Position numbers and translations under genes: made by a program
Part shown: positions 1 to 52,976 of the stretch, piece after piece
Numbering within the stretch: position 1 is the stretch's first letter
Layout of the letters: each line of letters starts with the position of its first letter
The notes under the pieces: model-generated
The model's input: the letters and a program-made list of their open reading frames with translations, nothing else
Told to the model about the DNA's origin: nothing
Database searches by the model: none
Source of the DNA: a virus
IMG/VR virus record: IMGVR_UViG_3300032523_001138
Span: 1-52,976 of that record
DNA: 52,976 bases
Reading direction: 5' to 3' (one strand)

Positions 1-417
1 GAACTGATCTGCGGATCTGCGCGAAAAACGGCGTCCGGATGCGGAGATCTGCGCGAAAAATAAATTAAAAAAATATGTTGCCCGATCTCAGATCCGGTGA
101 TCCCCGTGAAAACGGCTTCCGGATGCGATGTACGGCGATCGGGGTGGCATGTGGGGCGATCGGGGTCGCGTGTGTGCAGACGGTTTCCGGCCTTCGGGCT
201 CGCGGGTGTCCGAACCTGCTGCCCCTCTGATGTCCGAACTCCCTGCCCCTCTCTGGGCTTGGATGTCTGAGTTTTCTGCCCCTCTGTCTGTTGTCTGTGG
301 GTTGGGTTTCGCGACTTTCGACTGATTTTCCGCTGAAGACTTTCCGCCGGATCTGCGAACGTGTCGGAAGCCGGTTACTCCCATCGCATCGGAACGGATT
401 CCGGTGAGGAGCCTCAA
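1..417. repeat. repeat-rich leader without convincing gene
   Basis: No convincing coding region is seen here; the open frames lack domain similarity and good ribosome sites. The stretch contains two copies of GATCTGCGCGAAAAA (around 16-30 and 47-61), two copies of GGCGATCGGGG (around 133-165) and three imperfect repeats built on TGTCYGA followed by CTGCCCCTCT (about 208-285). An AT-rich patch (AATAAATTAAAAAAATAT) lies at 59-76, in contrast to the GC-rich surroundings. Such a mix of short direct repeats and an AT-rich patch is compatible with a control region or origin, but that is inference only. Confidence 0.5.
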
Positions 418-1575
418 ATGAACGCAACGCCCGTCGCAGCTTCGTTCAAGTCACACACAGGCCGCTCTTGCTGCCGCTGCCGCAAAGACCTCACGGACAT
501 GGCGTCCGTCGAGGCAGGTATCGGCCCCATCTGCCGGAAGCAGGACAACGCGCTCCTCGCCAACAGCATCCCCGCGAACCCACCAGAGGCGCTGATGGCG
601 CTGCTGACGATCAACGCGGACGCAAGCATCAACCCCGACGCACATGCGCTCTACGCCGATGTGCTCGGCATGCTGACGCTCAACCTCGACGGCACCGACT
701 GGCGCGTCGCCATCCGCAAGATAGAACAGATACTCTCCTTCGACGACACGCGCATGAAGACGCTGAACGCCTTCAGCGAGGTCGCGCGCTGGCTCGGCTA
801 CCTCGGGATCGCTGCGCTCTGGAACGGCGAGGCTGCCACTGGGAACGCGACCGTCACCTTCGATGCCTTCGCGTCGACGGGCCCACGGCTGTTCATCGAC
901 GGACCGCGCTGCGCTGCGGCTCGCCAGAAGCTGCGGAAGCTTTGGTGTGTGAACTGCCCCTCTCCGACGCTGGGGAGACGCATGTTCGGTGTTGACCCGA
1001 AGCACCTCGATGCCTTCACCAAGATCGTTCAGACGCACTACCCGATGGCTGTCGGGATGACGCAGGCTCGCGTCGAGGTGGAAGCCTTCATTGCGGCGAA
1101 GGCGGCGAGCACTCCAATTCCAACGCCAGCGCCGACCCCTGTTACAGTGCAGGAACCAGCAACCGCAGGAGCGCCCGTGTCGTCATGCAGAATCGAGCAG
1201 AAGGGCAAGAACCTCAAGGTCAGCACGCCCTATGACGCATCGTTCATCGCCGGTCTCAAGAACACGGTGCCCTACACGCACCGAGGATGGGACGCGCCCA
1301 CGAAGTCGTGGATGGTGGACGCGCAGTACCTCGACAAGGTCACCGACCTGATCCTCCAGTGCTACAAGAAACAGCCGACCTTCGTGAACCTAGAGGCTGT
1401 GCAAACCGACCTCGCGAGCGTGCTGAAGCACGTCGACAACGCGCAGGTTCTCGCTGACGCAGCCGCGAAGGCGAAGGCGAAGGCGGCGCTCATCGCGTCG
1501 CACACGCCGATCATTGCGCTCCCTCCCGCGCTCGCCTCCTACGTCCCCGAGAAGCCCATCGTCCTCCCCTTCTGA
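418..1575 (+). CDS. DUF6011-like zinc-binding protein with HARP-like C-terminal segment
   Basis: A 385-residue protein. I chose the ATG at 418 because GGTGAGGA lies 8 bases upstream; the upstream in-frame GTG at 361 has no ribosome site. The N-terminus (residues about 12-42) carries SCCRCRKDLTD and later GIGPICRK, matching the treble-clef zinc-binding DUF6011 pattern (CxxC then GxGPxC) often found in phage proteins. A C-terminal segment (about residues 260-320: LKVSTPYDASFIAGLK, then RGWDAPTKSWMV) resembles the small domain that precedes SF2 helicase cores in SMARCAL1/HARP-type proteins, but there is no helicase core here. The middle is unknown. A GGTTACTC element lies about 40 bases upstream. 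Function is not assignable beyond nucleic-acid or zinc binding as a guess. Confidence 0.75.
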   Translation: MNATPVAASFKSHTGRSCCRCRKDLTDMASVEAGIGPICRKQDNALLANSIPANPPEALMALLTINADASINPDAHALYADVLGMLTLNLDGTDWRVAIRKIEQILSFDDTRMKTLNAFSEVARWLGYLGIAALWNGEAATGNATVTFDAFASTGPRLFIDGPRCAAARQKLRKLWCVNCPSPTLGRRMFGVDPKHLDAFTKIVQTHYPMAVGMTQARVEVEAFIAAKAASTPIPTPAPTPVTVQEPATAGAPVSSCRIEQKGKNLKVSTPYDASFIAGLKNTVPYTHRGWDAPTKSWMVDAQYLDKVTDLILQCYKKQPTFVNLEAVQTDLASVLKHVDNAQVLADAAAKAKAKAALIASHTPIIALPPALASYVPEKPIVLPF

Positions 1576-1584
1576 GGTGCCTCT

Positions 1585-1815
1585 ATGAACGTGAAACCAG
1601 GCGACCGCGTCCGTCTCGTGAGTATGGGGCCAGACCCTGACCCAATCCCCGTTGGGACCGAAGGAGTCGTGGACGGTGCCACCTGCTTCGAGCGGGGACC
1701 GAGGGGAGCAGCCAAGGAGTGGCAGATCGGCGTTCGCTGGGACAACGGGCGGTCCCTCTCCGTCATCTGCCCTCCCGACATCGTCGAAATCATCGCTGAG
1801 CCATTCCCAATATGA
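1585..1815 (+). CDS. DUF4314-like small protein
   Basis: A 76-residue protein starting at ATG 1585, 10 bases after the preceding gene, with GAGGTG upstream. The sequence VKPGDRVRLVSMGPDPDPIP, VGTEGVV and WDNGRSLSVI follow the DUF4314 pattern (DRVRLxxMxDPxPIPxGTxGxV ... VxWDxGRSL). This family is a small beta-barrel-like protein common in phages and firmicute mobile elements, of unknown function. Its stop overlaps the start of the next gene by four bases, so translation of the two is probably coupled. Confidence 0.8.
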   Translation: MNVKPGDRVRLVSMGPDPDPIPVGTEGVVDGATCFERGPRGAAKEWQIGVRWDNGRSLSVICPPDIVEIIAEPFPI

Positions 1816-2030
1816 CCGAATCTGTTGAGCAACTTCCGTTGCGAGAAGACCCCGTCGTGCAGGCGCTCATCCGGCCTCTGTTCCTTGAGCAAAAGGAAGA
1901 GGTCGTGTGGGCGGCTCGCTGCTGCAATCGAGTGAGCGTCACCTGTCGCCAGCCCCCCACCAAATGCGGAAAGTGCGGGAAGCCTCCTATTGACATTGAA
2001 GCCCTTCGCTCTGACGCAGTCGTAGGCTAG
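1812..2030 (+). CDS. small cysteine-rich hypothetical protein
   Basis: A 72-residue protein that starts in an ATGA overlap with the previous gene. The C-terminal half contains ARCCNRVSVTC and TKCGKCGKPP, a likely zinc knuckle or half zinc ribbon. No family was recognised. The overlap and same-strand position suggest it belongs to the 418-2030 operon. Reality is supported by the coupling and the cysteine pattern; function is unknown. Confidence 0.6.
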   Translation: MTESVEQLPLREDPVVQALIRPLFLEQKEEVVWAARCCNRVSVTCRQPPTKCGKCGKPPIDIEALRSDAVVG

Positions 2031-2067
2031 TGTCCTCCGACCTCGATCTCCGAGGACGGAGTTTTCC

Positions 2068-3006
2068 ATGAGTTTTTTCCCCGCTGCGATATTGGTCGCG
2101 GCCTTCCTCGCCGGTTGCACAGCCTCAACCCCAGCACCTGACGCAGGCCCGAAGCCCGCAGAGGGACGCTCGCTCAAGATTCTCAACCAGTGCGCCGACG
2201 CTATCTGGATTCAGCAACAAGGCCACATCGGTTCGCCTGCCGTCACGAAGCTCGCCAAGGGCGACACTGCGACGTACCCGATCCCCGACGCGGGCCTCCC
2301 TTCGGTCCGCTACTGGCCGAAGACCGGATGCGACGACACTGGCAACAACTGCAAGGTCGGTCAGTCGTCTCCGCCGTGCCCCGACGCTGGTTGTGCGCCT
2401 CCCGTCGACTCGAAGCTGGAGGCAACATGGGGCTGCACGTTGCCGAAGGAGCAATGCACCAAGACCCCACAAGGCCACCACATCCAGAATACTTGGTGGA
2501 ATTCGTCGGCTGTCGACGGCTTCACCTTGCCGTACAACATCGTTGTCAGTCCGGAATCGGACGGTTGCCCAAACGTGACCTGCGCGGCGCTCGACCAGAC
2601 ACAGTGCCCGTCGTCTGAGGACCTCTCGCAGGGGATCGCCGAGAAGCACCCTGAGTTTTCTGCAGTCGACCTCCGCGTCACTGGGGAAGTCGGCGGCTGC
2701 TACTCGCCGTGCATGGCGCTCACTTACACGACCTTTGGCGGCAAGGGCGTGCAGCCTCCAAGTGCCGACGCTCCTGCGCCCTACTGCTGCCCGACTCCTC
2801 CCATCTCCCCTGCTCAGTGCAGCGGTGGCCCGGTGGTGAATACCAAGTACGTCAAGGCGGTTCACGCGGGTTGCCACAGCACCGCGTACGGCTACGCCTA
2901 CGACGACACGCTGGGTCTGCGTCAGTGCGACCCGAAGGTCGAAATCACGATGACATTCTGCCCAGGAATCCCTGCAGCGGTGATTGCGCCTCCGATGGGC
3001 GGCTGA
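2068..3006 (+). CDS. thaumatin-like putative lipoprotein
   Basis: A 312-residue protein, ATG 2068 preceded by GGACGGAG. The N-terminus is a short hydrophobic stretch ending in LAGC (Cys17), a lipobox for signal peptidase II and lipid attachment, although the usual lysine or arginine near the start is missing. The mature part has about 20 cysteines and the hallmarks of thaumatin-like proteins: an N-terminal strand LKILNQCADAIWI, the segment VDGFTLPYNIVV (family: VDGFNxP), GGCYSPC, and the closing signature YGYAYDDTLGLRQC followed by ITMTFCP (family: AYSYAxDD ... FTC ... YxITFCP). Thaumatin-like proteins are mainly eukaryotic and disulfide-rich, with some binding or cleaving beta-glucans. In a phage it could act at the cell surface (adhesion or superinfection exclusion), which is inference. 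A bidirectional terminator follows. Confidence 0.82.
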   Translation: MSFFPAAILVAAFLAGCTASTPAPDAGPKPAEGRSLKILNQCADAIWIQQQGHIGSPAVTKLAKGDTATYPIPDAGLPSVRYWPKTGCDDTGNNCKVGQSSPPCPDAGCAPPVDSKLEATWGCTLPKEQCTKTPQGHHIQNTWWNSSAVDGFTLPYNIVVSPESDGCPNVTCAALDQTQCPSSEDLSQGIAEKHPEFSAVDLRVTGEVGGCYSPCMALTYTTFGGKGVQPPSADAPAPYCCPTPPISPAQCSGGPVVNTKYVKAVHAGCHSTAYGYAYDDTLGLRQCDPKVEITMTFCPGIPAAVIAPPMGG

Positions 3007-3041
3007 GTTTTCTCGGCCCCGCTCCTCGCAGAATTGAATTG

Positions 3042-3076
3042 AAAAGACCCCGGCACCATATGGTCCGGGGTCTTTT
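3042..3076. terminator. bidirectional rho-independent terminator
   Basis: Arms AAAAGACCCCGG (3042-3053) and CCGGGGTCTTTT (3065-3076) pair perfectly around a loop that is itself the palindrome ACCATATGGT. It lies between two convergent genes (stops at 3006 and 3092), and A- and T-tracts on the two sides let it work in both directions. Confidence 0.85.
3056..3066 (+). promoter_or_regulatory. CCRTATGGTCC motif copy 1
   Basis: CCATATGGTCC inside the loop of the bidirectional terminator. First of eight + strand copies of this 11-mer. Confidence 0.5.
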
Positions 3077-3091
3077 GTTTGTGGGCGCGGC

Positions 3092-3376
3092 TCAGGCGTC
3101 CGCGCCAGCCTGTGGGAAGGTGCCGCTGTCGGCATGCTGGGCTTGCAGGGCTTCCAGCTCCTTCGAGATAGCCTCGACGCAGGCTGCCAGAAGCTCATTG
3201 GGGTTCGCCCCCTTCTCCAGCAGGAGACCGGCGACGGTGTGGACCGTCGCACGCATCGTGCGCCGACGATCTTCCTCGCGGTTGAGGTCGAGCCCGGGGA
3301 TGCCTGCAAGAGCACCGTGGACTGCGGGGGCGAGGCCAGCTTGGATAGCGGTGCGGCGGACTGCTGTGTTTTTCAT
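3092..3376 (-). CDS. hypothetical protein
   Basis: A 94-residue protein on the minus strand. I prefer the ATG at 3376, which has AAGGAGACGC directly upstream, over the in-frame ATG at 3400. The protein is mostly helical (LNREEDRRRTMRATVHTVAG, then LAACVEAISKELEALQAQ). No family recognised. A CTGTTACTC motif in the same orientation lies about 40 bases upstream of the start, and the gene ends just before the bidirectional terminator. Confidence 0.65.
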   Translation of the reverse strand: MKNTAVRRTAIQAGLAPAVHGALAGIPGLDLNREEDRRRTMRATVHTVAGLLLEKGANPNELLAACVEAISKELEALQAQHADSGTFPQAGADA

Positions 3377-3415
3377 CTGCGTCTCCTTGGCGGGAACCAT
3401 CCCGCTCTGGTGGTT

Positions 3416-3424
3416 GAGTAACAG
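3416..3424 (-). promoter_or_regulatory. STGTTACTS motif upstream of 3376 gene
   Basis: CTGTTACTC on the minus strand, about 40 bases upstream of the start at 3376, in the gene's orientation. Confidence 0.5.
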
Positions 3425-3425
3425 A

Positions 3426-3451
3426 GCGGATCCGGTTTTCGCCGGATCCGC
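3426..3451. terminator. perfect hairpin between two minus-strand genes
   Basis: Arms GCGGATCCGG (3426-3435) and CCGGATCCGC (3442-3451) with a six-base loop. It lies between the end of the sigma factor gene (3459) and the STGTTACTS motif of the next minus-strand gene. There is no T-tract, so it is either a weak terminator or an RNA-processing or binding structure. Confidence 0.5.
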
Positions 3452-3458
3452 CAGTCGT

Positions 3459-4106
3459 TCAGAGCGCGGCCTGCAGAGCCTCGCGCAGCGCGCCCTCGAT
3501 CTTGTAGACGGTCGCCGACGACACGCCGTGCTTGGCAGCGATGCTCGCGGCGCTCTGGGCGACGTCGATCAAAATACGACGGGTGATCACGTCTTGAGCG
3601 AGGGCGACTTGCTCTCCCGCGCAGGCAGGAATCGCCTCGCGCAGTGCAATACCGATCACGCGAAGGGTCTCTTTGACCTCGACCTGCACGTCAGGCGTTG
3701 CGCCTTCGTCCTTGAGGTCGGCGTCTACCCAGCCGCCGTCTTCTCCCGCGACGACCATTGCGTCGTCACGGACCGCCTGACGGCCCGTGTGGAGGTTGTA
3801 GCTGCCCGACCCCGTGCTCACGACGGACTTGCGCCGGTTGCCTTCGCGGCGAGCGTAGAGTTCCGCGTACGTCCAGGCCGCGAAGCTCCACGAGACCACT
3901 TCGGGGCCCTTCCAAGCCTTCCAAGCGAGCAGGATCCCCTCATACGCGGCGGCAAGGAGGTCGTCCTTGTCGGACGAGCAGGAGACCCATTTGTGGTGGC
4001 GACGTGCGGCTCGCGAGGCGATCGTCATCGCCTCGCGCATCGCCTCTTTGTAGGTGAGCCCAAATTTGGGCTCTTGGGTCTTGTTGCTGGTCGTCTTGGT
4101 CGTCAT
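3459..4106 (-). CDS. phage RNA polymerase sigma factor (sigma-70 family)
   Basis: A 215-residue protein; ATG 4106 is chosen because CGGAGG precedes it by five bases (an upstream in-frame ATG at 4136 lacks this). Residues about 40-90 match sigma region 2: DKDDLLAAAYEGILLAWKAW followed by WSFAAWTYAELYARREGNRR (family: DLxQEGxxGLxxAxxxFDP ... FSTYAxWxIRxAI). The last 36 residues form a region 4 helix-turn-helix: ASIAAKHGVSSATVYKIEGA. It would direct host RNA polymerase to phage promoters. It has its own sigma-70-like promoter on the minus strand at 4161-4188. Candidate target sites are the STGTTACTS elements, but nothing in the sequence proves that link. Confidence 0.8.
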   Translation of the reverse strand: MTTKTTSNKTQEPKFGLTYKEAMREAMTIASRAARRHHKWVSCSSDKDDLLAAAYEGILLAWKAWKGPEVVSWSFAAWTYAELYARREGNRRKSVVSTGSGSYNLHTGRQAVRDDAMVVAGEDGGWVDADLKDEGATPDVQVEVKETLRVIGIALREAIPACAGEQVALAQDVITRRILIDVAQSAASIAAKHGVSSATVYKIEGALREALQAAL

Positions 4107-4160
4107 GGCTGCCTCCGTCGCGTGGACCCGATCCATCGGGTGCCCGGACTTTCTGCGGCC

Positions 4161-4188
4161 AGCATAGCGCGATCAACGCCGGAGTCAA
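4161..4188 (-). promoter_or_regulatory. sigma-70-type promoter of the sigma factor gene
   Basis: Minus strand TTGACT (4183-4188), 16-base spacer, TATGCT (4161-4166), about 55 bases upstream of the ATG at 4106. Close to the host consensus, so the phage sigma gene would be an early gene read by host polymerase. Confidence 0.6.
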
Positions 4189-4327
4189 CACTTGCGTGCA
4201 GCGTTTCGCAAAATCCGATAAAACGGCTTTGCAACGCCACAGAATACGGATCCGTTTTCAGAGAAAACACGCAGATATGCGATCTTTTTCGTGGACCGTA
4301 TGGTCCCGATCAGATCAATCGAAGCGA
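4189..4327. other. intergenic region
   Basis: Non-coding stretch between the sigma gene promoter and the small minus-strand gene ending at 4328. It contains AAAATCCGATAAAACGG, a GGATCCGTTTTCAGAGAAAAC segment and the palindromic GGACCGTATGGTCC (4293-4306). No gene seen. Confidence 0.4.
4296..4306 (+). promoter_or_regulatory. CCRTATGGTCC motif copy 2
   Basis: CCGTATGGTCC, extended upstream to GGACCGTATGGTCC, in an intergenic stretch. Confidence 0.5.
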
Positions 4328-4555
4328 TCACACGAGCTGGGACGAAAGGGACCGGACGCGGTCCACCAAGTCGAGATCGATCTCCTCGGCGTACTGCGTG
4401 GAAAACTTGAAAGCCCAGCCGTAGTCGGCGAAATCCGCAATCCAGCCGAGAGTCTCCCCGTTGACGAGATAGAGCCCGAAGGCTTCCGCCTCCGCCTCCT
4501 CGACGAACGCGACCTCCCCACCTTCCAAGAAAGCCACCGCACGCAACTCCAGCAC
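4328..4555 (-). CDS. small acidic hypothetical protein
   Basis: A 75-residue protein on the minus strand starting at GTG 4555, with GAAGGTG four bases upstream. The sequence looks like a folded alpha/beta protein (AVAFLEGGEVAFVEEAEAEA, then WIADFADYGWAFKF). The alternative plus-strand frame across the same bases gives an arginine-rich sequence without domain character. Unknown function. Confidence 0.5.
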   Translation of the reverse strand: MLELRAVAFLEGGEVAFVEEAEAEAFGLYLVNGETLGWIADFADYGWAFKFSTQYAEEIDLDLVDRVRSLSSQLV

Positions 4556-4727
4556 AAGGCACCTTCGGCATCAACTCAACCACTGTTGAGAACTCTGCAG
4601 ACCAAGTTACATCCTGTCTATCGCAGGGTTGCGGTACCGCCGAGAGGCAGAAAGCAGGACTAGAATTTTGTGGTCAAAACGCGGCCGAAAACCAAAGTAT
4701 CTATCAAACAGTGAAACGAGGTGACTT

Positions 4728-5168
4728 ATTTGGACTTTTTCAAGGGCAGGGTTTTTCAGCATCGTCGACAAGAAGGCCCAGCCCCGAGGGGTCGGTGAGG
4801 TGTGCGTGAGAGCGCGCGTCGCCGCTGACTTCGACAGCCTCCGGCAGCTCTACTTCCCCGACATGCCCGACATCGCGTTCGAGCAGAACACCGACTACCC
4901 CTACCGCATCTACGTCGGGAAGAAGCAGTGGGCGAAGGTCGCGGCGCTGATGTCCGAAGACGTCGACTACTCGAACTTCAAGAGCATGATTGCCAAGGAG
5001 CAGGGCTATGATCGGAGCCACCTCTACGGTGACATCTGGAGCGTCATGTTCGGCGCTGAGCAGAAGCTGGGACGGAGTGTCCGCCCAACTCAACCGTTGA
5101 GAGTTGTCCCCAAGACAACCTCAAAGACAACCTCAAAGACAACCGCAAAGACAACCTCAAAGACCTAG
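4728..5168 (+). CDS. conserved phage hypothetical, probable ATT start, repeat tail
   Basis: The frame is open after a stop at 4722-4724, and the conserved-looking N-terminus (WTFSRAGFFSIVDKKAQ, then VCVRARVAADFDSL) begins upstream of the first GTG (4800). It resembles a small phage/actinobacterial family with FFSxV, RARxxxDxExL, DYPYRI and IDYxNFK motifs; here the latter are DYPYRIYVGKKQW and VDYSNFKSM. The only start-like codon with a ribosome site before this N-terminus is ATT 4728, preceded by GAGGTGA (4718-4724). The protein would be 146 residues. The C-terminus is a KTTS-type low-complexity tail encoded by a 12-base tandem repeat. The family's function is unknown. Confidence 0.6.
   Translation: MWTFSRAGFFSIVDKKAQPRGVGEVCVRARVAADFDSLRQLYFPDMPDIAFEQNTDYPYRIYVGKKQWAKVAALMSEDVDYSNFKSMIAKEQGYDRSHLYGDIWSVMFGAEQKLGRSVRPTQPLRVVPKTTSKTTSKTTAKTTSKT
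5112..5165 (+). repeat. 12-bp tandem repeat in coding sequence
   Basis: AAGACAACCTCA repeated at 5112, 5124, 5136 (one change) and 5148, then partial at 5160. Encodes the KTTS repeats at the C-terminus of the preceding gene. The unit is a multiple of three, so copy number can change without frameshift. Confidence 0.9.
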
Positions 5169-5179
5169 TGGGAGCATCT

Positions 5180-5518
5180 ATGAACTTGTTAGAAGCCGAA
5201 CATCCTTTCATCACGCTCACTGTCCGAACGCCGACAGATGGGCCAATCGCGCTCAATGCAGGGAGGACTCCTCTCCATGATATCGAGGTAGACCTTTGGC
5301 GTGAAGGCTCGACAAACGACGAGTCGCTCTTCGGGTCGAAGCACGTTCACGTTGTCGATATCTTGGAGGCGCTTGCGCTCAGGAGGGTCTTACCTGACGT
5401 GTTGGAGGCGCTCACGGCGGCACTGGCCGCCTTGCAACAGCAAGGATCGGCGAACTACGCCTACACGAAGGCGCAGTCCGCCTTCGACCTCTTGAAAACC
5501 GCCACAGAGAAGCCCTGA
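5180..5518 (+). CDS. hypothetical protein
   Basis: A 112-residue protein. ATG 5180 has GTGGGAG eight bases upstream; an in-frame GTG at 5168 overlaps that site and is less likely. The N-terminal half looks beta-rich (PFITLTVRTPTDGPIALNAG, HDIEVDLW) and the C-terminal half helical (VLEALTAALAALQQQ). No family recognised. It ends two bases before the stop of a convergent minus-strand gene. Confidence 0.6.
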   Translation: MNLLEAEHPFITLTVRTPTDGPIALNAGRTPLHDIEVDLWREGSTNDESLFGSKHVHVVDILEALALRRVLPDVLEALTAALAALQQQGSANYAYTKAQSAFDLLKTATEKP

Positions 5519-5526
5519 CATCAGGG
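5513..5526. terminator. palindrome spanning two convergent stop codons
   Basis: CCCTGA (5513-5518) and TCAGGG (5521-5526) pair around CA. Each arm contains the stop codon of one of the two convergent genes. The stem is short and lacks T-tracts, so a terminator role is uncertain. Confidence 0.35.
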
Positions 5527-5841
5527 AGCGACTGGATCGATACGCGCTGAAGCCTCCGCAGGCTTCAGCGCTTTCGACTTTCGTGGTGCCTTCTTTGGAG
5601 GGAGCGCCGCGTTAGTTTCGATCTCAGCCTGCAGTCGCGCCAGTTCAGACCGGAGTTCCGCGTTCTCTTTGAGGAGGGCGTCGAGACGAAAACTGTGCTG
5701 CTCGCCTTCCGCTCGCAACTTCTCCACGAGGGCATCAATGGCATCGTGCGCGGGGCGCGCTGTTCGGGCGCTGGACGCGGATTTTGGGTGGGCTGGGGGC
5801 ATTAGATCATTCTCTAGCGCAATCGCTTTGGTTGTGGTCAC
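5521..5841 (-). CDS. coiled-coil hypothetical protein
   Basis: A 106-residue minus-strand protein if GTG 5841 is used; an internal ATG at 5802 is an alternative. Residues about 35-75 form a predicted coiled coil (VEKLRAEGEQHSFRLDALL, then LRSELARLQAEIE), followed by a basic, proline-rich tail (PPKKAPRKSKALKP). No family recognised. Short coiled-coil proteins of this type often accompany phage structural or regulatory genes, which is not evidence of function here. Confidence 0.5.
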   Translation of the reverse strand: MTTTKAIALENDLMPPAHPKSASSARTARPAHDAIDALVEKLRAEGEQHSFRLDALLKENAELRSELARLQAEIETNAALPPKKAPRKSKALKPAEASARIDPVAP

Positions 5842-5936
5842 AGGCCATTGTCAGTCGATGACGCTTGGAACGCTTGGCGGACTTCCGAGAGGAGTTCTTC
5901 GCGGTTCTGTTCTACACCGACGAGGTGCGTATTTAA

Positions 5937-6296
5937 CTACCGTATATCTTCCGAGGGAATCGCCTCTTCTCGACCCACCGCATTCGCCAGAATACTTTTA
6001 TCGGCAAGGCTGTCACCGACTTTGGAGGTGAAGACTTTGGAGGTGAAGACTTTGGAGGTGAAGACTGCTTCAATGGCATCGGTGTCTCTGGGGTAGCTGG
6101 AGTCGTAGCTGTCGACCCACTCGATTGCGTGGAGGGCGGCGCTGACCTTCTCCATCAGGTCCGCCAGCTTGTGTCGCTGCTCCTTCTGGTGGGGGTTGAG
6201 TTCGAGCGGGCGACCGTGCGTCGTCGAATCGTTCCGCAGGGCGTCGACGATGTCGCTCACCTTTCTGAAGGCGTAGTCCCAACTGCCACCGCTCAT
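5937..6296 (-). CDS. MSGGSWDY-family phage hypothetical protein
   Basis: A 119-residue minus-strand protein. ATG 6296 is preceded by AGGAGAGC and overlaps the stop of the upstream minus-strand gene (ATGA). It begins MSGGSWDYAFRKVSDI and contains HKLADLMEKVSAALHAIEW and VDSYDSSYPRD, matching a small family seen in phages and bacteria (MSGGSYxY ... ALxxIEWxDSxD). The family has no known function. Residues about 80-95 are a VFTSK repeat encoded by a 15-base tandem repeat, so the C-terminus appears to be expanding or decaying. Confidence 0.75.
   Translation of the reverse strand: MSGGSWDYAFRKVSDIVDALRNDSTTHGRPLELNPHQKEQRHKLADLMEKVSAALHAIEWVDSYDSSYPRDTDAIEAVFTSKVFTSKVFTSKVGDSLADKSILANAVGREEAIPSEDIR
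6019..6063. repeat. 15-bp tandem repeat, three copies
   Basis: ACTTTGGAGGTGAAG at 6019, 6034 and 6049, perfect copies. Encodes VFTSK repeats on the minus strand; the unit preserves the reading frame. Confidence 0.9.
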
Positions 6297-6571
6297 GGTG
6301 CTCTCCTGTTGTCCGTGTTCCAGCTCCACACAGCTTTCGCCATCGTCTCCCCTGACAGCCCTTCAACATCGCAGCCCATACAGTCGACAACGAAGACGCT
6401 GTCGCGAGCCCGTATCCGTCGGGGAGCCTGATAGGGGCACCGCGCGCACCTGGACGTGTGCCGAAGGTGCCACCACACAGCGACGTCGGCCCACAGGCGT
6501 GTGGACGTATTCAAGAGGCAATTTTTAAGGAACGATCCCCCTAAACTCATAACTGCTGCCCAAAATCTCAT
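6293..6571 (-). CDS. Lar-like restriction alleviation / zinc ribbon protein
   Basis: A minus-strand protein of about 92 residues from ATG 6571; ATG 6550 is also possible. The C-terminal part has RCARCPYQAPRRIR, then VVDCMGCDVEGL and ETMAKAVWSWNT. This follows the Lar family pattern (CPxC ... VxCxxCGxxG ... TxxEAIxxWNxR), a zinc ribbon that in Rac prophage Lar lowers type I restriction; most phage members are uncharacterised. The STGTTACTS motif lies on the same strand 17 bases upstream of the start. Its stop overlaps the next gene (ATGA). Confidence 0.65.
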   Translation of the reverse strand: MRFWAAVMSLGGSFLKNCLLNTSTRLWADVAVWWHLRHTSRCARCPYQAPRRIRARDSVFVVDCMGCDVEGLSGETMAKAVWSWNTDNRRAP

Positions 6572-6587
6572 AGGTATCCACTGTTCC

Positions 6588-6596
6588 GAGTAACAC
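6588..6596 (-). promoter_or_regulatory. STGTTACTS motif upstream of Lar-like gene
   Basis: GTGTTACTC on the minus strand, 17 bases upstream of the proposed ATG at 6571. Confidence 0.5.
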
Positions 6597-6666
6597 GAAA
6601 ACTGCCGTTCCAATCGACGCCGCCTTGGCGGACGGGTATGTTGTCTCTCCTTCAGTGGAGGTTCAA

Positions 6667-7461
6667 GTGAAACAGATCAAGCTCGTACTATCTGGCTCTG
6701 GAACGCGGTACCCCGTGCAAATAGGAGCAATCTGCGAATTGCTCGATATGGGTTTTGAGTTTCCTGAGATCGTGGGGGCTTCAGGTGGGGCAGTCGCGGG
6801 TGCTATTGCTGCCAAATACAAGACCACTGCGATGATGGAGGCGCTTGCGCTCAAGCTGCTCCCCAGCACCTTCCTTACGAAAAACTGGTTCCCCTTCGGG
6901 GGGCGGGCAGGACTCTTCACGAAGAATGGTCTGATCAAGGTCTTCCAAGAGAATCTCCACCCCAATGTCGAGGACGGCCACTCCAAACTGCACATCGTCA
7001 CGTCGAACTGGACCAAGGGCGAGTCTGTGGTCTGGACGAAGGGCGAGCTGCCCATTCGCCTGTTCGCCAGCATGTGCCTCCCGATCTTCGACATGGCGGA
7101 GATCGACGGCGACCTCTACGAAGACGGCGGCGTTCGTATGAACTTCGCTCTCGACTACACCGGCTGGGCGAACCCCAACGACGGTGTGCCAGTACTCGGC
7201 CTCAAGGTTCGCAGCCCGAACGAGTCGAAGCCTCGCAAACCGCCCTTCACGAAGATTGACCGCGCCGAGGGGACCATCAGCAGTATGCTTGCGGCGCAGG
7301 ACCGTGAGCATATCGAGGACGCGCATTGGGCGAATGTCGTTATGCTGGACACGGTGGCGGGTGGCCTCAACCTTGGAATGGGCGAGAAGGATGTTCGTGA
7401 GATGCTCGCCGAAGGTCGCACGGCGGTCAAAAGAGCCAAGGCTAAGGGTCAGCTCGGATAG
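6667..7461 (+). CDS. patatin-like phospholipase
   Basis: A 264-residue protein from GTG 6667, preceded by GTGGAGG (6654-6660). The family signatures are present: an oxyanion-type glycine run SGSGTRYPVQIGA near residues 9-21, the nucleophile motif GASGGA with Ser39 in GxSxG, and the catalytic Asp in the DGG motif (YEDGGVRMN, Asp153). Patatin-like enzymes are Ser-Asp dyad lipid acyl hydrolases. There is no signal peptide or transmembrane segment, so it would act from the cytoplasm. Phage use is unknown: membrane remodelling, lysis or interference with host lipid signalling are guesses. The gene stands alone between minus-strand genes. Confidence 0.85.
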   Translation: MKQIKLVLSGSGTRYPVQIGAICELLDMGFEFPEIVGASGGAVAGAIAAKYKTTAMMEALALKLLPSTFLTKNWFPFGGRAGLFTKNGLIKVFQENLHPNVEDGHSKLHIVTSNWTKGESVVWTKGELPIRLFASMCLPIFDMAEIDGDLYEDGGVRMNFALDYTGWANPNDGVPVLGLKVRSPNESKPRKPPFTKIDRAEGTISSMLAAQDREHIEDAHWANVVMLDTVAGGLNLGMGEKDVREMLAEGRTAVKRAKAKGQLG

Positions 7462-7530
7462 TCGGCCCGCTGTTTCCAACCACAACCGTGATCAACTTGA
7501 AATCGGCTTGAAAGAAGAATTCTCGGTCGG

Positions 7531-7836
7531 TCACTGTCTGGGAGTAACAGGCGCGAGCTTCAGCGCAGCGATCTCGTCCTGTGCTGCGCTCAGCTTCTTG
7601 TGCAAGCCGTCCACCGTCTCGATGAGTGTGACGACGACGGCTTCTGGCTTCGGGTGCAGTTTTCGCTCTTCCTCTGCCCCAGAAGCTCGGACCTCCGCCA
7701 GCAAGAGCGCGAGGGCTTTGATGTCCTCGTCCACGCTGCTGTCCTCGACGTTGCTGTCGATCCAATTCTGGATCGCGCCTGAGTGCTTCCGCAGGTAGAA
7801 GCCTGCTGCTGTGTGTCGGTCGTTTTTTGTCGTCAT
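7531..7836 (-). CDS. helical hypothetical protein
   Basis: A 101-residue minus-strand protein from ATG 7836, preceded by CTGGAGAGC. It starts MTTKNDRHTAAGFYLRKHS and is helical with a C-terminal coiled-coil-like stretch (LHKKLSAAQDEIAALKLAP). A GTGTTACTG motif in the same orientation lies about 26 bases upstream. No family recognised. Confidence 0.65.
   Translation of the reverse strand: MTTKNDRHTAAGFYLRKHSGAIQNWIDSNVEDSSVDEDIKALALLLAEVRASGAEEERKLHPKPEAVVVTLIETVDGLHKKLSAAQDEIAALKLAPVTPRQ
7542..7550 (-). promoter_or_regulatory. STGTTACTS motif without downstream gene
   Basis: CTGTTACTC on the minus strand, but inside the last codons of the 7531-7836 gene. The only one of eleven copies with no gene directly downstream. 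Confidence 0.3.
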
Positions 7837-7861
7837 GGAAGCTCTCCAGGTACGCACCCTC

Positions 7862-7870
7862 CAGTAACAC
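7862..7870 (-). promoter_or_regulatory. STGTTACTS motif upstream of 7836 gene
   Basis: GTGTTACTG on the minus strand, 26 bases upstream of ATG 7836. Confidence 0.5.
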
Positions 7871-7874
7871 GCGC

Positions 7875-8303
7875 TCAGCGTTTCCCGCCGTCGTAAGACA
7901 CAGCTGCTCCGGCTACGACCATATGTTCGTTCAGGTTCAGACCGTCGAGCCAGAGAACAGCCAAGAATCTCCCGTACTTGTCTTTCGGGTCTGGCTTTGA
8001 GGTCCGCATTAAGATTTCAATTCCGAGAGGGAGCAACGTCGCAAGGAGCACCTTGCTTGCGATCCCGTCTTTCGACGTCGGTCCTACGGACTCAGGAGCA
8101 TTTATACCCAGCAAACGGACGGTCTTTCGGATGTGGATGTGCATACCGAAGCCCACGTCCTTGAGGATGTCGACCTCGACCGTGTCGCCGTCAACCACGC
8201 GGACGACTCGTGCTCGGTACTCGAACACAGTGTGACTCAGGGGTGGAGGGGTTCCATCAGAGAGCTTCTTGGTCAACATGAGGCTGTCGGTAGTTTTGGG
8301 CAT
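7875..8303 (-). CDS. thermonuclease (staphylococcal nuclease-like)
   Basis: A 142-residue minus-strand protein (ATG 8303; Met9 is an alternative start). It matches the SNase OB-fold family: VVRVVDGDTVEVDI (metal-binding Asp38 and Asp40), VRLLGINAPE (catalytic Arg63 and Glu71) and DKYGRFLAVLWL (second catalytic Arg112), ending NEHMVVAGAAVSYDGG. All three catalytic residues equivalent to Arg35, Glu43 and Arg87 of staphylococcal nuclease are kept, so calcium-dependent hydrolysis of DNA or RNA is expected. No signal peptide is visible, so action is probably cytoplasmic, for example in host DNA breakdown. Confidence 0.85.
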   Translation of the reverse strand: MPKTTDSLMLTKKLSDGTPPPLSHTVFEYRARVVRVVDGDTVEVDILKDVGFGMHIHIRKTVRLLGINAPESVGPTSKDGIASKVLLATLLPLGIEILMRTSKPDPKDKYGRFLAVLWLDGLNLNEHMVVAGAAVSYDGGKR

Positions 8304-8521
8304 CGGTAGTGCTCTTTGGGTAGTGGTGGTCGGCGAGCGGAGGCTAAGCCTCTCAGCATGAGTGGGACAAGTAGGGTTCGGGTAAGGCGTAGTTTCCTCA
8401 AATGAATTTTCATCTCATTGTGGCCTGTGTAGTCAACGACTCCGTTTTAATGCGCCTTTCTACCGAGGGGCTATCCTAACAGGAGTGAATCGGTTGATTC
8501 ATGGGAACTACAGGAGCAACA
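8304..8521. other. divergent intergenic region
   Basis: About 220 bases between a minus-strand nuclease gene and a plus-strand gene. It contains the small palindrome GAGGCTAAGCCTC and a minus-strand TTGACT (8429-8434) with a poor downstream -10. Promoters for both directions are expected here, but I cannot place them with confidence. Confidence 0.4.
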
Positions 8522-8737
8522 GTGGCTTTTTTCAAGTACCTCGGCGAACCCCCTCGTCCCACCCTCGTCGACAGCTACGGACCCACGAAAGAAGTTACCG
8601 TTCCGAAGCTGGACGGAACCCGCACGACGTTGACCAACCCCGCAGGATTCCCTGTAGGGGGCACCATCCCCTTCGATTTCGTGGACGCGCTCTCCCTTAT
8701 CGTCCTTGACGCGGATTCGCGTTTCGGGCGCGTCTAG
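8522..8737 (+). CDS. small hypothetical protein
   Basis: A 71-residue protein from GTG 8522, chosen because AGGAG lies five bases upstream; the in-frame ATG at 8501 has no close ribosome site. It starts VAFFKYLGEPPRPTLV and has PFDFVDALSLIVLDADSRF near the end. It sits directly before the tail-fibre-like gene, so it may be a small virion protein, but no family was recognised. Confidence 0.55.
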   Translation: MAFFKYLGEPPRPTLVDSYGPTKEVTVPKLDGTRTTLTNPAGFPVGGTIPFDFVDALSLIVLDADSRFGRV

Positions 8738-8789
8738 TCTCTTTTTCTCTCTTTTCTCTCTTTCTCACTACTGAACTCTGAGGTTTCCC

Positions 8790-10610
8790 ATGGCGAGTCT
8801 TTCTTCTCTTGTTATCAGTGCAGGCAGTCAGCGTCAGATCCTGGCGGAAGACACTCTGCTTGTCGGCGTAGGCATCGACCCGACTGCTGCAGGGGCACTG
8901 TCAATCGGTGTCGCGACCGCGACCTCGATTGTGATCGGTGCAGGCGGCATCACCACCTCGTTCCCCGGCCCCGTGGAGTTGCTGGGCGGTATCACCACCG
9001 TTGGCGGCACGACCTTCACTACCGATGCGGTCTTTGAGGGCAACGTCACCTTCGGTAACGCAGACACCGACACTGTGTCCTTCACGTCGCAAATTGCGAC
9101 CGAGATGACCTACGACGGCATTGGGGCTCCTGCATTGTCCCCCGCAGGGCATGGGCGTATCTACTTTGACAGCGGCTCCAACACCTTCATGGTGTCCGAG
9201 GACGGCGGTGCATACTTCGATTTGACTGCTGCTCCGGGTGGCAGCGACGGTTCAGTCCAGTTCAATGACGATGGCATCCTCGGAGGCGACGCCAGTCTGA
9301 CCTATGACTCAGCCACCTTCATCCTGAGCCTCAAGGGCATCTCGCAGGCTGAAGGCGCAGTCTCACTCAGCGCGAACGGAGCATCGAGCTTCACCACCAG
9401 TGCTGGAGCATTGACCCTCACTGCTGCTGCGGCGTCCACTTGGTCAACTGCGGCGGGTGACTTGAGCCTCACTGCTGCGGCAGGTTCAGTCATCATCGAC
9501 GGCGCCGAAGCAGCAGCGGATGCGGTTCGGATCGTGTCCAGCGGTGGTGCAGGCGGCATCGACATTGACAGCGGTAGTGCAGGCATCACGCTTGACTCGA
9601 CGGGCACCTTCTCGATCGACTCCGCATGGGGCGCCTCGAACGTGTCCGCGACATTCGGCGACCTGACGTTGTCGACCATAACAAATGGTCATGTCAACAT
9701 CACCTCGGCGTGGTCGGTCCTTGTCGCGGCGAGCGGGGAAAATCCCAACGCTATTGAACTCGCAACGGCGGCTGGCGGGATGCAGCTGTCCGCAGGTCAA
9801 GACATTACTATTGTCTCAGCAGAAACCCTTACCCTCAACGGTGTAGGTAACTGTTCATGGCAGGCGGAAAGTGGCAACCTGACGCTCGCAACGGCCACGT
9901 CTGGTGACGTGATCGTGAACACCCCAAGTGCCAACAACGCACTTGTCGTCAAAGCGACGACTGGCAAGGTTGGTCTGGGAACCGCTTCTCCGACCCAGCT
10001 CCTGTCGGTAGGTGCTGCCAGCGAGTTTGCGGTGTCTTCGGATGGCGTGCTCAAGTCATACGACGGAGCAGCGCCGACCGACGGTCAACTGTTGATCGGG
10101 GACACTGCGGGCGAAGCCTTCGTCGCTGCAACCTTGACTGCGGGTGCTGGCCTCAGCGTCACGAACGGCGCAGGCACGATCACGATTGCGTCTACTGGTG
10201 AAGCGGCTGCGGCAGCGGTCGATATCACCACGACTGCGATGGAAGCCTTGGCGGCTGGCGACTTGGTGTGCTTTATCAACGACGGCGGCGTCCCTCGGGT
10301 GCAGCCGTCCGACTCAAACGACGTGGCTCGTCAGGGTCCTGTAGGCTTCGCTGTGGCAGCAGCCGCAGCCCAAGGCGACGCCGTGCTGGTGCGGATTGCT
10401 GGCGAGGCAGCGGTCCCGGCGGCTCGCTTTGACGCGGCTCCTGCCGCTAGTGATGTTGGCAAGCGCGTGTTCCTGTCGGTGACCCCCGGCAAGGTCACGC
10501 TCACTGCGCCTACCGCAAACGGCGACGTCGTACAGCGCGTCGGCATCCTCACCAACGGCAGCGGAAACCCGAAGATTCTTGTTCAAGTCGGCGAATCCAT
10601 CACGCTCTGA
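8790..10610 (+). CDS. tail-fibre-like structural protein
   Basis: A 606-residue protein starting at ATG 8790 after TGAGG. Nearly all of it is low-charge, Ala/Gly/Ser/Thr-rich beta sequence with repeated LTLTAAAASTW, LSLTAAAGSVII and LTLNGVG units and HGRIYFDSGSNTFMVS, typical of triple beta-helix or head-spike fibres. The last 110 residues (AGDLVCFINDGGVPRV, then GKRVFLSVTPGKVTLTAP and GDVVQRVGIL) resemble the compact domain that ends many phage decoration and tail proteins (DUF2190-like). The likely role is in the virion, as a fibre or appendage. A strong terminator follows. Confidence 0.75.
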   Translation: MASLSSLVISAGSQRQILAEDTLLVGVGIDPTAAGALSIGVATATSIVIGAGGITTSFPGPVELLGGITTVGGTTFTTDAVFEGNVTFGNADTDTVSFTSQIATEMTYDGIGAPALSPAGHGRIYFDSGSNTFMVSEDGGAYFDLTAAPGGSDGSVQFNDDGILGGDASLTYDSATFILSLKGISQAEGAVSLSANGASSFTTSAGALTLTAAAASTWSTAAGDLSLTAAAGSVIIDGAEAAADAVRIVSSGGAGGIDIDSGSAGITLDSTGTFSIDSAWGASNVSATFGDLTLSTITNGHVNITSAWSVLVAASGENPNAIELATAAGGMQLSAGQDITIVSAETLTLNGVGNCSWQAESGNLTLATATSGDVIVNTPSANNALVVKATTGKVGLGTASPTQLLSVGAASEFAVSSDGVLKSYDGAAPTDGQLLIGDTAGEAFVAATLTAGAGLSVTNGAGTITIASTGEAAAAAVDITTTAMEALAAGDLVCFINDGGVPRVQPSDSNDVARQGPVGFAVAAAAAQGDAVLVRIAGEAAVPAARFDAAPAASDVGKRVFLSVTPGKVTLTAPTANGDVVQRVGILTNGSGNPKILVQVGESITL

Positions 10611-10649
10611 CAACTACTTGCGTAGATCAATCCGTTTAGTAAAATGGTG

Positions 10650-10680
10650 AAAGAGGGCGCTCCGTGGGGCGCCCTCTTTT
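10650..10680 (+). terminator. rho-independent terminator
   Basis: AAAGAGGGCGC (10650-10660) pairs with GCGCCCTCTTT (10669-10679) over an eight-base loop, followed by T residues. It separates the tail-fibre-like gene from the lectin-like gene. Confidence 0.9.
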
Positions 10681-10694
10681 AATAGGAGTTTGAA

Positions 10695-11486
10695 ATGGCT
10701 CGCGCTGGCTGGATTGGTAGTTTTCGGGCATCGGCTCGACCGGGACCCCAGCCAGGAACCTTAGCCCCGCCGGGTACTCCTGAGTTTTGGTTCGACGGCA
10801 ACGACATTGACGGTAGCCAGAACAGTTCTCTGGGTGTCGGGGTCGGTGTTGGCAGTTGGTTGAACAAGGGCGTGAACGTCGTTCCAGCAGTGCTTCAGGC
10901 GACGCCCTCAAAGAAGCCGACCTACTACGTCGACGGTGCCTTTCAGGGCTTGAGCTTTAACAACGCTTTGTTTCAGCACATCAGGGCGTTGTGTGTGCCA
11001 CACTACCCTTCAATCGTCGGCCCGAATAGGTCATCTTGGTTCCTATCTGTGATAGCGCGGAACATACCGGGAAGTTCTCATACCGCAGTCTGCTCTGAGG
11101 TGCAGAATGCCTGTATCAGCGCGGTATCCTTCCCCTCCTATTGGAGTGGCTACGGTGGCAACGCGCCTGGGCTTGGAGTTCTCACTACCACCAATACGAC
11201 TGTTAATGTCGCGTCGTTTTGGGCGAACGGAAACCTGTCACAGGTTCACGTCGACTCCGTAGCACCTACAATCGGAGACGCTGGTTGGCTTCCGTGGGAG
11301 GGGCCTTTGATTGGCGACTTCTCACAGGGTACCGACAGCGGCTTCGGATGGGATGGGCAGATTTACCAAGTGCTTGTGTACTACGGCTTGCTGTCCACAA
11401 TCCCCTCGAACATCGTTCCCACCCACGCGGATATTTTGACGTGGGCTAACACAGTCTACGGTGGAACAGCGCCCTACACGCCATAA
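10695..11486 (+). CDS. lectin/LamG-like structural protein
   Basis: A 263-residue protein, ATG 10695 with AGGAG upstream. After a proline-rich N-terminus (PGPQPGTLAPPGTPEFWFDG) it has a beta-sandwich pattern seen in concanavalin-A-like or LamG phage proteins: FWFDGNDIDGSQN, SWLNKG, KKPTYYVDGAFQGLSFNN, then GQIYQVLVYYGLLS. Such proteins are often tail appendage or receptor-binding modules. The overall similarity is weak and the assignment rests on pattern and position after a fibre gene. Confidence 0.55.
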   Translation: MARAGWIGSFRASARPGPQPGTLAPPGTPEFWFDGNDIDGSQNSSLGVGVGVGSWLNKGVNVVPAVLQATPSKKPTYYVDGAFQGLSFNNALFQHIRALCVPHYPSIVGPNRSSWFLSVIARNIPGSSHTAVCSEVQNACISAVSFPSYWSGYGGNAPGLGVLTTTNTTVNVASFWANGNLSQVHVDSVAPTIGDAGWLPWEGPLIGDFSQGTDSGFGWDGQIYQVLVYYGLLSTIPSNIVPTHADILTWANTVYGGTAPYTP

Positions 11487-11498
11487 TGTTGCGAGGCC

Positions 11499-11507
11499 GT
11501 GTTACTC
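11499..11507 (+). promoter_or_regulatory. STGTTACTS motif upstream of 11528 gene
   Basis: GTGTTACTC, 20 bases upstream of ATG 11528. Confidence 0.55.
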
Positions 11508-11527
11508 CGGTTTCAACAGGAGAACAC

Positions 11528-11833
11528 ATGGCAAACAACGACACTCGCAAGGTCAAGATCGAAAAAAAGCTCCGCAAGAAGGTGTCCGACGTTGTCGTCG
11601 ACGCCATCCTTGGAAGCAACCAGCAGGAGCTGGAGGACCGCCTCACGCGGCTTGCTTCCCACGAGACGGACACCGAGGAGGCTCTGGAGGAAGACAAGGT
11701 GGTGACTGACCTGAAGGAGCGCCTCGCCCAAGCAAAGGGTCCGTACACGGACACCCTGAAGGGCATCAAGCTGCAGCGCAACTTCATCGCCATTACGCTC
11801 GCTGAGCGGGGGAAGACCCTCAGCGTCATCTGA
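11528..11833 (+). CDS. charged helical hypothetical protein
   Basis: A 101-residue protein from ATG 11528, with AACAGGAG upstream. Highly charged and helical (MANNDTRKVKIEKKLRKKV, then TDTEEALEEDKVVTDLKERL). No family recognised. It is preceded by a STGTTACTS element and followed by a small membrane protein gene. Confidence 0.65.
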   Translation: MANNDTRKVKIEKKLRKKVSDVVVDAILGSNQQELEDRLTRLASHETDTEEALEEDKVVTDLKERLAQAKGPYTDTLKGIKLQRNFIAITLAERGKTLSVI

Positions 11834-11902
11834 CCCTGCCTCTTCTATCGGGAATGTTCGCCTCCCTCTCACTCGTGTGTGAAGATACAGGGGGAGGCGA
11901 AA

Positions 11903-12160
11903 ATGCAGAATCTCGAACATATTCTTGCGATTGTCGGTGTACTGGTTCCGCTCATCTCGATGGTGGCTAGTTTGCTCAACACAGCCATCCGCAACCTCTT
12001 GATAGAGGGGCGTGAGGTACCGAAAAGGCTCGCTGCTGCAGGCGCAGTCGTAAACGCTCTCGCTATCAACCTCGACAAGGCGTCGGCCTTTATCTCGGCT
12101 GCCAGAGGGAAACCCTTGATCTCAGGGACCGCTGCATCGTCGAAACGATCTGCGCGGTAA
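11903..12160 (+). CDS. small membrane protein, holin-like candidate
   Basis: An 85-residue protein; ATG 11903 is chosen because GGGGGAGG lies just upstream, over the in-frame ATG at 11879. One hydrophobic helix spans about residues 7-27 (ILAIVGVLVPLISMVASLLN), followed by a basic amphipathic C-terminus. Size and topology fit a one-helix holin or phage membrane protein, but no endolysin was recognised next to it, so the lysis role is only a suggestion. Its stop falls in the first unit of a 13-base tandem repeat. Confidence 0.55.
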   Translation: MQNLEHILAIVGVLVPLISMVASLLNTAIRNLLIEGREVPKRLAAAGAVVNALAINLDKASAFISAARGKPLISGTAASSKRSAR

Positions 12161-12200
12161 GTCTGCGCGGTAAGTCTGCGCGGTAAGTCTGCGCGGTAGA
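12149..12200. repeat. 13-bp tandem repeat, four copies
   Basis: TCTGCGCGGTAAG at 12149, 12162, 12175 and 12188 (last copy ends AGA). The first copy contains the stop codon of the membrane protein gene. The unit is not a multiple of three and lies between convergent genes. Confidence 0.9.
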
Positions 12201-12204
12201 ATGG

Positions 12205-12636
12205 CTATTGAGCAGCAGGAACGCCAGCCGCGATGGAGAGCGTCTGCGCCTCATCGTAGCGAACCATCCAACGTCTGCGGGATTCAATACAAACCCGAAT
12301 GCGCTTCGCAAGTGTGTCCAGTGCTTGGTAGCGAGCATCTTGTTTCGTTCCTGCGCTGCCAATGAAGTCCTGATGCGTGCCGTCGTCGTCAGCGCCGAAA
12401 CTTGCAGTCCAACGCCATGAACCCGCAGAGAGGATTGATCGAGACACAGTGAAGCGGCACTTGAGCCACTGGTTAAAAAGACAGCCGAATTCTATGCCAG
12501 CCACGCGAGACTCTTCGAGGCTAAGATTCAGATGGGTGTTTAAGCACAGAGGTACAGCAGGAGACAACGCAGGACTGAGCAGCGGATCGGAGGGGCGCGG
12601 CTGAACAAAACGGCAGGTCGACTTCGCCACAAACAT
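12205..12636 (-). CDS. hypothetical protein (minus strand)
   Basis: A 143-residue protein if ATG 12636 is used; the frame stays open further upstream but that part looks non-coding. The C-terminal half has protein-like character: GSWRWTASFGADDDGTHQDF, then DARYQALDTLAKRIRVCIES, which resembles small proteins with an amphipathic C-terminal helix. No family was recognised. The ribosome site (CTGGAA) is weak. It fills an otherwise empty 580-base gap and is convergent with the membrane protein gene. Confidence 0.45.
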   Translation of the reverse strand: MFVAKSTCRFVQPRPSDPLLSPALSPAVPLCLNTHLNLSLEESRVAGIEFGCLFNQWLKCRFTVSRSILSAGSWRWTASFGADDDGTHQDFIGSAGTKQDARYQALDTLAKRIRVCIESRRRWMVRYDEAQTLSIAAGVPAAQ

Positions 12637-12725
12637 TTCCAGATTCAGGATGACGGAATGTTGACTAACAGGTGCTATGGGTAGATGACTACTGCGAGGA
12701 GTCCTGCGTGCGGGTTGGTGAGGCA

Positions 12726-12734
12726 GTGTTACTG
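12726..12734 (+). promoter_or_regulatory. STGTTACTS motif upstream of 12746 gene
   Basis: GTGTTACTG, 11 bases upstream of ATG 12746, with GAGG between them. Confidence 0.55.
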
Positions 12735-12745
12735 CGAGGTGTAGC

Positions 12746-12967
12746 ATGAGTTTTCGCGAATTCCTCTCGACGGTCGAGTTTCGGGAAACGAAGTCTCCGG
12801 TTGAGGAGGCTGAATATCAACACATCTTTGAGTGCCAGTACAGGCGCGGGGTGTCGGGGTGTGGCGAGTGCAACAATTACGACTCTTGCGTGCTGATCAA
12901 GAACAGCCTTCGCGCAAAGGTTGGCTTGCCTCCGCTTGGCGATGGTGTTTTGAAAGACGACGGATGA
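12746..12967 (+). CDS. small cysteine-containing hypothetical protein
   Basis: A 73-residue protein, ATG 12746 after GAGGTG. It carries HIFECQYRRGVSGCGECNNY and later DSCVLIKN, a possible zinc-binding CxnCxxCxnC arrangement. No family recognised. It overlaps the next gene by four bases (ATGA), indicating translational coupling. Confidence 0.6.
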   Translation: MSFREFLSTVEFRETKSPVEEAEYQHIFECQYRRGVSGCGECNNYDSCVLIKNSLRAKVGLPPLGDGVLKDDG

Positions 12968-13407
12968 CACTGATGGCAAAGAAAAAAATAATTACTGTCT
13001 CGGTTTCGCATGCCGAGCTTGAAGAGTTTACCCTTGCTGCCAAGACCGAAGGAGTCTCACTGGCTGAGTGGGCGCGCAGGCGTCTGCGGGGCGACCTCCG
13101 ACCATCTCCTGATGTGATGGAAGAGGCGTTCAGGAAGCTCGACGTGAGCGACCGGCAACGCGAGTTTTCGGGGCCTCCGGTCCCTCCCCAGGTGCTCCCT
13201 CTCCAGCCGAAGCTTGTCGAGATCGGGGTGCGGCAGCCCACCAACCACGTCTGCCAGCACTTCGCGCACTTGGATCGACCGGATGGAGGACCGCCGATGA
13301 TCTGCACGTCCGCGTCTCAACATGGGCGACCCTGCTACTTCTCGTCATCAGGCGCTGCGGACTGCCCTGTCTTTGCCCCTCGGACACGCGGATTTTCAGG
13401 GATATGA
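12964..13407 (+). CDS. ribbon-helix-helix-like protein with C-terminal cysteine motif
   Basis: A 147-residue protein starting in an ATGA overlap (ATG 12973 is an alternative). The N-terminus (KKIITVSVSHAELEEFTLAA, then EGVSLAEWARRRLRG) fits the ribbon-helix-helix DNA-binding fold used by MobC, CopG and ParD-like proteins: a short beta strand followed by two helices with SLAEWAR. The C-terminal part contains HVCQHFAHLD, MICTSASQHGRPC and AADCPVF, a probable zinc site. A role as a phage transcription regulator is plausible, but no target can be named. Confidence 0.6.
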   Translation: MTLMAKKKIITVSVSHAELEEFTLAAKTEGVSLAEWARRRLRGDLRPSPDVMEEAFRKLDVSDRQREFSGPPVPPQVLPLQPKLVEIGVRQPTNHVCQHFAHLDRPDGGPPMICTSASQHGRPCYFSSSGAADCPVFAPRTRGFSGI

Positions 13408-13451
13408 CACTGCATTCGGTAGAGTCAGAACAGGTGAATCGCTGAAAAGCG

Positions 13452-13460
13452 GTGTTACTG
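13452..13460 (+). promoter_or_regulatory. STGTTACTS motif upstream of 13497 gene
   Basis: GTGTTACTG, 36 bases upstream of ATG 13497. Confidence 0.55.
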
Positions 13461-13496
13461 CTCCAGCACGCGGGACGGTTCCCGTTGGAGGCTCCC

Positions 13497-14030
13497 ATGA
13501 CAGACAAGACACCCAGCATCGCTGCCATCGTCCACGTCCTCACGCACAGAGACGAGTACGCCAAGCCTGCGACGGACCTCACCCTCGCCGAGCAAGTCGA
13601 AGCCTACGCCGCGATTCACTTCGTCGAGGAGGTCTCCAAGGGTCGGCGCGAAGCCATCCGCGAAACCCTCCTCGTCGAAGCTGAGAAGGGCGAGGTGACG
13701 GAGAAGGGGGGCTACAGGCTCCCCGTCGGCAACCACACCGTGATCAAAGAGAAGCGGGTCGCATCCGCCCCCGACGAGAAGGCGCTAATGGCGCTTCTTG
13801 AGTCGAAGAAGCTCGACGTCACCAATGCGTTCGACAAGGTCAGCGTGCTCGTCCCGAATCCAAGCAAAGTTGCGCTCCTCGTCGAGAACGGGCAGCTGAC
13901 CGAGGCTGAGGGGAAGGCGCTCTACAAGGTGACGTGGGCGCTCGTGGTCAAGCCCTCAGGGGATCTGGAAAGCCTGCTCGAAAGCAGCGTCCCGCCCGGA
14001 GTGGTCCCCGCGAAAAAATTGCGTCGCTGA
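13497..14030 (+). CDS. hypothetical phage protein
   Basis: A 177-residue protein from ATG 13497 with TTGGAGG upstream. It has an N-terminal helical half (EQVEAYAAIHFVEEVSKGR) and a charged, beta-containing C-terminal half (KGGYRLPVGNHTVIKEKRV, then KVSVLVPNPSKVALLVENG). The layout recalls phage proteins found near recombination or modification genes, but I do not recognise a family. It lies directly upstream of the MoxR/VWA pair and has a STGTTACTS element in front. Confidence 0.65.
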   Translation: MTDKTPSIAAIVHVLTHRDEYAKPATDLTLAEQVEAYAAIHFVEEVSKGRREAIRETLLVEAEKGEVTEKGGYRLPVGNHTVIKEKRVASAPDEKALMALLESKKLDVTNAFDKVSVLVPNPSKVALLVENGQLTEAEGKALYKVTWALVVKPSGDLESLLESSVPPGVVPAKKLRR

Positions 14031-14051
14031 TCCGTTCACCTCCCATCACGC

Positions 14052-14060
14052 CAGTTACTC
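14052..14060 (+). promoter_or_regulatory. variant of the TGTTACT motif
   Basis: CAGTTACTC, one mismatch from STGTTACTS, 18 bases upstream of ATG 14079. Confidence 0.35.
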
Positions 14061-14078
14061 ATCTGTCAGGAGCAAGAC

Positions 14079-14921
14079 ATGACCTCAATTGAACGACTCC
14101 CGTCTGCAACGTATGCCGCTCGCACCGACCTCCCCTACGCCGACGTCTGGGGCTTGCACGGGCTCTTCGACGGGCTCGCCTTCAAGTCGAACCTCGTGCT
14201 CGTCGGCCCCAAGGGCATCGGCAAGACGATGTCCTTCCAAAGTTACGCGGCGAAGGCGAAGACGCCGATCGTCACCTTCGACTGCAGCGAGGACGTGCGC
14301 CGAGCCAACCTCCTCGGTATGTACGTCCTCAAGGGGAACGAGACGCCGTTCATCCTCGGTCCGATCACGACGGCGTTCGAGGTCGCCAACGAGGTCGGAT
14401 CCTGCATCCTCGTCCTCGAAGAGACCAACGGTCTCTCGCCCCAGATGCAGAAGGTGCTCAACCCAATCGCCGACTTCCGACGACGCATTGAGGTGCCTGA
14501 GTGCAACAGGGTCTTCGAGCTGAAGAAGGACGCGAAGCTCTGGGTGGTGGGCACGATGAATACCTCGGCCTACGGGGGCGTGTACGCTCTCAACGAAGAC
14601 CTCAAGAGCCGGTTCCGCATGCTCTCGCTGGGCTACCCCCAGCCCGAGGAGGAGGCCAAGATCATCGCCGCGCACTTCGCTGGCAAGGTCGACCCGGTCG
14701 CCATGAAAAAAGTGATGCTCCTCGCGCAAGAGACTCGGCAGAAGTCCCTTGAATACGCGCTCAGCCCCCGCGACGTCGTTCAGATCCTTGAGGACGGCAC
14801 CAACGTCGGCATGGAACGCGCGCTGCGGATCGTCCTCGGCAAGTTCGAGGGCGAAGATCAGACGATGGTGAAGGCGCGAGTGTCCTCGATCTTCGGTTAC
14901 ACCCTGACCGAGAAGGTGTGA
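14079..14921 (+). CDS. MoxR/CobS-type AAA+ ATPase
   Basis: A 280-residue AAA_5-type ATPase. Walker A is GPKGIGKT (residues 43-50), Walker B is CILVLEETNG near residue 110 and is followed by the helix LSPQMQKVLNPI. Sensor 1 is WVVGTMNTSA, and the arginine finger region is LNEDLKSRFRM. This is the pattern of MoxR, CbbQ and CobS ATPases, which remodel or activate a partner carrying a von Willebrand A domain. The next gene, starting three bases downstream, is exactly such a partner, so the two form a MoxR-VWA (CobS-CobT-like) module. Preceded by GTCAGGAG and a weak TGTTACT-like element. Confidence 0.88.
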   Translation: MTSIERLPSATYAARTDLPYADVWGLHGLFDGLAFKSNLVLVGPKGIGKTMSFQSYAAKAKTPIVTFDCSEDVRRANLLGMYVLKGNETPFILGPITTAFEVANEVGSCILVLEETNGLSPQMQKVLNPIADFRRRIEVPECNRVFELKKDAKLWVVGTMNTSAYGGVYALNEDLKSRFRMLSLGYPQPEEEAKIIAAHFAGKVDPVAMKKVMLLAQETRQKSLEYALSPRDVVQILEDGTNVGMERALRIVLGKFEGEDQTMVKARVSSIFGYTLTEKV

Positions 14922-14923
14922 AC

Positions 14924-17071
14924 ATGACCACGAATGCCGTCAAAAATATCACGCTCGATTCCGAACTTGCGCTGGTCAACGACCTCGCCAGCCTCGAACT
15001 CTACGGGCAGCTGCTCGCGCAAGCCTCCGACGAGACGATTCAGCGGGACCGACTCGTCGCGGCGATGAAAACGGTGTCGACCTTCAGCAACCTGCTGGGT
15101 CGAAAGATGCACCTCAAGGCGGCGAAGTTCGCGTACACAGACGGCACGGAGATCGGTGCGCCCGTCGACCACGACTACTTCTACGAATTTGTCGAGCACG
15201 AGATCTCGCACAACCTATTCAAGTCGAACTTCGAGGCGAAGAAGACCTTCTGCGACCAGTACGTCTTGCAGGTGTCGAAGGCCCTCGCCGCCTTCGGGTC
15301 CATCATGTCGAACGACGACCGGAACTACTTGGCGGGCATGGTGGGCACGATCCTCAACATCATTGAAGACCACCGCGTCAACAGCCTCTGGGCGATGCTC
15401 TACCCTGGCAGCTACAGGCGGCTCGAAGAGTTCAGCCGCTCCGTCGTCGAGAAGAAGAAGGCAACGGCGCACGGCGACATCGTCAGCTTCTTCCTCTGCG
15501 TGGCCTACAACGCGAAAATGCCTGCGGGCGTGTTCGACCGATTCGAGAGCGCGATGGTCGCGTCGCTCAAGAAGGTCGAGCGCAAAGGACCGGGCGCGAC
15601 GTTCGTCGTCGGCAAGTGGTTGATGACCCAGATCGTCACCGAGATGATTCGGATCACGAAGGGTCTCCCTCCGCCGCCCAAGGCGGGCAAGTCGACGATG
15701 AAGACCGACCTCGACGACATGAGCGACAACCCCTGCGGAGACGCTGGTGACGACGCTGGTGACGACGCGCCTCCCCCCACTGGCAAGCAGGGGGACGATC
15801 CGGGGAAGCCCTCAGGTGGCGGCAAGGACCAGCAACCCGACGACACCGCGCAGTCCAGCTCGAAGCCGCAGCCGTCAGCCACCAAGGGCGACGGAAACGG
15901 GAGCGGCGCAAAGGGCGCGGATTGGGAGCCACCCAAGGTCGACACTGCTCCTGAGGAGCGGATCGACGCCTTCAAGAAGCTCCTCGACGCTGCCCGCACG
16001 ATGGGGCAGTCGCAAAAGTCGCCGATGCAGGCAGCGCTGGCGCGAGTGAACAACGACAAGCCACCGGCGGTGAAGCGTCACGGCGAGGAGACGGAGGCGC
16101 GGAAGCTCGTCGCTGACGCCTACAGCACCGACGTCACGAACAAGGCTCTTTTCGACGCCTTCCTCGACAAGTCCGAGGGCGACATGACGAAGGTCTTGGA
16201 CGCGATCCAAGACGCGCTCGAACAGGTGGCGGCTCCTTCGGAGCGGGCATGGAGCACGCGCAACGTGGGGGCCAAGGTCGTTTTTCGGGACATTTCCGCC
16301 AGCACCTACAACCCGCCTCCCCTCATCGACGAGGACCGGCGCACGGTGGCGCGCATGAAAGAGGTCTTTCATCGAGTGAAGAACCGGACGGCGAAGACGC
16401 TGGCCGAGGACGGTGTGGAGATCGACGTGCAAGCCCTCATCGCGCACAAGGTATCCGGCCAAGTCGGTCCGGTGTTCCGCACCGACGTCTCAGGGCGCGG
16501 GTTCAAGGTACTGGTCCTGACCGACCGATCCTCCTCGATGGAGGGGCCACCATCGGACGCGGTCGAGCGCGCAGCCCGCATCCTGCGAGGCTCGCTGAAG
16601 ATACAGAACGTCGACTTGCACTCGTGGGGCTTCCATGGGTTCAATGGGAAGGTCTACCTCTCGCGGATCGCGCCCAACCTCGACGTCGCGGACAGCCACG
16701 AAATGCCTGCGACCGGAACGACGCCGATGGCGACAGCAATCCGAGTCGCGGTAAATTGGCTGAGCACCGGCTATGAGAAGAAGCACCTCATTCTGCTCAC
16801 CGACGGGGAGCCAGATCACGATGACGTCCTCGATGGGAGCACAAGCCCCCACTTTGCGGTTCAGAGGGAGCTAAAGCGGGCCTCGAAGATGGGTATCGAC
16901 GCGACTACTCTAGTGATCGGAGACGGTATAGACGACGCGAGCTGCCGCATGATGTTCGGGCATGACCGACACTGGAAGCGAGTCAGATCGGCTAAGAAAT
17001 TTTCAGCGCTGACGAAAACGCTGGTGGATATGGTCTCCAGCTCCTTCGTACGCCACCTCAAGAGCGGATGA
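14924..17071 (+). CDS. VWA-domain, CobT-like protein with HExxH motif
   Basis: A 715-residue protein; ATG 14924 is favoured by GAGAAGG upstream (GTG 14918 overlaps the previous stop). The N-terminal domain has FVEHEISHNLF (an HExxH zinc-metallopeptidase motif, about residues 92-96) and later LNIIEDHRVNSLWAMLYPG, the layout of the predicted VWA-linked metallopeptidases. The centre (about 265-350) is acidic, glycine-, proline- and lysine-rich and disordered. The C-terminal VWA domain has the MIDAS residues: VLTDRSSSM (DxSxS), TGTTPM and LLTDGEPD. With the preceding AAA+ ATPase it resembles the CobS/CobT chelatase module and other MoxR-VWA pairs that assemble or activate complexes. The substrate in this phage is unknown. 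Confidence 0.85.
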   Translation: MTTNAVKNITLDSELALVNDLASLELYGQLLAQASDETIQRDRLVAAMKTVSTFSNLLGRKMHLKAAKFAYTDGTEIGAPVDHDYFYEFVEHEISHNLFKSNFEAKKTFCDQYVLQVSKALAAFGSIMSNDDRNYLAGMVGTILNIIEDHRVNSLWAMLYPGSYRRLEEFSRSVVEKKKATAHGDIVSFFLCVAYNAKMPAGVFDRFESAMVASLKKVERKGPGATFVVGKWLMTQIVTEMIRITKGLPPPPKAGKSTMKTDLDDMSDNPCGDAGDDAGDDAPPPTGKQGDDPGKPSGGGKDQQPDDTAQSSSKPQPSATKGDGNGSGAKGADWEPPKVDTAPEERIDAFKKLLDAARTMGQSQKSPMQAALARVNNDKPPAVKRHGEETEARKLVADAYSTDVTNKALFDAFLDKSEGDMTKVLDAIQDALEQVAAPSERAWSTRNVGAKVVFRDISASTYNPPPLIDEDRRTVARMKEVFHRVKNRTAKTLAEDGVEIDVQALIAHKVSGQVGPVFRTDVSGRGFKVLVLTDRSSSMEGPPSDAVERAARILRGSLKIQNVDLHSWGFHGFNGKVYLSRIAPNLDVADSHEMPATGTTPMATAIRVAVNWLSTGYEKKHLILLTDGEPDHDDVLDGSTSPHFAVQRELKRASKMGIDATTLVIGDGIDDASCRMMFGHDRHWKRVRSAKKFSALTKTLVDMVSSSFVRHLKSG

Positions 17072-17177
17072 GTTCAGTGTCCTGAGGGGCGATCCGAAAA
17101 ATGCAGTTGCAATACCCCTCCCGATGGGCGCAGAACGGTCTCGTCAGATCCCAAGCCTGCACATCCGAGGAAGCCTC

Positions 17178-19487
17178 ATGCCTCAGCCCTCCTTGATTCT
17201 CCTCCCTCCTAGTGGCTACTCCGCGCAGGGAGTAGTTCCAAAGAAGATCAAGATAAGCCCCAGGGAGGCTCCTCAGCGCAAGGTTCGCCACTACACAAGG
17301 GATACGCCTCGGAAGACAATCATTCCCAGAGGGTTCGACATGGTCTCGACCATCAGGCACCGGATGGACCTGCCCACTCTGCTCGGCATCAAACTACTGG
17401 CCGTCTACGACACCCTTCGGAGTCTTATCTGGCGGAAGACTGAGAGCGGCAACCCTTTCCTGCGTGAGGCCATCACCGTCGGAGTTCTTGCCGCGAAAGG
17501 TTCAGAGCGCGAGATTGCGCGCCACTCCGGCGTGACCGCTACCAAAGTGAAAGAATGCCTGAAGCGGTTGCAGGCGATGGGCTGGATCACTCCCTATGTG
17601 CCGGGCGTAGACGCCAGCCGGTACGAGCTGCCAAATGGGGTGAGGGTGTGGGAGCTGGGCTCCCGTGCGAAGCAAGGGGGAAAGTGGCAGGAGCAGATGC
17701 ACTCGTCGTCCGTCCAAGATGCTTGGTACGAAGCCATGGACCTCAAGTCTCTAGCGTATTGGGGTCTTGACTACCGCAAAACCTCCCCTGCTACACAGCT
17801 TGAAACCGCGACAGACGTTTTGATCGACATCAATGTGATCAAGCCCCCCAAAGCACCCAGACCCCGACAGAAGTCCGCTGCGGGGATACCGATGGCCCTC
17901 GATACCATGCTCGCATATGCGGAGTCCTTCGCGGGACTGCGGGTCGACCCCCGCGTATACGGACCCCAGGCTGACTACGAGAACTCTGATGCGTGGTTCT
18001 GCGCTCCACAGTGGTTTGAAGCTAGAATCGAAGAACTGGGCGAATCAGGGGAATCAGGGGAATCAGAAGAAATCACGGATCACATGTTCAGTGACGCTGC
18101 GGAGGAAGCAACCTCGCAAGCGGCGACGTCAAGGACCATATGGTCCGAAAATGAGCCGAAAAAGGCGCAAAAAACCCGAATTCCGCTTGAAAAAACATGC
18201 GTAGTATCAAGTAGTTGCGACGGCACTGTAGCACATGCATCTGGCCCAAATCAAAGCACCGAATGCCTTGATTCACAGCGTTTCGAGCCTCTTGAGATTC
18301 GCACAATAACTAGCGAAATCAAGAACTTAGCGCGGATCGAAACCGCCCCCATACACAACAACCATAGCAGTACTTTTCCTACGGAAAAGTCAATTCATAC
18401 TTCGTATGAATTTCCTTTTCCTTCTGAAAAGTACTCTGGCCCCTCGCATCCGAAAAATGCCAAAGCGGAAGCGGTGCAGCCCAGAGCGGCTGCACGCATT
18501 CAGCCATCGCCAGTTTTCGGACGCTTTCGGGGCCGGAACGAGAATTTCAGAAATAACTCTCAAGCTACGATGGGAAGCCCATCGCAATCCCAGAGGGGTT
18601 TCTTGTCGACGCCTTATGACGAATTCCCCCAAACCCCCACCCCCAAACCCCTAGCGCCGCCGTCCCCCCTTTCCCCCAAATCGGAATCGGAAAACGAAAA
18701 CTCCGCGATCTTGGTTACTGCCCATCAGACACCGCATCAGACCCCGCATCGGGCCGTGCCCCTGCTTCTTTCCCCGGAGAAACCGCGCGTGATGCCCCCA
18801 GAACGCCCAAGAGCCTCAAACCCCTCCCAGCCCCCAGCCCAACAGCGAATCGCCCCTGTGGAGGCATCTCGCGGGGCAGGAGAGGCACTTCCAGTGACGC
18901 CTCCGAACCTCACGGCGATTCTCGATGTGATCGAGCAGTCCAAGGCTCGCAGTCGTGCGGCCATCGAAGCGAGGTTTCAGAAGGCTCGGACCAAGGAGCG
19001 CAAGAAAGAGAACCTGACCAGCGACAAGGCGTACCGAAGCCAGAAGCCTGGGGCGCTACGGATTGAACAAGCTTGGCGCGAGGAGATGGCCATCGCATTT
19101 CCCGATCTGCCCCAGATTGCATGGTTCAAGCGCGAGCAGGGGAAGCTCCTCGCCCGCAAGGAGGGGAAGCTGATCGCTGACCTGATCGATGGCTACGCCG
19201 GTGACGAGGCTGCCGTCGAGAACCTTGTCAGAGGGTTCGTGGTGCATTGGGACACGTTCGGGCCGATGCTGACGAAGACCAAGGACGGCACTCCGACTAT
19301 TGGCCTCCTCTACGCTTGCCACGCCTCGGTGATGGTAGAGCTGCGAAGGGTCGCGAAATCCCCTACCAAGGCAACTCACACTGAGTACGCGGACTGGCTG
19401 GCATCCGTAGGGAAGGACCCCTTCGCATCCCCACCCCCCGAAATGCTGGCGATGCACAAGGCATCAAGGGCCAAGAATCCAAAATGA
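17178..19487 (+). CDS. replication initiator-like protein with long disordered centre
   Basis: A 769-residue protein; ATG 17178 follows CGAGGAAG. Residues about 60-160 form a winged helix-turn-helix (LREAITVGVLAAKGSEREIA, then TATKVKECLKRLQAMGWITP). Residues about 290-600 are low complexity (Pro, Ser, Glu, Lys) with a base composition more AT-rich than the flanks. The C-terminal 190 residues are folded and helical (EQAWREEMAIAFPDLPQIAW). It overlaps the DnaC-like loader by ATGA, and DnaB follows, an order like lambda O-P. I infer an origin-binding initiator. The inverted repeats at 18369-18435 could be the origin inside the gene, as in lambda O. Confidence 0.6.
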   Translation: MPQPSLILLPPSGYSAQGVVPKKIKISPREAPQRKVRHYTRDTPRKTIIPRGFDMVSTIRHRMDLPTLLGIKLLAVYDTLRSLIWRKTESGNPFLREAITVGVLAAKGSEREIARHSGVTATKVKECLKRLQAMGWITPYVPGVDASRYELPNGVRVWELGSRAKQGGKWQEQMHSSSVQDAWYEAMDLKSLAYWGLDYRKTSPATQLETATDVLIDINVIKPPKAPRPRQKSAAGIPMALDTMLAYAESFAGLRVDPRVYGPQADYENSDAWFCAPQWFEARIEELGESGESGESEEITDHMFSDAAEEATSQAATSRTIWSENEPKKAQKTRIPLEKTCVVSSSCDGTVAHASGPNQSTECLDSQRFEPLEIRTITSEIKNLARIETAPIHNNHSSTFPTEKSIHTSYEFPFPSEKYSGPSHPKNAKAEAVQPRAAARIQPSPVFGRFRGRNENFRNNSQATMGSPSQSQRGFLSTPYDEFPQTPTPKPLAPPSPLSPKSESENENSAILVTAHQTPHQTPHRAVPLLLSPEKPRVMPPERPRASNPSQPPAQQRIAPVEASRGAGEALPVTPPNLTAILDVIEQSKARSRAAIEARFQKARTKERKKENLTSDKAYRSQKPGALRIEQAWREEMAIAFPDLPQIAWFKREQGKLLARKEGKLIADLIDGYAGDEAAVENLVRGFVVHWDTFGPMLTKTKDGTPTIGLLYACHASVMVELRRVAKSPTKATHTEYADWLASVGKDPFASPPPEMLAMHKASRAKNPK
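18042..18066 (+). repeat. 9-bp direct repeats inside initiator gene
   Basis: GAATCAGGG at 18042 and 18051, and a partial copy at 18060. Encodes GESGESGES. Could be iteron-like or simple low-complexity coding repeats. Confidence 0.6.
18136..18146 (+). promoter_or_regulatory. CCRTATGGTCC motif copy 3
   Basis: CCATATGGTCC, here within the perfect 14-base palindrome GGACCATATGGTCC (18133-18146), inside the disordered part of the initiator gene. Confidence 0.5.
18369..18435. other. nested inverted repeats, candidate replication origin
   Basis: Outer arms AGTACTTTTC (18369-18378) and GAAAAGTACT (18426-18435) enclose two further perfect stems. These are ACTTTTCC (18372-18379) with GGAAAAGT (18383-18390), and AATTCATAC (18392-18400) with GTATGAATT (18404-18412). 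The region is locally AT-rich within a GC-rich gene for an initiator-like protein. A further stem CGATGGG/CCCATCG occurs near 18569-18585. The position inside the initiator gene parallels lambdoid origins; function is inferred. Confidence 0.45.
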
Positions 19488-20110
19488 ATGAAACCTCGGC
19501 ACCTCCCCAGCCTGCGCTGATGGTGTGTGACGATTGGGTCCTTCTGCGCATGAACGTCCCCGAGCGTCTGTGGGGCGCGAGCTACCAATTTATGACTAAG
19601 GATCTGAAGCGTCCGATACTCCGCTACGTCGGCAGTATTCGTCAGATGCTCCAACGAGGCGTCGGCTTCTGGTTGTTCGGCGGAGCCAGCACTGGGAAGA
19701 CTTGTGCTGGCATCGTGCTGCTCAAAGCAGGATGGGAACGGGGCTACGTCGGTTACTACACCACCGTGAAGGAGCTACGGCAGTCCCTCAAGGAGAATGC
19801 AGACTTCGACTCCTCGGAGTCTGTCATGTCGCGTGTCCGTGCGGTCGACATCCTCGTGATCGATGACCTCGCGGAAGACGACTACAAAAACTTCACCTTT
19901 GGCATTAGCGACGTCGAGCACTTGCTGAAGTCCCGTTCGTCTCGTGGGAAGACCACCGTGCTTTCGACCCGACTCGGTCCCAGTGACCTCTCGGTCGACT
20001 ACCCTTCCATACTTCGTTCCATGCGTGGAACCTTCCATGCGGTCTCCTGTGAGGGAACCGAGCGGCAAGACTCTGCGTCGGAACAACTCCGAAAAGACTT
20101 AGGGGGCTAA
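19484..20110 (+). CDS. DnaC-like helicase loader (AAA+)
   Basis: A 208-residue AAA+ protein starting in an ATGA overlap with the initiator-like gene. Walker A is GGASTGKT (residues 66-73), Walker B is ILVIDDLAED near residue 125, and the segment YTTVKELRQSLKENADFDS lies between them as in DnaC/IstB proteins. It lacks the zinc-type N-terminus of longer IstB proteins. The stop TAA is directly followed by the GTG start of the DnaB gene, so loader and helicase are cotranslated. The role is loading of the replicative helicase at the origin. Confidence 0.85.
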   Translation: MNETSAPPQPALMVCDDWVLLRMNVPERLWGASYQFMTKDLKRPILRYVGSIRQMLQRGVGFWLFGGASTGKTCAGIVLLKAGWERGYVGYYTTVKELRQSLKENADFDSSESVMSRVRAVDILVIDDLAEDDYKNFTFGISDVEHLLKSRSSRGKTTVLSTRLGPSDLSVDYPSILRSMRGTFHAVSCEGTERQDSASEQLRKDLGG

Positions 20111-22660
20111 GTGGCTGACCTCGACCTGTCTCTCGCTGCTGCACTACTGGCAGGCGGAATGCCCAGCGTGCGCTTCCTTTCAGAGAACGGCTTTCGCGCC
20201 GAGCTGCTCGAAGGGGACGGCAGGATTGTCTACGACTTTACGTTCGACTTTCTCAAGACTTACAACACGTTTCCGTCGACGTCGATTGTCGAGCGTGAAA
20301 CTGGTGTGCTCGTCCCCGCTCCGACTGACCCGCTCCCATATCTTGTCGACGCCGCCTACGACCGGAAACTCCACGGGCTCCTTCACGCTGGAGTGAAAGA
20401 CCTCATCGGAATCCTCGACAAAGGAGAGCCTGCGAAAGGCCGAGCAGCGGTCGAAGACCTGCTGCGTACGATGCGGAAGCTCGACACTCGCTCCGCTCTC
20501 GTCGAGAGCATGCCCGCCCTCGGCGACAAGGTCATCGCCTACTACGAGAAGATCAAGCGCGGCGAGCGCGGCATCCAGACCCCGTGGCCGACTATTAACG
20601 ACTCGACGCTGGGGCTCTGGCCGGAAGACTTGGTGCTGCTCGTCGCCCGCATGGGCATCGGCAAGTGTCTGGTTCGCACTTCGACGTGCATTGATCCTGT
20701 GACCGGGATGGAACACACTATCGAGGATATCTACTCGAACGACGGGGTACAGTTCACACCTTCGTGGAGCAAAGAAGACGGAATACATCCGCGCAAGCTC
20801 GTGGCCAAGATCAACACAGGTCGCAAGCCGTGCAGACGAATCACGTTTTCGTCGGGGCGGACGCTAGATGCAGGGCTTGAGCACCCCTTGTTGACGGTGG
20901 AAGGTTGGAACCGAATCGAGAACATGCGCGTGGGGATGACCGCTGCGCTCGCGTCGCGCATGCCCTTCCCCTCACAGCCTGTTCACCTCCCGCCGGAGGA
21001 GGTTTTCATTCTCTCCCTGCTGTTGGCTGAGGGTTCTTACACCGGCCACCACACAGGGTTCACGTCGTCAGACGACACCATCGTCCACAGGGCGAAAGAG
21101 GCGGCGACGCTCTACGACACGCATCTGAAGTTTCAGGGCAAGTACGCCTACGACTTCATCCGAAACAATCCGTCAGGATCGAATGGAGTGCTCGCGCTGC
21201 TACGCAAGCACGGGATCGAGAACACTCTCGCGAAACACAAGAGCATCCCTTCCGCGATATACCAGCTCTCGGCACCGCAGCTCTCTGACTTCTTGTCGAC
21301 CTTCTGGATGAGCGACGGCTACGTCGACGGCACCGGCCCTTGTATGGTGCTGGCGTCAGAACGTATGCTCCGACAGATACAGCACCTGCTGCTTCGCTTC
21401 GGCATCCAGTCTTCAATTGATCCGAAACCAAGCAAGCTGAACGGCAAGGTGTTCGATGCTTGGAGGCTCCGTGTGTACGCCCAAGATTGGGAGACGTTTC
21501 AAGGTGCCATCCCGCTGTGGTCCGAGAAGGCTAAACGTCTGCAAGAGCTGACCGCGAAGGGTCGCAATCCCAACATCGGATTTCCTCGCGTCTCTGACGC
21601 ATTCGTGCAGGAGATGCGCGCAGTGGTCGCGTCGAACCCGAAGCAGCTTTGTCGGGTCGGCGACCTCTTGGGTCGCAGCAGTCCGTTCCAATTCAAAAAT
21701 ATCTTCGGGCAAAGCGGTACCGGCTCCCTGATCACGCGGCCCTTTCAGGCTTTCTGCGAAGTTCATGGAGTTGCCGACAAGTACCGCTGGATATGGGACT
21801 CCAACATTTTCTGGGACGTCATCGAACGAATCGACGACATCGGCGAGCAAGACACCTACGACTTCACCGTAGACACGACCGAGTGCTTCGTGGCGGACGA
21901 CGTCATCGTTCACAACAGCTGGACGGCGATCCTCCTCGCTGGCACCGCGTGGGAGCAAGGCAAGAAGGTTCTGGTGGCGACGACCGAGATGTCGAAGGAG
22001 ACAATGGTCCAGCGCTACCTCGCCACGAAGTTCCGCCTACCCTACGGCGACTTCCGCAAAGGCAAGCTCGACTCGTTCACCGAGAAGCGGTTCCGCGACG
22101 GCGTCGCCTCGATTGCCAACAGTCCGAACCTGAACATCGTTGGCGGAGACTTCGACTTCAGCATGGACACGTTCGCAGGCATCTGCATGGACGAGAAACC
22201 CGACCTCGTCATCGTCGACGGTGCGTACCTGCTCAAGGTTCCTGGCATCACGCGCACTGAACGCGCGGCCAACGTCTTCGACGAGCTGAAGCGCATCGCG
22301 AAACGAAGCAAGGCTGCTGTCGTTGCGACGATGCAGTTCAACCGTGAGGTGAAGGTCAACCAAGCCAAGACGGTGCAGGCGGACAGCATCGCAATGACCG
22401 ACGTCGCAGGGTGGAACGCCGATCTCATCTTCGGGCTCATCCAGACCGAGGAGATGAAAAAGAACCGCCGCATGACTTTCAAGCCTCTCAAGGTGCGAGA
22501 AGGCGAGAGCGAAGAGATCGAGTGCAATTGGGACTTCGAGCGGATGGACTTTTCCGAGATACCGAAGGCAAACTTCGGCAACAACCCCGCCTTCTCCCCG
22601 TCAGGTGTTCCGAGTGGCCCCGACGCGGCTGCCGACGATTTCATCGGCGATTTGTTCTAG
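20111..22660 (+). CDS. dnaB: replicative DNA helicase DnaB with intein in the P-loop
   Basis: An 849-residue precursor starting at GTG 20111, directly after the loader stop. The exteins together (432 residues) are a DnaB-family helicase with a short N-terminal domain and RecA-like core. The core Walker A reads ARMGIGK then, after the intein, SWTAILLAG, so it becomes GxGIGKS after splicing. Walker B is KPDLVIVDGAYLLKV and the late motif is VVATMQFNREVK, then DLIFGL. The intein occupies residues 186-602 and interrupts the P-loop between Lys and Ser, so no ATPase forms without splicing. The mature helicase unwinds DNA at the phage fork with the DnaC-like loader and the primase encoded downstream. 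Confidence 0.92.
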   Translation: MADLDLSLAAALLAGGMPSVRFLSENGFRAELLEGDGRIVYDFTFDFLKTYNTFPSTSIVERETGVLVPAPTDPLPYLVDAAYDRKLHGLLHAGVKDLIGILDKGEPAKGRAAVEDLLRTMRKLDTRSALVESMPALGDKVIAYYEKIKRGERGIQTPWPTINDSTLGLWPEDLVLLVARMGIGKCLVRTSTCIDPVTGMEHTIEDIYSNDGVQFTPSWSKEDGIHPRKLVAKINTGRKPCRRITFSSGRTLDAGLEHPLLTVEGWNRIENMRVGMTAALASRMPFPSQPVHLPPEEVFILSLLLAEGSYTGHHTGFTSSDDTIVHRAKEAATLYDTHLKFQGKYAYDFIRNNPSGSNGVLALLRKHGIENTLAKHKSIPSAIYQLSAPQLSDFLSTFWMSDGYVDGTGPCMVLASERMLRQIQHLLLRFGIQSSIDPKPSKLNGKVFDAWRLRVYAQDWETFQGAIPLWSEKAKRLQELTAKGRNPNIGFPRVSDAFVQEMRAVVASNPKQLCRVGDLLGRSSPFQFKNIFGQSGTGSLITRPFQAFCEVHGVADKYRWIWDSNIFWDVIERIDDIGEQDTYDFTVDTTECFVADDVIVHNSWTAILLAGTAWEQGKKVLVATTEMSKETMVQRYLATKFRLPYGDFRKGKLDSFTEKRFRDGVASIANSPNLNIVGGDFDFSMDTFAGICMDEKPDLVIVDGAYLLKVPGITRTERAANVFDELKRIAKRSKAAVVATMQFNREVKVNQAKTVQADSIAMTDVAGWNADLIFGLIQTEEMKKNRRMTFKPLKVREGESEEIECNWDFERMDFSEIPKANFGNNPAFSPSGVPSGPDAAADDFIGDLF
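20666..21916 (+). mobile_element. DnaB intein with LAGLIDADG endonuclease
   Basis: 417 residues from Cys1 (CLVRTSTCIDPVTG) to the terminal VIVHN, with Ser as the +1 extein residue. Splicing blocks visible: A at the start, B-like AGLEHPLLTVEGW (the usual TxxH has lost its Thr), F/G DTYDFTVDTTECFVADDVIVHN. The central in-frame homing endonuclease has two LAGLIDADG-type helices, FILSLLLAEGS and FLSTFWMSDGYVD, each keeping an acidic residue, so it could be active. Confidence 0.92.
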
Positions 22661-22669
22661 GAGGTCACT

Positions 22670-23065
22670 GTGGCTGACGACGGCTTTGAGGTTCCGAACT
22701 ACCCCATCATCTTTCGGCACATGGTGCTTGCCATCTTCCTGAACGCGGACTTGCCTCGGGCGCGTCCAGCGAACAGCCGGAACAAGATTCCGGTGAAGTC
22801 GTCGCCGAACAAAGACAACTTCGACCCCACCAAGTTCAACGCAGCAATGGACATCGCCCTCGCCCAGCTCAAGAAGTACCGTATGGTCCCTGAGTCGAGC
22901 AGCCGAGAAGCCATCACGCTCACATCTTACGGGAGGGAGGCGGACTCGAAGCACCGCCGAGAGCAGGGCGGAGCCACGAAAACTAAACGATTCGACAAGT
23001 TCTACGTTCAGCTGCTCGTCGAAGAGCGGAAGCACGTCAACAAGTCGATCATCGCCGTCACCTGA
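22670..23065 (+). CDS. basic hypothetical protein in replication operon
   Basis: A 131-residue protein from GTG 22670, preceded by TAGGAGG (22659-22665), which overlaps the dnaB stop. Basic, with SRNKIPVKSSPNKDNFDPTK and AMDIALAQLKKYRMVPE. No family recognised. Placed between helicase and primase, it probably belongs to the replication operon, perhaps as a nucleic-acid-binding accessory. Confidence 0.65.
   Translation: MADDGFEVPNYPIIFRHMVLAIFLNADLPRARPANSRNKIPVKSSPNKDNFDPTKFNAAMDIALAQLKKYRMVPESSSREAITLTSYGREADSKHRREQGGATKTKRFDKFYVQLLVEERKHVNKSIIAVT
22879..22889 (+). promoter_or_regulatory. CCRTATGGTCC motif copy 4
   Basis: CCGTATGGTCC inside the 22670-23065 gene, read in the frame TACCGTATGGTCCCT (YRMVP). 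Confidence 0.45.
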
Positions 23066-23068
23066 TCG

Positions 23069-23077
23069 GTGTTACTG
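23069..23077 (+). promoter_or_regulatory. STGTTACTS motif upstream of primase gene
   Basis: GTGTTACTG, 7 bases upstream of ATG 23085, overlapping the ribosome-site region (GAGG). Confidence 0.55.
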
Positions 23078-23084
23078 AGGCTCC

Positions 23085-24143
23085 ATGCAATCGGAGGACA
23101 TCACGGACCTGCTGGACAAAATCGGGTGCAACCGCATTCGGCAGAATATGTCCGGCTGGGTGAACGCTTCCTGTCCGTTCGCCCCCTTCACGAAGCTGCA
23201 CAAGACGCGAGAGGACAAAAGCTCGTCCTTCGGCATCCGCATCGACGACGGTCCCAGCCACTACCGCTGCTTCACCTGCAATGCGAAAGGGTCCGTCACT
23301 GAACTGCTGACAAGGCTGCGAGCCTTGATGGTGGCGGGAGGCCACGACACCGCCGCGTTCTCCGACATCTTCCAGTGGGTGCTGGCGAAGGATCGAGACT
23401 CGCTGTCCTCGACCGACCTGCTGAAAGCCGCTTTGGAGCGGGCAGAGAAGCGCCCAACGGGTCCGATGGAAGTGGGAGGCATCCGGCTCTCCGCGAAGAC
23501 CGCACAGGCGGCGCTTGGCTACGCCTACGACGTGCCGGAGACTGTGCTGGCCGAGTCGGACCTGTCTGATTTTTCTGAGCTAGACGGGGATTCGTTCGAC
23601 TACCTCAAGTCACGCGGGCTCGACGAGAAGTCGATTGCAGATTGGGAGTTCCGCTGGCATCGGATGGCCCGGCGAATCGCCATCCCCATCCGCGACTGCA
23701 AAAAAAGACTCGTGGGCATATCGGGTCGTTCACTTGAAGGGGAGAGCAAACGAAAGTTTTTGCATTCCCTCGGGTTCCAGCGCGACCGCTATCTCTACGG
23801 GGAGGTCCGTCTGAAGGAGGGCGGCGAGGGGACAGGCGTGGTCGTCGAGGGCTTCTTCGACGCGATTCACCTCTGGCAGCACGGCTACCAAGGCGTCGCC
23901 ATCATGGGAACGCACGTCAGCCGCATTCAGATTGAGAAGCTCGTTCGCTTCTTCAAGAACCTTGTGATCCTCCCCGACGGTGACGCCCCTGGACTGGAGG
24001 CTGCAGACCGTATGAAGGACGTCCTGCTCACGCGCATCCCCACGCGCATCGCGAAGATTCCGATGAACCGCGACCCGGACGAACTGTCTGCTCTGGAGTT
24101 GGCCGAGACCCTTGGATCACCAAACTCGGTTGGAATTCACTGA
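23085..24143 (+). CDS. DNA primase (DnaG-type, CHC2 zinc finger plus Toprim)
   Basis: A 352-residue protein from ATG 23085. The N-terminus is a CHC2-type zinc-binding domain: VNASCPFAPFTKLH, then HYRCFTCNAKGSV. The C-terminal half is a Toprim domain: GVVVEGFFDAIHLWQHG (catalytic Glu) and LVILPDGDAPGLEAADRM (DxD metal site). Between them lies VARRIAIP-like sequence (MARRIAIPIRDCKKRLVGIS), as in phage primases. It lacks a helicase domain, so it is a stand-alone primase that would make RNA primers for the fork with the DnaB encoded upstream. Confidence 0.9.
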   Translation: MQSEDITDLLDKIGCNRIRQNMSGWVNASCPFAPFTKLHKTREDKSSSFGIRIDDGPSHYRCFTCNAKGSVTELLTRLRALMVAGGHDTAAFSDIFQWVLAKDRDSLSSTDLLKAALERAEKRPTGPMEVGGIRLSAKTAQAALGYAYDVPETVLAESDLSDFSELDGDSFDYLKSRGLDEKSIADWEFRWHRMARRIAIPIRDCKKRLVGISGRSLEGESKRKFLHSLGFQRDRYLYGEVRLKEGGEGTGVVVEGFFDAIHLWQHGYQGVAIMGTHVSRIQIEKLVRFFKNLVILPDGDAPGLEAADRMKDVLLTRIPTRIAKIPMNRDPDELSALELAETLGSPNSVGIH

Positions 24144-24147
24144 GACC

Positions 24148-24156
24148 CTGTTACTG
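24148..24156 (+). promoter_or_regulatory. STGTTACTS motif upstream of SSB-like gene
   Basis: CTGTTACTG, about 80 bases upstream of the preferred start at 24237 and 5 bases upstream of the alternative in-frame ATG at 24162. Confidence 0.45.
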
Positions 24157-24236
24157 CTCCGATGCTCGGGTGTCCCGACGAGCACTCAACCAAGGGACAT
24201 AGGCAAGTGCTTCCCAGACGGAAGCCGAAGGAAAAA

Positions 24237-25058
24237 ATGACAGGAAAAAGCTGGTACACGACCGGATTCTCCAAGGACTCCGGCAATGGCAAGAGCGATA
24301 TGTTCTCGTGGGATCCGGATAGGGTCTGGATGCCCGCAAAGGATTCGCGTGACTTCGTTTTCGTCGACGACGCGCCTTTTACGTTTGAGGAGCACGGGCT
24401 GAAGCTGAATGGTAGCTGGAAGAACTGGATCACCTGCCTCGCGCCGGTGATCGAAGACGGCGAGCCATGTTGCTGTCAGATTGCAGGGAAGGACACTCGC
24501 TACCGCGTCTCGATGCTGACCATCGTCGACACGTCGAAGTGGACCGACAAAAAAGGGCAGGTTCGGCAGTACGAAATCAAAGTGCTTCCCGCGAAGTACA
24601 AGACTGCCCAGAAGCTCGATAGGAAGATGGTCGACCTTGCCAAAGAGGGGAAGTCGATCATCGGGCGGCTCTATAAGGTCACGCGAGAGACTGACAAGAG
24701 TCCTGCCGTCGGCGACGACTACGAGTTCTCCCGCGAAGTGGACATGGTGAAGCTGTTCGACCTTGTGAACTACAAGGGGAAGAAACTGTCTGACCTCTAC
24801 ACGGCGGCAGACGAGAGTGCAGTGAACTACGCGAAGCTGGCGAGGATATTTGCCATCAGCAAGGGCGCTGACGGCAAGATTGTACGGAAGGTCGTTCCCT
24901 TCCGTTATGACGCCATCTACCAACCGAAGACCCCAAAAGAGGTCAAGGACATGCTCGGAGGCTTCGACGCATCCGAGAACGGCCACGACAGCCGAGGCAA
25001 CGGGAGCAGCAAAGAAAGCCACTCGACTGCCGCTGTTGACGACGAAATTCCCTTTTAG
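24237..25058 (+). CDS. single-stranded DNA-binding protein (gp32/gp2.5-like)
   Basis: A 273-residue protein; ATG 24237 has GAAGGA upstream. The body has an OB-fold-like core (WITCLAPVIEDGEPCCCQI, then RYRVSMLTIVDTSKWTDKKG and IIGRLYKVTRETDKSPAVGD) as in phage ssDNA-binding proteins. The end is decisive: a disordered, acidic Ser/Gly-rich linker closing in AAVDDEIPF, the same acidic-aromatic tip through which SSB proteins bind partners. It would coat single-stranded DNA during replication and recombination. Neighbours are the primase and the helicase genes. A second, conventional SSB is encoded at 33890-34264. Confidence 0.75.
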   Translation: MTGKSWYTTGFSKDSGNGKSDMFSWDPDRVWMPAKDSRDFVFVDDAPFTFEEHGLKLNGSWKNWITCLAPVIEDGEPCCCQIAGKDTRYRVSMLTIVDTSKWTDKKGQVRQYEIKVLPAKYKTAQKLDRKMVDLAKEGKSIIGRLYKVTRETDKSPAVGDDYEFSREVDMVKLFDLVNYKGKKLSDLYTAADESAVNYAKLARIFAISKGADGKIVRKVVPFRYDAIYQPKTPKEVKDMLGGFDASENGHDSRGNGSSKESHSTAAVDDEIPF

Positions 25059-25100
25059 AATGGAATTTGTCGCCGAGCGTAAAGCGGTTATGTTTGAAGA

Positions 25101-25538
25101 ATGACGCTCGAAAAAATCTGCTTCAAGTGCCATGTCCTCAAACCGATTGACGCTTACTACACGCACCCCCGGATGGCCGATGGCCATCTGGGGAAGTGCA
25201 AGGAGTGTACGAAACGAGATGCTCGCGCCCGTTTTGAGGAGGAGCGCCCGTACATTGCTCGATACGAGCGTGAGCGCGCCCAGACTCCTGAACGCAAACT
25301 GAAAATGGCTGAGTACCAACGACGGCGACGTGAACGCGACCCTGAAAAGTACAAGGCACGGACGGCCCTCGGAAACGCTCTGCGCGACGGTCGAGTCATC
25401 CGAGGTCCATGTGGGGTCTGCGGGACGACGTTGCGGGTGCAAGGACACCACCACGACTACTCCAAGGCGCTCGACGTCCGCTGGCTCTGTTTCAAGCATC
25501 ATCGAGAGGACGAGCATGGTCAGATCACCAACCCGTAG
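25101..25538 (+). CDS. free-standing HNH-type endonuclease with zinc finger
   Basis: A 145-residue protein. The N-terminal zinc motif KICFKCHVLKPIDAYY and LGKCKECTKRDAR matches the endonuclease VII/HNH-associated pattern (KxCxxCxxxKPxxxFY ... CKxC). The C-terminus carries CGVCGTTLRVQGHHHDYSK followed by RWLCFKHHREDEHG, the usual catalytic part of small phage HNH proteins (VxxHHxDYSKPLxVxWLCxxHH). It is likely a stand-alone homing or nicking endonuclease. It is close to, but not inside, the intein-containing helicase gene; whether it targets that intein site is unknown. Confidence 0.8.
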   Translation: MTLEKICFKCHVLKPIDAYYTHPRMADGHLGKCKECTKRDARARFEEERPYIARYERERAQTPERKLKMAEYQRRRRERDPEKYKARTALGNALRDGRVIRGPCGVCGTTLRVQGHHHDYSKALDVRWLCFKHHREDEHGQITNP

Positions 25539-25544
25539 AGACTC

Positions 25545-25784
25545 ATGCGAGTGATTGCTGTCCGTCTCCATCGCGGCCTGAACAAGATGGACGTGCTCGT
25601 TGAGTTTTCCGGTGGGCACCTCCGCATCCCCATCTCGTGGATGACCCGCCTTCCCACCGACCTGCCTCCGGCGGACTGGTACGCGTCCGTCCGTCGCGAG
25701 GTCGAGTTACACCGTGAGCGGACCTCAGCGTCGCAAGCCTCTGTGCGAGCACTGAACAACTTTATGGCGGGTCGACTGAAATGA
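25545..25784 (+). CDS. small hypothetical protein
   Basis: A 79-residue protein from ATG 25545. N-terminal beta strands (RVIAVRLHRGLNKMDVLVEF) with LRIPISWMTRLPTDLP, then a helical, basic C-terminus. This looks like a DUF2442-type or small beta-alpha protein but no family is claimed. Its stop overlaps the helicase start (ATGA at 25781), indicating coupling. Confidence 0.6.
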   Translation: MRVIAVRLHRGLNKMDVLVEFSGGHLRIPISWMTRLPTDLPPADWYASVRREVELHRERTSASQASVRALNNFMAGRLK

Positions 25785-28228
25785 AGATTGTCGTGGACGC
25801 CTACGCATGGCTCCCTGTGTCCGAGCTGACTCACATGCAGCGAAGCGCGCTCAAGGCAACCCTCACCGTCACGCCCCGAGCCTTCCCTGGGTTCCCGGGC
25901 CCTCCTCCGTCGCCGATCCATCTCTACGCCGAGAAGCCCGACTTCCTCGGTGTACCTCGGTCGTTCTTCATGACGCACAAGAAGGACCATCACGAGATTA
26001 TCGACATGACGACGTCGGGGCGTGCGGACCTGTGGGATGGACCATTCACTTTTACAGGTGATCTGCGACCCTCACAACAAGCTGCAATCGACAAGCTCAA
26101 AACCACCTTCAAACTACCATTCAACGGTGGTATTATAAAAGCGGCCCCTGGGTGGGGTAAAACGATATGTTCATGTGCCGCTATGGCACTACTAAATGTA
26201 CCAACGTTGGTTGTGGTTCATAAAGAGTTTTTGCTCAATCAATGGCGTGACCGCATCACACAGTTCCTCCCGGGCGCGAAGGTCGGCATCGTCCAGCAGG
26301 AACGATGTGAGTTTCGAGGCTACTCCGTTGCTATCGCAATGGTACACAGCTTGGTTGGCGACCGTGACTACGGTACAGACTTTTGGGAGTGGCCCGGACT
26401 GGTTGTTGTAGACGAGTGTTTCCCTGCCGGAACAAAGATTGCGTTGGCAGATGGGGCCTCAAAACCGATTGATCAGGTTGTCGTGGGGGACTCCGTCCTC
26501 AGTGCTTATGGCGAAGACACCGTGACGGATGTGATGCGTCGAGATATTCCGGTGGCGCGTATGCGCTTGGTTCGTTTCTCAGACGGTTCGGAGCAAGTCT
26601 GCACGCAAGACCATCCTTTCCTGTGCGTGGATCACGGCTGGACCCCTGCTCAAGACCTGATGGGCAAACTGGTGTTGACTGCGGCGGGTTGCTTCGATAC
26701 CATGTCTTCACATGGCACCAAAGTACAAGACTCCTCTGACGTGCGAGATATGCCTCAAACCGTCCTCAGTCCGAACAGGGCGTCGATATTGCTCTCAAGC
26801 CTGTACGGGGGAGTCCAAGCGGCGGTTGGGTCCTTATCCTCTGTGCGAGTGGTGTGGGAAGGCTCCGGTGAAGCGAGCCAGATCTCTTTTTTGCGGAGCT
26901 GTTTGTCGAGTGAATGCCGCAACGGTCCAAGCTCAACTGCGGGGTCCGGAGATGTCTCTTCGGGTTCAGGAGTGGCACAGGCTGAACCCGAACATCGCTT
27001 TGGAGGCTTCGGAGCGAATGCGTGCGCGCAACCCTATGCACTCGGAGACAACCCGGAAGAAGGTGTCCATAACGCTCCGTGCTCTGGGACATCGACCTCC
27101 AGTCCAAGGGGGGAACGGTCGCGGGCTGACCGTCCCGCAGCAGATTTTGCGGGAACGCTTAGGATCCGCGTGGGTGACCGAGTTTGTAATTCCAACACAC
27201 CAGCCTCGGAACAACCCTGCTCGGCTCCCGGGTCACTACAAGATCGACCTGGCTCAGCCGAATCACCTCCTTGCGGTGGAGCTGGACGGCACGAGTCACG
27301 GATCGATGCTGGGGCAGGAACGGGATCGCAAGAAAGACAACTGGCTGCACTCTTGCGGGTGGACCGTGTTTCGATTCCCGAACAAGCGGATCTTGACCGA
27401 CTTGGAATCAGTGTGCGCTCAGATACAGGGGAAGTTGCAGTCTTCAACCTCTCCGTGAAGAAGCACCCCTCCTACATTCTGCACGCTTCAAAAGCTGTGG
27501 TGCATAATTGTCATCGGCTGGGTGCAGAATCGTGGGGTAAAGCAGCTACTAAGTTCAATGCTAGATGGCGGTTGGGTGTCAGTGCAACACCACGTCGCAA
27601 AGATGGTGCGGAGCCTGTGTTCTTCCACCAGATCGGCCCGGTGATCTACCAGTCCGAAGAACAGCGTCTGAAGCCAAAGGTGCGCCGCGTGTGGACGGAC
27701 TTCAAGCTCGTTCAGACCCCGACGCTCAACCCAGAAATCATCTCGAAGAACGTCCTCCTCAAGTTCATGTGCGGCAACACCGCCCGCAACAAGCTGATCG
27801 TCGAGCAGATTGTGCTCGCTGTCGTCGCAGGGCGAAAGCCCATCGTCCTCTCTGAACGCCTCAACCATCTTGACCTGATGGAGGCTCTCTTCAAGCAGCA
27901 GTGGAAGACAGGGCAAACAGTTCCGGTCCCGTCGACGGGCTTCTACGTCGGCGGCATGAAGGAGGAGGAGCTAGAGGCCGCAGCGGAAGCGCAGGTGATA
28001 TTCGCGACTCGCCAGTTTGCCGAAGAGGGCCTCGACATCCCTGCTCTGGACACCATCTTCCTGACGGTGCCTTTCTCGGACGTAGACCAAGCCGTCGGGC
28101 GCATTCTGCGACCGTTTGACGGCAAGAAAGACCCTGTGGTGGTGGACATCATCGACCCGAAAGTCAGCCTATGTGTCAAGTCGGCGACCTACCGAGATCG
28201 GTTCTACAAAACGAAAGGGTGGGAGTGA
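25781..28228 (+). CDS. SF2 DNA helicase (UvsW-like) with intein in the DExH box
   Basis: An 815-residue precursor. The N-extein has a Q-like motif FTGDLRPSQQAAIDKL, Walker A AAPGWGKTICSC, and motif Ia LVVVHKEFLLNQW, then GLVVVDE. The C-extein resumes CHRLGAESWGK, so the spliced motif II reads VVVDECH. Further motifs are WRLGVSATPRRKDGAE (III), PIVLSERLNHLDLM (IV), IFATRQFAEEGLDIPALDTI (V) and VGRILRPFDGKKDPVVVDII (VI). This is the layout of UvsW/RecQ-like and XPB-like phage helicases. The extein total is 451 residues. The intein (residues 213-576) splits the catalytic DExH box, so activity needs splicing. Unusually, the intein's endonuclease is a nested gene in another frame. Confidence 0.9.
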   Translation: MKIVVDAYAWLPVSELTHMQRSALKATLTVTPRAFPGFPGPPPSPIHLYAEKPDFLGVPRSFFMTHKKDHHEIIDMTTSGRADLWDGPFTFTGDLRPSQQAAIDKLKTTFKLPFNGGIIKAAPGWGKTICSCAAMALLNVPTLVVVHKEFLLNQWRDRITQFLPGAKVGIVQQERCEFRGYSVAIAMVHSLVGDRDYGTDFWEWPGLVVVDECFPAGTKIALADGASKPIDQVVVGDSVLSAYGEDTVTDVMRRDIPVARMRLVRFSDGSEQVCTQDHPFLCVDHGWTPAQDLMGKLVLTAAGCFDTMSSHGTKVQDSSDVRDMPQTVLSPNRASILLSSLYGGVQAAVGSLSSVRVVWEGSGEASQISFLRSCLSSECRNGPSSTAGSGDVSSGSGVAQAEPEHRFGGFGANACAQPYALGDNPEEGVHNAPCSGTSTSSPRGERSRADRPAADFAGTLRIRVGDRVCNSNTPASEQPCSAPGSLQDRPGSAESPPCGGAGRHESRIDAGAGTGSQERQLAALLRVDRVSIPEQADLDRLGISVRSDTGEVAVFNLSVKKHPSYILHASKAVVHNCHRLGAESWGKAATKFNARWRLGVSATPRRKDGAEPVFFHQIGPVIYQSEEQRLKPKVRRVWTDFKLVQTPTLNPEIISKNVLLKFMCGNTARNKLIVEQIVLAVVAGRKPIVLSERLNHLDLMEALFKQQWKTGQTVPVPSTGFYVGGMKEEELEAAAEAQVIFATRQFAEEGLDIPALDTIFLTVPFSDVDQAVGRILRPFDGKKDPVVVDIIDPKVSLCVKSATYRDRFYKTKGWE
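26417..27508 (+). mobile_element. helicase intein whose endonuclease is encoded out of frame
   Basis: 364 residues in the host frame, from Cys1 (CFPAGTKIALADGAS) to KAVVHN, +1 residue Cys. Block A, block B (QVCTQDHPFLC, intact TxxH) and blocks F/G (VAVFNLSVKKHPSYILHASK, then AVVHN) are all in the host frame. Between them about 240 codons of the host frame are a Ser/Gly/Ala/Pro/Arg-rich linker with no domain character. The same bases read in the +1 frame encode a complete zinc-finger nuclease (26712-27458). Confidence 0.9.
26712..27458 (+). CDS. nested homing endonuclease gene (zinc fingers, NUMOD3-like, PD-(D/E)XK/DUF559-like)
   Basis: A 248-residue protein encoded entirely inside the helicase intein in the +1 frame. 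It starts with two treble-clef zinc motifs (LTCEICLKPSS, RYCSQACTG; PLCEWCGKAPVK, SLFCGAVCR). A NUMOD3-like stretch follows (MHSETTRKKVSITLRALG). The C-terminal nuclease domain resembles Vsr/DUF559 and EDxHD-type homing endonucleases: TEFVIPTHQ, HYKIDLAQPNHLLAVELDG, then SHGSMLG, DRKKDNWLHSCGWTVFRFPN. It begins at ATG 26712 without a strong ribosome site. It ends within the start of the intein's C-terminal splicing block. It presumably cuts intein-less alleles of the helicase gene. Confidence 0.85.
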   Translation: MAPKYKTPLTCEICLKPSSVRTGRRYCSQACTGESKRRLGPYPLCEWCGKAPVKRARSLFCGAVCRVNAATVQAQLRGPEMSLRVQEWHRLNPNIALEASERMRARNPMHSETTRKKVSITLRALGHRPPVQGGNGRGLTVPQQILRERLGSAWVTEFVIPTHQPRNNPARLPGHYKIDLAQPNHLLAVELDGTSHGSMLGQERDRKKDNWLHSCGWTVFRFPNKRILTDLESVCAQIQGKLQSSTSP

Positions 28229-28233
28229 GCGGC

Positions 28234-28283
28234 TGGAAGTCCTGTTACGTCGGTGGAAGCGCAACGATCACCCGGAGTCCCAT
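28234..28283 (+). other. short intergenic leader with weak TGTTAC element
   Basis: Between the helicase and the next gene; contains CCTGTTACGTCGG (28242-28254), a partial match to the STGTTACTS motif in the right orientation, and CCCGGAG close to the start codon. Confidence 0.3.
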
Positions 28284-28290
28284 ATGGTCC
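28280..28290 (+). promoter_or_regulatory. CCRTATGGTCC motif copy 5
   Basis: CCATATGGTCC; the start codon of the following gene (28284) lies inside the motif, so a bound protein or an RNA structure could block initiation. Confidence 0.5.
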
Positions 28291-29030
28291 CAGCCCCTTC
28301 CCCCCTCGCTGTTCCCGCTGCCATCGATAGCGCAGTGGACGCCGCCGTCGCCGACATCATCGCCGCCATCGCAGCCGTCAACGCGCAGGTGGCTGCCGCC
28401 GAAGCGGATCTGCAAAAAGCTCCCCCGGCTCCCCCTCCTCCGGAGGAACCCGTCGCGCAGCTCCCCCTCATCCCCTTCACCGTCAAGGGTGTCCTCGTGA
28501 CCACTGAGACGCACCTCTTCGAGAACGGCGTCCCCCTACTGACGCCGACAGGGCGTGCGCGGCTCAAGCCGGAAGCGCGCAAGGCCAAAAAGACATCGCA
28601 GAAAGCCGCGCCTGCCGCGCCTGCCAAGGACATCGCCACCGTAGCGGAAGCATCTCAGCAGGTGTCGATTCAGCCGGTTGTCGTTGGGACGCAGGCTCCT
28701 CCGGTCATCAAGGAGACCGTGAAGTCGATGACGGCTACGGTGACCACGGTCTACGGGAATATCGGTCTCCCCGCGTCCAAGGACGAGGAGATCGCCGTCC
28801 GCACCTTCGTCACCAACCCCGCGATGGTCGAGATCGGCTACGGCTTGACGCTCAACATCGGGAACTACGAGAGCGCTCGCATCGACGTCCGCGTCTCGCT
28901 GCCCTGCTACGTCGAGGAGACCGACCAAGCCTTCGCCTTCGCGAAGAAGTGGACCGAAGAGCGCATCCAGACCGAGGTCAAGGAGATCCGCAAGATCGCC
29001 TCTGGCACCAAAACCCACACACCGTTCTGA
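28284..29030 (+). CDS. hypothetical phage protein upstream of recombinase
   Basis: A 248-residue protein from ATG 28284; upstream in-frame ATGs overlap the helicase gene and are rejected. Residues 1-60 are Ala/Pro-rich and helical (AAIAAVNAQVAAAEADLQKA). The conserved-looking part is C-terminal: VEIGYGLTLNIGNYESARID, VRVSLPCYVEETDQAFAFAK and WTEERIQTEVKEI. This resembles a phage family with GxTxNxGNYESxRxxVxxxxP, found next to recombination genes, of unknown function. It is 12 bases upstream of the RecA-like gene and probably cotranscribed. Confidence 0.65.
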   Translation: MVPAPSPLAVPAAIDSAVDAAVADIIAAIAAVNAQVAAAEADLQKAPPAPPPPEEPVAQLPLIPFTVKGVLVTTETHLFENGVPLLTPTGRARLKPEARKAKKTSQKAAPAAPAKDIATVAEASQQVSIQPVVVGTQAPPVIKETVKSMTATVTTVYGNIGLPASKDEEIAVRTFVTNPAMVEIGYGLTLNIGNYESARIDVRVSLPCYVEETDQAFAFAKKWTEERIQTEVKEIRKIASGTKTHTPF

Positions 29031-29042
29031 ACAGAGGCATAC

Positions 29043-31331
29043 ATGGCATCGAAGAAGAAAAAGCCCGACGACGAAGTACCCGCTCCTGCGGACGCAACTT
29101 CTACGGCTGTCGACGAGGCTGTGCCCGAAACGACTGCGGACGTGATCTCAACTCGTATCAAGTCCGGCTACGACTCCAAGTCGCAGATGGGCGCGCTGCT
29201 CTCCTCAGACATCATTGCGGCGACCCTGAAAACTTACGGGAAGAAAAGTCTCATCCAAGGCTCCGAGATCAAGGCACGCAAGGTCCGCCGCATCCCGACA
29301 GGCATCTTCCCTCTTGACTACGCGCTAGAGGGTGGGTGGGCGCAAGGCGGTGTCCACACCCTGATAGGTCACAAAAGTAGCTGCAAGACCACCGTCCTCT
29401 ACAAGACTATCGGCGAGGCGCAGAAAATGTGCGCTGAGTGCTGGCAGTACATGGACCGCTGCATCTGCAAGCGCCCACGAGAGGCGGTCACCGCGTACAT
29501 CGACGTCGAAGGCGCGCTCGACTCCGCATGGGCAAGTCGCTTCTGTGACCTCGACAAAGTCGTAATCTCCGTCCCTGAGTACGCAGAGCAGACGCTGTCG
29601 ATCGGCGAGGCGCTGCTGCGCTCTGGCAAGGTCGACATGCTGATGATCGACTCCATCGCATTCCTCACCCCTGCCAAGGAGATTGAGGAAGCCATCGAGA
29701 AAGACCTGATGGGCCAGCAGGCGCGTGTGCTCGGCAAGGGCGTGCGGAAGTTCACCGCCGCGCTCAACGCCGTGATGACCGACACCGGCAAGAGACCGAC
29801 GGTCTTCTTCACCAACCAGATACGGATGAAGATCGGCGTTATGTTTGGTTGCTTCCACTATGACACGCGGGTGACTTTGGCAGACGGGGGTTCTGAGAAA
29901 ATCGGGAAGATCGTGAATCAGAAACTTCCAGTTGAAGTGCTATCGGTTGATCCGGCAACGGGTGTATGTGCTCCTGCACGGGTGACTGGTTGGCACAACA
30001 ATGGCCCCGCAGATTATTTTTTGCAGTTTGTTGTGGATGGTGTGGGCGGCAACGGACGCGCTTCCTTTGGGGTCACGCCGAACCACCACGTTTTTGTACC
30101 TGCCGGTACGGGCTGGGTAGAGCGCGAAGCAGGCACACTGTCTCCCGGAGACCTTGTCGGTCACAAGGCTTTGATCCAGTTCAGCCATGTGCAGCGACAG
30201 ATTGCCTTGGGATCCATCCTTGGGGATGGATCCCTTCGCAGAGCAGGGCGACACTATTCCCAACTACGGTTTGGTCAAGGAAAGGACCAACTAGATTATG
30301 CTCGCTGGAAAAGATCTTTGATGGGGGATTGTGTGTCTTGGGAAGGACCAGTCGGAAACAACGGTTGGGGTTTTGACTGCCGACCTTCTGCGGACATGAC
30401 CGCTGTTCTTCATGAGGCGTACTCTACCGACTCAGAATCGGGGAGGATTTTATCTAAAACAGTGCTGAACGAGCTTACTTTGTTTGGGTTAGCGGTGTGG
30501 TACATGGATGATGGTTGCTTTTCAGGTTCATACGAGCGCTGGGGGCACGGGAAAGTTGAAATCAGCGTGAAGTCGTACTCGAATGACGAGATAGCACTGC
30601 TTGCGGATTGTTTGGAACATCTGGGTGTTGGTCGGCCAACTATCACGACACAGAAATGTCTTTTGTGGTCAGGGGAACGCACGCAACATCTCCACAGACA
30701 GATCGCTAAATATATCCCTCCGTGCATGGAGCACAAACTACACCCCCGACTGCGAGGACAATTCTGCGAGCCCGAAAGCGCTCACCAAGACGACCGCTTT
30801 GTGTTGGTTCCTGTGACCGTGCAAGCGATTTACGAGAAACCTCAGTCCGGCCACCAAGATCGCTACGATCTAACTGTGGACGGGCACCATACTTACCTTG
30901 TGGATGGTGTGGCGGTTCACAACTCGCCCGAAACGGCACCCGGCGGGCTGGCCCCCGGCTTTATGTCGTGGACCGAAATGAAAATGAAGACCGGCAAGTT
31001 CAAGATGGACGACCTCGGTGAGCGCCCGCTGTACGCTGACTTTGGTTTCTCGCTCGACAAATCCAAGTCAAGCACGGCGAAAGTCGGTTACGACTACCGC
31101 ATGATGTTGTCGGACGCAGAGAGCAAGTCTCTGGGCGACTTCTACGACGAGGACTTCATACTCGATCACGCAGAGCGTAGCGGGCTCGTTACTGGTGGAG
31201 GAACGTCATGGAAGATTCTCGGGGAGACCTTCGGCAAGAAGTCGGATATCGAAAAACGGCTGGTGGCGGACCCGATCTTCAAGCGGATGTTGACGGACAT
31301 TCTGCTGAAGTCGGTCCAACAGGGAGCCTGA
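29043..31331 (+). CDS. RecA/UvsX-like recombinase with intein
   Basis: A 762-residue precursor, ATG 29043 after AGAGG. The exteins (404 residues) are a RecA-type recombinase: IPTGIFPLDYALEGGWAQGG, P-loop GHKSSCKT (109-116), DVEGALDSAWA, Walker B VDMLMIDSIAFL, and TVFFTNQIRMKIGVMFG, which continues after the intein as SPETAPGGLA (family: NQxRxKxGVMFGxPExTxGG). Cys114 replaces the usual Gly of GKT, as UvsX-type proteins also tolerate. An inserted CAECWQYMDRCICKR looks like a small zinc site not found in bacterial RecA. The intein (residues 270-627) sits just before the DNA-binding loop L2 region. It would drive strand exchange with the SSBs and the UvsW-like helicase. Confidence 0.9.
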   Translation: MASKKKKPDDEVPAPADATSTAVDEAVPETTADVISTRIKSGYDSKSQMGALLSSDIIAATLKTYGKKSLIQGSEIKARKVRRIPTGIFPLDYALEGGWAQGGVHTLIGHKSSCKTTVLYKTIGEAQKMCAECWQYMDRCICKRPREAVTAYIDVEGALDSAWASRFCDLDKVVISVPEYAEQTLSIGEALLRSGKVDMLMIDSIAFLTPAKEIEEAIEKDLMGQQARVLGKGVRKFTAALNAVMTDTGKRPTVFFTNQIRMKIGVMFGCFHYDTRVTLADGGSEKIGKIVNQKLPVEVLSVDPATGVCAPARVTGWHNNGPADYFLQFVVDGVGGNGRASFGVTPNHHVFVPAGTGWVEREAGTLSPGDLVGHKALIQFSHVQRQIALGSILGDGSLRRAGRHYSQLRFGQGKDQLDYARWKRSLMGDCVSWEGPVGNNGWGFDCRPSADMTAVLHEAYSTDSESGRILSKTVLNELTLFGLAVWYMDDGCFSGSYERWGHGKVEISVKSYSNDEIALLADCLEHLGVGRPTITTQKCLLWSGERTQHLHRQIAKYIPPCMEHKLHPRLRGQFCEPESAHQDDRFVLVPVTVQAIYEKPQSGHQDRYDLTVDGHHTYLVDGVAVHNSPETAPGGLAPGFMSWTEMKMKTGKFKMDDLGERPLYADFGFSLDKSKSSTAKVGYDYRMMLSDAESKSLGDFYDEDFILDHAERSGLVTGGGTSWKILGETFGKKSDIEKRLVADPIFKRMLTDILLKSVQQGA
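29850..30923 (+). mobile_element. RecA intein with LAGLIDADG endonuclease
   Basis: 358 residues from Cys1 (CFHYDTRVTLADGGSEKIGK) to DGVAVHN, +1 residue Ser. Block B is FGVTPNHHVFV (TxxH intact); block F is YDLTVDGHHTYLVDGVAVHN. The in-frame endonuclease has QIALGSILGDGSL and GLAVWYMDDGCF, the two LAGLIDADG-type motifs with intact acidic residues. Confidence 0.92.
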
Positions 31332-31369
31332 CAGACGATCAGGGCGATGACTCTGACGACGACGGAGGC

Positions 31370-31615
31370 ATGGCGGCGGTTCTCCGCACCATGCTCGCCC
31401 CCCAAGTCGTGCTCGATCAGGAGGCCACCGACGCCGTCAAGGCGGCGATGAAGACGGACGACAACGACGTTGCACCGATCCCCGACGTCGACGAGTGCCC
31501 CAATTGCAGCATGTCGTTTGTGTCTGTCGAGCAAGGCGTGGGGCTGACCTTCCCATTCAAGGTCATCTGCACCTGCCGGACCTGTTCCCACGTCTGGGAA
31601 CGCAGCGATGAGTGA
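31370..31615 (+). CDS. zinc-ribbon protein
   Basis: An 81-residue protein; ATG 31370 is preceded by GACGGAGG. It carries DECPNCSMSFVSVEQG and KVICTCRTCSHVWE, a two-knuckle zinc ribbon of the TFIIS/transcription-factor type that ends the protein. It overlaps the following nuclease gene by eight bases. A role as a nucleic-acid-binding accessory to recombination is possible but unproven. Confidence 0.65.
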   Translation: MAAVLRTMLAPQVVLDQEATDAVKAAMKTDDNDVAPIPDVDECPNCSMSFVSVEQGVGLTFPFKVICTCRTCSHVWERSDE

Positions 31616-32054
31616 GGATCCGCCTCCCGAAAAACGCGCACTCCCGAAGTGGCTGGACCCGAACTACGACCGCTTCAAGAGGTCGCAGAAGCACGAGACC
31701 CGCCTTGCGGACAAGTTTGGCGGGAAGCGCCTGCCGCAATCTGGAGCCAAGCGGCTCTCGAAGCACGCCATCCGCGCTCAGACAGGCGACGAGAAGCCGG
31801 AAACCATCACTCTACGAGGCGACCTCACGATTGGGGACTTCTGGATCGAGCACAAGCGCACCGAGACGGCGACCATGTCCATCAAGCGCGAGTGGTGGCT
31901 TCAGGTCGTCGACGGGGCTCGCGCCGCAGGCCAAGACCCCGCACTGTTCATCACCTTCGAGAAGCACCACAGCCCGTCGTCGAAGCCGGTCGATCTCGTC
32001 GTCCTCCCGCTTGAGGTATTCGAGCGGATGCGAAAACTCGCCTCCGGCGACTGA
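31608..32054 (+). CDS. PD-(D/E)XK endonuclease-like protein
   Basis: A 148-residue protein starting inside the previous gene. It has KHETRLADKFGGKRLPQSGA, then RGDLTIGDFWIEHKRTETA and MSIKREWWLQVVDGARAAGQ followed by ALFITFE. The E ... GD ... EHK spacing fits a Holliday-junction-resolvase-like PD-(D/E)XK core (Glu, Asp, Glu-x-Lys), a common phage nuclease family. It probably acts on recombination or replication intermediates produced by the neighbouring RecA, Cas4/RecB-like nuclease and RuvC-like genes. Confidence 0.7.
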   Translation: MSEDPPPEKRALPKWLDPNYDRFKRSQKHETRLADKFGGKRLPQSGAKRLSKHAIRAQTGDEKPETITLRGDLTIGDFWIEHKRTETATMSIKREWWLQVVDGARAAGQDPALFITFEKHHSPSSKPVDLVVLPLEVFERMRKLASGD

Positions 32055-32082
32055 GCAGGCTTCAGGGAAAGGTCGACTGCGC

Positions 32083-32091
32083 CTGTTACTC
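32083..32091 (+). promoter_or_regulatory. STGTTACTS motif upstream of Cas4/RecB-like gene
   Basis: CTGTTACTC, 8 bases upstream of ATG 32100. Confidence 0.55.
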
Positions 32092-32099
32092 CAGCAGAC

Positions 32100-32939
32100 A
32101 TGAGTCTTGCCAACGTACTGCGCGGTGAAACCGGACACGGTTCTCTCCTCCGCATCATCTCTGAAAAGTTCGTTCGCGACGAGCCAAAGGCACCGCTCGA
32201 CCCTGTCGCCAGCTATCTGCGGGCGTCGGGGATTCCGTCGCTCTGCGCTCGCGAGGAGGTGCTCTGCACGGTCAACAAGATCGTCCGCAGAGACAAGGTC
32301 GACGTCGGCCTCAACCTCACGTTCCTGCACGGCACCTCGCTTCATTGGGGCGTTCAGAACGAGCTGCTCGGTCCCGCAGGCGTCCTCTACGGGACGTGGA
32401 AGTGCCTCAGCTGCCTGAAGCTCTACGGGGAGCACATCGCTGGTGCGCGTCCGGAGGATTGGTCCCAGCCTCAACCGAAAATCTGCCTCCAGTGCGAGGG
32501 CACTTCTTTCCTCTTCGTCGAGCACAAGTTCGTGGACCATGCACTCCGGCTTACAGGGCACAGCGATGGCTTCCTCGTCCTCCCAGGCTTGTCAGGCATG
32601 GGCATTCTCGAAGTCAAAAGCATCGGCGAGCGTGGGGGGCGAGAGATCAAGCAAGCGCCGCAGATCGCGCACATCGTGCAGACCCACATCTACATGATGT
32701 TCACCGGCTTCAAGTGGGGGAAGATACTCTACTGGCAGAAGGCCGAGAGCGGACTGAACTGCCTCGTCGAACACCACATCGACCGCGACGAGGACACCAT
32801 CGACCTTGTTCGCAACCTCATTAGGTCCGTATGGTCCGGCATGGAATCCAAGACGCTGCCAAGCCGAATTTGTGCGTCGAGTGCCTGCGCTCGCGCCAAG
32901 TCTTGCGCGGTCACCAAAGAATGCTTTGAGGGAACCTGA
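32100..32939 (+). CDS. Cas4/RecB-like PD-(D/E)XK exonuclease
   Basis: A 279-residue protein from ATG 32100. Core motifs: LTGHSDGFLVLP (catalytic Asp), GMGILEVKSIG (Glu-x-Lys) and AHIVQTHIYMMFTGF (the Gln/Tyr helix). An internal zinc-like pair (WKCLSCLKLYGEH and KICLQCEGT) lies in the first half. The C-terminus has CASSACARAKSCAVTKEC, four or more cysteines placed like the iron-sulfur cluster ligands of Cas4 and AddB. It is likely a single-strand exonuclease preparing ends for recombination. A CRISPR role is not indicated: no array or other Cas gene is present. Confidence 0.78.
   Translation: MSLANVLRGETGHGSLLRIISEKFVRDEPKAPLDPVASYLRASGIPSLCAREEVLCTVNKIVRRDKVDVGLNLTFLHGTSLHWGVQNELLGPAGVLYGTWKCLSCLKLYGEHIAGARPEDWSQPQPKICLQCEGTSFLFVEHKFVDHALRLTGHSDGFLVLPGLSGMGILEVKSIGERGGREIKQAPQIAHIVQTHIYMMFTGFKWGKILYWQKAESGLNCLVEHHIDRDEDTIDLVRNLIRSVWSGMESKTLPSRICASSACARAKSCAVTKECFEGT
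32827..32837 (+). promoter_or_regulatory. CCRTATGGTCC motif copy 6
   Basis: CCGTATGGTCC within GGTCCGTATGGTCCGG, inside the Cas4/RecB-like gene (reads RSVWSG). Confidence 0.45.
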
Positions 32940-32940
32940 G

Positions 32941-33285
32941 ATGCGCGCCGATCCTCTTTCATCCCTGAGTCTCCTTAACCCTCTGCCCCAGAAGCTGTGG
33001 GGCGCGTGCTGCGCCAAGTGCGACAAGCCACAAGCCCGCTGGGGGATTACTCTGGATAGACAAACTCCCGTGTTCATCTGCGGTGCGTGTGTGCTCTACG
33101 AGAGCACTTGGGGGAAGTCGCAGAGCCCCCTCATACCGATGACGATTGCTTCAATTGAACGCAACTCCAACCGTCGTTTCGCCTTTATCGAAGGGCGGCT
33201 GTCCGTCAAAGACGCAGACGACGTCCTTGGGGTGGTTATCCTCACAGAGCGGACCGCTGCTCGCATCCCACAGAGTCGCCAATGA
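32941..33285 (+). CDS. zinc-ribbon hypothetical protein
   Basis: A 114-residue protein from ATG 32941, one base after the previous stop. It has GACCAKCDKPQARWGI and FICGACVLYEST, a CxxC ... CxxC zinc ribbon, then a basic beta-rich C-terminus. It overlaps the RuvC-like gene by four bases (ATGA). No function recognised. Confidence 0.6.
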   Translation: MRADPLSSLSLLNPLPQKLWGACCAKCDKPQARWGITLDRQTPVFICGACVLYESTWGKSQSPLIPMTIASIERNSNRRFAFIEGRLSVKDADDVLGVVILTERTAARIPQSRQ

Positions 33286-33941
33286 ACGATTACCCCCTTG
33301 CACCGCTAGGGTCGTTCGTACCCTTGTACGTCCTTGGGATCGACCCCGGCTTCGCCTCCATCGGGCTTGCCGTCGTCGCAATCGGGCCGAACCCCCAAGA
33401 CGATCGCCCTGTGAAGCTTGCGCTGCTTCGCACTCAGAAATCGTCCGCGAAGCGGCAGGTCAGGGCATCGGATGACAACCTTGAACGCGCCAAGGAAATC
33501 GCTGTGTGGCTCCAAGCGATGGTGGTCCGCTACGACATAAAACTCATCTGCGCGGAGACCATGTCCTTCCCCCGAAGCGCGTCGGTGGCGGCAAAGATGG
33601 CTATGTGCTGGGGTGTGATTGCTGCTATTTCAACTCGCGGAAAAATCCCCGTGACTCAGGCGTCGCCTCAAGAAATTAAAAAGATGCTGTGCCAGAACAA
33701 GTCGGCATCAAAAGAGGACGTGCAAGCGTCGCTCAACCTTCTTTTCCGGTCCGACCTTGTGGGACCGAAGTCACTTGTGGCGGTTGAGCGTATCCCTAGA
33801 AGTCAGATCGAACATCCATACGATGCCTTAGCAGCGGTGGTAGCCTGCCGTGAGAGCGAGGTGGTCTTGCTTCTGCGAAGGATGCTTGAATGCGTGGACT
33901 CAACCGGATCATCTTTGCGGGGCACGTCGCCGATCGCATAA
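33282..33941 (+). CDS. RuvC-like Holliday junction resolvase
   Basis: A 219-residue protein starting in an ATGA overlap. It has the RNase H-like fold signatures of RuvC: VLGIDPGFASIGLAVV (first catalytic Asp21), LICAETMSFPRSASVA (catalytic Glu), KIPVTQASPQEIKKML and HPYDALAAVVAC (C-terminal Asp). The metal-binding acidic residues are preserved. It would resolve branched DNA before packaging. The last 17 codons overlap the start of the SSB gene in another frame. Confidence 0.85.
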   Translation: MNDYPLAPLGSFVPLYVLGIDPGFASIGLAVVAIGPNPQDDRPVKLALLRTQKSSAKRQVRASDDNLERAKEIAVWLQAMVVRYDIKLICAETMSFPRSASVAAKMAMCWGVIAAISTRGKIPVTQASPQEIKKMLCQNKSASKEDVQASLNLLFRSDLVGPKSLVAVERIPRSQIEHPYDALAAVVACRESEVVLLLRRMLECVDSTGSSLRGTSPIA

Positions 33942-34264
33942 ACTACGGGCAGACCACTCGCGGGGCTAATGTCTGTACGTTCGTTCTTGCGTCTGAGCGT
34001 GCCCTGAGCAGGGGAACTATGACCACCTGTGTCAAAATCAACGTCTACATCGAGGCGTTGGTCGAGGCGTGTCAAGGAAAACTAGAGAAAGGCAGTTACG
34101 TCGTTGTTGAGGGCGAACTAATGAACCGAGACTCTCCCACCGGACGTGTAACTGAGGTACGAGCGTGGGAGCTATCTTTCTTCGGACCGCCTCAACCCAT
34201 CAGTGGAGGAACCTTTGACGAACCTGCTTGCAACTCTGCCCGCGACCCAGAACCTTCCCGATGA
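33890..34264 (+). CDS. ssb: single-stranded DNA-binding protein (SSB family)
   Basis: A 124-residue OB-fold protein: MRGLNRIIFAGHVADRINYG, then ANVCTFVLASE, CVKINVYIEALVEACQGKL and GSYVVVEGELMNRD. These are the positions of bacterial SSB (MNxVxLxGxLxxDPE ... AxFxLA ... GxxVxVEGxL). It lacks the acidic DDxIPF tail, unlike the SSB-like protein at 24237. Its start lies inside the RuvC-like gene (52-base overlap) and its end overlaps the next gene. Confidence 0.82.
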   Translation: MRGLNRIIFAGHVADRINYGQTTRGANVCTFVLASERALSRGTMTTCVKINVYIEALVEACQGKLEKGSYVVVEGELMNRDSPTGRVTEVRAWELSFFGPPQPISGGTFDEPACNSARDPEPSR

Positions 34265-35288
34265 AGAACGCAAGAACTACCGCGTAGATGTGGACGTGGG
34301 GTCCAAGTCATGGGCGGGGCGTATCCGGCACCGCGCTAGAGTCCTCGCGGAGCAGGTCGAGACCGGCTACCTCGAACTCGGGGAGATCCTCTATCGCATC
34401 TACGACGCGCCCGTGGACGGCGACCCGAAAAACGGCTCTGTGCTGGCGAAGTGGGGCTACAGCAACATCGGGGAATTCGCAGAGAAGGAGCTGTCCCTTC
34501 ACTACAAAAAGGCGCAGCGGCTGGTCCGCATTTTCTACCGCGTAGAGGTTGAACTGAACGGCCTCGGTCAGAACCCTGAGCTGAAGAGGCGCTTCATTCG
34601 TCTGGGGTGGTCCAAGGCCCGCGAGTTGGTCCGCGTCCTCACAACTGAGAACATGGTGGCTTGGATCGACCGAGCCGAGACGGTTAATTACACGACGCTG
34701 GTTGAAGTCATCAAGCGCGCAGTAGCGATAGACCAAGCCCGACAAATTCAGTCGGACCTTGCACGCCAACCCGACCCGATTGAGTTATCCAACGCGGTTC
34801 CTGCTGGTCTGCTCCCCGTCGAGACCTTGCACGAAGACCACGGCACAAGCCTTCAGGACAGTGCAAGCCCCTCGGCAGTGCGTCCCAGCACGCGCCCAGT
34901 CGGTGACTACGCAGACACTACCAGTGAAACCTTTGTGGACCGGAAGTGGGTCAGCAAGGTGTTCCAGCTGGAATCAGGGCAGGCCGAAACCGTGAACCTC
35001 GCACTCAAGCGTGCTCAGGAACTGATTGGTCAACACTCCAAAGCCCCTTCCACGCTCATCTCGCTCATTTGCCTTGAGTTCTTGTCTGGGGCGGATTGGA
35101 GCGGCACTTCCGTCGAACAGCGTCTTCGCTTCCTTGCCAAGATCGAGAAGTCGATTGGGCTTCGACTGGTGGTGGTCGACGATGATGACGAGGTGGTGTA
35201 CGGGCTGGGGGCACTCGCCGCCGCCGCTAAAGCAGCCCGAGTTCCCGCGACTGAAATTGTTGTATCCGAGAACAAGGCGGCAGAATGA
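34215..35288 (+). CDS. hypothetical protein upstream of ParB-like gene
   Basis: A 357-residue protein; TTG 34215 is chosen because GGAGGA (34205-34210) precedes it. Residues about 30-150 are helical with a helix-turn-helix-like segment (WGYSNIGEFAEKELSLHYKK, then AQRLVRIFYRVEVELN). This is reminiscent of phage and plasmid DNA-binding proteins found with ParB. A disordered linker near residues 190-240 leads to a second helical domain (LALKRAQELIGQH) and an acidic VVVDDDDEVVYG strand. No family firmly recognised. It overlaps the next gene by ATGA and belongs to the ParB operon. Confidence 0.6.
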   Translation: MTNLLATLPATQNLPDEERKNYRVDVDVGSKSWAGRIRHRARVLAEQVETGYLELGEILYRIYDAPVDGDPKNGSVLAKWGYSNIGEFAEKELSLHYKKAQRLVRIFYRVEVELNGLGQNPELKRRFIRLGWSKARELVRVLTTENMVAWIDRAETVNYTTLVEVIKRAVAIDQARQIQSDLARQPDPIELSNAVPAGLLPVETLHEDHGTSLQDSASPSAVRPSTRPVGDYADTTSETFVDRKWVSKVFQLESGQAETVNLALKRAQELIGQHSKAPSTLISLICLEFLSGADWSGTSVEQRLRFLAKIEKSIGLRLVVVDDDDEVVYGLGALAAAAKAARVPATEIVVSENKAAE

Positions 35289-35506
35289 ACAATCCTTGGC
35301 CCATCACAGCCGACCTTCTCGCAGGGGAACTCAACCTGCTGCAATCCATCGTGGAGCGCTGGCGTGACCGATTCACGGACGAGAAGTGGCTACAGGATCT
35401 GGACGCCGAGCCAGAAGCGGAGCGCGACCAACTTTTCCATCAGTTTACCAACGAGATGAAGGTGGTCGCGTCTAAGAGCGCCACCCTCGTCGAAGTCATC
35501 CAGTAG
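35285..35506 (+). CDS. small helical hypothetical protein
   Basis: A 73-residue protein starting in an ATGA overlap. Helical and acidic (LLAGELNLLQSIVERWRDRF, then EAERDQLFHQF). No family recognised. Ends eight bases before the ParB-like gene, so it is in the same operon. Confidence 0.6.
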   Translation: MNNPWPITADLLAGELNLLQSIVERWRDRFTDEKWLQDLDAEPEAERDQLFHQFTNEMKVVASKSATLVEVIQ

Positions 35507-35514
35507 GACGCTCT

Positions 35515-37677
35515 GTGAATTCACCAGACACCAAGCCAGGTCGCATCGATCTCCGGCACATCCCGATTGACCTCATCCACCCCAACGCATGGAATCCCCA
35601 GGCGCAGGACGAGATCACCTTCCAGCGGCTCGTCGATGAGATTCGCGACGTGGGGTTCATTGACCCGCTCGAAGTGGTCCCGATGGACGACGGCACCTAC
35701 CGCATCATCGGCGGGGAGCACCGCTGGCAGGCTGCCAAGATCGTCGGTTTGGATGAGCTGCCCTGCGCAGTCCTCTCAGATGCCAAGTGGCAAGACGAAG
35801 ATCTGTGCTTCCCTGCCGGAACTCGTATTGAGACCCCTCAAGGTGGAGTCTCGATCGAGGTGGTGGAACCCGGTACTGAAGTTTTTGCAGCGGACGGAAC
35901 GGTGACGAGGTCAGTCGGCCTCATCGCACGAGAGTATGAAGGCGAGATGGTGGCGATCTACGCTGAGGGGCAAATCCAGCCTCTGGTTGCGACGTCCGAC
36001 CACCCTGTGTTTGTTCGACGCGGAGGCGAGATCATCATTGTCCGTGCCACCGACATTCAAGATTCTGATGCCTTGGTGGCTCCAACACTCCCGTGTCTTC
36101 TCGACGGATCTCTCCAAGGGAACCTGTCTGAAAAGGCACCATACGCATCGCCTTCAGTCCGTAGTCATGCGCTTGATGATGCCCAAGGAGACTGTAGTGT
36201 CCGAGGGTGCGCCAACTCTGACGTGTATGCTCACGGCATCTGTCGTCGCTGTTACGGGCGGTGGTACTATCGGTCCAAGATATCAAAGAGGGAGAACTTC
36301 CCCGACATTGCAAGTGGGACGCTGCTCTACAACGGCGTCGCCAGGGAGGTCTGCTCAATCGAGAGTTGCGCGAATCTTGTGCATGGAGACAAACTGTGCG
36401 GTAAGCACTATGGGGCTCGTCGACGACTCGGCTCCGAGTGGGAGCGACTCCATCGCGAAAGATTTCCCGGAGTTCCGGACACAGAGATCACACCCGATGT
36501 CGCGTGGGCGATTGGCTTCATGGTCGCCGAGGCACACGCCGGAGAGGCCGACGTGTCTGTTGTTCAGGTGGGAGCACGTCACCGTCTAGAACGTCTTCAA
36601 CGCTTCTGGGAACGACAAGGCGCACGAACCACGATCTACGATCGAGAGTCCCACTCCGAATTCGTCGCTTTCGGCATCGCAGCCAGCGAGTGGTTGTCAT
36701 CGACAATTGGGCACAGGTGTGCAGAGAAACGCTTTCCCCTCCAGATTCTTTTTCACAAAAATATGGAGATTCGTAAGCAAGCCCTCCGAGGATACTGCGA
36801 GGGGGACGGCCACAACATTCCGAAAGACACAACCAAGGAAAACTTCCACGAATCTTGGTGTGCCGCCACAACGTCAGAAGAGTTGGCAAACCAGCTGGGG
36901 TGGCTCCTCTACTCGTTGGGATACAGCTACGGTGTGGGTCATAAATCGCCGGAAGGAAACCGAAACCGCGTCTGGTCGTTGAGCTGGACTGCGTCGATTC
37001 CGGAACAGCGAGGTCCAGCAACGCAGCGCGCCAGCGGACATACTTGGTGGAAGCGTGTGAAGCACGTCGAGCGGTGGAATGATCATCTGACCGTTTACAA
37101 TCTTCAGACGGAACCAGCAGGGACTTTCGTTGCGAACGGTGTTGCGGTCCACAACTGCAAGTTCGTCACCGTTCGATTGAACGTGTTGAAGGGGAAAATG
37201 GACCCCGAAAAGTTCGCCAAGCTCTACGGGGAGATGGCGGAGAAGTACGGCGCCGAGGCTCTCCAGCAGCTGATGGGCTACGCCGACACGAAGGGTTTCC
37301 AGAAGATCGTCGGCGACGTGAAGCGCGGGCTGAAGAAGTCGCTGCCCAAGGAGCTGCAGGACGAGTTCGATGAGAAGGCGAAGGAGGCCAAGACGATCGA
37401 AGACCTCTCCAACATCCTCCAGCACCTGTTCGCCAAGCACGGGGACACGGTCAATCTGTCGTTCATGGTATTCTCGTTCGGGAAGCAAGAGCACGTCTAT
37501 TGTCAGATGAATCGCAATACCAAGAAGGCGCTCGACAAGGTGCTGGCCTATTGCAAGCACACCAATGAGGACATCAATGACTTTCTCGGACCCATCATCG
37601 AGGAGGCTGGCAAGCAGGCGCTGAGTGCTCTGGACAAATCAAAAGTGGCTGCTGCGAAAGTATCGCTAGACTCTTGA
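35515..37677 (+). CDS. ParB/sulfiredoxin-fold protein with intein
   Basis: A 720-residue precursor from GTG 35515. The N-extein is a ParB N-terminal nuclease-like domain: IDLIHPNAWNPQAQ, LVDEIRDVGFIDPLEVVP and YRIIGGEHRWQAAKIVG, the ParB box GGEHRWQAA, then PCAVLSDAKWQDEDL. After the intein the C-extein continues CKFVTVRLNVLKGKMDPEKF and is helical, with MNRNTKKALDKVL. The extein total is 270 residues. Phage ParB-like proteins may bind DNA, act as CTP-dependent clamps or as nucleases; some help small terminase function. The intein (residues 98-547) falls after the ParB box. The operon also holds two small unknown genes upstream. Confidence 0.85.
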   Translation: MNSPDTKPGRIDLRHIPIDLIHPNAWNPQAQDEITFQRLVDEIRDVGFIDPLEVVPMDDGTYRIIGGEHRWQAAKIVGLDELPCAVLSDAKWQDEDLCFPAGTRIETPQGGVSIEVVEPGTEVFAADGTVTRSVGLIAREYEGEMVAIYAEGQIQPLVATSDHPVFVRRGGEIIIVRATDIQDSDALVAPTLPCLLDGSLQGNLSEKAPYASPSVRSHALDDAQGDCSVRGCANSDVYAHGICRRCYGRWYYRSKISKRENFPDIASGTLLYNGVAREVCSIESCANLVHGDKLCGKHYGARRRLGSEWERLHRERFPGVPDTEITPDVAWAIGFMVAEAHAGEADVSVVQVGARHRLERLQRFWERQGARTTIYDRESHSEFVAFGIAASEWLSSTIGHRCAEKRFPLQILFHKNMEIRKQALRGYCEGDGHNIPKDTTKENFHESWCAATTSEELANQLGWLLYSLGYSYGVGHKSPEGNRNRVWSLSWTASIPEQRGPATQRASGHTWWKRVKHVERWNDHLTVYNLQTEPAGTFVANGVAVHNCKFVTVRLNVLKGKMDPEKFAKLYGEMAEKYGAEALQQLMGYADTKGFQKIVGDVKRGLKKSLPKELQDEFDEKAKEAKTIEDLSNILQHLFAKHGDTVNLSFMVFSFGKQEHVYCQMNRNTKKALDKVLAYCKHTNEDINDFLGPIIEEAGKQALSALDKSKVAAAKVSLDS
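35806..37155 (+). mobile_element. ParB intein with divergent LAGLIDADG endonuclease and zinc-like inserts
   Basis: 450 residues from Cys1 (CFPAGTRIETPQGGVSIEVV) to NGVAVHN, +1 residue Cys. Block B is LVATSDHPVFV. It contains two similar cysteine motifs (CSVRGCANSDVYAHGICRRC and CSIESCANLVHGDKLCGKH), a duplicated zinc finger. Endonuclease helices WAIGFMVAEAH and ALRGYCEGDGH are diverged LAGLIDADG motifs. Block F: LTVYNLQTEPAGTFVANGV. Confidence 0.9.
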
Positions 37678-37726
37678 GGATGCGCTGGCGCTGGGATACG
37701 GTCGGCGTCTCAACACAGGAGTCCTG

Positions 37727-38497
37727 ATGCAAAGCCTCTCCGTTCTTGCCGCCCGAACCCGCGCACTCCTCGCAGAAGCCGCCAAATCCAAGGGGGTCAA
37801 GGATGCCTCCCCGAGCGAAGACATTGCTGGGGATGCACTCAAGGCGGCGAACGGTTTCCGTGAGGCAGTGAAAAGCGGGGACGACCTGGAAGAAGCCGCT
37901 ACGAATGTCGCAAAGTTTTCTGAAGCGACCGCAAGCGCTGACAACGATCTGGACTCCAAGCGGGGCGCACTGGACACCGAGTCCGCTTGCTTGAAGATGA
38001 AACACGCGGTTGACGGTATTTACAGTCCCTTTGCACAGGCACGCCAAGCTTTCTACTCACTCGCTCTGGCATGGGACCTCTACGAGAAAAACCCTTCAGG
38101 CGCGAAGAAATCCATCAGCACCGACATCAAGTCCGCGTCAGACAAGGACATCGCTGCTGGAATCGGCCATTCCGCCAAGAGTCTTGGGTTGTCGGTAAAA
38201 GACTTTCTGAACAAAGCCGCTCGCGCTCAGAAGCTCTTACGCGATGCAGCCAAAAAAGTGGGACTGGAAAAAGGCGAATTAACTGACTCTGAAAAGAAAG
38301 CAATTGTCGATGCGTGCTTCGATGCTCGCGACTCGGCCAATCCTCTCTTCGGTAAAACGCAAGGCATCAATCGTCGCGCTGTCGAGCTGATCGCTCGTGC
38401 TCGCGCCAAGGAAAAGTACGAAGCCAAGTCGAAGGGTGTCGAGATCGCCCTGTCTTGCGAAGATGACCCCGAATTCGGTGGTTACGAGATAGCTTGA
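37727..38497 (+). CDS. helical hypothetical protein
   Basis: A 256-residue protein from ATG 37727 (ACAGGAG upstream). Lysine- and alanine-rich, mostly helical (LSVLAARTRALLAEAAKSKG, then LNKAARAQKLLRDAAKKVG). Near its end it has SCEDDPEFGGYEIA. No family recognised. It precedes the giant kinase-domain protein and could be a virion or chaperone protein for it; this is only positional inference. Confidence 0.6.
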   Translation: MQSLSVLAARTRALLAEAAKSKGVKDASPSEDIAGDALKAANGFREAVKSGDDLEEAATNVAKFSEATASADNDLDSKRGALDTESACLKMKHAVDGIYSPFAQARQAFYSLALAWDLYEKNPSGAKKSISTDIKSASDKDIAAGIGHSAKSLGLSVKDFLNKAARAQKLLRDAAKKVGLEKGELTDSEKKAIVDACFDARDSANPLFGKTQGINRRAVELIARARAKEKYEAKSKGVEIALSCEDDPEFGGYEIA

Positions 38498-38500
38498 GTG

Positions 38501-38511
38501 CCATATGGTCC
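38501..38511 (+). promoter_or_regulatory. CCRTATGGTCC motif copy 7
   Basis: CCATATGGTCC in the short gap between the 37727 gene and the giant gene, 28 bases upstream of ATG 38540. Confidence 0.5.
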
Positions 38512-38539
38512 GACTGGATATCGATCCTCTGAGGTATTC

Positions 38540-41500
38540 ATGCCGGATTCAGACTTTACGATCCCCTTGACCTTAGAGGGGGTGCTCTCCGTGACGGAGG
38601 CATCCGCCTTTCGGATCACGCCGACGTATCTCTATGCCTTCAAGTACAAGGGCGGGAACAAGAGCCTCGGCCTCGTTCCCGTCCACATCAAGCACCCGAA
38701 TGTCTCGAAGCACATCTTCGACCTCGTCGATCCTGAGCCAGGAACGCCTCTGGCCAACACGGTCATTGGTGAGATTCCGAAGCACTACAAGGCAGCCTCC
38801 GACCTCGTCCTGAAAGACACAACCAAGACACTGAAGGACGTGCTGACGAAGGACGGGGCGTCGGACGACGCGGAGCTGCTGCATCACCCGAAGTCGGCAC
38901 CTGCGCTCGTCCCACCCCCCGCCAACGCGGGTCTCGGGGGCGCACAAGCAGTGCCTCTGGATACATATCTCGGAGCAGTAGGCTTCGGCGTCTCAGCCGC
39001 AGCCATCATGCAGAACACGCAGATTACTTCCGTTCTGCTGAAGGTCTACGGAGCAAACTGGAAAGAGAAGGCCGCAGCGCTCGGCTTCGCTGTTCCCGGT
39101 CTGAATCCGGTTCCCCCGGAGGTGGCGAACGCGGCGAAGATACTCAAGTTCCCGCCGGGGTCGGAAGAGTTCAAGGCACTGGCTGCACTGCATGAGTTCG
39201 GGAACATGGTTGACGCTGTGGCGGAGGTGATCGGCGAAGATGCATTTGAGGAGGTCTTCGACAAGAAATACATGACCTTCGAGAAGGTCATCGCTCTCAT
39301 CAAGAAGGCAAAGCTTGCCACAGCGAACGAGGACGACGACGGCAACGTCACCGTGAAGTTCAAGCCGATGGCTGCATCGCCGATGCTTGTTCCGGCTCCG
39401 ACTCCTCCTGTGACTTCGGTTCCGCCACCCCCCGTCACCTCGGCCCCAGCCTCTGTTGCGCCACTGTCTGTGGCTGACCAATTCAGCGCCCACTGGAAGG
39501 CGGGGGCGCAGGCCAAAGACGCCCCTCAAAAGCTCACCGTCGGTTCGCCGCCCGTAGCTCCAGTCCCCCTTCCGACTTCCCCTCCGGCAGCCCCTCCCGC
39601 TCCCGCTCCAGCCTCACCGACGCCGACCGCAACACAGACCGCACCCATCACTTCGGGAGGTCTGGGCTTGCCTGCGATCCCTCCGTTGGCAACGCTTTCC
39701 TTTGCAGGTGACGCAAAGGGTACATTGAAAGGGTATCACCCGAAGTCCTTCCTCAAGGACGGAGCAGGAAACACTTTCTTGTTCAAACCCGAGAGCGTGT
39801 CGGCGGCGGCGGCGGCATCCGCACACGCGAACATCGCTGTGAAGGTTTTCGGTGCAGACAACGCAGTCCCCGTCGTCGCGGGTACCGTCGCAGGTGTCGG
39901 TACAGGATCGATCCAACCGATGATCCCGAACGTCAAGACCGACCTCAGCCAAGTCGATCTGACGACACTGACTCAGCCTCAGCTTGCTCGACTGATGCAG
40001 GAGCGCGTTCTCGATTGGGCCCTCGCCAGTCACGACACGAAGGCTGCGAACTTCCTGCTCACCACCGACGGCAACGTCGTCGGCATTGACAAGGACCAAT
40101 CCCTCAAATTCCTCGGCAAAGACAGCCTTGATACGACGTACAAGCCAAATCCGACGCCTCAGATTTATGGCGCGCTGTTCGACCTCTTCAAGAAGAAGAA
40201 GGTCGATCTGCCCGTCGGAGCCATGCTCCCAGCGATCAAGAAAATCGAGGCCATGTCCGACGATGGATGGTTGGCCAACTTCAGTTCCTACATTGACGCC
40301 GCTGCAAGCACACCGGCGCAGCGGACCAAGCTCAAGAAGGACATCCTCGTACGCAAAAAGAGCGTGCGGACAGACTTGGAAGCCTTCATCACTGGAGTCT
40401 TCCAAGCGCGCGGCGACATCGGCATGACCGACACGTTCGAGTTCGAGTCGGGTGTGGTTCACCCAAAGAAGAAGAAAGATCTCAGCGGCATCTCGACCCC
40501 TCCGATGGGGAGCATCCTGTCTCCTGCGAGTTTGCCTGCGCTGGGCACGCTCACCCCCGGCGGATCAGCTGGAGAGCTGGGAGGCGCAGGCGAGAAGTTC
40601 TTCTTCACAGGCCCGGACGGTAAGTACCTCGTCAAGCTCGCGCGCTCAAAAGACAAAACCATGATTCAGCCGACGCGGATCGCCGCTCAAGAAATCTTCT
40701 CGCAGCTCTCCAACGTCGTCCGGCCCGGGAAGTCGATTCCAATTGCGGACGTGCCCGGCGGCTACAAAGGGATCCCCGCAACGATCCAGCCTCTGCTTGC
40801 TCTCGGGAAGCCCAAGGATCTGAAAGGCACGACTCCCAGCTCCCTGAGCCTCTCGGAGAAAAAGGACGTCGCCGAGGAGCACGTTCTGGATTGGCTGACG
40901 TCCCAGCACGACACGCACGCCGCCAACCTTATGCGCCGCGCCGATGGAACCATTCTCTCCGTCGACAAAGAGCAGGGCTTCAAGTTCTTCATGCCGAACA
41001 CGAAGTGGTCGAAGACGGGCGATCAACTCGACGTCGACTACCACCCGAACGCAGCTTCGGGGGAGAATCCCCCGTTCTACAACGGCTTCTGGAAGGCGTT
41101 CGCCGACGGCTCGATGGACTTTGACCCCACCCAGATGAAGGACGTCGTCGACCGCGTCGAGGGGATCAAAGACTCCGACTACATCGCCCTGCTGTCGAAG
41201 TACGTTGAGAAGGCCGAGCTGAAAGACGACCCCCAGCAGGTCGCGGCTTTCATCGATCGCGCGCTCACGCGGAAGAAGAACATCCGCAAGGACTTCGAGG
41301 TTTTCATCGGTGGGCTCTACGCGAAGCGCCTGAAGAAGAAGAAAGGCACGTTCTCGTTTGCCGGTGGATGGAGCGACGGCACGAGCGTCTCTGCGTCTAT
41401 TGTGCCCCCTCCTGCCGTGTTGACCGGCCCCCAACCCTTGAAGGTGGTCGACCCGAACCAGACCGGAAAACTCGGGATGACCGGAGTGGAAATGGTCTCC

Positions 41501-43222
41501 TCCTCCTCCCCTCCGATCCCCCCTCCAGTCGCACCCCCGACTCCTCCCGGTTTCCCCGATCCGACTCCCGGCAACCAGTGGCAAGTCTCGTCTGCTGCAG
41601 CGATGTTCGGCCCCAACAGCCCCAACTTCTACAAAGTGAAGCCACCGAAGAATCTTGCGGACGAGACACCAGACCTGACCTCGGACAAAGTCGTCGTGAA
41701 GATGAAGGGCCTGACTCCTGAAAAGCTCGCGCAGGCTTTTGAGAAAACTGGGGTCACCCTCGCATCCGCGCCTGTGCAGAAAGACTCCTACACCTTGGCT
41801 GTGCTTCCAAAAACAGATTGGGAGAAGGCCAAGACCTCGAAGGAGATGATCGGGATTCAGGTTCCTCTTCCGACTCCTCCAGCCCCGAAGAATGGCATTG
41901 CGTCAATTCCGAAACCGGGTCAGCTGAAGAACCCGGTCCTCGAACGGTCCATCACCGAGGTCGATTTCCGCAAAGAGAAGATGACCTACGGGCAACCTGT
42001 GAAGGCTGATGGCGGGGGTGTCGAGGGACAGACCATCATGGTTCAGCGCCACACAGACAAGAAAGGGAAGAACTTCTACAGGTACCTGTTCAAGGTCCGG
42101 GCTCCATTCCTGAGCGGGTCCAAGAAGATTTTCACCGGCGGCACCCCTGGGTCTTTTGAGTTCACTCGGACGTCGTACGATCCGGCAACAGACTCCCTGA
42201 AGTGGACAGGGCCCGCCCAAGGGAAGACCGACCGGATCGGCGACACCTCGCAGTGGAAACAGGGGGACAGTGTCCTGAACGTGGCCAACCCGAAAGATGA
42301 CCGCTGGGCGCTCCGTGGTCGTGTGTGGGCGGATGTTTATCCGAAGGAAGGGGAAGACCCGAACGAAGCCTTCAAGAGCCTGCTGGACACCGCAGGCCCG
42401 AAAGTGGCGTCGACGATTCTGAAGCCGCCGACGGAAGCAGAGGCGCGTGTGATGAAGATGTCCGCGCTGCTCTGGAGCGCTTCGCCTCAAGAGGCGGACG
42501 GCTTGGCCGAAAGCAGCCGCACGGAGACCGAGCTGACCGCCCGCCTCAACAAACTCGGCTACTCGAAAGAAGACATTGACTCGATCCGTATGGAGCAGGT
42601 CGGACATGGAACCGCAGTTCCAGTACTGCCCGGACGCCACAAAAAGATCCTCGCCAACAACCCGAACCTCGCCTACGTCGCACACGGCTTCAGCAGTCCG
42701 GCGAATCTAGTGAAGATGCTCCGCACAGGCCCTGCTGGAATCATGGCTCGGCAGGAGATTGGGCTTCAGCCCAAAGGCACGTCGACATCCCCAGACTACT
42801 CCCCTGATCAAAACAGCGGCGGCGGCGACTACTTGTTCTTGAAGCCTGTGACTAAGTCGGAGGCGGGGGCTTTTGAGTGGGGCCAGCTTGAAGTGATTAT
42901 GGACCCCTCAGAATTGGATCGTCTTGATTTGTTTCGTGGAAACGCAAACGACCCGTATGGGAACGTCCACGAAACGTCTTTCGTTACACGAAAAACCTTG
43001 GAGAGCAGCAGCACAGCGACGACCGCAGAGATCGTCGCCAAACAGGGCTTCTCCCCGAACAAAATCCTAAAGATCCGGGCGGGATCTGAGTCGATGCGTC
43101 AAGACGCGTTGACCGCGCTGAAGGCGGCAGGGATTCAAGAGTTCAACGGTATGCCGATCGAAGACCTTGTGGTCCACACACCCGACTTCTACAAGAAACA
43201 GCTCGCTCCGGCAGGGTACTAA
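38540..43222 (+). CDS. giant protein with two kinase-like domains and a C-terminal toxin-like domain
   Basis: A 1560-residue protein; ATG 38540 has GAGG upstream (GTG 38498 is rejected). Two tandem domains (about residues 380-620 and 680-930) each have a lysine strand (NTFLFKPES; KYLVKLARS), a catalytic-loop-like motif (LASHDTKAANFLL; TSQHDTHAANLM) and a metal-loop-like motif (VVGIDKDQSLKF; ILSVDKEQGFKF). These HDxKxxN and xDxDQ patterns recall HipA/PI3K-type kinases. Proline-rich linkers occur near 285-315, 335-365 and 990-1010. The last 250 residues (YVAHGFSSPANLVKML, then GGGDYLFLKP, VIMDPSELDRLDLF) resemble effector-type domains of minor head proteins. I infer a virion-associated, possibly injected, modifying protein. 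Confidence 0.65.
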   Translation: MPDSDFTIPLTLEGVLSVTEASAFRITPTYLYAFKYKGGNKSLGLVPVHIKHPNVSKHIFDLVDPEPGTPLANTVIGEIPKHYKAASDLVLKDTTKTLKDVLTKDGASDDAELLHHPKSAPALVPPPANAGLGGAQAVPLDTYLGAVGFGVSAAAIMQNTQITSVLLKVYGANWKEKAAALGFAVPGLNPVPPEVANAAKILKFPPGSEEFKALAALHEFGNMVDAVAEVIGEDAFEEVFDKKYMTFEKVIALIKKAKLATANEDDDGNVTVKFKPMAASPMLVPAPTPPVTSVPPPPVTSAPASVAPLSVADQFSAHWKAGAQAKDAPQKLTVGSPPVAPVPLPTSPPAAPPAPAPASPTPTATQTAPITSGGLGLPAIPPLATLSFAGDAKGTLKGYHPKSFLKDGAGNTFLFKPESVSAAAAASAHANIAVKVFGADNAVPVVAGTVAGVGTGSIQPMIPNVKTDLSQVDLTTLTQPQLARLMQERVLDWALASHDTKAANFLLTTDGNVVGIDKDQSLKFLGKDSLDTTYKPNPTPQIYGALFDLFKKKKVDLPVGAMLPAIKKIEAMSDDGWLANFSSYIDAAASTPAQRTKLKKDILVRKKSVRTDLEAFITGVFQARGDIGMTDTFEFESGVVHPKKKKDLSGISTPPMGSILSPASLPALGTLTPGGSAGELGGAGEKFFFTGPDGKYLVKLARSKDKTMIQPTRIAAQEIFSQLSNVVRPGKSIPIADVPGGYKGIPATIQPLLALGKPKDLKGTTPSSLSLSEKKDVAEEHVLDWLTSQHDTHAANLMRRADGTILSVDKEQGFKFFMPNTKWSKTGDQLDVDYHPNAASGENPPFYNGFWKAFADGSMDFDPTQMKDVVDRVEGIKDSDYIALLSKYVEKAELKDDPQQVAAFIDRALTRKKNIRKDFEVFIGGLYAKRLKKKKGTFSFAGGWSDGTSVSASIVPPPAVLTGPQPLKVVDPNQTGKLGMTGVEMVSSSSPPIPPPVAPPTPPGFPDPTPGNQWQVSSAAAMFGPNSPNFYKVKPPKNLADETPDLTSDKVVVKMKGLTPEKLAQAFEKTGVTLASAPVQKDSYTLAVLPKTDWEKAKTSKEMIGIQVPLPTPPAPKNGIASIPKPGQLKNPVLERSITEVDFRKEKMTYGQPVKADGGGVEGQTIMVQRHTDKKGKNFYRYLFKVRAPFLSGSKKIFTGGTPGSFEFTRTSYDPATDSLKWTGPAQGKTDRIGDTSQWKQGDSVLNVANPKDDRWALRGRVWADVYPKEGEDPNEAFKSLLDTAGPKVASTILKPPTEAEARVMKMSALLWSASPQEADGLAESSRTETELTARLNKLGYSKEDIDSIRMEQVGHGTAVPVLPGRHKKILANNPNLAYVAHGFSSPANLVKMLRTGPAGIMARQEIGLQPKGTSTSPDYSPDQNSGGGDYLFLKPVTKSEAGAFEWGQLEVIMDPSELDRLDLFRGNANDPYGNVHETSFVTRKTLESSSTATTAEIVAKQGFSPNKILKIRAGSESMRQDALTALKAAGIQEFNGMPIEDLVVHTPDFYKKQLAPAGY

Positions 43223-43223
43223 A

Positions 43224-44663
43224 ATGCCTCTCAACTACAGCGGTGTTTACGGTGTCTCCAGTCCCGGCAGCGTGCTGGACGGAGCCCTTCTACGAGCGCC
43301 CTCCAAACAGCCTGAAGGCTGGGTGTTCTTCACCAGCGAGGACGCCCCCAAACCTGTGATCAGTCTGAACCTGTCCAACATCAAAGACGTCGCTGGTGGT
43401 GTTCAGGCGATCTGGGATCACACAGGCGAGACGCTGACCTTTCAGCCTATTTCCGTCGAGCACGCCCGAGAAAACGCGGAGTGGCTTGGGATCCCTTCCG
43501 ACGCAGTCGCTAGTTTGAAGTCGCCTGGGGATGTGTACATCTGGTTGCATCAGATGGTGGTGCCGGAATGGTACGAGGAGAGGTACGACCCAGCCTCGGC
43601 AACAGAGAGCATCGACGCTTTTGCTGTTGTCATTGAAGCGCGAGGCGAGGACGCTCCTGTCGGCACCGTTCATTTCTGGCCTTCAAAGGACGCTTGGTTC
43701 AAGAAAATGCCAGACAGTTCATGGTTCCACCTCAGCAGCGGCGCGGAATGGAGAGACTCGAACCCCGACCTGCCGACGGACACCCTCAAAGCGCACACCA
43801 CGCCGGACGGTGTGCTGTCGCCCGAGCGCCAGCGTCTCCACAAGACGATTTTGGATGGTGTCTTTCAAGGGAAGAAGCGCGTGCGGAACCCTGTAGCGAT
43901 CATCACAATGGGGCTCCCAGCCAGCGGGAAGAGCACATTGGCTCGCTATCTTACAGAAAATCCAAACGAGCTTGCCGTCCTCGATGCGGACGAACATCGG
44001 AAGCACATTCCAGAGTTCAAAGCGGCGGTAGACACGAAGGCTCGCAATGGGGCCATCATCACGCACAACGAGGTGTCGAACATCAACGACAGCGCCATCG
44101 ACCATGCGATGTCGGACGATCCTGAACACCCGGGCGAGTACTATCCCTTCCTGCTCGACGGTGTGGGCACCTCGACGGACTACTACCTCGGCGTCGTCCG
44201 AGAGGCGGTCAGGAAGGGCTACAACGTCAAAACCGTGCTGGCTCACGTTCGCGACACAGACCAGATGTCCGCCCTCGACACAGTCAGGATTCGCGCTGAG
44301 GACCGAGGGGTGCGCTTCGGACGATTCGTGAAGGCGGAAATCTTTGCATCTGCTCGCCCAAAACTTCCAGCGTCTTTCGCTACGGTGGCTCCTGAGGGAT
44401 CCTCGGCAGTCGTCTTCGATGTGACCGACCCGTCCGCGCCAAGGCAGATGATGGCGCAGGTCGGAACTACGAAGATTGGCAACCCAAACTGGATGGAAGA
44501 GGCGAGGAAGGAACAAATGACAACTGACGAGCTGGTCGCCCTATACACTGCTGCCACCAAGTGGGAAGCCGAACAGCTGGCGAAAACTCCGATCACGTTC
44601 AAGCCCGGCGAAGGCACTGAAGACCCAGGCATCGACGCGGTACCTGAAGCAAAGAGAAGCTGA
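43224..44663 (+). CDS. zeta-toxin-like kinase domain protein
   Basis: A 479-residue protein; ATG 43224 directly follows the giant gene. The N-terminal 210 residues are unknown (GVYGVSSPGSVLDG, then WLHQMVVPEWYEERYD). The C-terminal part has IITMGLPASGKSTLARYL (Walker A, about 229-238), AVLDADEHRKHIPEF, NGAIITHNEVSNIND and FLLDGVGTSTDYY. This matches the zeta toxin/PezT P-loop kinase fold (GxPGxGKST ... DxDxxRxxxPEY). Zeta toxins phosphorylate UDP-N-acetylglucosamine. No epsilon-type antitoxin is visible next to it. As with the preceding giant kinase-like protein, a virion-delivered or modifying enzyme is possible. Confidence 0.78.
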   Translation: MPLNYSGVYGVSSPGSVLDGALLRAPSKQPEGWVFFTSEDAPKPVISLNLSNIKDVAGGVQAIWDHTGETLTFQPISVEHARENAEWLGIPSDAVASLKSPGDVYIWLHQMVVPEWYEERYDPASATESIDAFAVVIEARGEDAPVGTVHFWPSKDAWFKKMPDSSWFHLSSGAEWRDSNPDLPTDTLKAHTTPDGVLSPERQRLHKTILDGVFQGKKRVRNPVAIITMGLPASGKSTLARYLTENPNELAVLDADEHRKHIPEFKAAVDTKARNGAIITHNEVSNINDSAIDHAMSDDPEHPGEYYPFLLDGVGTSTDYYLGVVREAVRKGYNVKTVLAHVRDTDQMSALDTVRIRAEDRGVRFGRFVKAEIFASARPKLPASFATVAPEGSSAVVFDVTDPSAPRQMMAQVGTTKIGNPNWMEEARKEQMTTDELVALYTAATKWEAEQLAKTPITFKPGEGTEDPGIDAVPEAKRS

Positions 44664-44676
44664 GGTCCGGCAGATT

Positions 44677-44685
44677 GTGTTACTG
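44677..44685 (+). promoter_or_regulatory. STGTTACTS motif upstream of polymerase gene
   Basis: GTGTTACTG, 31 bases upstream of the TTG start at 44717. Confidence 0.55.
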
Positions 44686-44716
44686 ACGGCGCAGTGCCCT
44701 TTCATGGGAGAACAAC

Positions 44717-47335
44717 TTGCGCCAGTACACCGTCGTCACCGACGAGCACTTGCTCGCCGGTATTGCTCGCGAAATTGAGAGTGCCGACGTCATCGGGATC
44801 GACCTTGAGACAGCGAAGATCGGCGGAGGCGGCAGCTTCGACCCCCTGACGGGCCGTGTGCGCCTCTGCTCGGTGAACACAGGGCAGGCTCTCTACATCA
44901 TCGACCTCTACAAGACGCAGACGCTGGGGCCAGTTGTGGACGCTTTCAGGCGCACAAAGGGGGTGGTCGTCGGCCAGAACATGAAGTTCGACCAGAAGTG
45001 GCTGCTCTGGCACTTCGACCTTGAGCTGGTGAAGCTGTTCGACACCTTCCGCGCGTCGAGCATCATCTACGCGGGCCTCCCTGGGTTGAAGCACGACCTG
45101 TGGAGCCTCTACAAGCGCGAGCTGGGCGAAGCAGCGGCTGTCGAAGACCTCGGCGGCTCCGATTGGGACGGGACACTGACGCAGAAGCAGCTCGACTACG
45201 CAGCGGACGACATCGACAAGCTCCCGCGCCTCCGCGACGTGCTCAAGCCAAAGATCGTTCAGGCAGGGCTGGTGAAGATCGCTCAGCTGGAGTTCAACGC
45301 GGTCCTCCCCGAAGCCTGCATGGAGCTGAACGGCTTCTTCCTCGACAAAGAAATGTGGCTCACACGAACGGCGTCAGACAGGGCGCAGATGGAACGGCTG
45401 CGAGCGAGTTTGCTCGCCAAGCTTCCGAACCCGTCGAACCAGCTGGGGCTCTTCGGGAGTGCGCCCTTCAATCTCGAATCCCCCGACCAGATTCTCACGT
45501 CGCTCTGCATGTTGGGCGTGAAGCAGAAGTGGAAAGACCCTGAAACAGGGCTGACGAAGACGGTTCCCATCATGGACACCAAGGAGATGACGCTGGCGAT
45601 GGAGGCCGACCGCTGGCCCATCCTCAAGGAGTTCATCGAGTACCGAGGGTACGCGCAGGCGGTGAAGTCATTCGGCGAGGAGTACCTGAAACACATCCAC
45701 GCGACGTCGGGACGCGTCCACTCGTCGTACTTCCCGTTCACGGACACGGGACGGTATGCTAATCGTTCGCCAAACCTACAACAAGTCCCTCGCGGGAGCG
45801 CGTTTCGGGATTGCTTTAGGGCCGCTGAAGGTCGCTCTCTGGCCATCGCGGACTGGAGCAACATCGAGATGCGGATCGTTGCTGAGGTCTCCAAAGACCC
45901 CGTCCTCATCAAGGTATTCCAAGACGACCGCGATGCCCACTACGCGACGGCTTCCCTCGTCACTGGTAAACCTGAGAGTGAAGTGATAAAAGCCGAAAGA
46001 CAGCAAGCAAAGCCAGTGAACTTCGGGTTCTGCATCGCAGAAGGTCAGCGCGTGTTGACACAGGAAGGGTTGGTCCCGATCGAGTCGGTTCGAGATTGGC
46101 ACGTCGTATGGGATGGAGTAGAATGGGTGACCCACGACGGTCTGATCTACCGAGGGCTGCAGCCTGTTCAGACCCACGATGGCCTGACCACTACGCCCGA
46201 CCACGAGGTCTTCACTGATGACGGACACCGGATTTCAATGCGGGAAGCAGCATCCCCGCTTCGTCCCAGACGCCTTGCTGTTGGCGCAATTGGCATTGAT
46301 CCCGTTGGGTACATTGCGTTTGACCGGCAAGGTCGAACAGCGGCTCCGCAGCCGGAGGTACGTCGAGGCGACCTGCGACTGCTGCAACCAAGCCCGCTGG
46401 ATTCTGGTCGACAACATACGGGCGCGGAAGACGACCAACTGCACCTGCCACGGAAAGTACAACGATCCCCGATCCGAGACCTTGGGCGAACGCTTCGACT
46501 CTATGGTGCAGCGTTGTCGTCGGGATACGCACGTCTCGTCGCACAACTACAAGGGACGAGGGATTCAGGTCTTGTTCCTGTCGAGGGAGCAGTTCATTCG
46601 TTGGGCTCTGGAGACCTACCCGGACTCCGACTTCAAAGGGCTGGACTTCGACCGAACGAACAACGACGGGCACTACGAGCCATCGAACCTTCGGCTGGTG
46701 ACGCGCTCGGAAAACTTGAAGAACCGCTCCCGCTCGCCCACGTCTACGACCTCCTGAACGCGGGCCCCCGGCATCGCTTCACAGTGGAGGGGAAGGTCGT
46801 GAGCAACTGCTACGGGATGCAAGCGGCTCGCATGGTCCTCTACGCGAAGCAGGGCTATGGCGTGAACATGACGGAGGCGACGGCGCGAACCTTCCGCAGA
46901 AAATTCTTCGAGGCATACGAGGGGATTGCCAGCTGGCACCGAGGGGCACTGGACTCAGGGAAGCGTCAACGTGAGACCCGCACCGTCTGGGGACGCAGAC
47001 GCATCATCAAGGATGAGAAGGCGCACAACGAGTTCTTAAATTCCCCAATTCAGGGCACAGGCGCTGACGGCCTCAAGGTCGCCATCCGCAACGTCTACGA
47101 CCGTCTGAAAAAGCTCGCGGGCCGGACGCCCCTTCTCGGCAAGGGGGCGAAGTGCGCGCCGGTCCATATGGTCCACGACGAGATCATCGTCGAACACGAC
47201 GATGATCCTGAGCTGGAAATTCACGTTCGGCGGGAGCTGCACGATGGGATGATCGAGGGCATTGCCCCAATGCTCCCATCCGTTCCGACCCGTGCAGAGG
47301 TAGCGGGAGGGAAAAGCTGGGGAAGCAAAACCTGA
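44717..47335 (+). CDS. polA: DNA polymerase I (family A) with intein in the O-helix motif
   Basis: An 872-residue precursor. TTG 44717 is the start: GGGAG lies six bases upstream and no ATG in frame precedes the conserved exonuclease domain. The N-terminus is a DEDD 3'-5' exonuclease (VIGIDLETAK, VVVGQNMKFDQKWLLWH, LDYAADDI). The polymerase domain has FTDTGRYANRSPNLQQVPRG, AIADWSNIEMRI (motif A), KAERQQAKPVNFGF then after the intein CYGMQAARM (motif B/O-helix), and HMVHDEIIVEH (motif C). The extein is 613 residues, with no 5'-3' exonuclease. The intein (residues 439-697) cuts motif B between NFGF and YGM. It is the phage replicative polymerase. A second gene is nested inside its intein. Confidence 0.93.
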   Translation: MRQYTVVTDEHLLAGIAREIESADVIGIDLETAKIGGGGSFDPLTGRVRLCSVNTGQALYIIDLYKTQTLGPVVDAFRRTKGVVVGQNMKFDQKWLLWHFDLELVKLFDTFRASSIIYAGLPGLKHDLWSLYKRELGEAAAVEDLGGSDWDGTLTQKQLDYAADDIDKLPRLRDVLKPKIVQAGLVKIAQLEFNAVLPEACMELNGFFLDKEMWLTRTASDRAQMERLRASLLAKLPNPSNQLGLFGSAPFNLESPDQILTSLCMLGVKQKWKDPETGLTKTVPIMDTKEMTLAMEADRWPILKEFIEYRGYAQAVKSFGEEYLKHIHATSGRVHSSYFPFTDTGRYANRSPNLQQVPRGSAFRDCFRAAEGRSLAIADWSNIEMRIVAEVSKDPVLIKVFQDDRDAHYATASLVTGKPESEVIKAERQQAKPVNFGFCIAEGQRVLTQEGLVPIESVRDWHVVWDGVEWVTHDGLIYRGLQPVQTHDGLTTTPDHEVFTDDGHRISMREAASPLRPRRLAVGAIGIDPVGYIAFDRQGRTAAPQPEVRRGDLRLLQPSPLDSGRQHTGAEDDQLHLPRKVQRSPIRDLGRTLRLYGAALSSGYARLVAQLQGTRDSGLVPVEGAVHSLGSGDLPGLRLQRAGLRPNEQRRALRAIEPSAGDALGKLEEPLPLAHVYDLLNAGPRHRFTVEGKVVSNCYGMQAARMVLYAKQGYGVNMTEATARTFRRKFFEAYEGIASWHRGALDSGKRQRETRTVWGRRRIIKDEKAHNEFLNSPIQGTGADGLKVAIRNVYDRLKKLAGRTPLLGKGAKCAPVHMVHDEIIVEHDDDPELEIHVRRELHDGMIEGIAPMLPSVPTRAEVAGGKSWGSKT
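46031..46807 (+). mobile_element. PolA intein whose endonuclease is encoded out of frame
   Basis: 259 residues in the host frame from Cys1 (CIAEGQRVLTQEGLVPIESV) to GKVVSN, +1 residue Cys. Block B is GLTTTPDHEVFTDDG (TxxH intact); block F/G is HVYDLLNAGPRHRFTVEGKV, then VSN, so the penultimate His is replaced by Ser. About 150 host-frame codons between them are Arg/Pro/Gly/Leu-rich without domain character. The same bases in the +1 frame encode a complete HNH-type protein (46218-46757). Confidence 0.9.
46218..46757 (+). CDS. nested HNH-type homing endonuclease gene inside PolA intein
   Basis: A 179-residue protein encoded in the +1 frame inside the PolA intein. ATG 46218 has GAGGT (46205-46209) eight bases upstream. 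It contains a cysteine pair region (EATCDCCNQARWILVDNIRA, TTNCTCHG), then RFDSMVQRCRRDTHVSSHNY and KGRGIQVL. It ends with GLDFDRTNNDGHYEPSNLRL followed by VTRSENLKNR, the HNH/AP2-associated pattern (DRxxNxGHYxPxNxRxxxxxEQxxNR) of phage homing endonucleases. The whole gene lies between intein blocks B and F. It presumably cuts intein-free polymerase genes and so spreads the intein. Confidence 0.85.
   Translation: MTDTGFQCGKQHPRFVPDALLLAQLALIPLGTLRLTGKVEQRLRSRRYVEATCDCCNQARWILVDNIRARKTTNCTCHGKYNDPRSETLGERFDSMVQRCRRDTHVSSHNYKGRGIQVLFLSREQFIRWALETYPDSDFKGLDFDRTNNDGHYEPSNLRLVTRSENLKNRSRSPTSTTS
47164..47174 (+). promoter_or_regulatory. CCRTATGGTCC motif copy 8
   Basis: CCATATGGTCC inside the polymerase motif C codons (VHMVHDE), where protein constraint may also explain it. 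Confidence 0.35.
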
Positions 47336-47394
47336 GCGCCTGTCAATGCAGGTTGTCGTTGTTGACATCGCCCCTATGCTGTTAGGCTGAGAGC

Positions 47395-48144
47395 ATGGCT
47401 GAGTCTGGAAAGAATACCGCACTGCCCAAGAAAGGCGGACACATACGCCCAGTGAGCCGGTCGACTAATTTCGCGTCAGTGCGGAACCTCAAGTGCTTCA
47501 AGGAGCTACACAAAAAGCTTGTGGAAGAGGGTGTTTCGGGACGGATTGTGGCCGAGTGGGTGCAGAACGAGCGCAACGAGATGACCCACATGACGCCTGC
47601 GTCTCTGGTCAACCTCCTCACGGAGTACCGCATGTCCATCCCTGCGGCGAAACGCGCTGGACCCCTGAATATCGTCTTCGAGAAGGCTGTAGCCGAGGTG
47701 AAAATAGGGATCAGCGAGCTGGATGAGTTACACAGACTCTACAAAATCCAGATGGACCGAATTAACATCGACTTCACCACTGAGAAAAACATCAAGAAAC
47801 TGTTGCCGTCCGTGACTCAAGAGATCCGAGCTGCGCGGGAGATACTATCTTCAGCGGCGCAGCTGAAGATGGACCTCGGCATCAACGACCGAAAACTTGG
47901 TTCCGTCTCAGTAGAAGCGACCCTAATGGCCGACGTCGCCTCCCGCTACGCCGACAACCCAGGGGTGGTCAAGGTGCTCGACAGTTCGGAGTCCCGTCGC
48001 AAGGTGCTCGCCATCGCCGAGCGGCTGCTGTCCATTGCGGAGCGATCTGACCGCAACCCGGAGTTCGCAGGGGAGCTGGATGCTCTGTCAGACGACGCCA
48101 CGCCCGGCGACCTCATCGACATGCCTCCAGAGTCGAAGGGCTGA
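47395..48144 (+). CDS. probable small terminase subunit
   Basis: A 249-residue protein from ATG 47395, three bases upstream of the large terminase gene. The N-terminal part has a helix-turn-helix-like stretch (CFKELHKKLVEEGVSGRIVA, then TPASLVNLLTEYR), followed by a long helical region (LDELHRLYKIQMDRINIDF) and an acidic C-terminus. No conserved small-terminase signature is strong enough for a direct assignment; the call rests on position, size and domain layout. The small subunit would recognise the packaging site and recruit the large subunit. Confidence 0.6.
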   Translation: MAESGKNTALPKKGGHIRPVSRSTNFASVRNLKCFKELHKKLVEEGVSGRIVAEWVQNERNEMTHMTPASLVNLLTEYRMSIPAAKRAGPLNIVFEKAVAEVKIGISELDELHRLYKIQMDRINIDFTTEKNIKKLLPSVTQEIRAAREILSSAAQLKMDLGINDRKLGSVSVEATLMADVASRYADNPGVVKVLDSSESRRKVLAIAERLLSIAERSDRNPEFAGELDALSDDATPGDLIDMPPESKG

Positions 48145-48147
48145 CCC

Positions 48148-51100
48148 ATGCTTGTCACCCGCGAAGGCCGCACGATCAGCGTCCGCACTGCCTCGGAGCT
48201 GGACGAGTCTTTGAAGAAGGAGATGTCGACGCTCTCCCCAGAGGAGCGCGAGGCCCTGCGAATTATTCTGCAGGACTTCCACCATCAGCCTCTGACCGGA
48301 CCCGCAGCGACGCAGTTCGCACAGCCCAACCTGCTCGCGGCTCTTTCGGCTGCCGAGTACAAGACTCCGCCAGTCGACATGCGGACCTTCATCAAAGACC
48401 CTGAGTTCCTCGGGAACACTTGCGACTCCCTCTACCCGAAGTTCCTCGACGACCTCGTGGACCTGTTCTCGGGCGGCTACAACGAGTGTGTGTTCTGCCT
48501 GCACCCAGACACGCCTGTGCCGTTGCTCGATGGGACGGCACCAACCATCAAAGCTCTCGCAGAGCGGTTCGCTGTCGACCAGACTCCATTCTGGGTCTAC
48601 GGGGTCGAGGAGTCTGGGAAAGTTGTTCCTGCTCAAGCCGAGAACCCCCGCAAGACAGGGGAGGACGACTACTACGAGGTCACACTGGACGACGGCTCTG
48701 TGTTCACCGGGAACGCGCGCCATCAGATGATCCTGCGTGACGGGTCGAAGAGAATGATCCGCGACATGCGGGCTGGCGACAGTCTGATGCCTTTCGACAC
48801 GAAGGTATCCTCCCGAGGCGAGGGCCGCAGAATTCATGGCTACGAGATGGTTCGTACGCTCGACACCGAAAACTTCCGATACACGCACGCGCTCGTCGAG
48901 GAGGACAAGGCAGGCCCCATCGACTCAAAGGCAGTCACGGTCCACCACCGGAACTTCAAAAAGCTCGACAACACCCCAAAAAACCTAGAGCGCTTGACTT
49001 GGCGAGCGCACACCGCCCTCCACCACCAACACCGCATGGAGTATCTCGAAGCCAACCCAGTCGTTCACACTGCCCTGCGGGATCGCGCGACCAAGAATGC
49101 GACTGACCCAGAGTCGCCGCTCCGCAAAGGGCATCGCGAATTCATGCGCTCCGCCAAGGGACGGGCACTATCTCGAAAAAATCTGGCACAAGCCGAGGTG
49201 CCAACCGATGCGCTTCGCGCTCGCGGTGCGAAAGGCTCTCGCTCTCGGTGGTGTGGTGAGGGGAGTGAAAATCAGAAGTCCGCAGCATCCGATCGACTGA
49301 GCGCCCGAAATAGAGACGGCAACAGCGTCAGCGCTCTTCGGGCGCGTTGGAAAGACCCCGTCCAGAGGGAAGCAGCTCGTCTACGCATGGCTGCTCGCAA
49401 CAAGGCCAACGCAGGGAAAGCGCTGCGTTCAGATATCACCGCAGAAGCCGTAAAAGCCGCAGTCACTGAAGGTGCTTCAACTCTGAAGGCGGCCTCAGTG
49501 GCTTTGGGCTGCTCCACAACCCGAGTCAGACGCGCTTTGGTGGACGCTGGGATTGATCCTAAAACCGTCTTCGCGCGTCGACGAAATCATCACGTCGTCA
49601 GCATCGAGAAGGTCGGCCACGGTCCGGTCTACTGCATGACCGTTCCTCGCACGACGAACTTTGCGATCTGCACAGGTCGCTCCGATGGAAGCCACTCCCG
49701 AAGCGGCGTATTCTCGTCGAATACAGGCGCGATCGGCATCGGCAAATGCCTAGTCGGTGAAACGGAGATCTACGACACACAGACCGGACGTCGCCGCACG
49801 GTCGACGAGCCCGGTGTGCTCGCAGTGCCGTCCAAAACCGACAGCGGTCTTCTTTCCAGCATGCCTGCAGTGTCGATTCCGTCGGGTGTGAAGCCGTGTG
49901 TGCGCGTCACGCTGTCTGCGGGACAATCCGTAGTGCCATCGACTGACCACGCTATCTTCACGGCACGGGGCTGGGTCGAAGCGGCCAGCCTGACGACCGA
50001 CGATCTTGTTGCAACGCCACGAAGCCTTCCTGCGCCGATCACCAGCAAGTCCTTCAGTGACAACGAGGTGAAACTCATTGCCTACCTCTTGGCTGACGGT
50101 GGCATGACGACGCTGTCGACGACGTTCACAAACGGAAAGCGAGTTTTGCTCGACGAATTCAAGGCGCTGGTGGAGTCGGAAGGTGACTGCTCGACCTACC
50201 AAAACTGGCACAAGGACTCAGCACCTGGCATCAAAGAGAAGACTTCACTGAGCAAAGCCACGGAGTTTTCCGTTACGGGTCTCGCGCACAAGGTTCGCGG
50301 CTGGGGGATCAACAGCCACTCGCGGGACAAGCGAGTGCCTTCGGACTTCTACGGTCTTCCTGCGCGCCAGATCGCGCTCTTCCTTTCTCGCTTCTGGTCT
50401 TGCGATGGCTACATCAACCCCGGCAAGTGCCCTCAGATCGACGTGACCCTCGCATCACAAGGCTTGGTCGACGACCTACGCCACATGATGCTTCGCCTTG
50501 GAATCCCGTCCCGCAAGAGCTTCAAATGGGCGACCATAAAACAACAGGACGGCTCCAAGAAGAAGTACCCCGCGTGGCGTCTCCTTGTGACAGGAGCACC
50601 TGCAGTACGAAACTTCATCGAGACGGTGGGGCCTGTGCTCGGTAAGGAAGCCTTCTGCGCCGAAGCCATTGCATCCTGCGACCGAGTCAAAGCCCCCAAC
50701 CCGAACGTCGACTTGGTGCCCATCCGCATCCATGAGCTGAGAGAGATTCGTAAGGAGCTTGGGTGGTCAGAACGCAAGATGCGGAGTCGGTTCTCCTTGG
50801 CGGCAGGTTCGTGCATGAGCCGCTCACGCTTCGAGCGACTTTGCGCGGAGACCGGCTACAAGGGGCGCTACGCTTGGTTAGCCTCTTCCGATCTGGTGTG
50901 GGACTTAGTGGAGCGCGTGGAGCCCGTGGGAGATCGGGAGGTTTACGACCTCTCAGTGCCGGGAACCCACAACTTTGTGGCCAACCAGATCGTCGTTCAC
51001 AACACCTTCGTGTGTACGATTGGAATTGCGAGAGTCCTGTATGAAATATCATGCCTGAAAGACCCTCACAAGACGTTCGGCCTTGCCAAAGACACGAACA

Positions 51101-52976
51101 TCACGCTCGCTTGCTTCAGCGGCGACACCGAGTTTTACGACGGCTTCACTGGCCAACGTCACACGATGGCGCAAGCCGCAGCCTTATCCCTGCCCCACGG
51201 GGTTGTAGGTTTTGGAGGGCGCTCCCTGACGGCGTCGAGATCGCTAGGTGCGCGAAAAACAGGAACCAAAGAAGTCTTCGCCCTCAAGACATCAACCGGA
51301 AGGACCATCCGAGCGTCTGCAGAGCACAAGTTTTTATCCTTGACGCGTGGGCCGGTAACTTTGGGTCAGCTCGCGGTCGGAGAAGCCGTCGCCGTATCAG
51401 CATTCACCCCTGAGCCAACGGTGCCAGACACGACACTATCTGACGCCGAGATACGCTTGCTTGCGTATCTCATCGCTGAAGGCAACACGATGACTCCGCA
51501 CGTCGCCTTTGGAAACACCGATGAGCGTCTGGTGGCTGAGTTCGTACAGGACGCCAAGGCGATTGGTTGCTTCGACGTCACTGTGACGAGGCACCGCCCG
51601 AAAAACAAAAAGACCTACTGCACAGTGCGAGAGCGATCTGGGAAGCAAGGCCAGCGGAATGTTCGCTATGCGCTGTGGGACTTATCCTCCCGCTTCGGGC
51701 TGGCGGGGACGAATTCGCAGGCCAAGCGGATACCTCCTGAGATTTTCCGATTGCCGAACGCGAAGATCGCTTTGTTTCTGAACCGGCTGTTTGCAGGTGA
51801 CGGCTCCTGTTACTTCGCAGAGCGACCGCCCGAGAAGAGTGCGACGCAAAACTGGCGCACCTACCAGCTACGCTATGCCACAACGTCACCCCTATTGGCT
51901 AGGGACGTGGCGGACGCCCTGACTCGCTTCGGCATCTACGCATCCATCCGGAGTCAGCCGGTGAAGGCCAGCCGCCCTCACACCGTCTACCACGTCGACT
52001 TTTCGCGGAAGGAGTACGTCCACAAGTTCATCTCTGCGATTGGAATTTTTGGTCGGGAGTACCAGTACGACCGGGCAGCGTGGCGGGGGTTCTCGGTCAC
52101 TTCGGGAGACATCTGCTGGGACGAGGTGGTGTCAATCGTCCCGAGCGGCATAGAAGATGTCTACTGTGTCGTCGATGTGGAGCCGAGTCCTTGGTTCGTC
52201 GCGCAGCAGTTCATCGTACACAACTGCTTTTCGGTCAACGAAGAACTTGCTACAAAAGTTGTGTTCGAGAACATCAAGACGAAGATCACGGCGTCGCCGT
52301 ACTTCATGCGGAACTTCCCCTTCTCGGCGACGAAGAAGGAGCTGCGGTTCCCTCACAACGTGTGGGTCGCGCCGCGTGCAACCACTGACACGTCTGCCCT
52401 CGGCTTGAACGTCATCAGCGCCTTCATGGACGAAGGTAACTTTCTTCCGAAGCGCGGGAAGTACAGCGCAGCCGCAGGGGTCGTCGACCACGCCGACCTC
52501 ATCTACTCCTCGCTCAAGCGACGTATGAAGTCTCGCTTCGAGAAGGCAGGGAAGCTCCCTGGCATCCTCTTCATCGCGTCATCAAAGACGACCCACGAAG
52601 ACTTCGTCAGCCGTCGCCTGAAGGAAGCGCGCGACGACCCCACGCTGTTCGTGCGCGACTACGCGCTCTGGGAGATCAAGCCGGAGGACTACTACTCGGC
52701 GGAGAAGTTTCAGGTGCTCGTCGGCAACGAGACGATCCCATCCAAGATACTCGACCCCGGCGAAGCAGACCGTCTCCGACCGGGTCTCCCCGACGGCACG
52801 CTGATCATCAACGTCCCCGAGGACTTCCGCATCGATTTTGAGCGCGACCTTGAGGGGTGTTTCACGGGGGACACGAAGGTATCTCTGCTGGACGGACGCG
52901 AAGTCGCGCTTGGTGACTTGAAGCCCGACGACGTTTTCTGGGTCTACTCCTTCGGCCCCGACGGACGGATGTATCC
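48148..52976 (+). CDS. terL: large terminase subunit (TerL) with four inteins, 3' end outside window
   Basis: An open frame from ATG 48148 to the window end (over 1600 codons). Removing the inteins leaves a phage TerL: FIKDPEFLGNTCDSLYPKFL, YNECVF + TGAIGIGK + TFVCTIGIARVLYEISCLK (Walker A region GAIGIGKT), DTNITLA + CFSVNEELATKVVFENI, ATTDTSALGLNVISAFMDEG (Walker B, DE), then FRIDFERDLEG at the approach to the nuclease domain. Inteins occupy residues 117-525, 534-952, 989-1359 and from 1571 onward. The first two flank the eight-residue P-loop segment. TerL powers and ends DNA packaging, so virion assembly depends on four splicing events in this one protein. Confidence 0.92.
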   Translation, partial: MLVTREGRTISVRTASELDESLKKEMSTLSPEEREALRIILQDFHHQPLTGPAATQFAQPNLLAALSAAEYKTPPVDMRTFIKDPEFLGNTCDSLYPKFLDDLVDLFSGGYNECVFCLHPDTPVPLLDGTAPTIKALAERFAVDQTPFWVYGVEESGKVVPAQAENPRKTGEDDYYEVTLDDGSVFTGNARHQMILRDGSKRMIRDMRAGDSLMPFDTKVSSRGEGRRIHGYEMVRTLDTENFRYTHALVEEDKAGPIDSKAVTVHHRNFKKLDNTPKNLERLTWRAHTALHHQHRMEYLEANPVVHTALRDRATKNATDPESPLRKGHREFMRSAKGRALSRKNLAQAEVPTDALRARGAKGSRSRWCGEGSENQKSAASDRLSARNRDGNSVSALRARWKDPVQREAARLRMAARNKANAGKALRSDITAEAVKAAVTEGASTLKAASVALGCSTTRVRRALVDAGIDPKTVFARRRNHHVVSIEKVGHGPVYCMTVPRTTNFAICTGRSDGSHSRSGVFSSNTGAIGIGKCLVGETEIYDTQTGRRRTVDEPGVLAVPSKTDSGLLSSMPAVSIPSGVKPCVRVTLSAGQSVVPSTDHAIFTARGWVEAASLTTDDLVATPRSLPAPITSKSFSDNEVKLIAYLLADGGMTTLSTTFTNGKRVLLDEFKALVESEGDCSTYQNWHKDSAPGIKEKTSLSKATEFSVTGLAHKVRGWGINSHSRDKRVPSDFYGLPARQIALFLSRFWSCDGYINPGKCPQIDVTLASQGLVDDLRHMMLRLGIPSRKSFKWATIKQQDGSKKKYPAWRLLVTGAPAVRNFIETVGPVLGKEAFCAEAIASCDRVKAPNPNVDLVPIRIHELREIRKELGWSERKMRSRFSLAAGSCMSRSRFERLCAETGYKGRYAWLASSDLVWDLVERVEPVGDREVYDLSVPGTHNFVANQIVVHNTFVCTIGIARVLYEISCLKDPHKTFGLAKDTNITLACFSGDTEFYDGFTGQRHTMAQAAALSLPHGVVGFGGRSLTASRSLGARKTGTKEVFALKTSTGRTIRASAEHKFLSLTRGPVTLGQLAVGEAVAVSAFTPEPTVPDTTLSDAEIRLLAYLIAEGNTMTPHVAFGNTDERLVAEFVQDAKAIGCFDVTVTRHRPKNKKTYCTVRERSGKQGQRNVRYALWDLSSRFGLAGTNSQAKRIPPEIFRLPNAKIALFLNRLFAGDGSCYFAERPPEKSATQNWRTYQLRYATTSPLLARDVADALTRFGIYASIRSQPVKASRPHTVYHVDFSRKEYVHKFISAIGIFGREYQYDRAAWRGFSVTSGDICWDEVVSIVPSGIEDVYCVVDVEPSPWFVAQQFIVHNCFSVNEELATKVVFENIKTKITASPYFMRNFPFSATKKELRFPHNVWVAPRATTDTSALGLNVISAFMDEGNFLPKRGKYSAAAGVVDHADLIYSSLKRRMKSRFEKAGKLPGILFIASSKTTHEDFVSRRLKEARDDPTLFVRDYALWEIKPEDYYSAEKFQVLVGNETIPSKILDPGEADRLRPGLPDGTLIINVPEDFRIDFERDLEGCFTGDTKVSLLDGREVALGDLKPDDVFWVYSFGPDGRMY
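48496..49722 (+). mobile_element. TerL intein 1 with HNH endonuclease
   Basis: 409 residues from Cys1 (CLHPDTPVPLLDGTAPTIK) to SRSGVFSSN, +1 residue Thr. Block B is VFTGNARHQMIL. The in-frame endonuclease is HNH-type: AVTVHHRNFKKLDNTPKNLE, then RLTWRAHTALHHQH. Block F: HGPVYCMTVPRTTNFAIC. The penultimate residue is Ser rather than His. Confidence 0.9.
49747..51003 (+). mobile_element. TerL intein 2 with LAGLIDADG endonuclease
   Basis: 419 residues from Cys1 (CLVGETEIYDTQTGRRRTVD) to NQIVVHN, +1 residue Thr. Inserted in the P-loop between GIGK and T, only eight codons after intein 1. Block B: VVPSTDHAIFTARGW. Endonuclease helices: VKLIAYLLADGG and IALFLSRFWSCDGYI. Block F: VYDLSVPGTHNFVANQIVV. 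Confidence 0.92.
51112..52224 (+). mobile_element. TerL intein 3 with LAGLIDADG endonuclease
   Basis: 371 residues from Cys1 (CFSGDTEFYDGFTGQRHTMA) to QQFIVHN, +1 residue Cys (CFSVNEEL). Block B: IRASAEHKFLS. Endonuclease helices: IRLLAYLIAEGN and IALFLNRLFAGDGSC. Block F: VYCVVDVEPSPWFVAQQFIV. Confidence 0.92.
52858..52976 (+). mobile_element. TerL intein 4, N-terminal part only
   Basis: Begins at Cys1 after FERDLEG with CFTGDTKVSLLDGREVALGD, a typical intein block A, and is cut by the end of the window. The extein site is where TerL proteins normally continue into the nuclease domain. Confidence 0.85.

Follow-up and report, generated by a model that had tools for sequence, protein, structure and literature searches.

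The stretch of viral DNA analysed here (the window; 52,976 nucleotides, IMG/VR record IMGVR_UViG_3300032523_001138) carries a phage helicase gene whose product matches phrog_16 (DNA helicase, E 3e-40) and ResIII (E 2.5e-20) in profile searches. The helicase is interrupted within its DECH box (Walker B) by an intein with the junctions GLVVVDE/CFPAGT ... VVHN/CHRLG (a slash marks the junction), and the centre of this intein holds a second gene in the +1 frame (Table 1). The coordinates and frames given for both in a preliminary description of this DNA were right. Its contention that the two ends of the intein are in frame with each other, and that the arrangement is not a frameshift artefact, is borne out by the unbroken precursor frame and by the conservation of the same phase in 149 further loci.

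Table 1. Positions in the window of the helicase and polymerase inteins and of the genes nested within them.
Feature	Position	Strand	Remarks
Helicase precursor (ResIII/DECH-type phage helicase), host gene	25781..28228	+	one ORF unbroken across the intein, 815 aa
N-extein	25781..26416	+	C-terminal end ...GLVVVDE, Walker B
Intein	26417..27508	+	364 codons; Cys1 ... His-Asn, then Cys+1 of the extein
IntN, N-terminal splicing half	26417..26710	+	residues 1-98; C1; block B CTQDHPF
Intein-frame linker	26711..27346	+	residues 99-310; predicted mostly disordered; shares DNA with the nuclease gene
IntC, C-terminal splicing half	27347..27508	+	residues 311-364; VFNLSVKKHPSYIL...VVHN
Closest upstream stop in the nuclease frame	26676..26678	+	TGA
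Nested nuclease gene, +1 frame	26712..27458	+	248 aa; ATG start, TGA stop
Two four-cysteine zinc-finger-like motifs of the nuclease	26742..26906	+	C11/C14/C27/C31 and C45/C48/C61/C65; read from sequence
DUF559/Vsr-like catalytic domain	27228..27446	+	invariant D179, E190, D192, H196, D205, K208
Dual-coding zone	27347..27458	+	about 37 codons; nuclease C-terminus CGWTVFRFPN..., IntC first strands RVDRVSIPE...
Intein of the DNA polymerase A gene	46031..46807	+	gene 44717-47335; NFGF/CIAEG...VVSN/CYG
HNH-type nuclease ORF, +1 frame of the polymerase intein	46218..46757	+	179 aa

The hallmarks of an intein are present in the helicase frame: the nucleophile C1, the block B motif CTQDHPF, VVHN followed by cysteine at +1, and a Hint fold. 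This fold was predicted with high confidence from residues 1-98 and 311-364 (AlphaFold, 64 relatives as input), with pLDDT values of about 96-98 at residues 1-90, 81 at residues 91-100 and >95 throughout IntC. The closest solved structure is the gp41-1 split intein (6qaz, Foldseek E 1.2e-5), but the helicase intein itself is not split, IntN and IntC lying on a single ORF. Between the halves the model is mostly below 55, with a few short helical stretches; the central linker predicted to be mostly unstructured comprises about 212 codons, not the 240 estimated in the preliminary description. Among the relatives, 63 of 64 intein frames match Pfam Intein_splicing, and the splicing residues C1, H66 and N364 do not vary in 64 inteins. 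From the intact motifs and the predicted fold, and without splicing data, we infer that the intein splices out of the helicase precursor.

Modelling of the nested protein likewise gave a folded product (mean pLDDT 89.6), and its assignment to the Vsr/DUF559-like nucleases was upheld by a profile match to Pfam DUF559 over residues 174-242 (E 2e-13), a family matched by 64 of 64 nested proteins of relatives. The model resembles the homing endonuclease I-Bth0305I (3r3p; TMt 0.76-0.77), a moderate match with a Foldseek E-value of 2.9e-3 that is accompanied by a match of the sequence profile to the same structure (E 5.5e-4); similarity to Vsr itself (1vsr, TMt 0.43) is weaker. The protein thus has the catalytic fold of the Vsr-like/I-Bth0305I kind with its conserved acidic and histidine residues, and we regard it as a predicted I-Bth0305I-like nuclease, its cleavage activity being inferred in the absence of cleavage data. 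The two zinc fingers noted previously can be read from the sequence as four-cysteine motifs, and C61 and C65 are conserved in at least 90% of 64 relatives; a NUMOD3-like segment, also suggested, found no support in Pfam. An internal stop in the nuclease was seen only in locus L029. Loci L100, L068 and L106 were considered as broken nucleases and rejected, their stops falling outside the nuclease proper.

The arrangement is not peculiar to this phage. A tblastn search with the nested protein returned 41 phage records, and in all eight annotated phage loci examined, which include Vibrio phages such as CP-T1, Corynebacterium phage phi673 and Pseudomonas phage MR14, the nuclease lies in +1 to the helicase ORF, within a Walker B intein and under an outer frame that is open throughout. 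The records are mostly labelled helicase or unnamed; genome annotation at such loci mostly gives the helicase or polymerase alone and misses the nuclease. Further loci came from alignment-based searches of IMG/VR and GTDB contigs (a scan of viral contigs with the single protein gave no matches; the alignment query did find loci). This led to 212 loci from phages and bacterial contigs, 149 of them at <70% identity, with the nuclease in +1 and no outer-frame stop. These zero-stop sets had been selected as open in +1; despite this selection, the counts of outer-frame stops across related loci are bimodal, seven related loci that are not open in +1 having either one stop (L146) or 9-30. The non-open related loci that are split or free-standing are L036/L209, L067, L076, L175, L210 and L273. 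No relative with the nuclease fused in frame was found among phage genomes, IMG/VR or GTDB contigs, all being +1 nested, split or free-standing, so that one outcome named in advance as refuting the nested reading, in-frame fused homologues with two compensating indels in this copy, did not materialize.

Synonymous shuffling of the nested gene in the window predicted about nine stops in the helicase frame where none is observed, and 0 of 5000 shuffles were stop-free, as expected if the intein frame has been kept open across the nuclease gene as previously claimed. The same procedure gave 612 expected and no observed stops for 79 loci, and 1344 expected and none observed for the 149 nonredundant loci. 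Since stops expected from shuffling are absent, the outer (helicase) frame has been kept open, and an open frame by chance is ruled out. The effect is visible in codon choice: where a codon ending in T or C precedes one starting with AA, AG or GA, T was used in 0 of 5382 cases against 37% elsewhere (149 loci), and TAC is the codon for the YKxD tyrosine in 96 of 96. In non-nested relatives and in DUF559 genes elsewhere, outer stops are about as frequent as expected, free-standing copies having no clear deficit; +1 stops are in general mildly depleted in the ordinary genes of the window.

The +1 phase is permissive because every intein-frame stop requires a T at the third position of a nuclease codon, and replacing NNT by NNC never alters the amino acid. 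In this phase there is no dipeptide that makes an outer stop unavoidable, whereas in the +2 phase the pairs MI, MM, MT, MN and MK do so, and a pair of this type is present in 137 of the 149 nested nucleases. The stronger idea that the phase is always +1 since no other works was rejected on account of polymerase inteins with an HNH nuclease in +2; what stands is the weaker statement that +1 never forces an outer stop and +2 does at these pairs, which is not an absolute rule.

Comparison with the nearest relative, L010, identifies the conserved frame, amino acid identity being 65% when the DNA is read in the nested frame and 45% when it is read in the intein frame; lack of conservation of the nested frame, the other outcome that would have counted against the preliminary description, is thus not what is seen. 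Differences between the two loci number 56/53/117 at nested codon positions 1/2/3, and 34 pairs sum to 1005/918/2041, while the helicase-only DNA just upstream has 1440/1004/2605 with its peak at helicase position 3. Substitutions therefore peak at the third helicase position ahead of the nested gene and at the third nuclease position within it. With conservation residing in the nested frame, the linker is largely a shadow of the nuclease and needs only the absence of stops.

A different situation is evident at the end of the gene. The median distance from the nuclease stop to the intein end downstream of it is 41 nt, so that the C-terminus of the nuclease and IntC use common DNA; the nuclease had been thought to overlap the linker, which holds for most of the gene, but its last 37 or so codons overlap IntC-coding DNA as well. 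Both products are predicted to be structured in this zone (AF2), and among the loci the consensus is LGWxVLRFxN for the nuclease and RVESVEI for the intein. For the invariant glycine of GW, 109 of 126 loci use GGG, a codon that accounts for 33% of the other glycines in these genes and that at this position gives valine in the intein frame; four free-standing copies beside helicases have GGA or GGT instead. To judge from this codon usage, the zone points to selection on the amino acids of both frames.

Evidence for mobility comes from empty sites. Three near relatives of the window's helicase (L122-L124) are intein-free alleles, empty at DE/CH (DE/CHRTAAESW), and their 3' flanks are 92-98% identical to the intein-bearing L010. 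Host genes of the nested unit comprise DExH helicases, SNF2-type helicases, DnaX/clamp loaders and a terminase, with an insertion junction that is nearly always DE/C or DE/S. Between L173 (helicase) and L087 (terminase), the splicing domain is 50% and the nuclease 57% identical, as opposed to 10% for the extein. However, the distances of intein, nuclease and extein are all intercorrelated, and co-mobility consequently rests on particular pairs and on the empty sites. In L067 the unit is split in the same +1 phase, the IntN frame running into the nuclease gene and terminating there at a stop, the IntC frame opening before the nuclease ends, and in L036, L076, L210 and L273 a free-standing nuclease lies immediately upstream of an intein-less helicase. 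Taken at the level of sequence, the empty sites, the split version and the free-standing copies suggest a mobile unit tied to the "fractured" split inteins. A path from free-standing through nested to split is plausible, its direction not being proven.

How the nuclease is translated is less certain. We favour internal initiation, as an inference made without expression data, and programmed +1 ribosomal frameshifting is the main alternative; it would make the nuclease a C-terminal extension of helicase-N/IntN without any internal start. The DUF559 cases are all in the +1 phase that such a shift would require, neither frame has a stop for a short distance ahead of the nuclease domain (from 26679 in the nuclease frame of the window), and a Shine-Dalgarno-like sequence was sought and not found at the window's ATG (26712) or at the start of L010. 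Across the loci, on the other hand, Shine-Dalgarno-like sites (<= -5 kcal/mol) precede 42% of nested starts and 16% of control ATGs (p 1.7e-6). Several loci (L004, L033, L061, L074) have a nuclease-frame stop 0-2 codons ahead of an ATG, leaving almost no room to shift, and polymerase inteins also use +2. Frameshifting therefore seems unlikely to us, though it deserves to be kept in mind, and internal initiation remains the favoured reading despite the start in the window lacking a Shine-Dalgarno-like site.

The remaining explanations fare worse. If the nuclease alone were functional, the open intein frame would merely reflect codon bias, and the intein would no longer splice. The linker does lack conserved sequence beyond that imposed by the nuclease, and ordinary genes share the mild stop deficit; yet free-standing relatives do not show it clearly, the splicing residues are invariant, the GGG bias keeps a valine of IntC, and a helicase from whose DECH box the insert was not removed should be inactive, all of which makes dead splicing very improbable. 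Introns often carry nucleases of this kind, and the ORF could in principle belong to an intron within the intein that splices itself out of the RNA. Beyond that general precedent no result supports an intron. No Rfam match up to E 1 was obtained within 25500-28500, leaving no sign of a ribozyme core, and the avoidance of outer-frame stops, needless for an intron, is absolute; we give this explanation hardly any credence. Least credible of all is a fused in-frame nuclease displaced by two compensating indels in this copy or by assembly frameshifts. Such an event would leave the outer frame open and its middle out of phase, but the same phase recurs in the 149 nonredundant loci, finished isolates (CP-T1, phi673, MR14, Vibrio phages) included, the searches described above found no in-frame relative, a displaced frame free of stops by chance is excluded, and no result speaks in its support.

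A second case in the same phage is found in the DNA polymerase A gene, whose intein contains an HNH-type ORF that matches 715 phage records (best E 7e-11) and is unrelated to the helicase-intein nuclease. Stop avoidance is weaker here (0 observed, 3.2 expected, 2% of shuffles stop-free). Such an ORF lies in +1 in two IMG/VR relatives, APSE-1 (P46), Shewanella phage SFCi1, Caulobacter phage GB2A and a Gardnerella phage, and in +2 in EBPR siphovirus 2, Vibrio phage 97.13, MR14 and a Salmonella phage. Out-of-frame intein nucleases are accordingly not restricted to one family, the two being the DUF559/Vsr-like nucleases of Walker B inteins and the HNH nucleases of polymerase inteins. The phage also has canonical bifunctional inteins, with in-frame nucleases, in its RecA/UvsX, DnaB-like and ParB-like genes. 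Further long ORFs that overlap the ParB-like, DnaB-like, RecA and terminase-like inteins (35936-36589, 21649-22260, 29966-30376 and 51051-51413) had no Pfam family match.

Several known systems share part of this organization. Canonical bifunctional inteins, in which a LAGLIDADG or HNH nuclease is in frame with the Hint domain, are also mobile and also place the nuclease between blocks B and F; the nuclease here is a separate +1-frame gene outside the intein polypeptide, in the window and in its 149 nonredundant relatives alike. Fractured genes, the subject of work by Dassa and colleagues in 2009, reportedly consist of gp41-1-type split inteins whose halves flank a gene for a Vsr-like homing endonuclease. 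The helicase intein is similar in that its fold best matches gp41-1 and its I-Bth0305I-like nuclease, of the same Vsr-like kind, lies between IntN and IntC, but it differs in that the helicase is unsplit, a single ORF with inferred cis-splicing and an open intein frame over the nuclease. The split relative L067 is itself such a fractured version, in the +1 phase and with overlaps at both ends. In APSE-1, P45 is annotated as DNA polymerase and overlaps P46, which is +1 within the polymerase intein region as in our second case; unlike the helicase-intein nuclease, P46 is of the HNH type, and the deposited record gives it without a product.

The closest published precedent that we found is that of the ShiLan domain and the Pacc40 insertion, with an out-of-frame HNH nuclease in a phage methylase (Arsenault, Gosselin, Gogarten 2025, PMC11855218). 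There too a mobile insert occupies a conserved protein site, the host frame is free of stops and a homing nuclease is encoded in another frame, in that case placed in the third frame. How the ShiLan nuclease is translated is unknown, and the insert is thought to remain in the protein (PMC11855218). The ShiLan insertion lacks any detectable splicing domain (PMC11855218), whereas a complete Hint intein surrounds the helicase nuclease, so that the helicase case is not of the ShiLan type; its nuclease is DUF559/Vsr-like rather than HNH, and IntC shares DNA with it. The literature searched did not yield an account of a splicing intein that has a nuclease encoded out of frame within it, with the caution that a 2025 preprint on actinophage inteins (10.1101/2025.01.02.630785, "non-canonical architecture") may overlap. 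Should that survey already describe nucleases out of frame with a splicing domain, part of the architecture would be known, and the evidence for conservation and dual coding would still add to it.

We therefore hold, with considerable confidence, that the helicase intein is mobile and that its homing endonuclease is encoded by a separate +1-frame gene in the intein centre and not as an intein domain. The arrangement, its conservation, the stop avoidance, the dual-coding constraint and the empty sites can be traced in the sequences as they stand; splicing, independent translation, cleavage and homing, and the evolutionary direction are inferred. The earlier interpretation that splicing and homing functions are encoded in overlapping frames is supported on the same terms, with splicing and separate translation as inferences. 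Ribosomes in the helicase frame would produce helicase-N, IntN, the disordered linker, IntC and helicase-C as one chain, in which the two Hint halves would fold around the linker, excise the intein and restore the DECH box. Other ribosomes would initiate at an internal position on the mRNA, with ATG 26712 the likeliest start, and make the zinc-finger and I-Bth0305I/Vsr-like nuclease. This nuclease would cut intein-free Walker B coding sequence and repair would copy in the whole unit, as may be inferred from the empty and filled sites and from the nuclease family. To judge from the sequences, selection retains the amino acids of the nuclease, a stop-free intein frame and, over the last 37 codons or so, residues of both proteins.

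We also propose, as somewhat more probable than not, that out-of-frame nucleases represent a third way of building a mobile intein, one that has recurred and at which no fewer than two nuclease families have arrived independently, that their source is free-standing nucleases beside the target gene, and that loss of the overlap through stop codons leads to split "fractured" inteins of the gp41-1 kind. This would offer a concrete route from a free-standing nuclease through a mobile intein to a split intein. About 150 natural long overlapping gene pairs are at hand in which selection on each partner is measurable, and, whatever the protein, recoding in the +1 phase can leave the outer frame free of stops. 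Two functions that are normally fused in one mobile-intein polypeptide are here separated, with both kept on the same DNA.

The intein of the DNA polymerase A gene, with an HNH-type nuclease in its +1 frame, is the window phage's second out-of-frame case and is unrelated to the first. Related arrangements were evident in APSE-1 and in Caulobacter, Shewanella and Gardnerella phages, as well as in Salmonella, MR14 and Vibrio phages, in which the nuclease lies in +2.

The window phage is unusually rich in inteins; those of the DnaB-like helicase, RecA/UvsX, the ParB-like protein and the long ORF at the window end are conventional and carry LAGLIDADG or HNH domains in-frame. A free-standing endonuclease lies a short distance upstream of the intein-bearing helicase gene.

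At the related clamp-loader locus L146, the nuclease overlap holds exactly one intein-frame stop, and this is possibly a nested intein just turning into a split one. In the split intein of locus L067, a +1-phase nuclease gene overlaps the IntN frame where it ends and the IntC frame where it begins.

Coordinates of inteins, nuclease genes and intein-bearing genes
Feature	Locus	Position	Remark
DNA polymerase A gene	window	44717-47335	with intein
DNA polymerase A intein	window	46031-46807	
Nested HNH-type nuclease ORF	window	46218-46757	+1 frame of intein
DnaB-like helicase	window	20111-22660	conventional intein
RecA/UvsX	window	29043-31331	conventional intein
ParB-like protein	window	35515-37677	conventional intein
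Long terminal ORF	window	48148-52974	at least three inteins and start of a fourth
Free-standing endonuclease	window	25101-25538	phrog_2340, E 3e-32
Clamp-loader intein	L146	2717-4858	
Split intein	L067	2528-5014	at DEAHS|C

Both kinds of out-of-frame nuclease occur together in an isolate, Pseudomonas phage MR14 (L305 and L008), with a DUF559 nuclease in +1 of the helicase intein and an HNH-like nuclease in +2 of the polymerase intein, making this phage a handy cultured test case.
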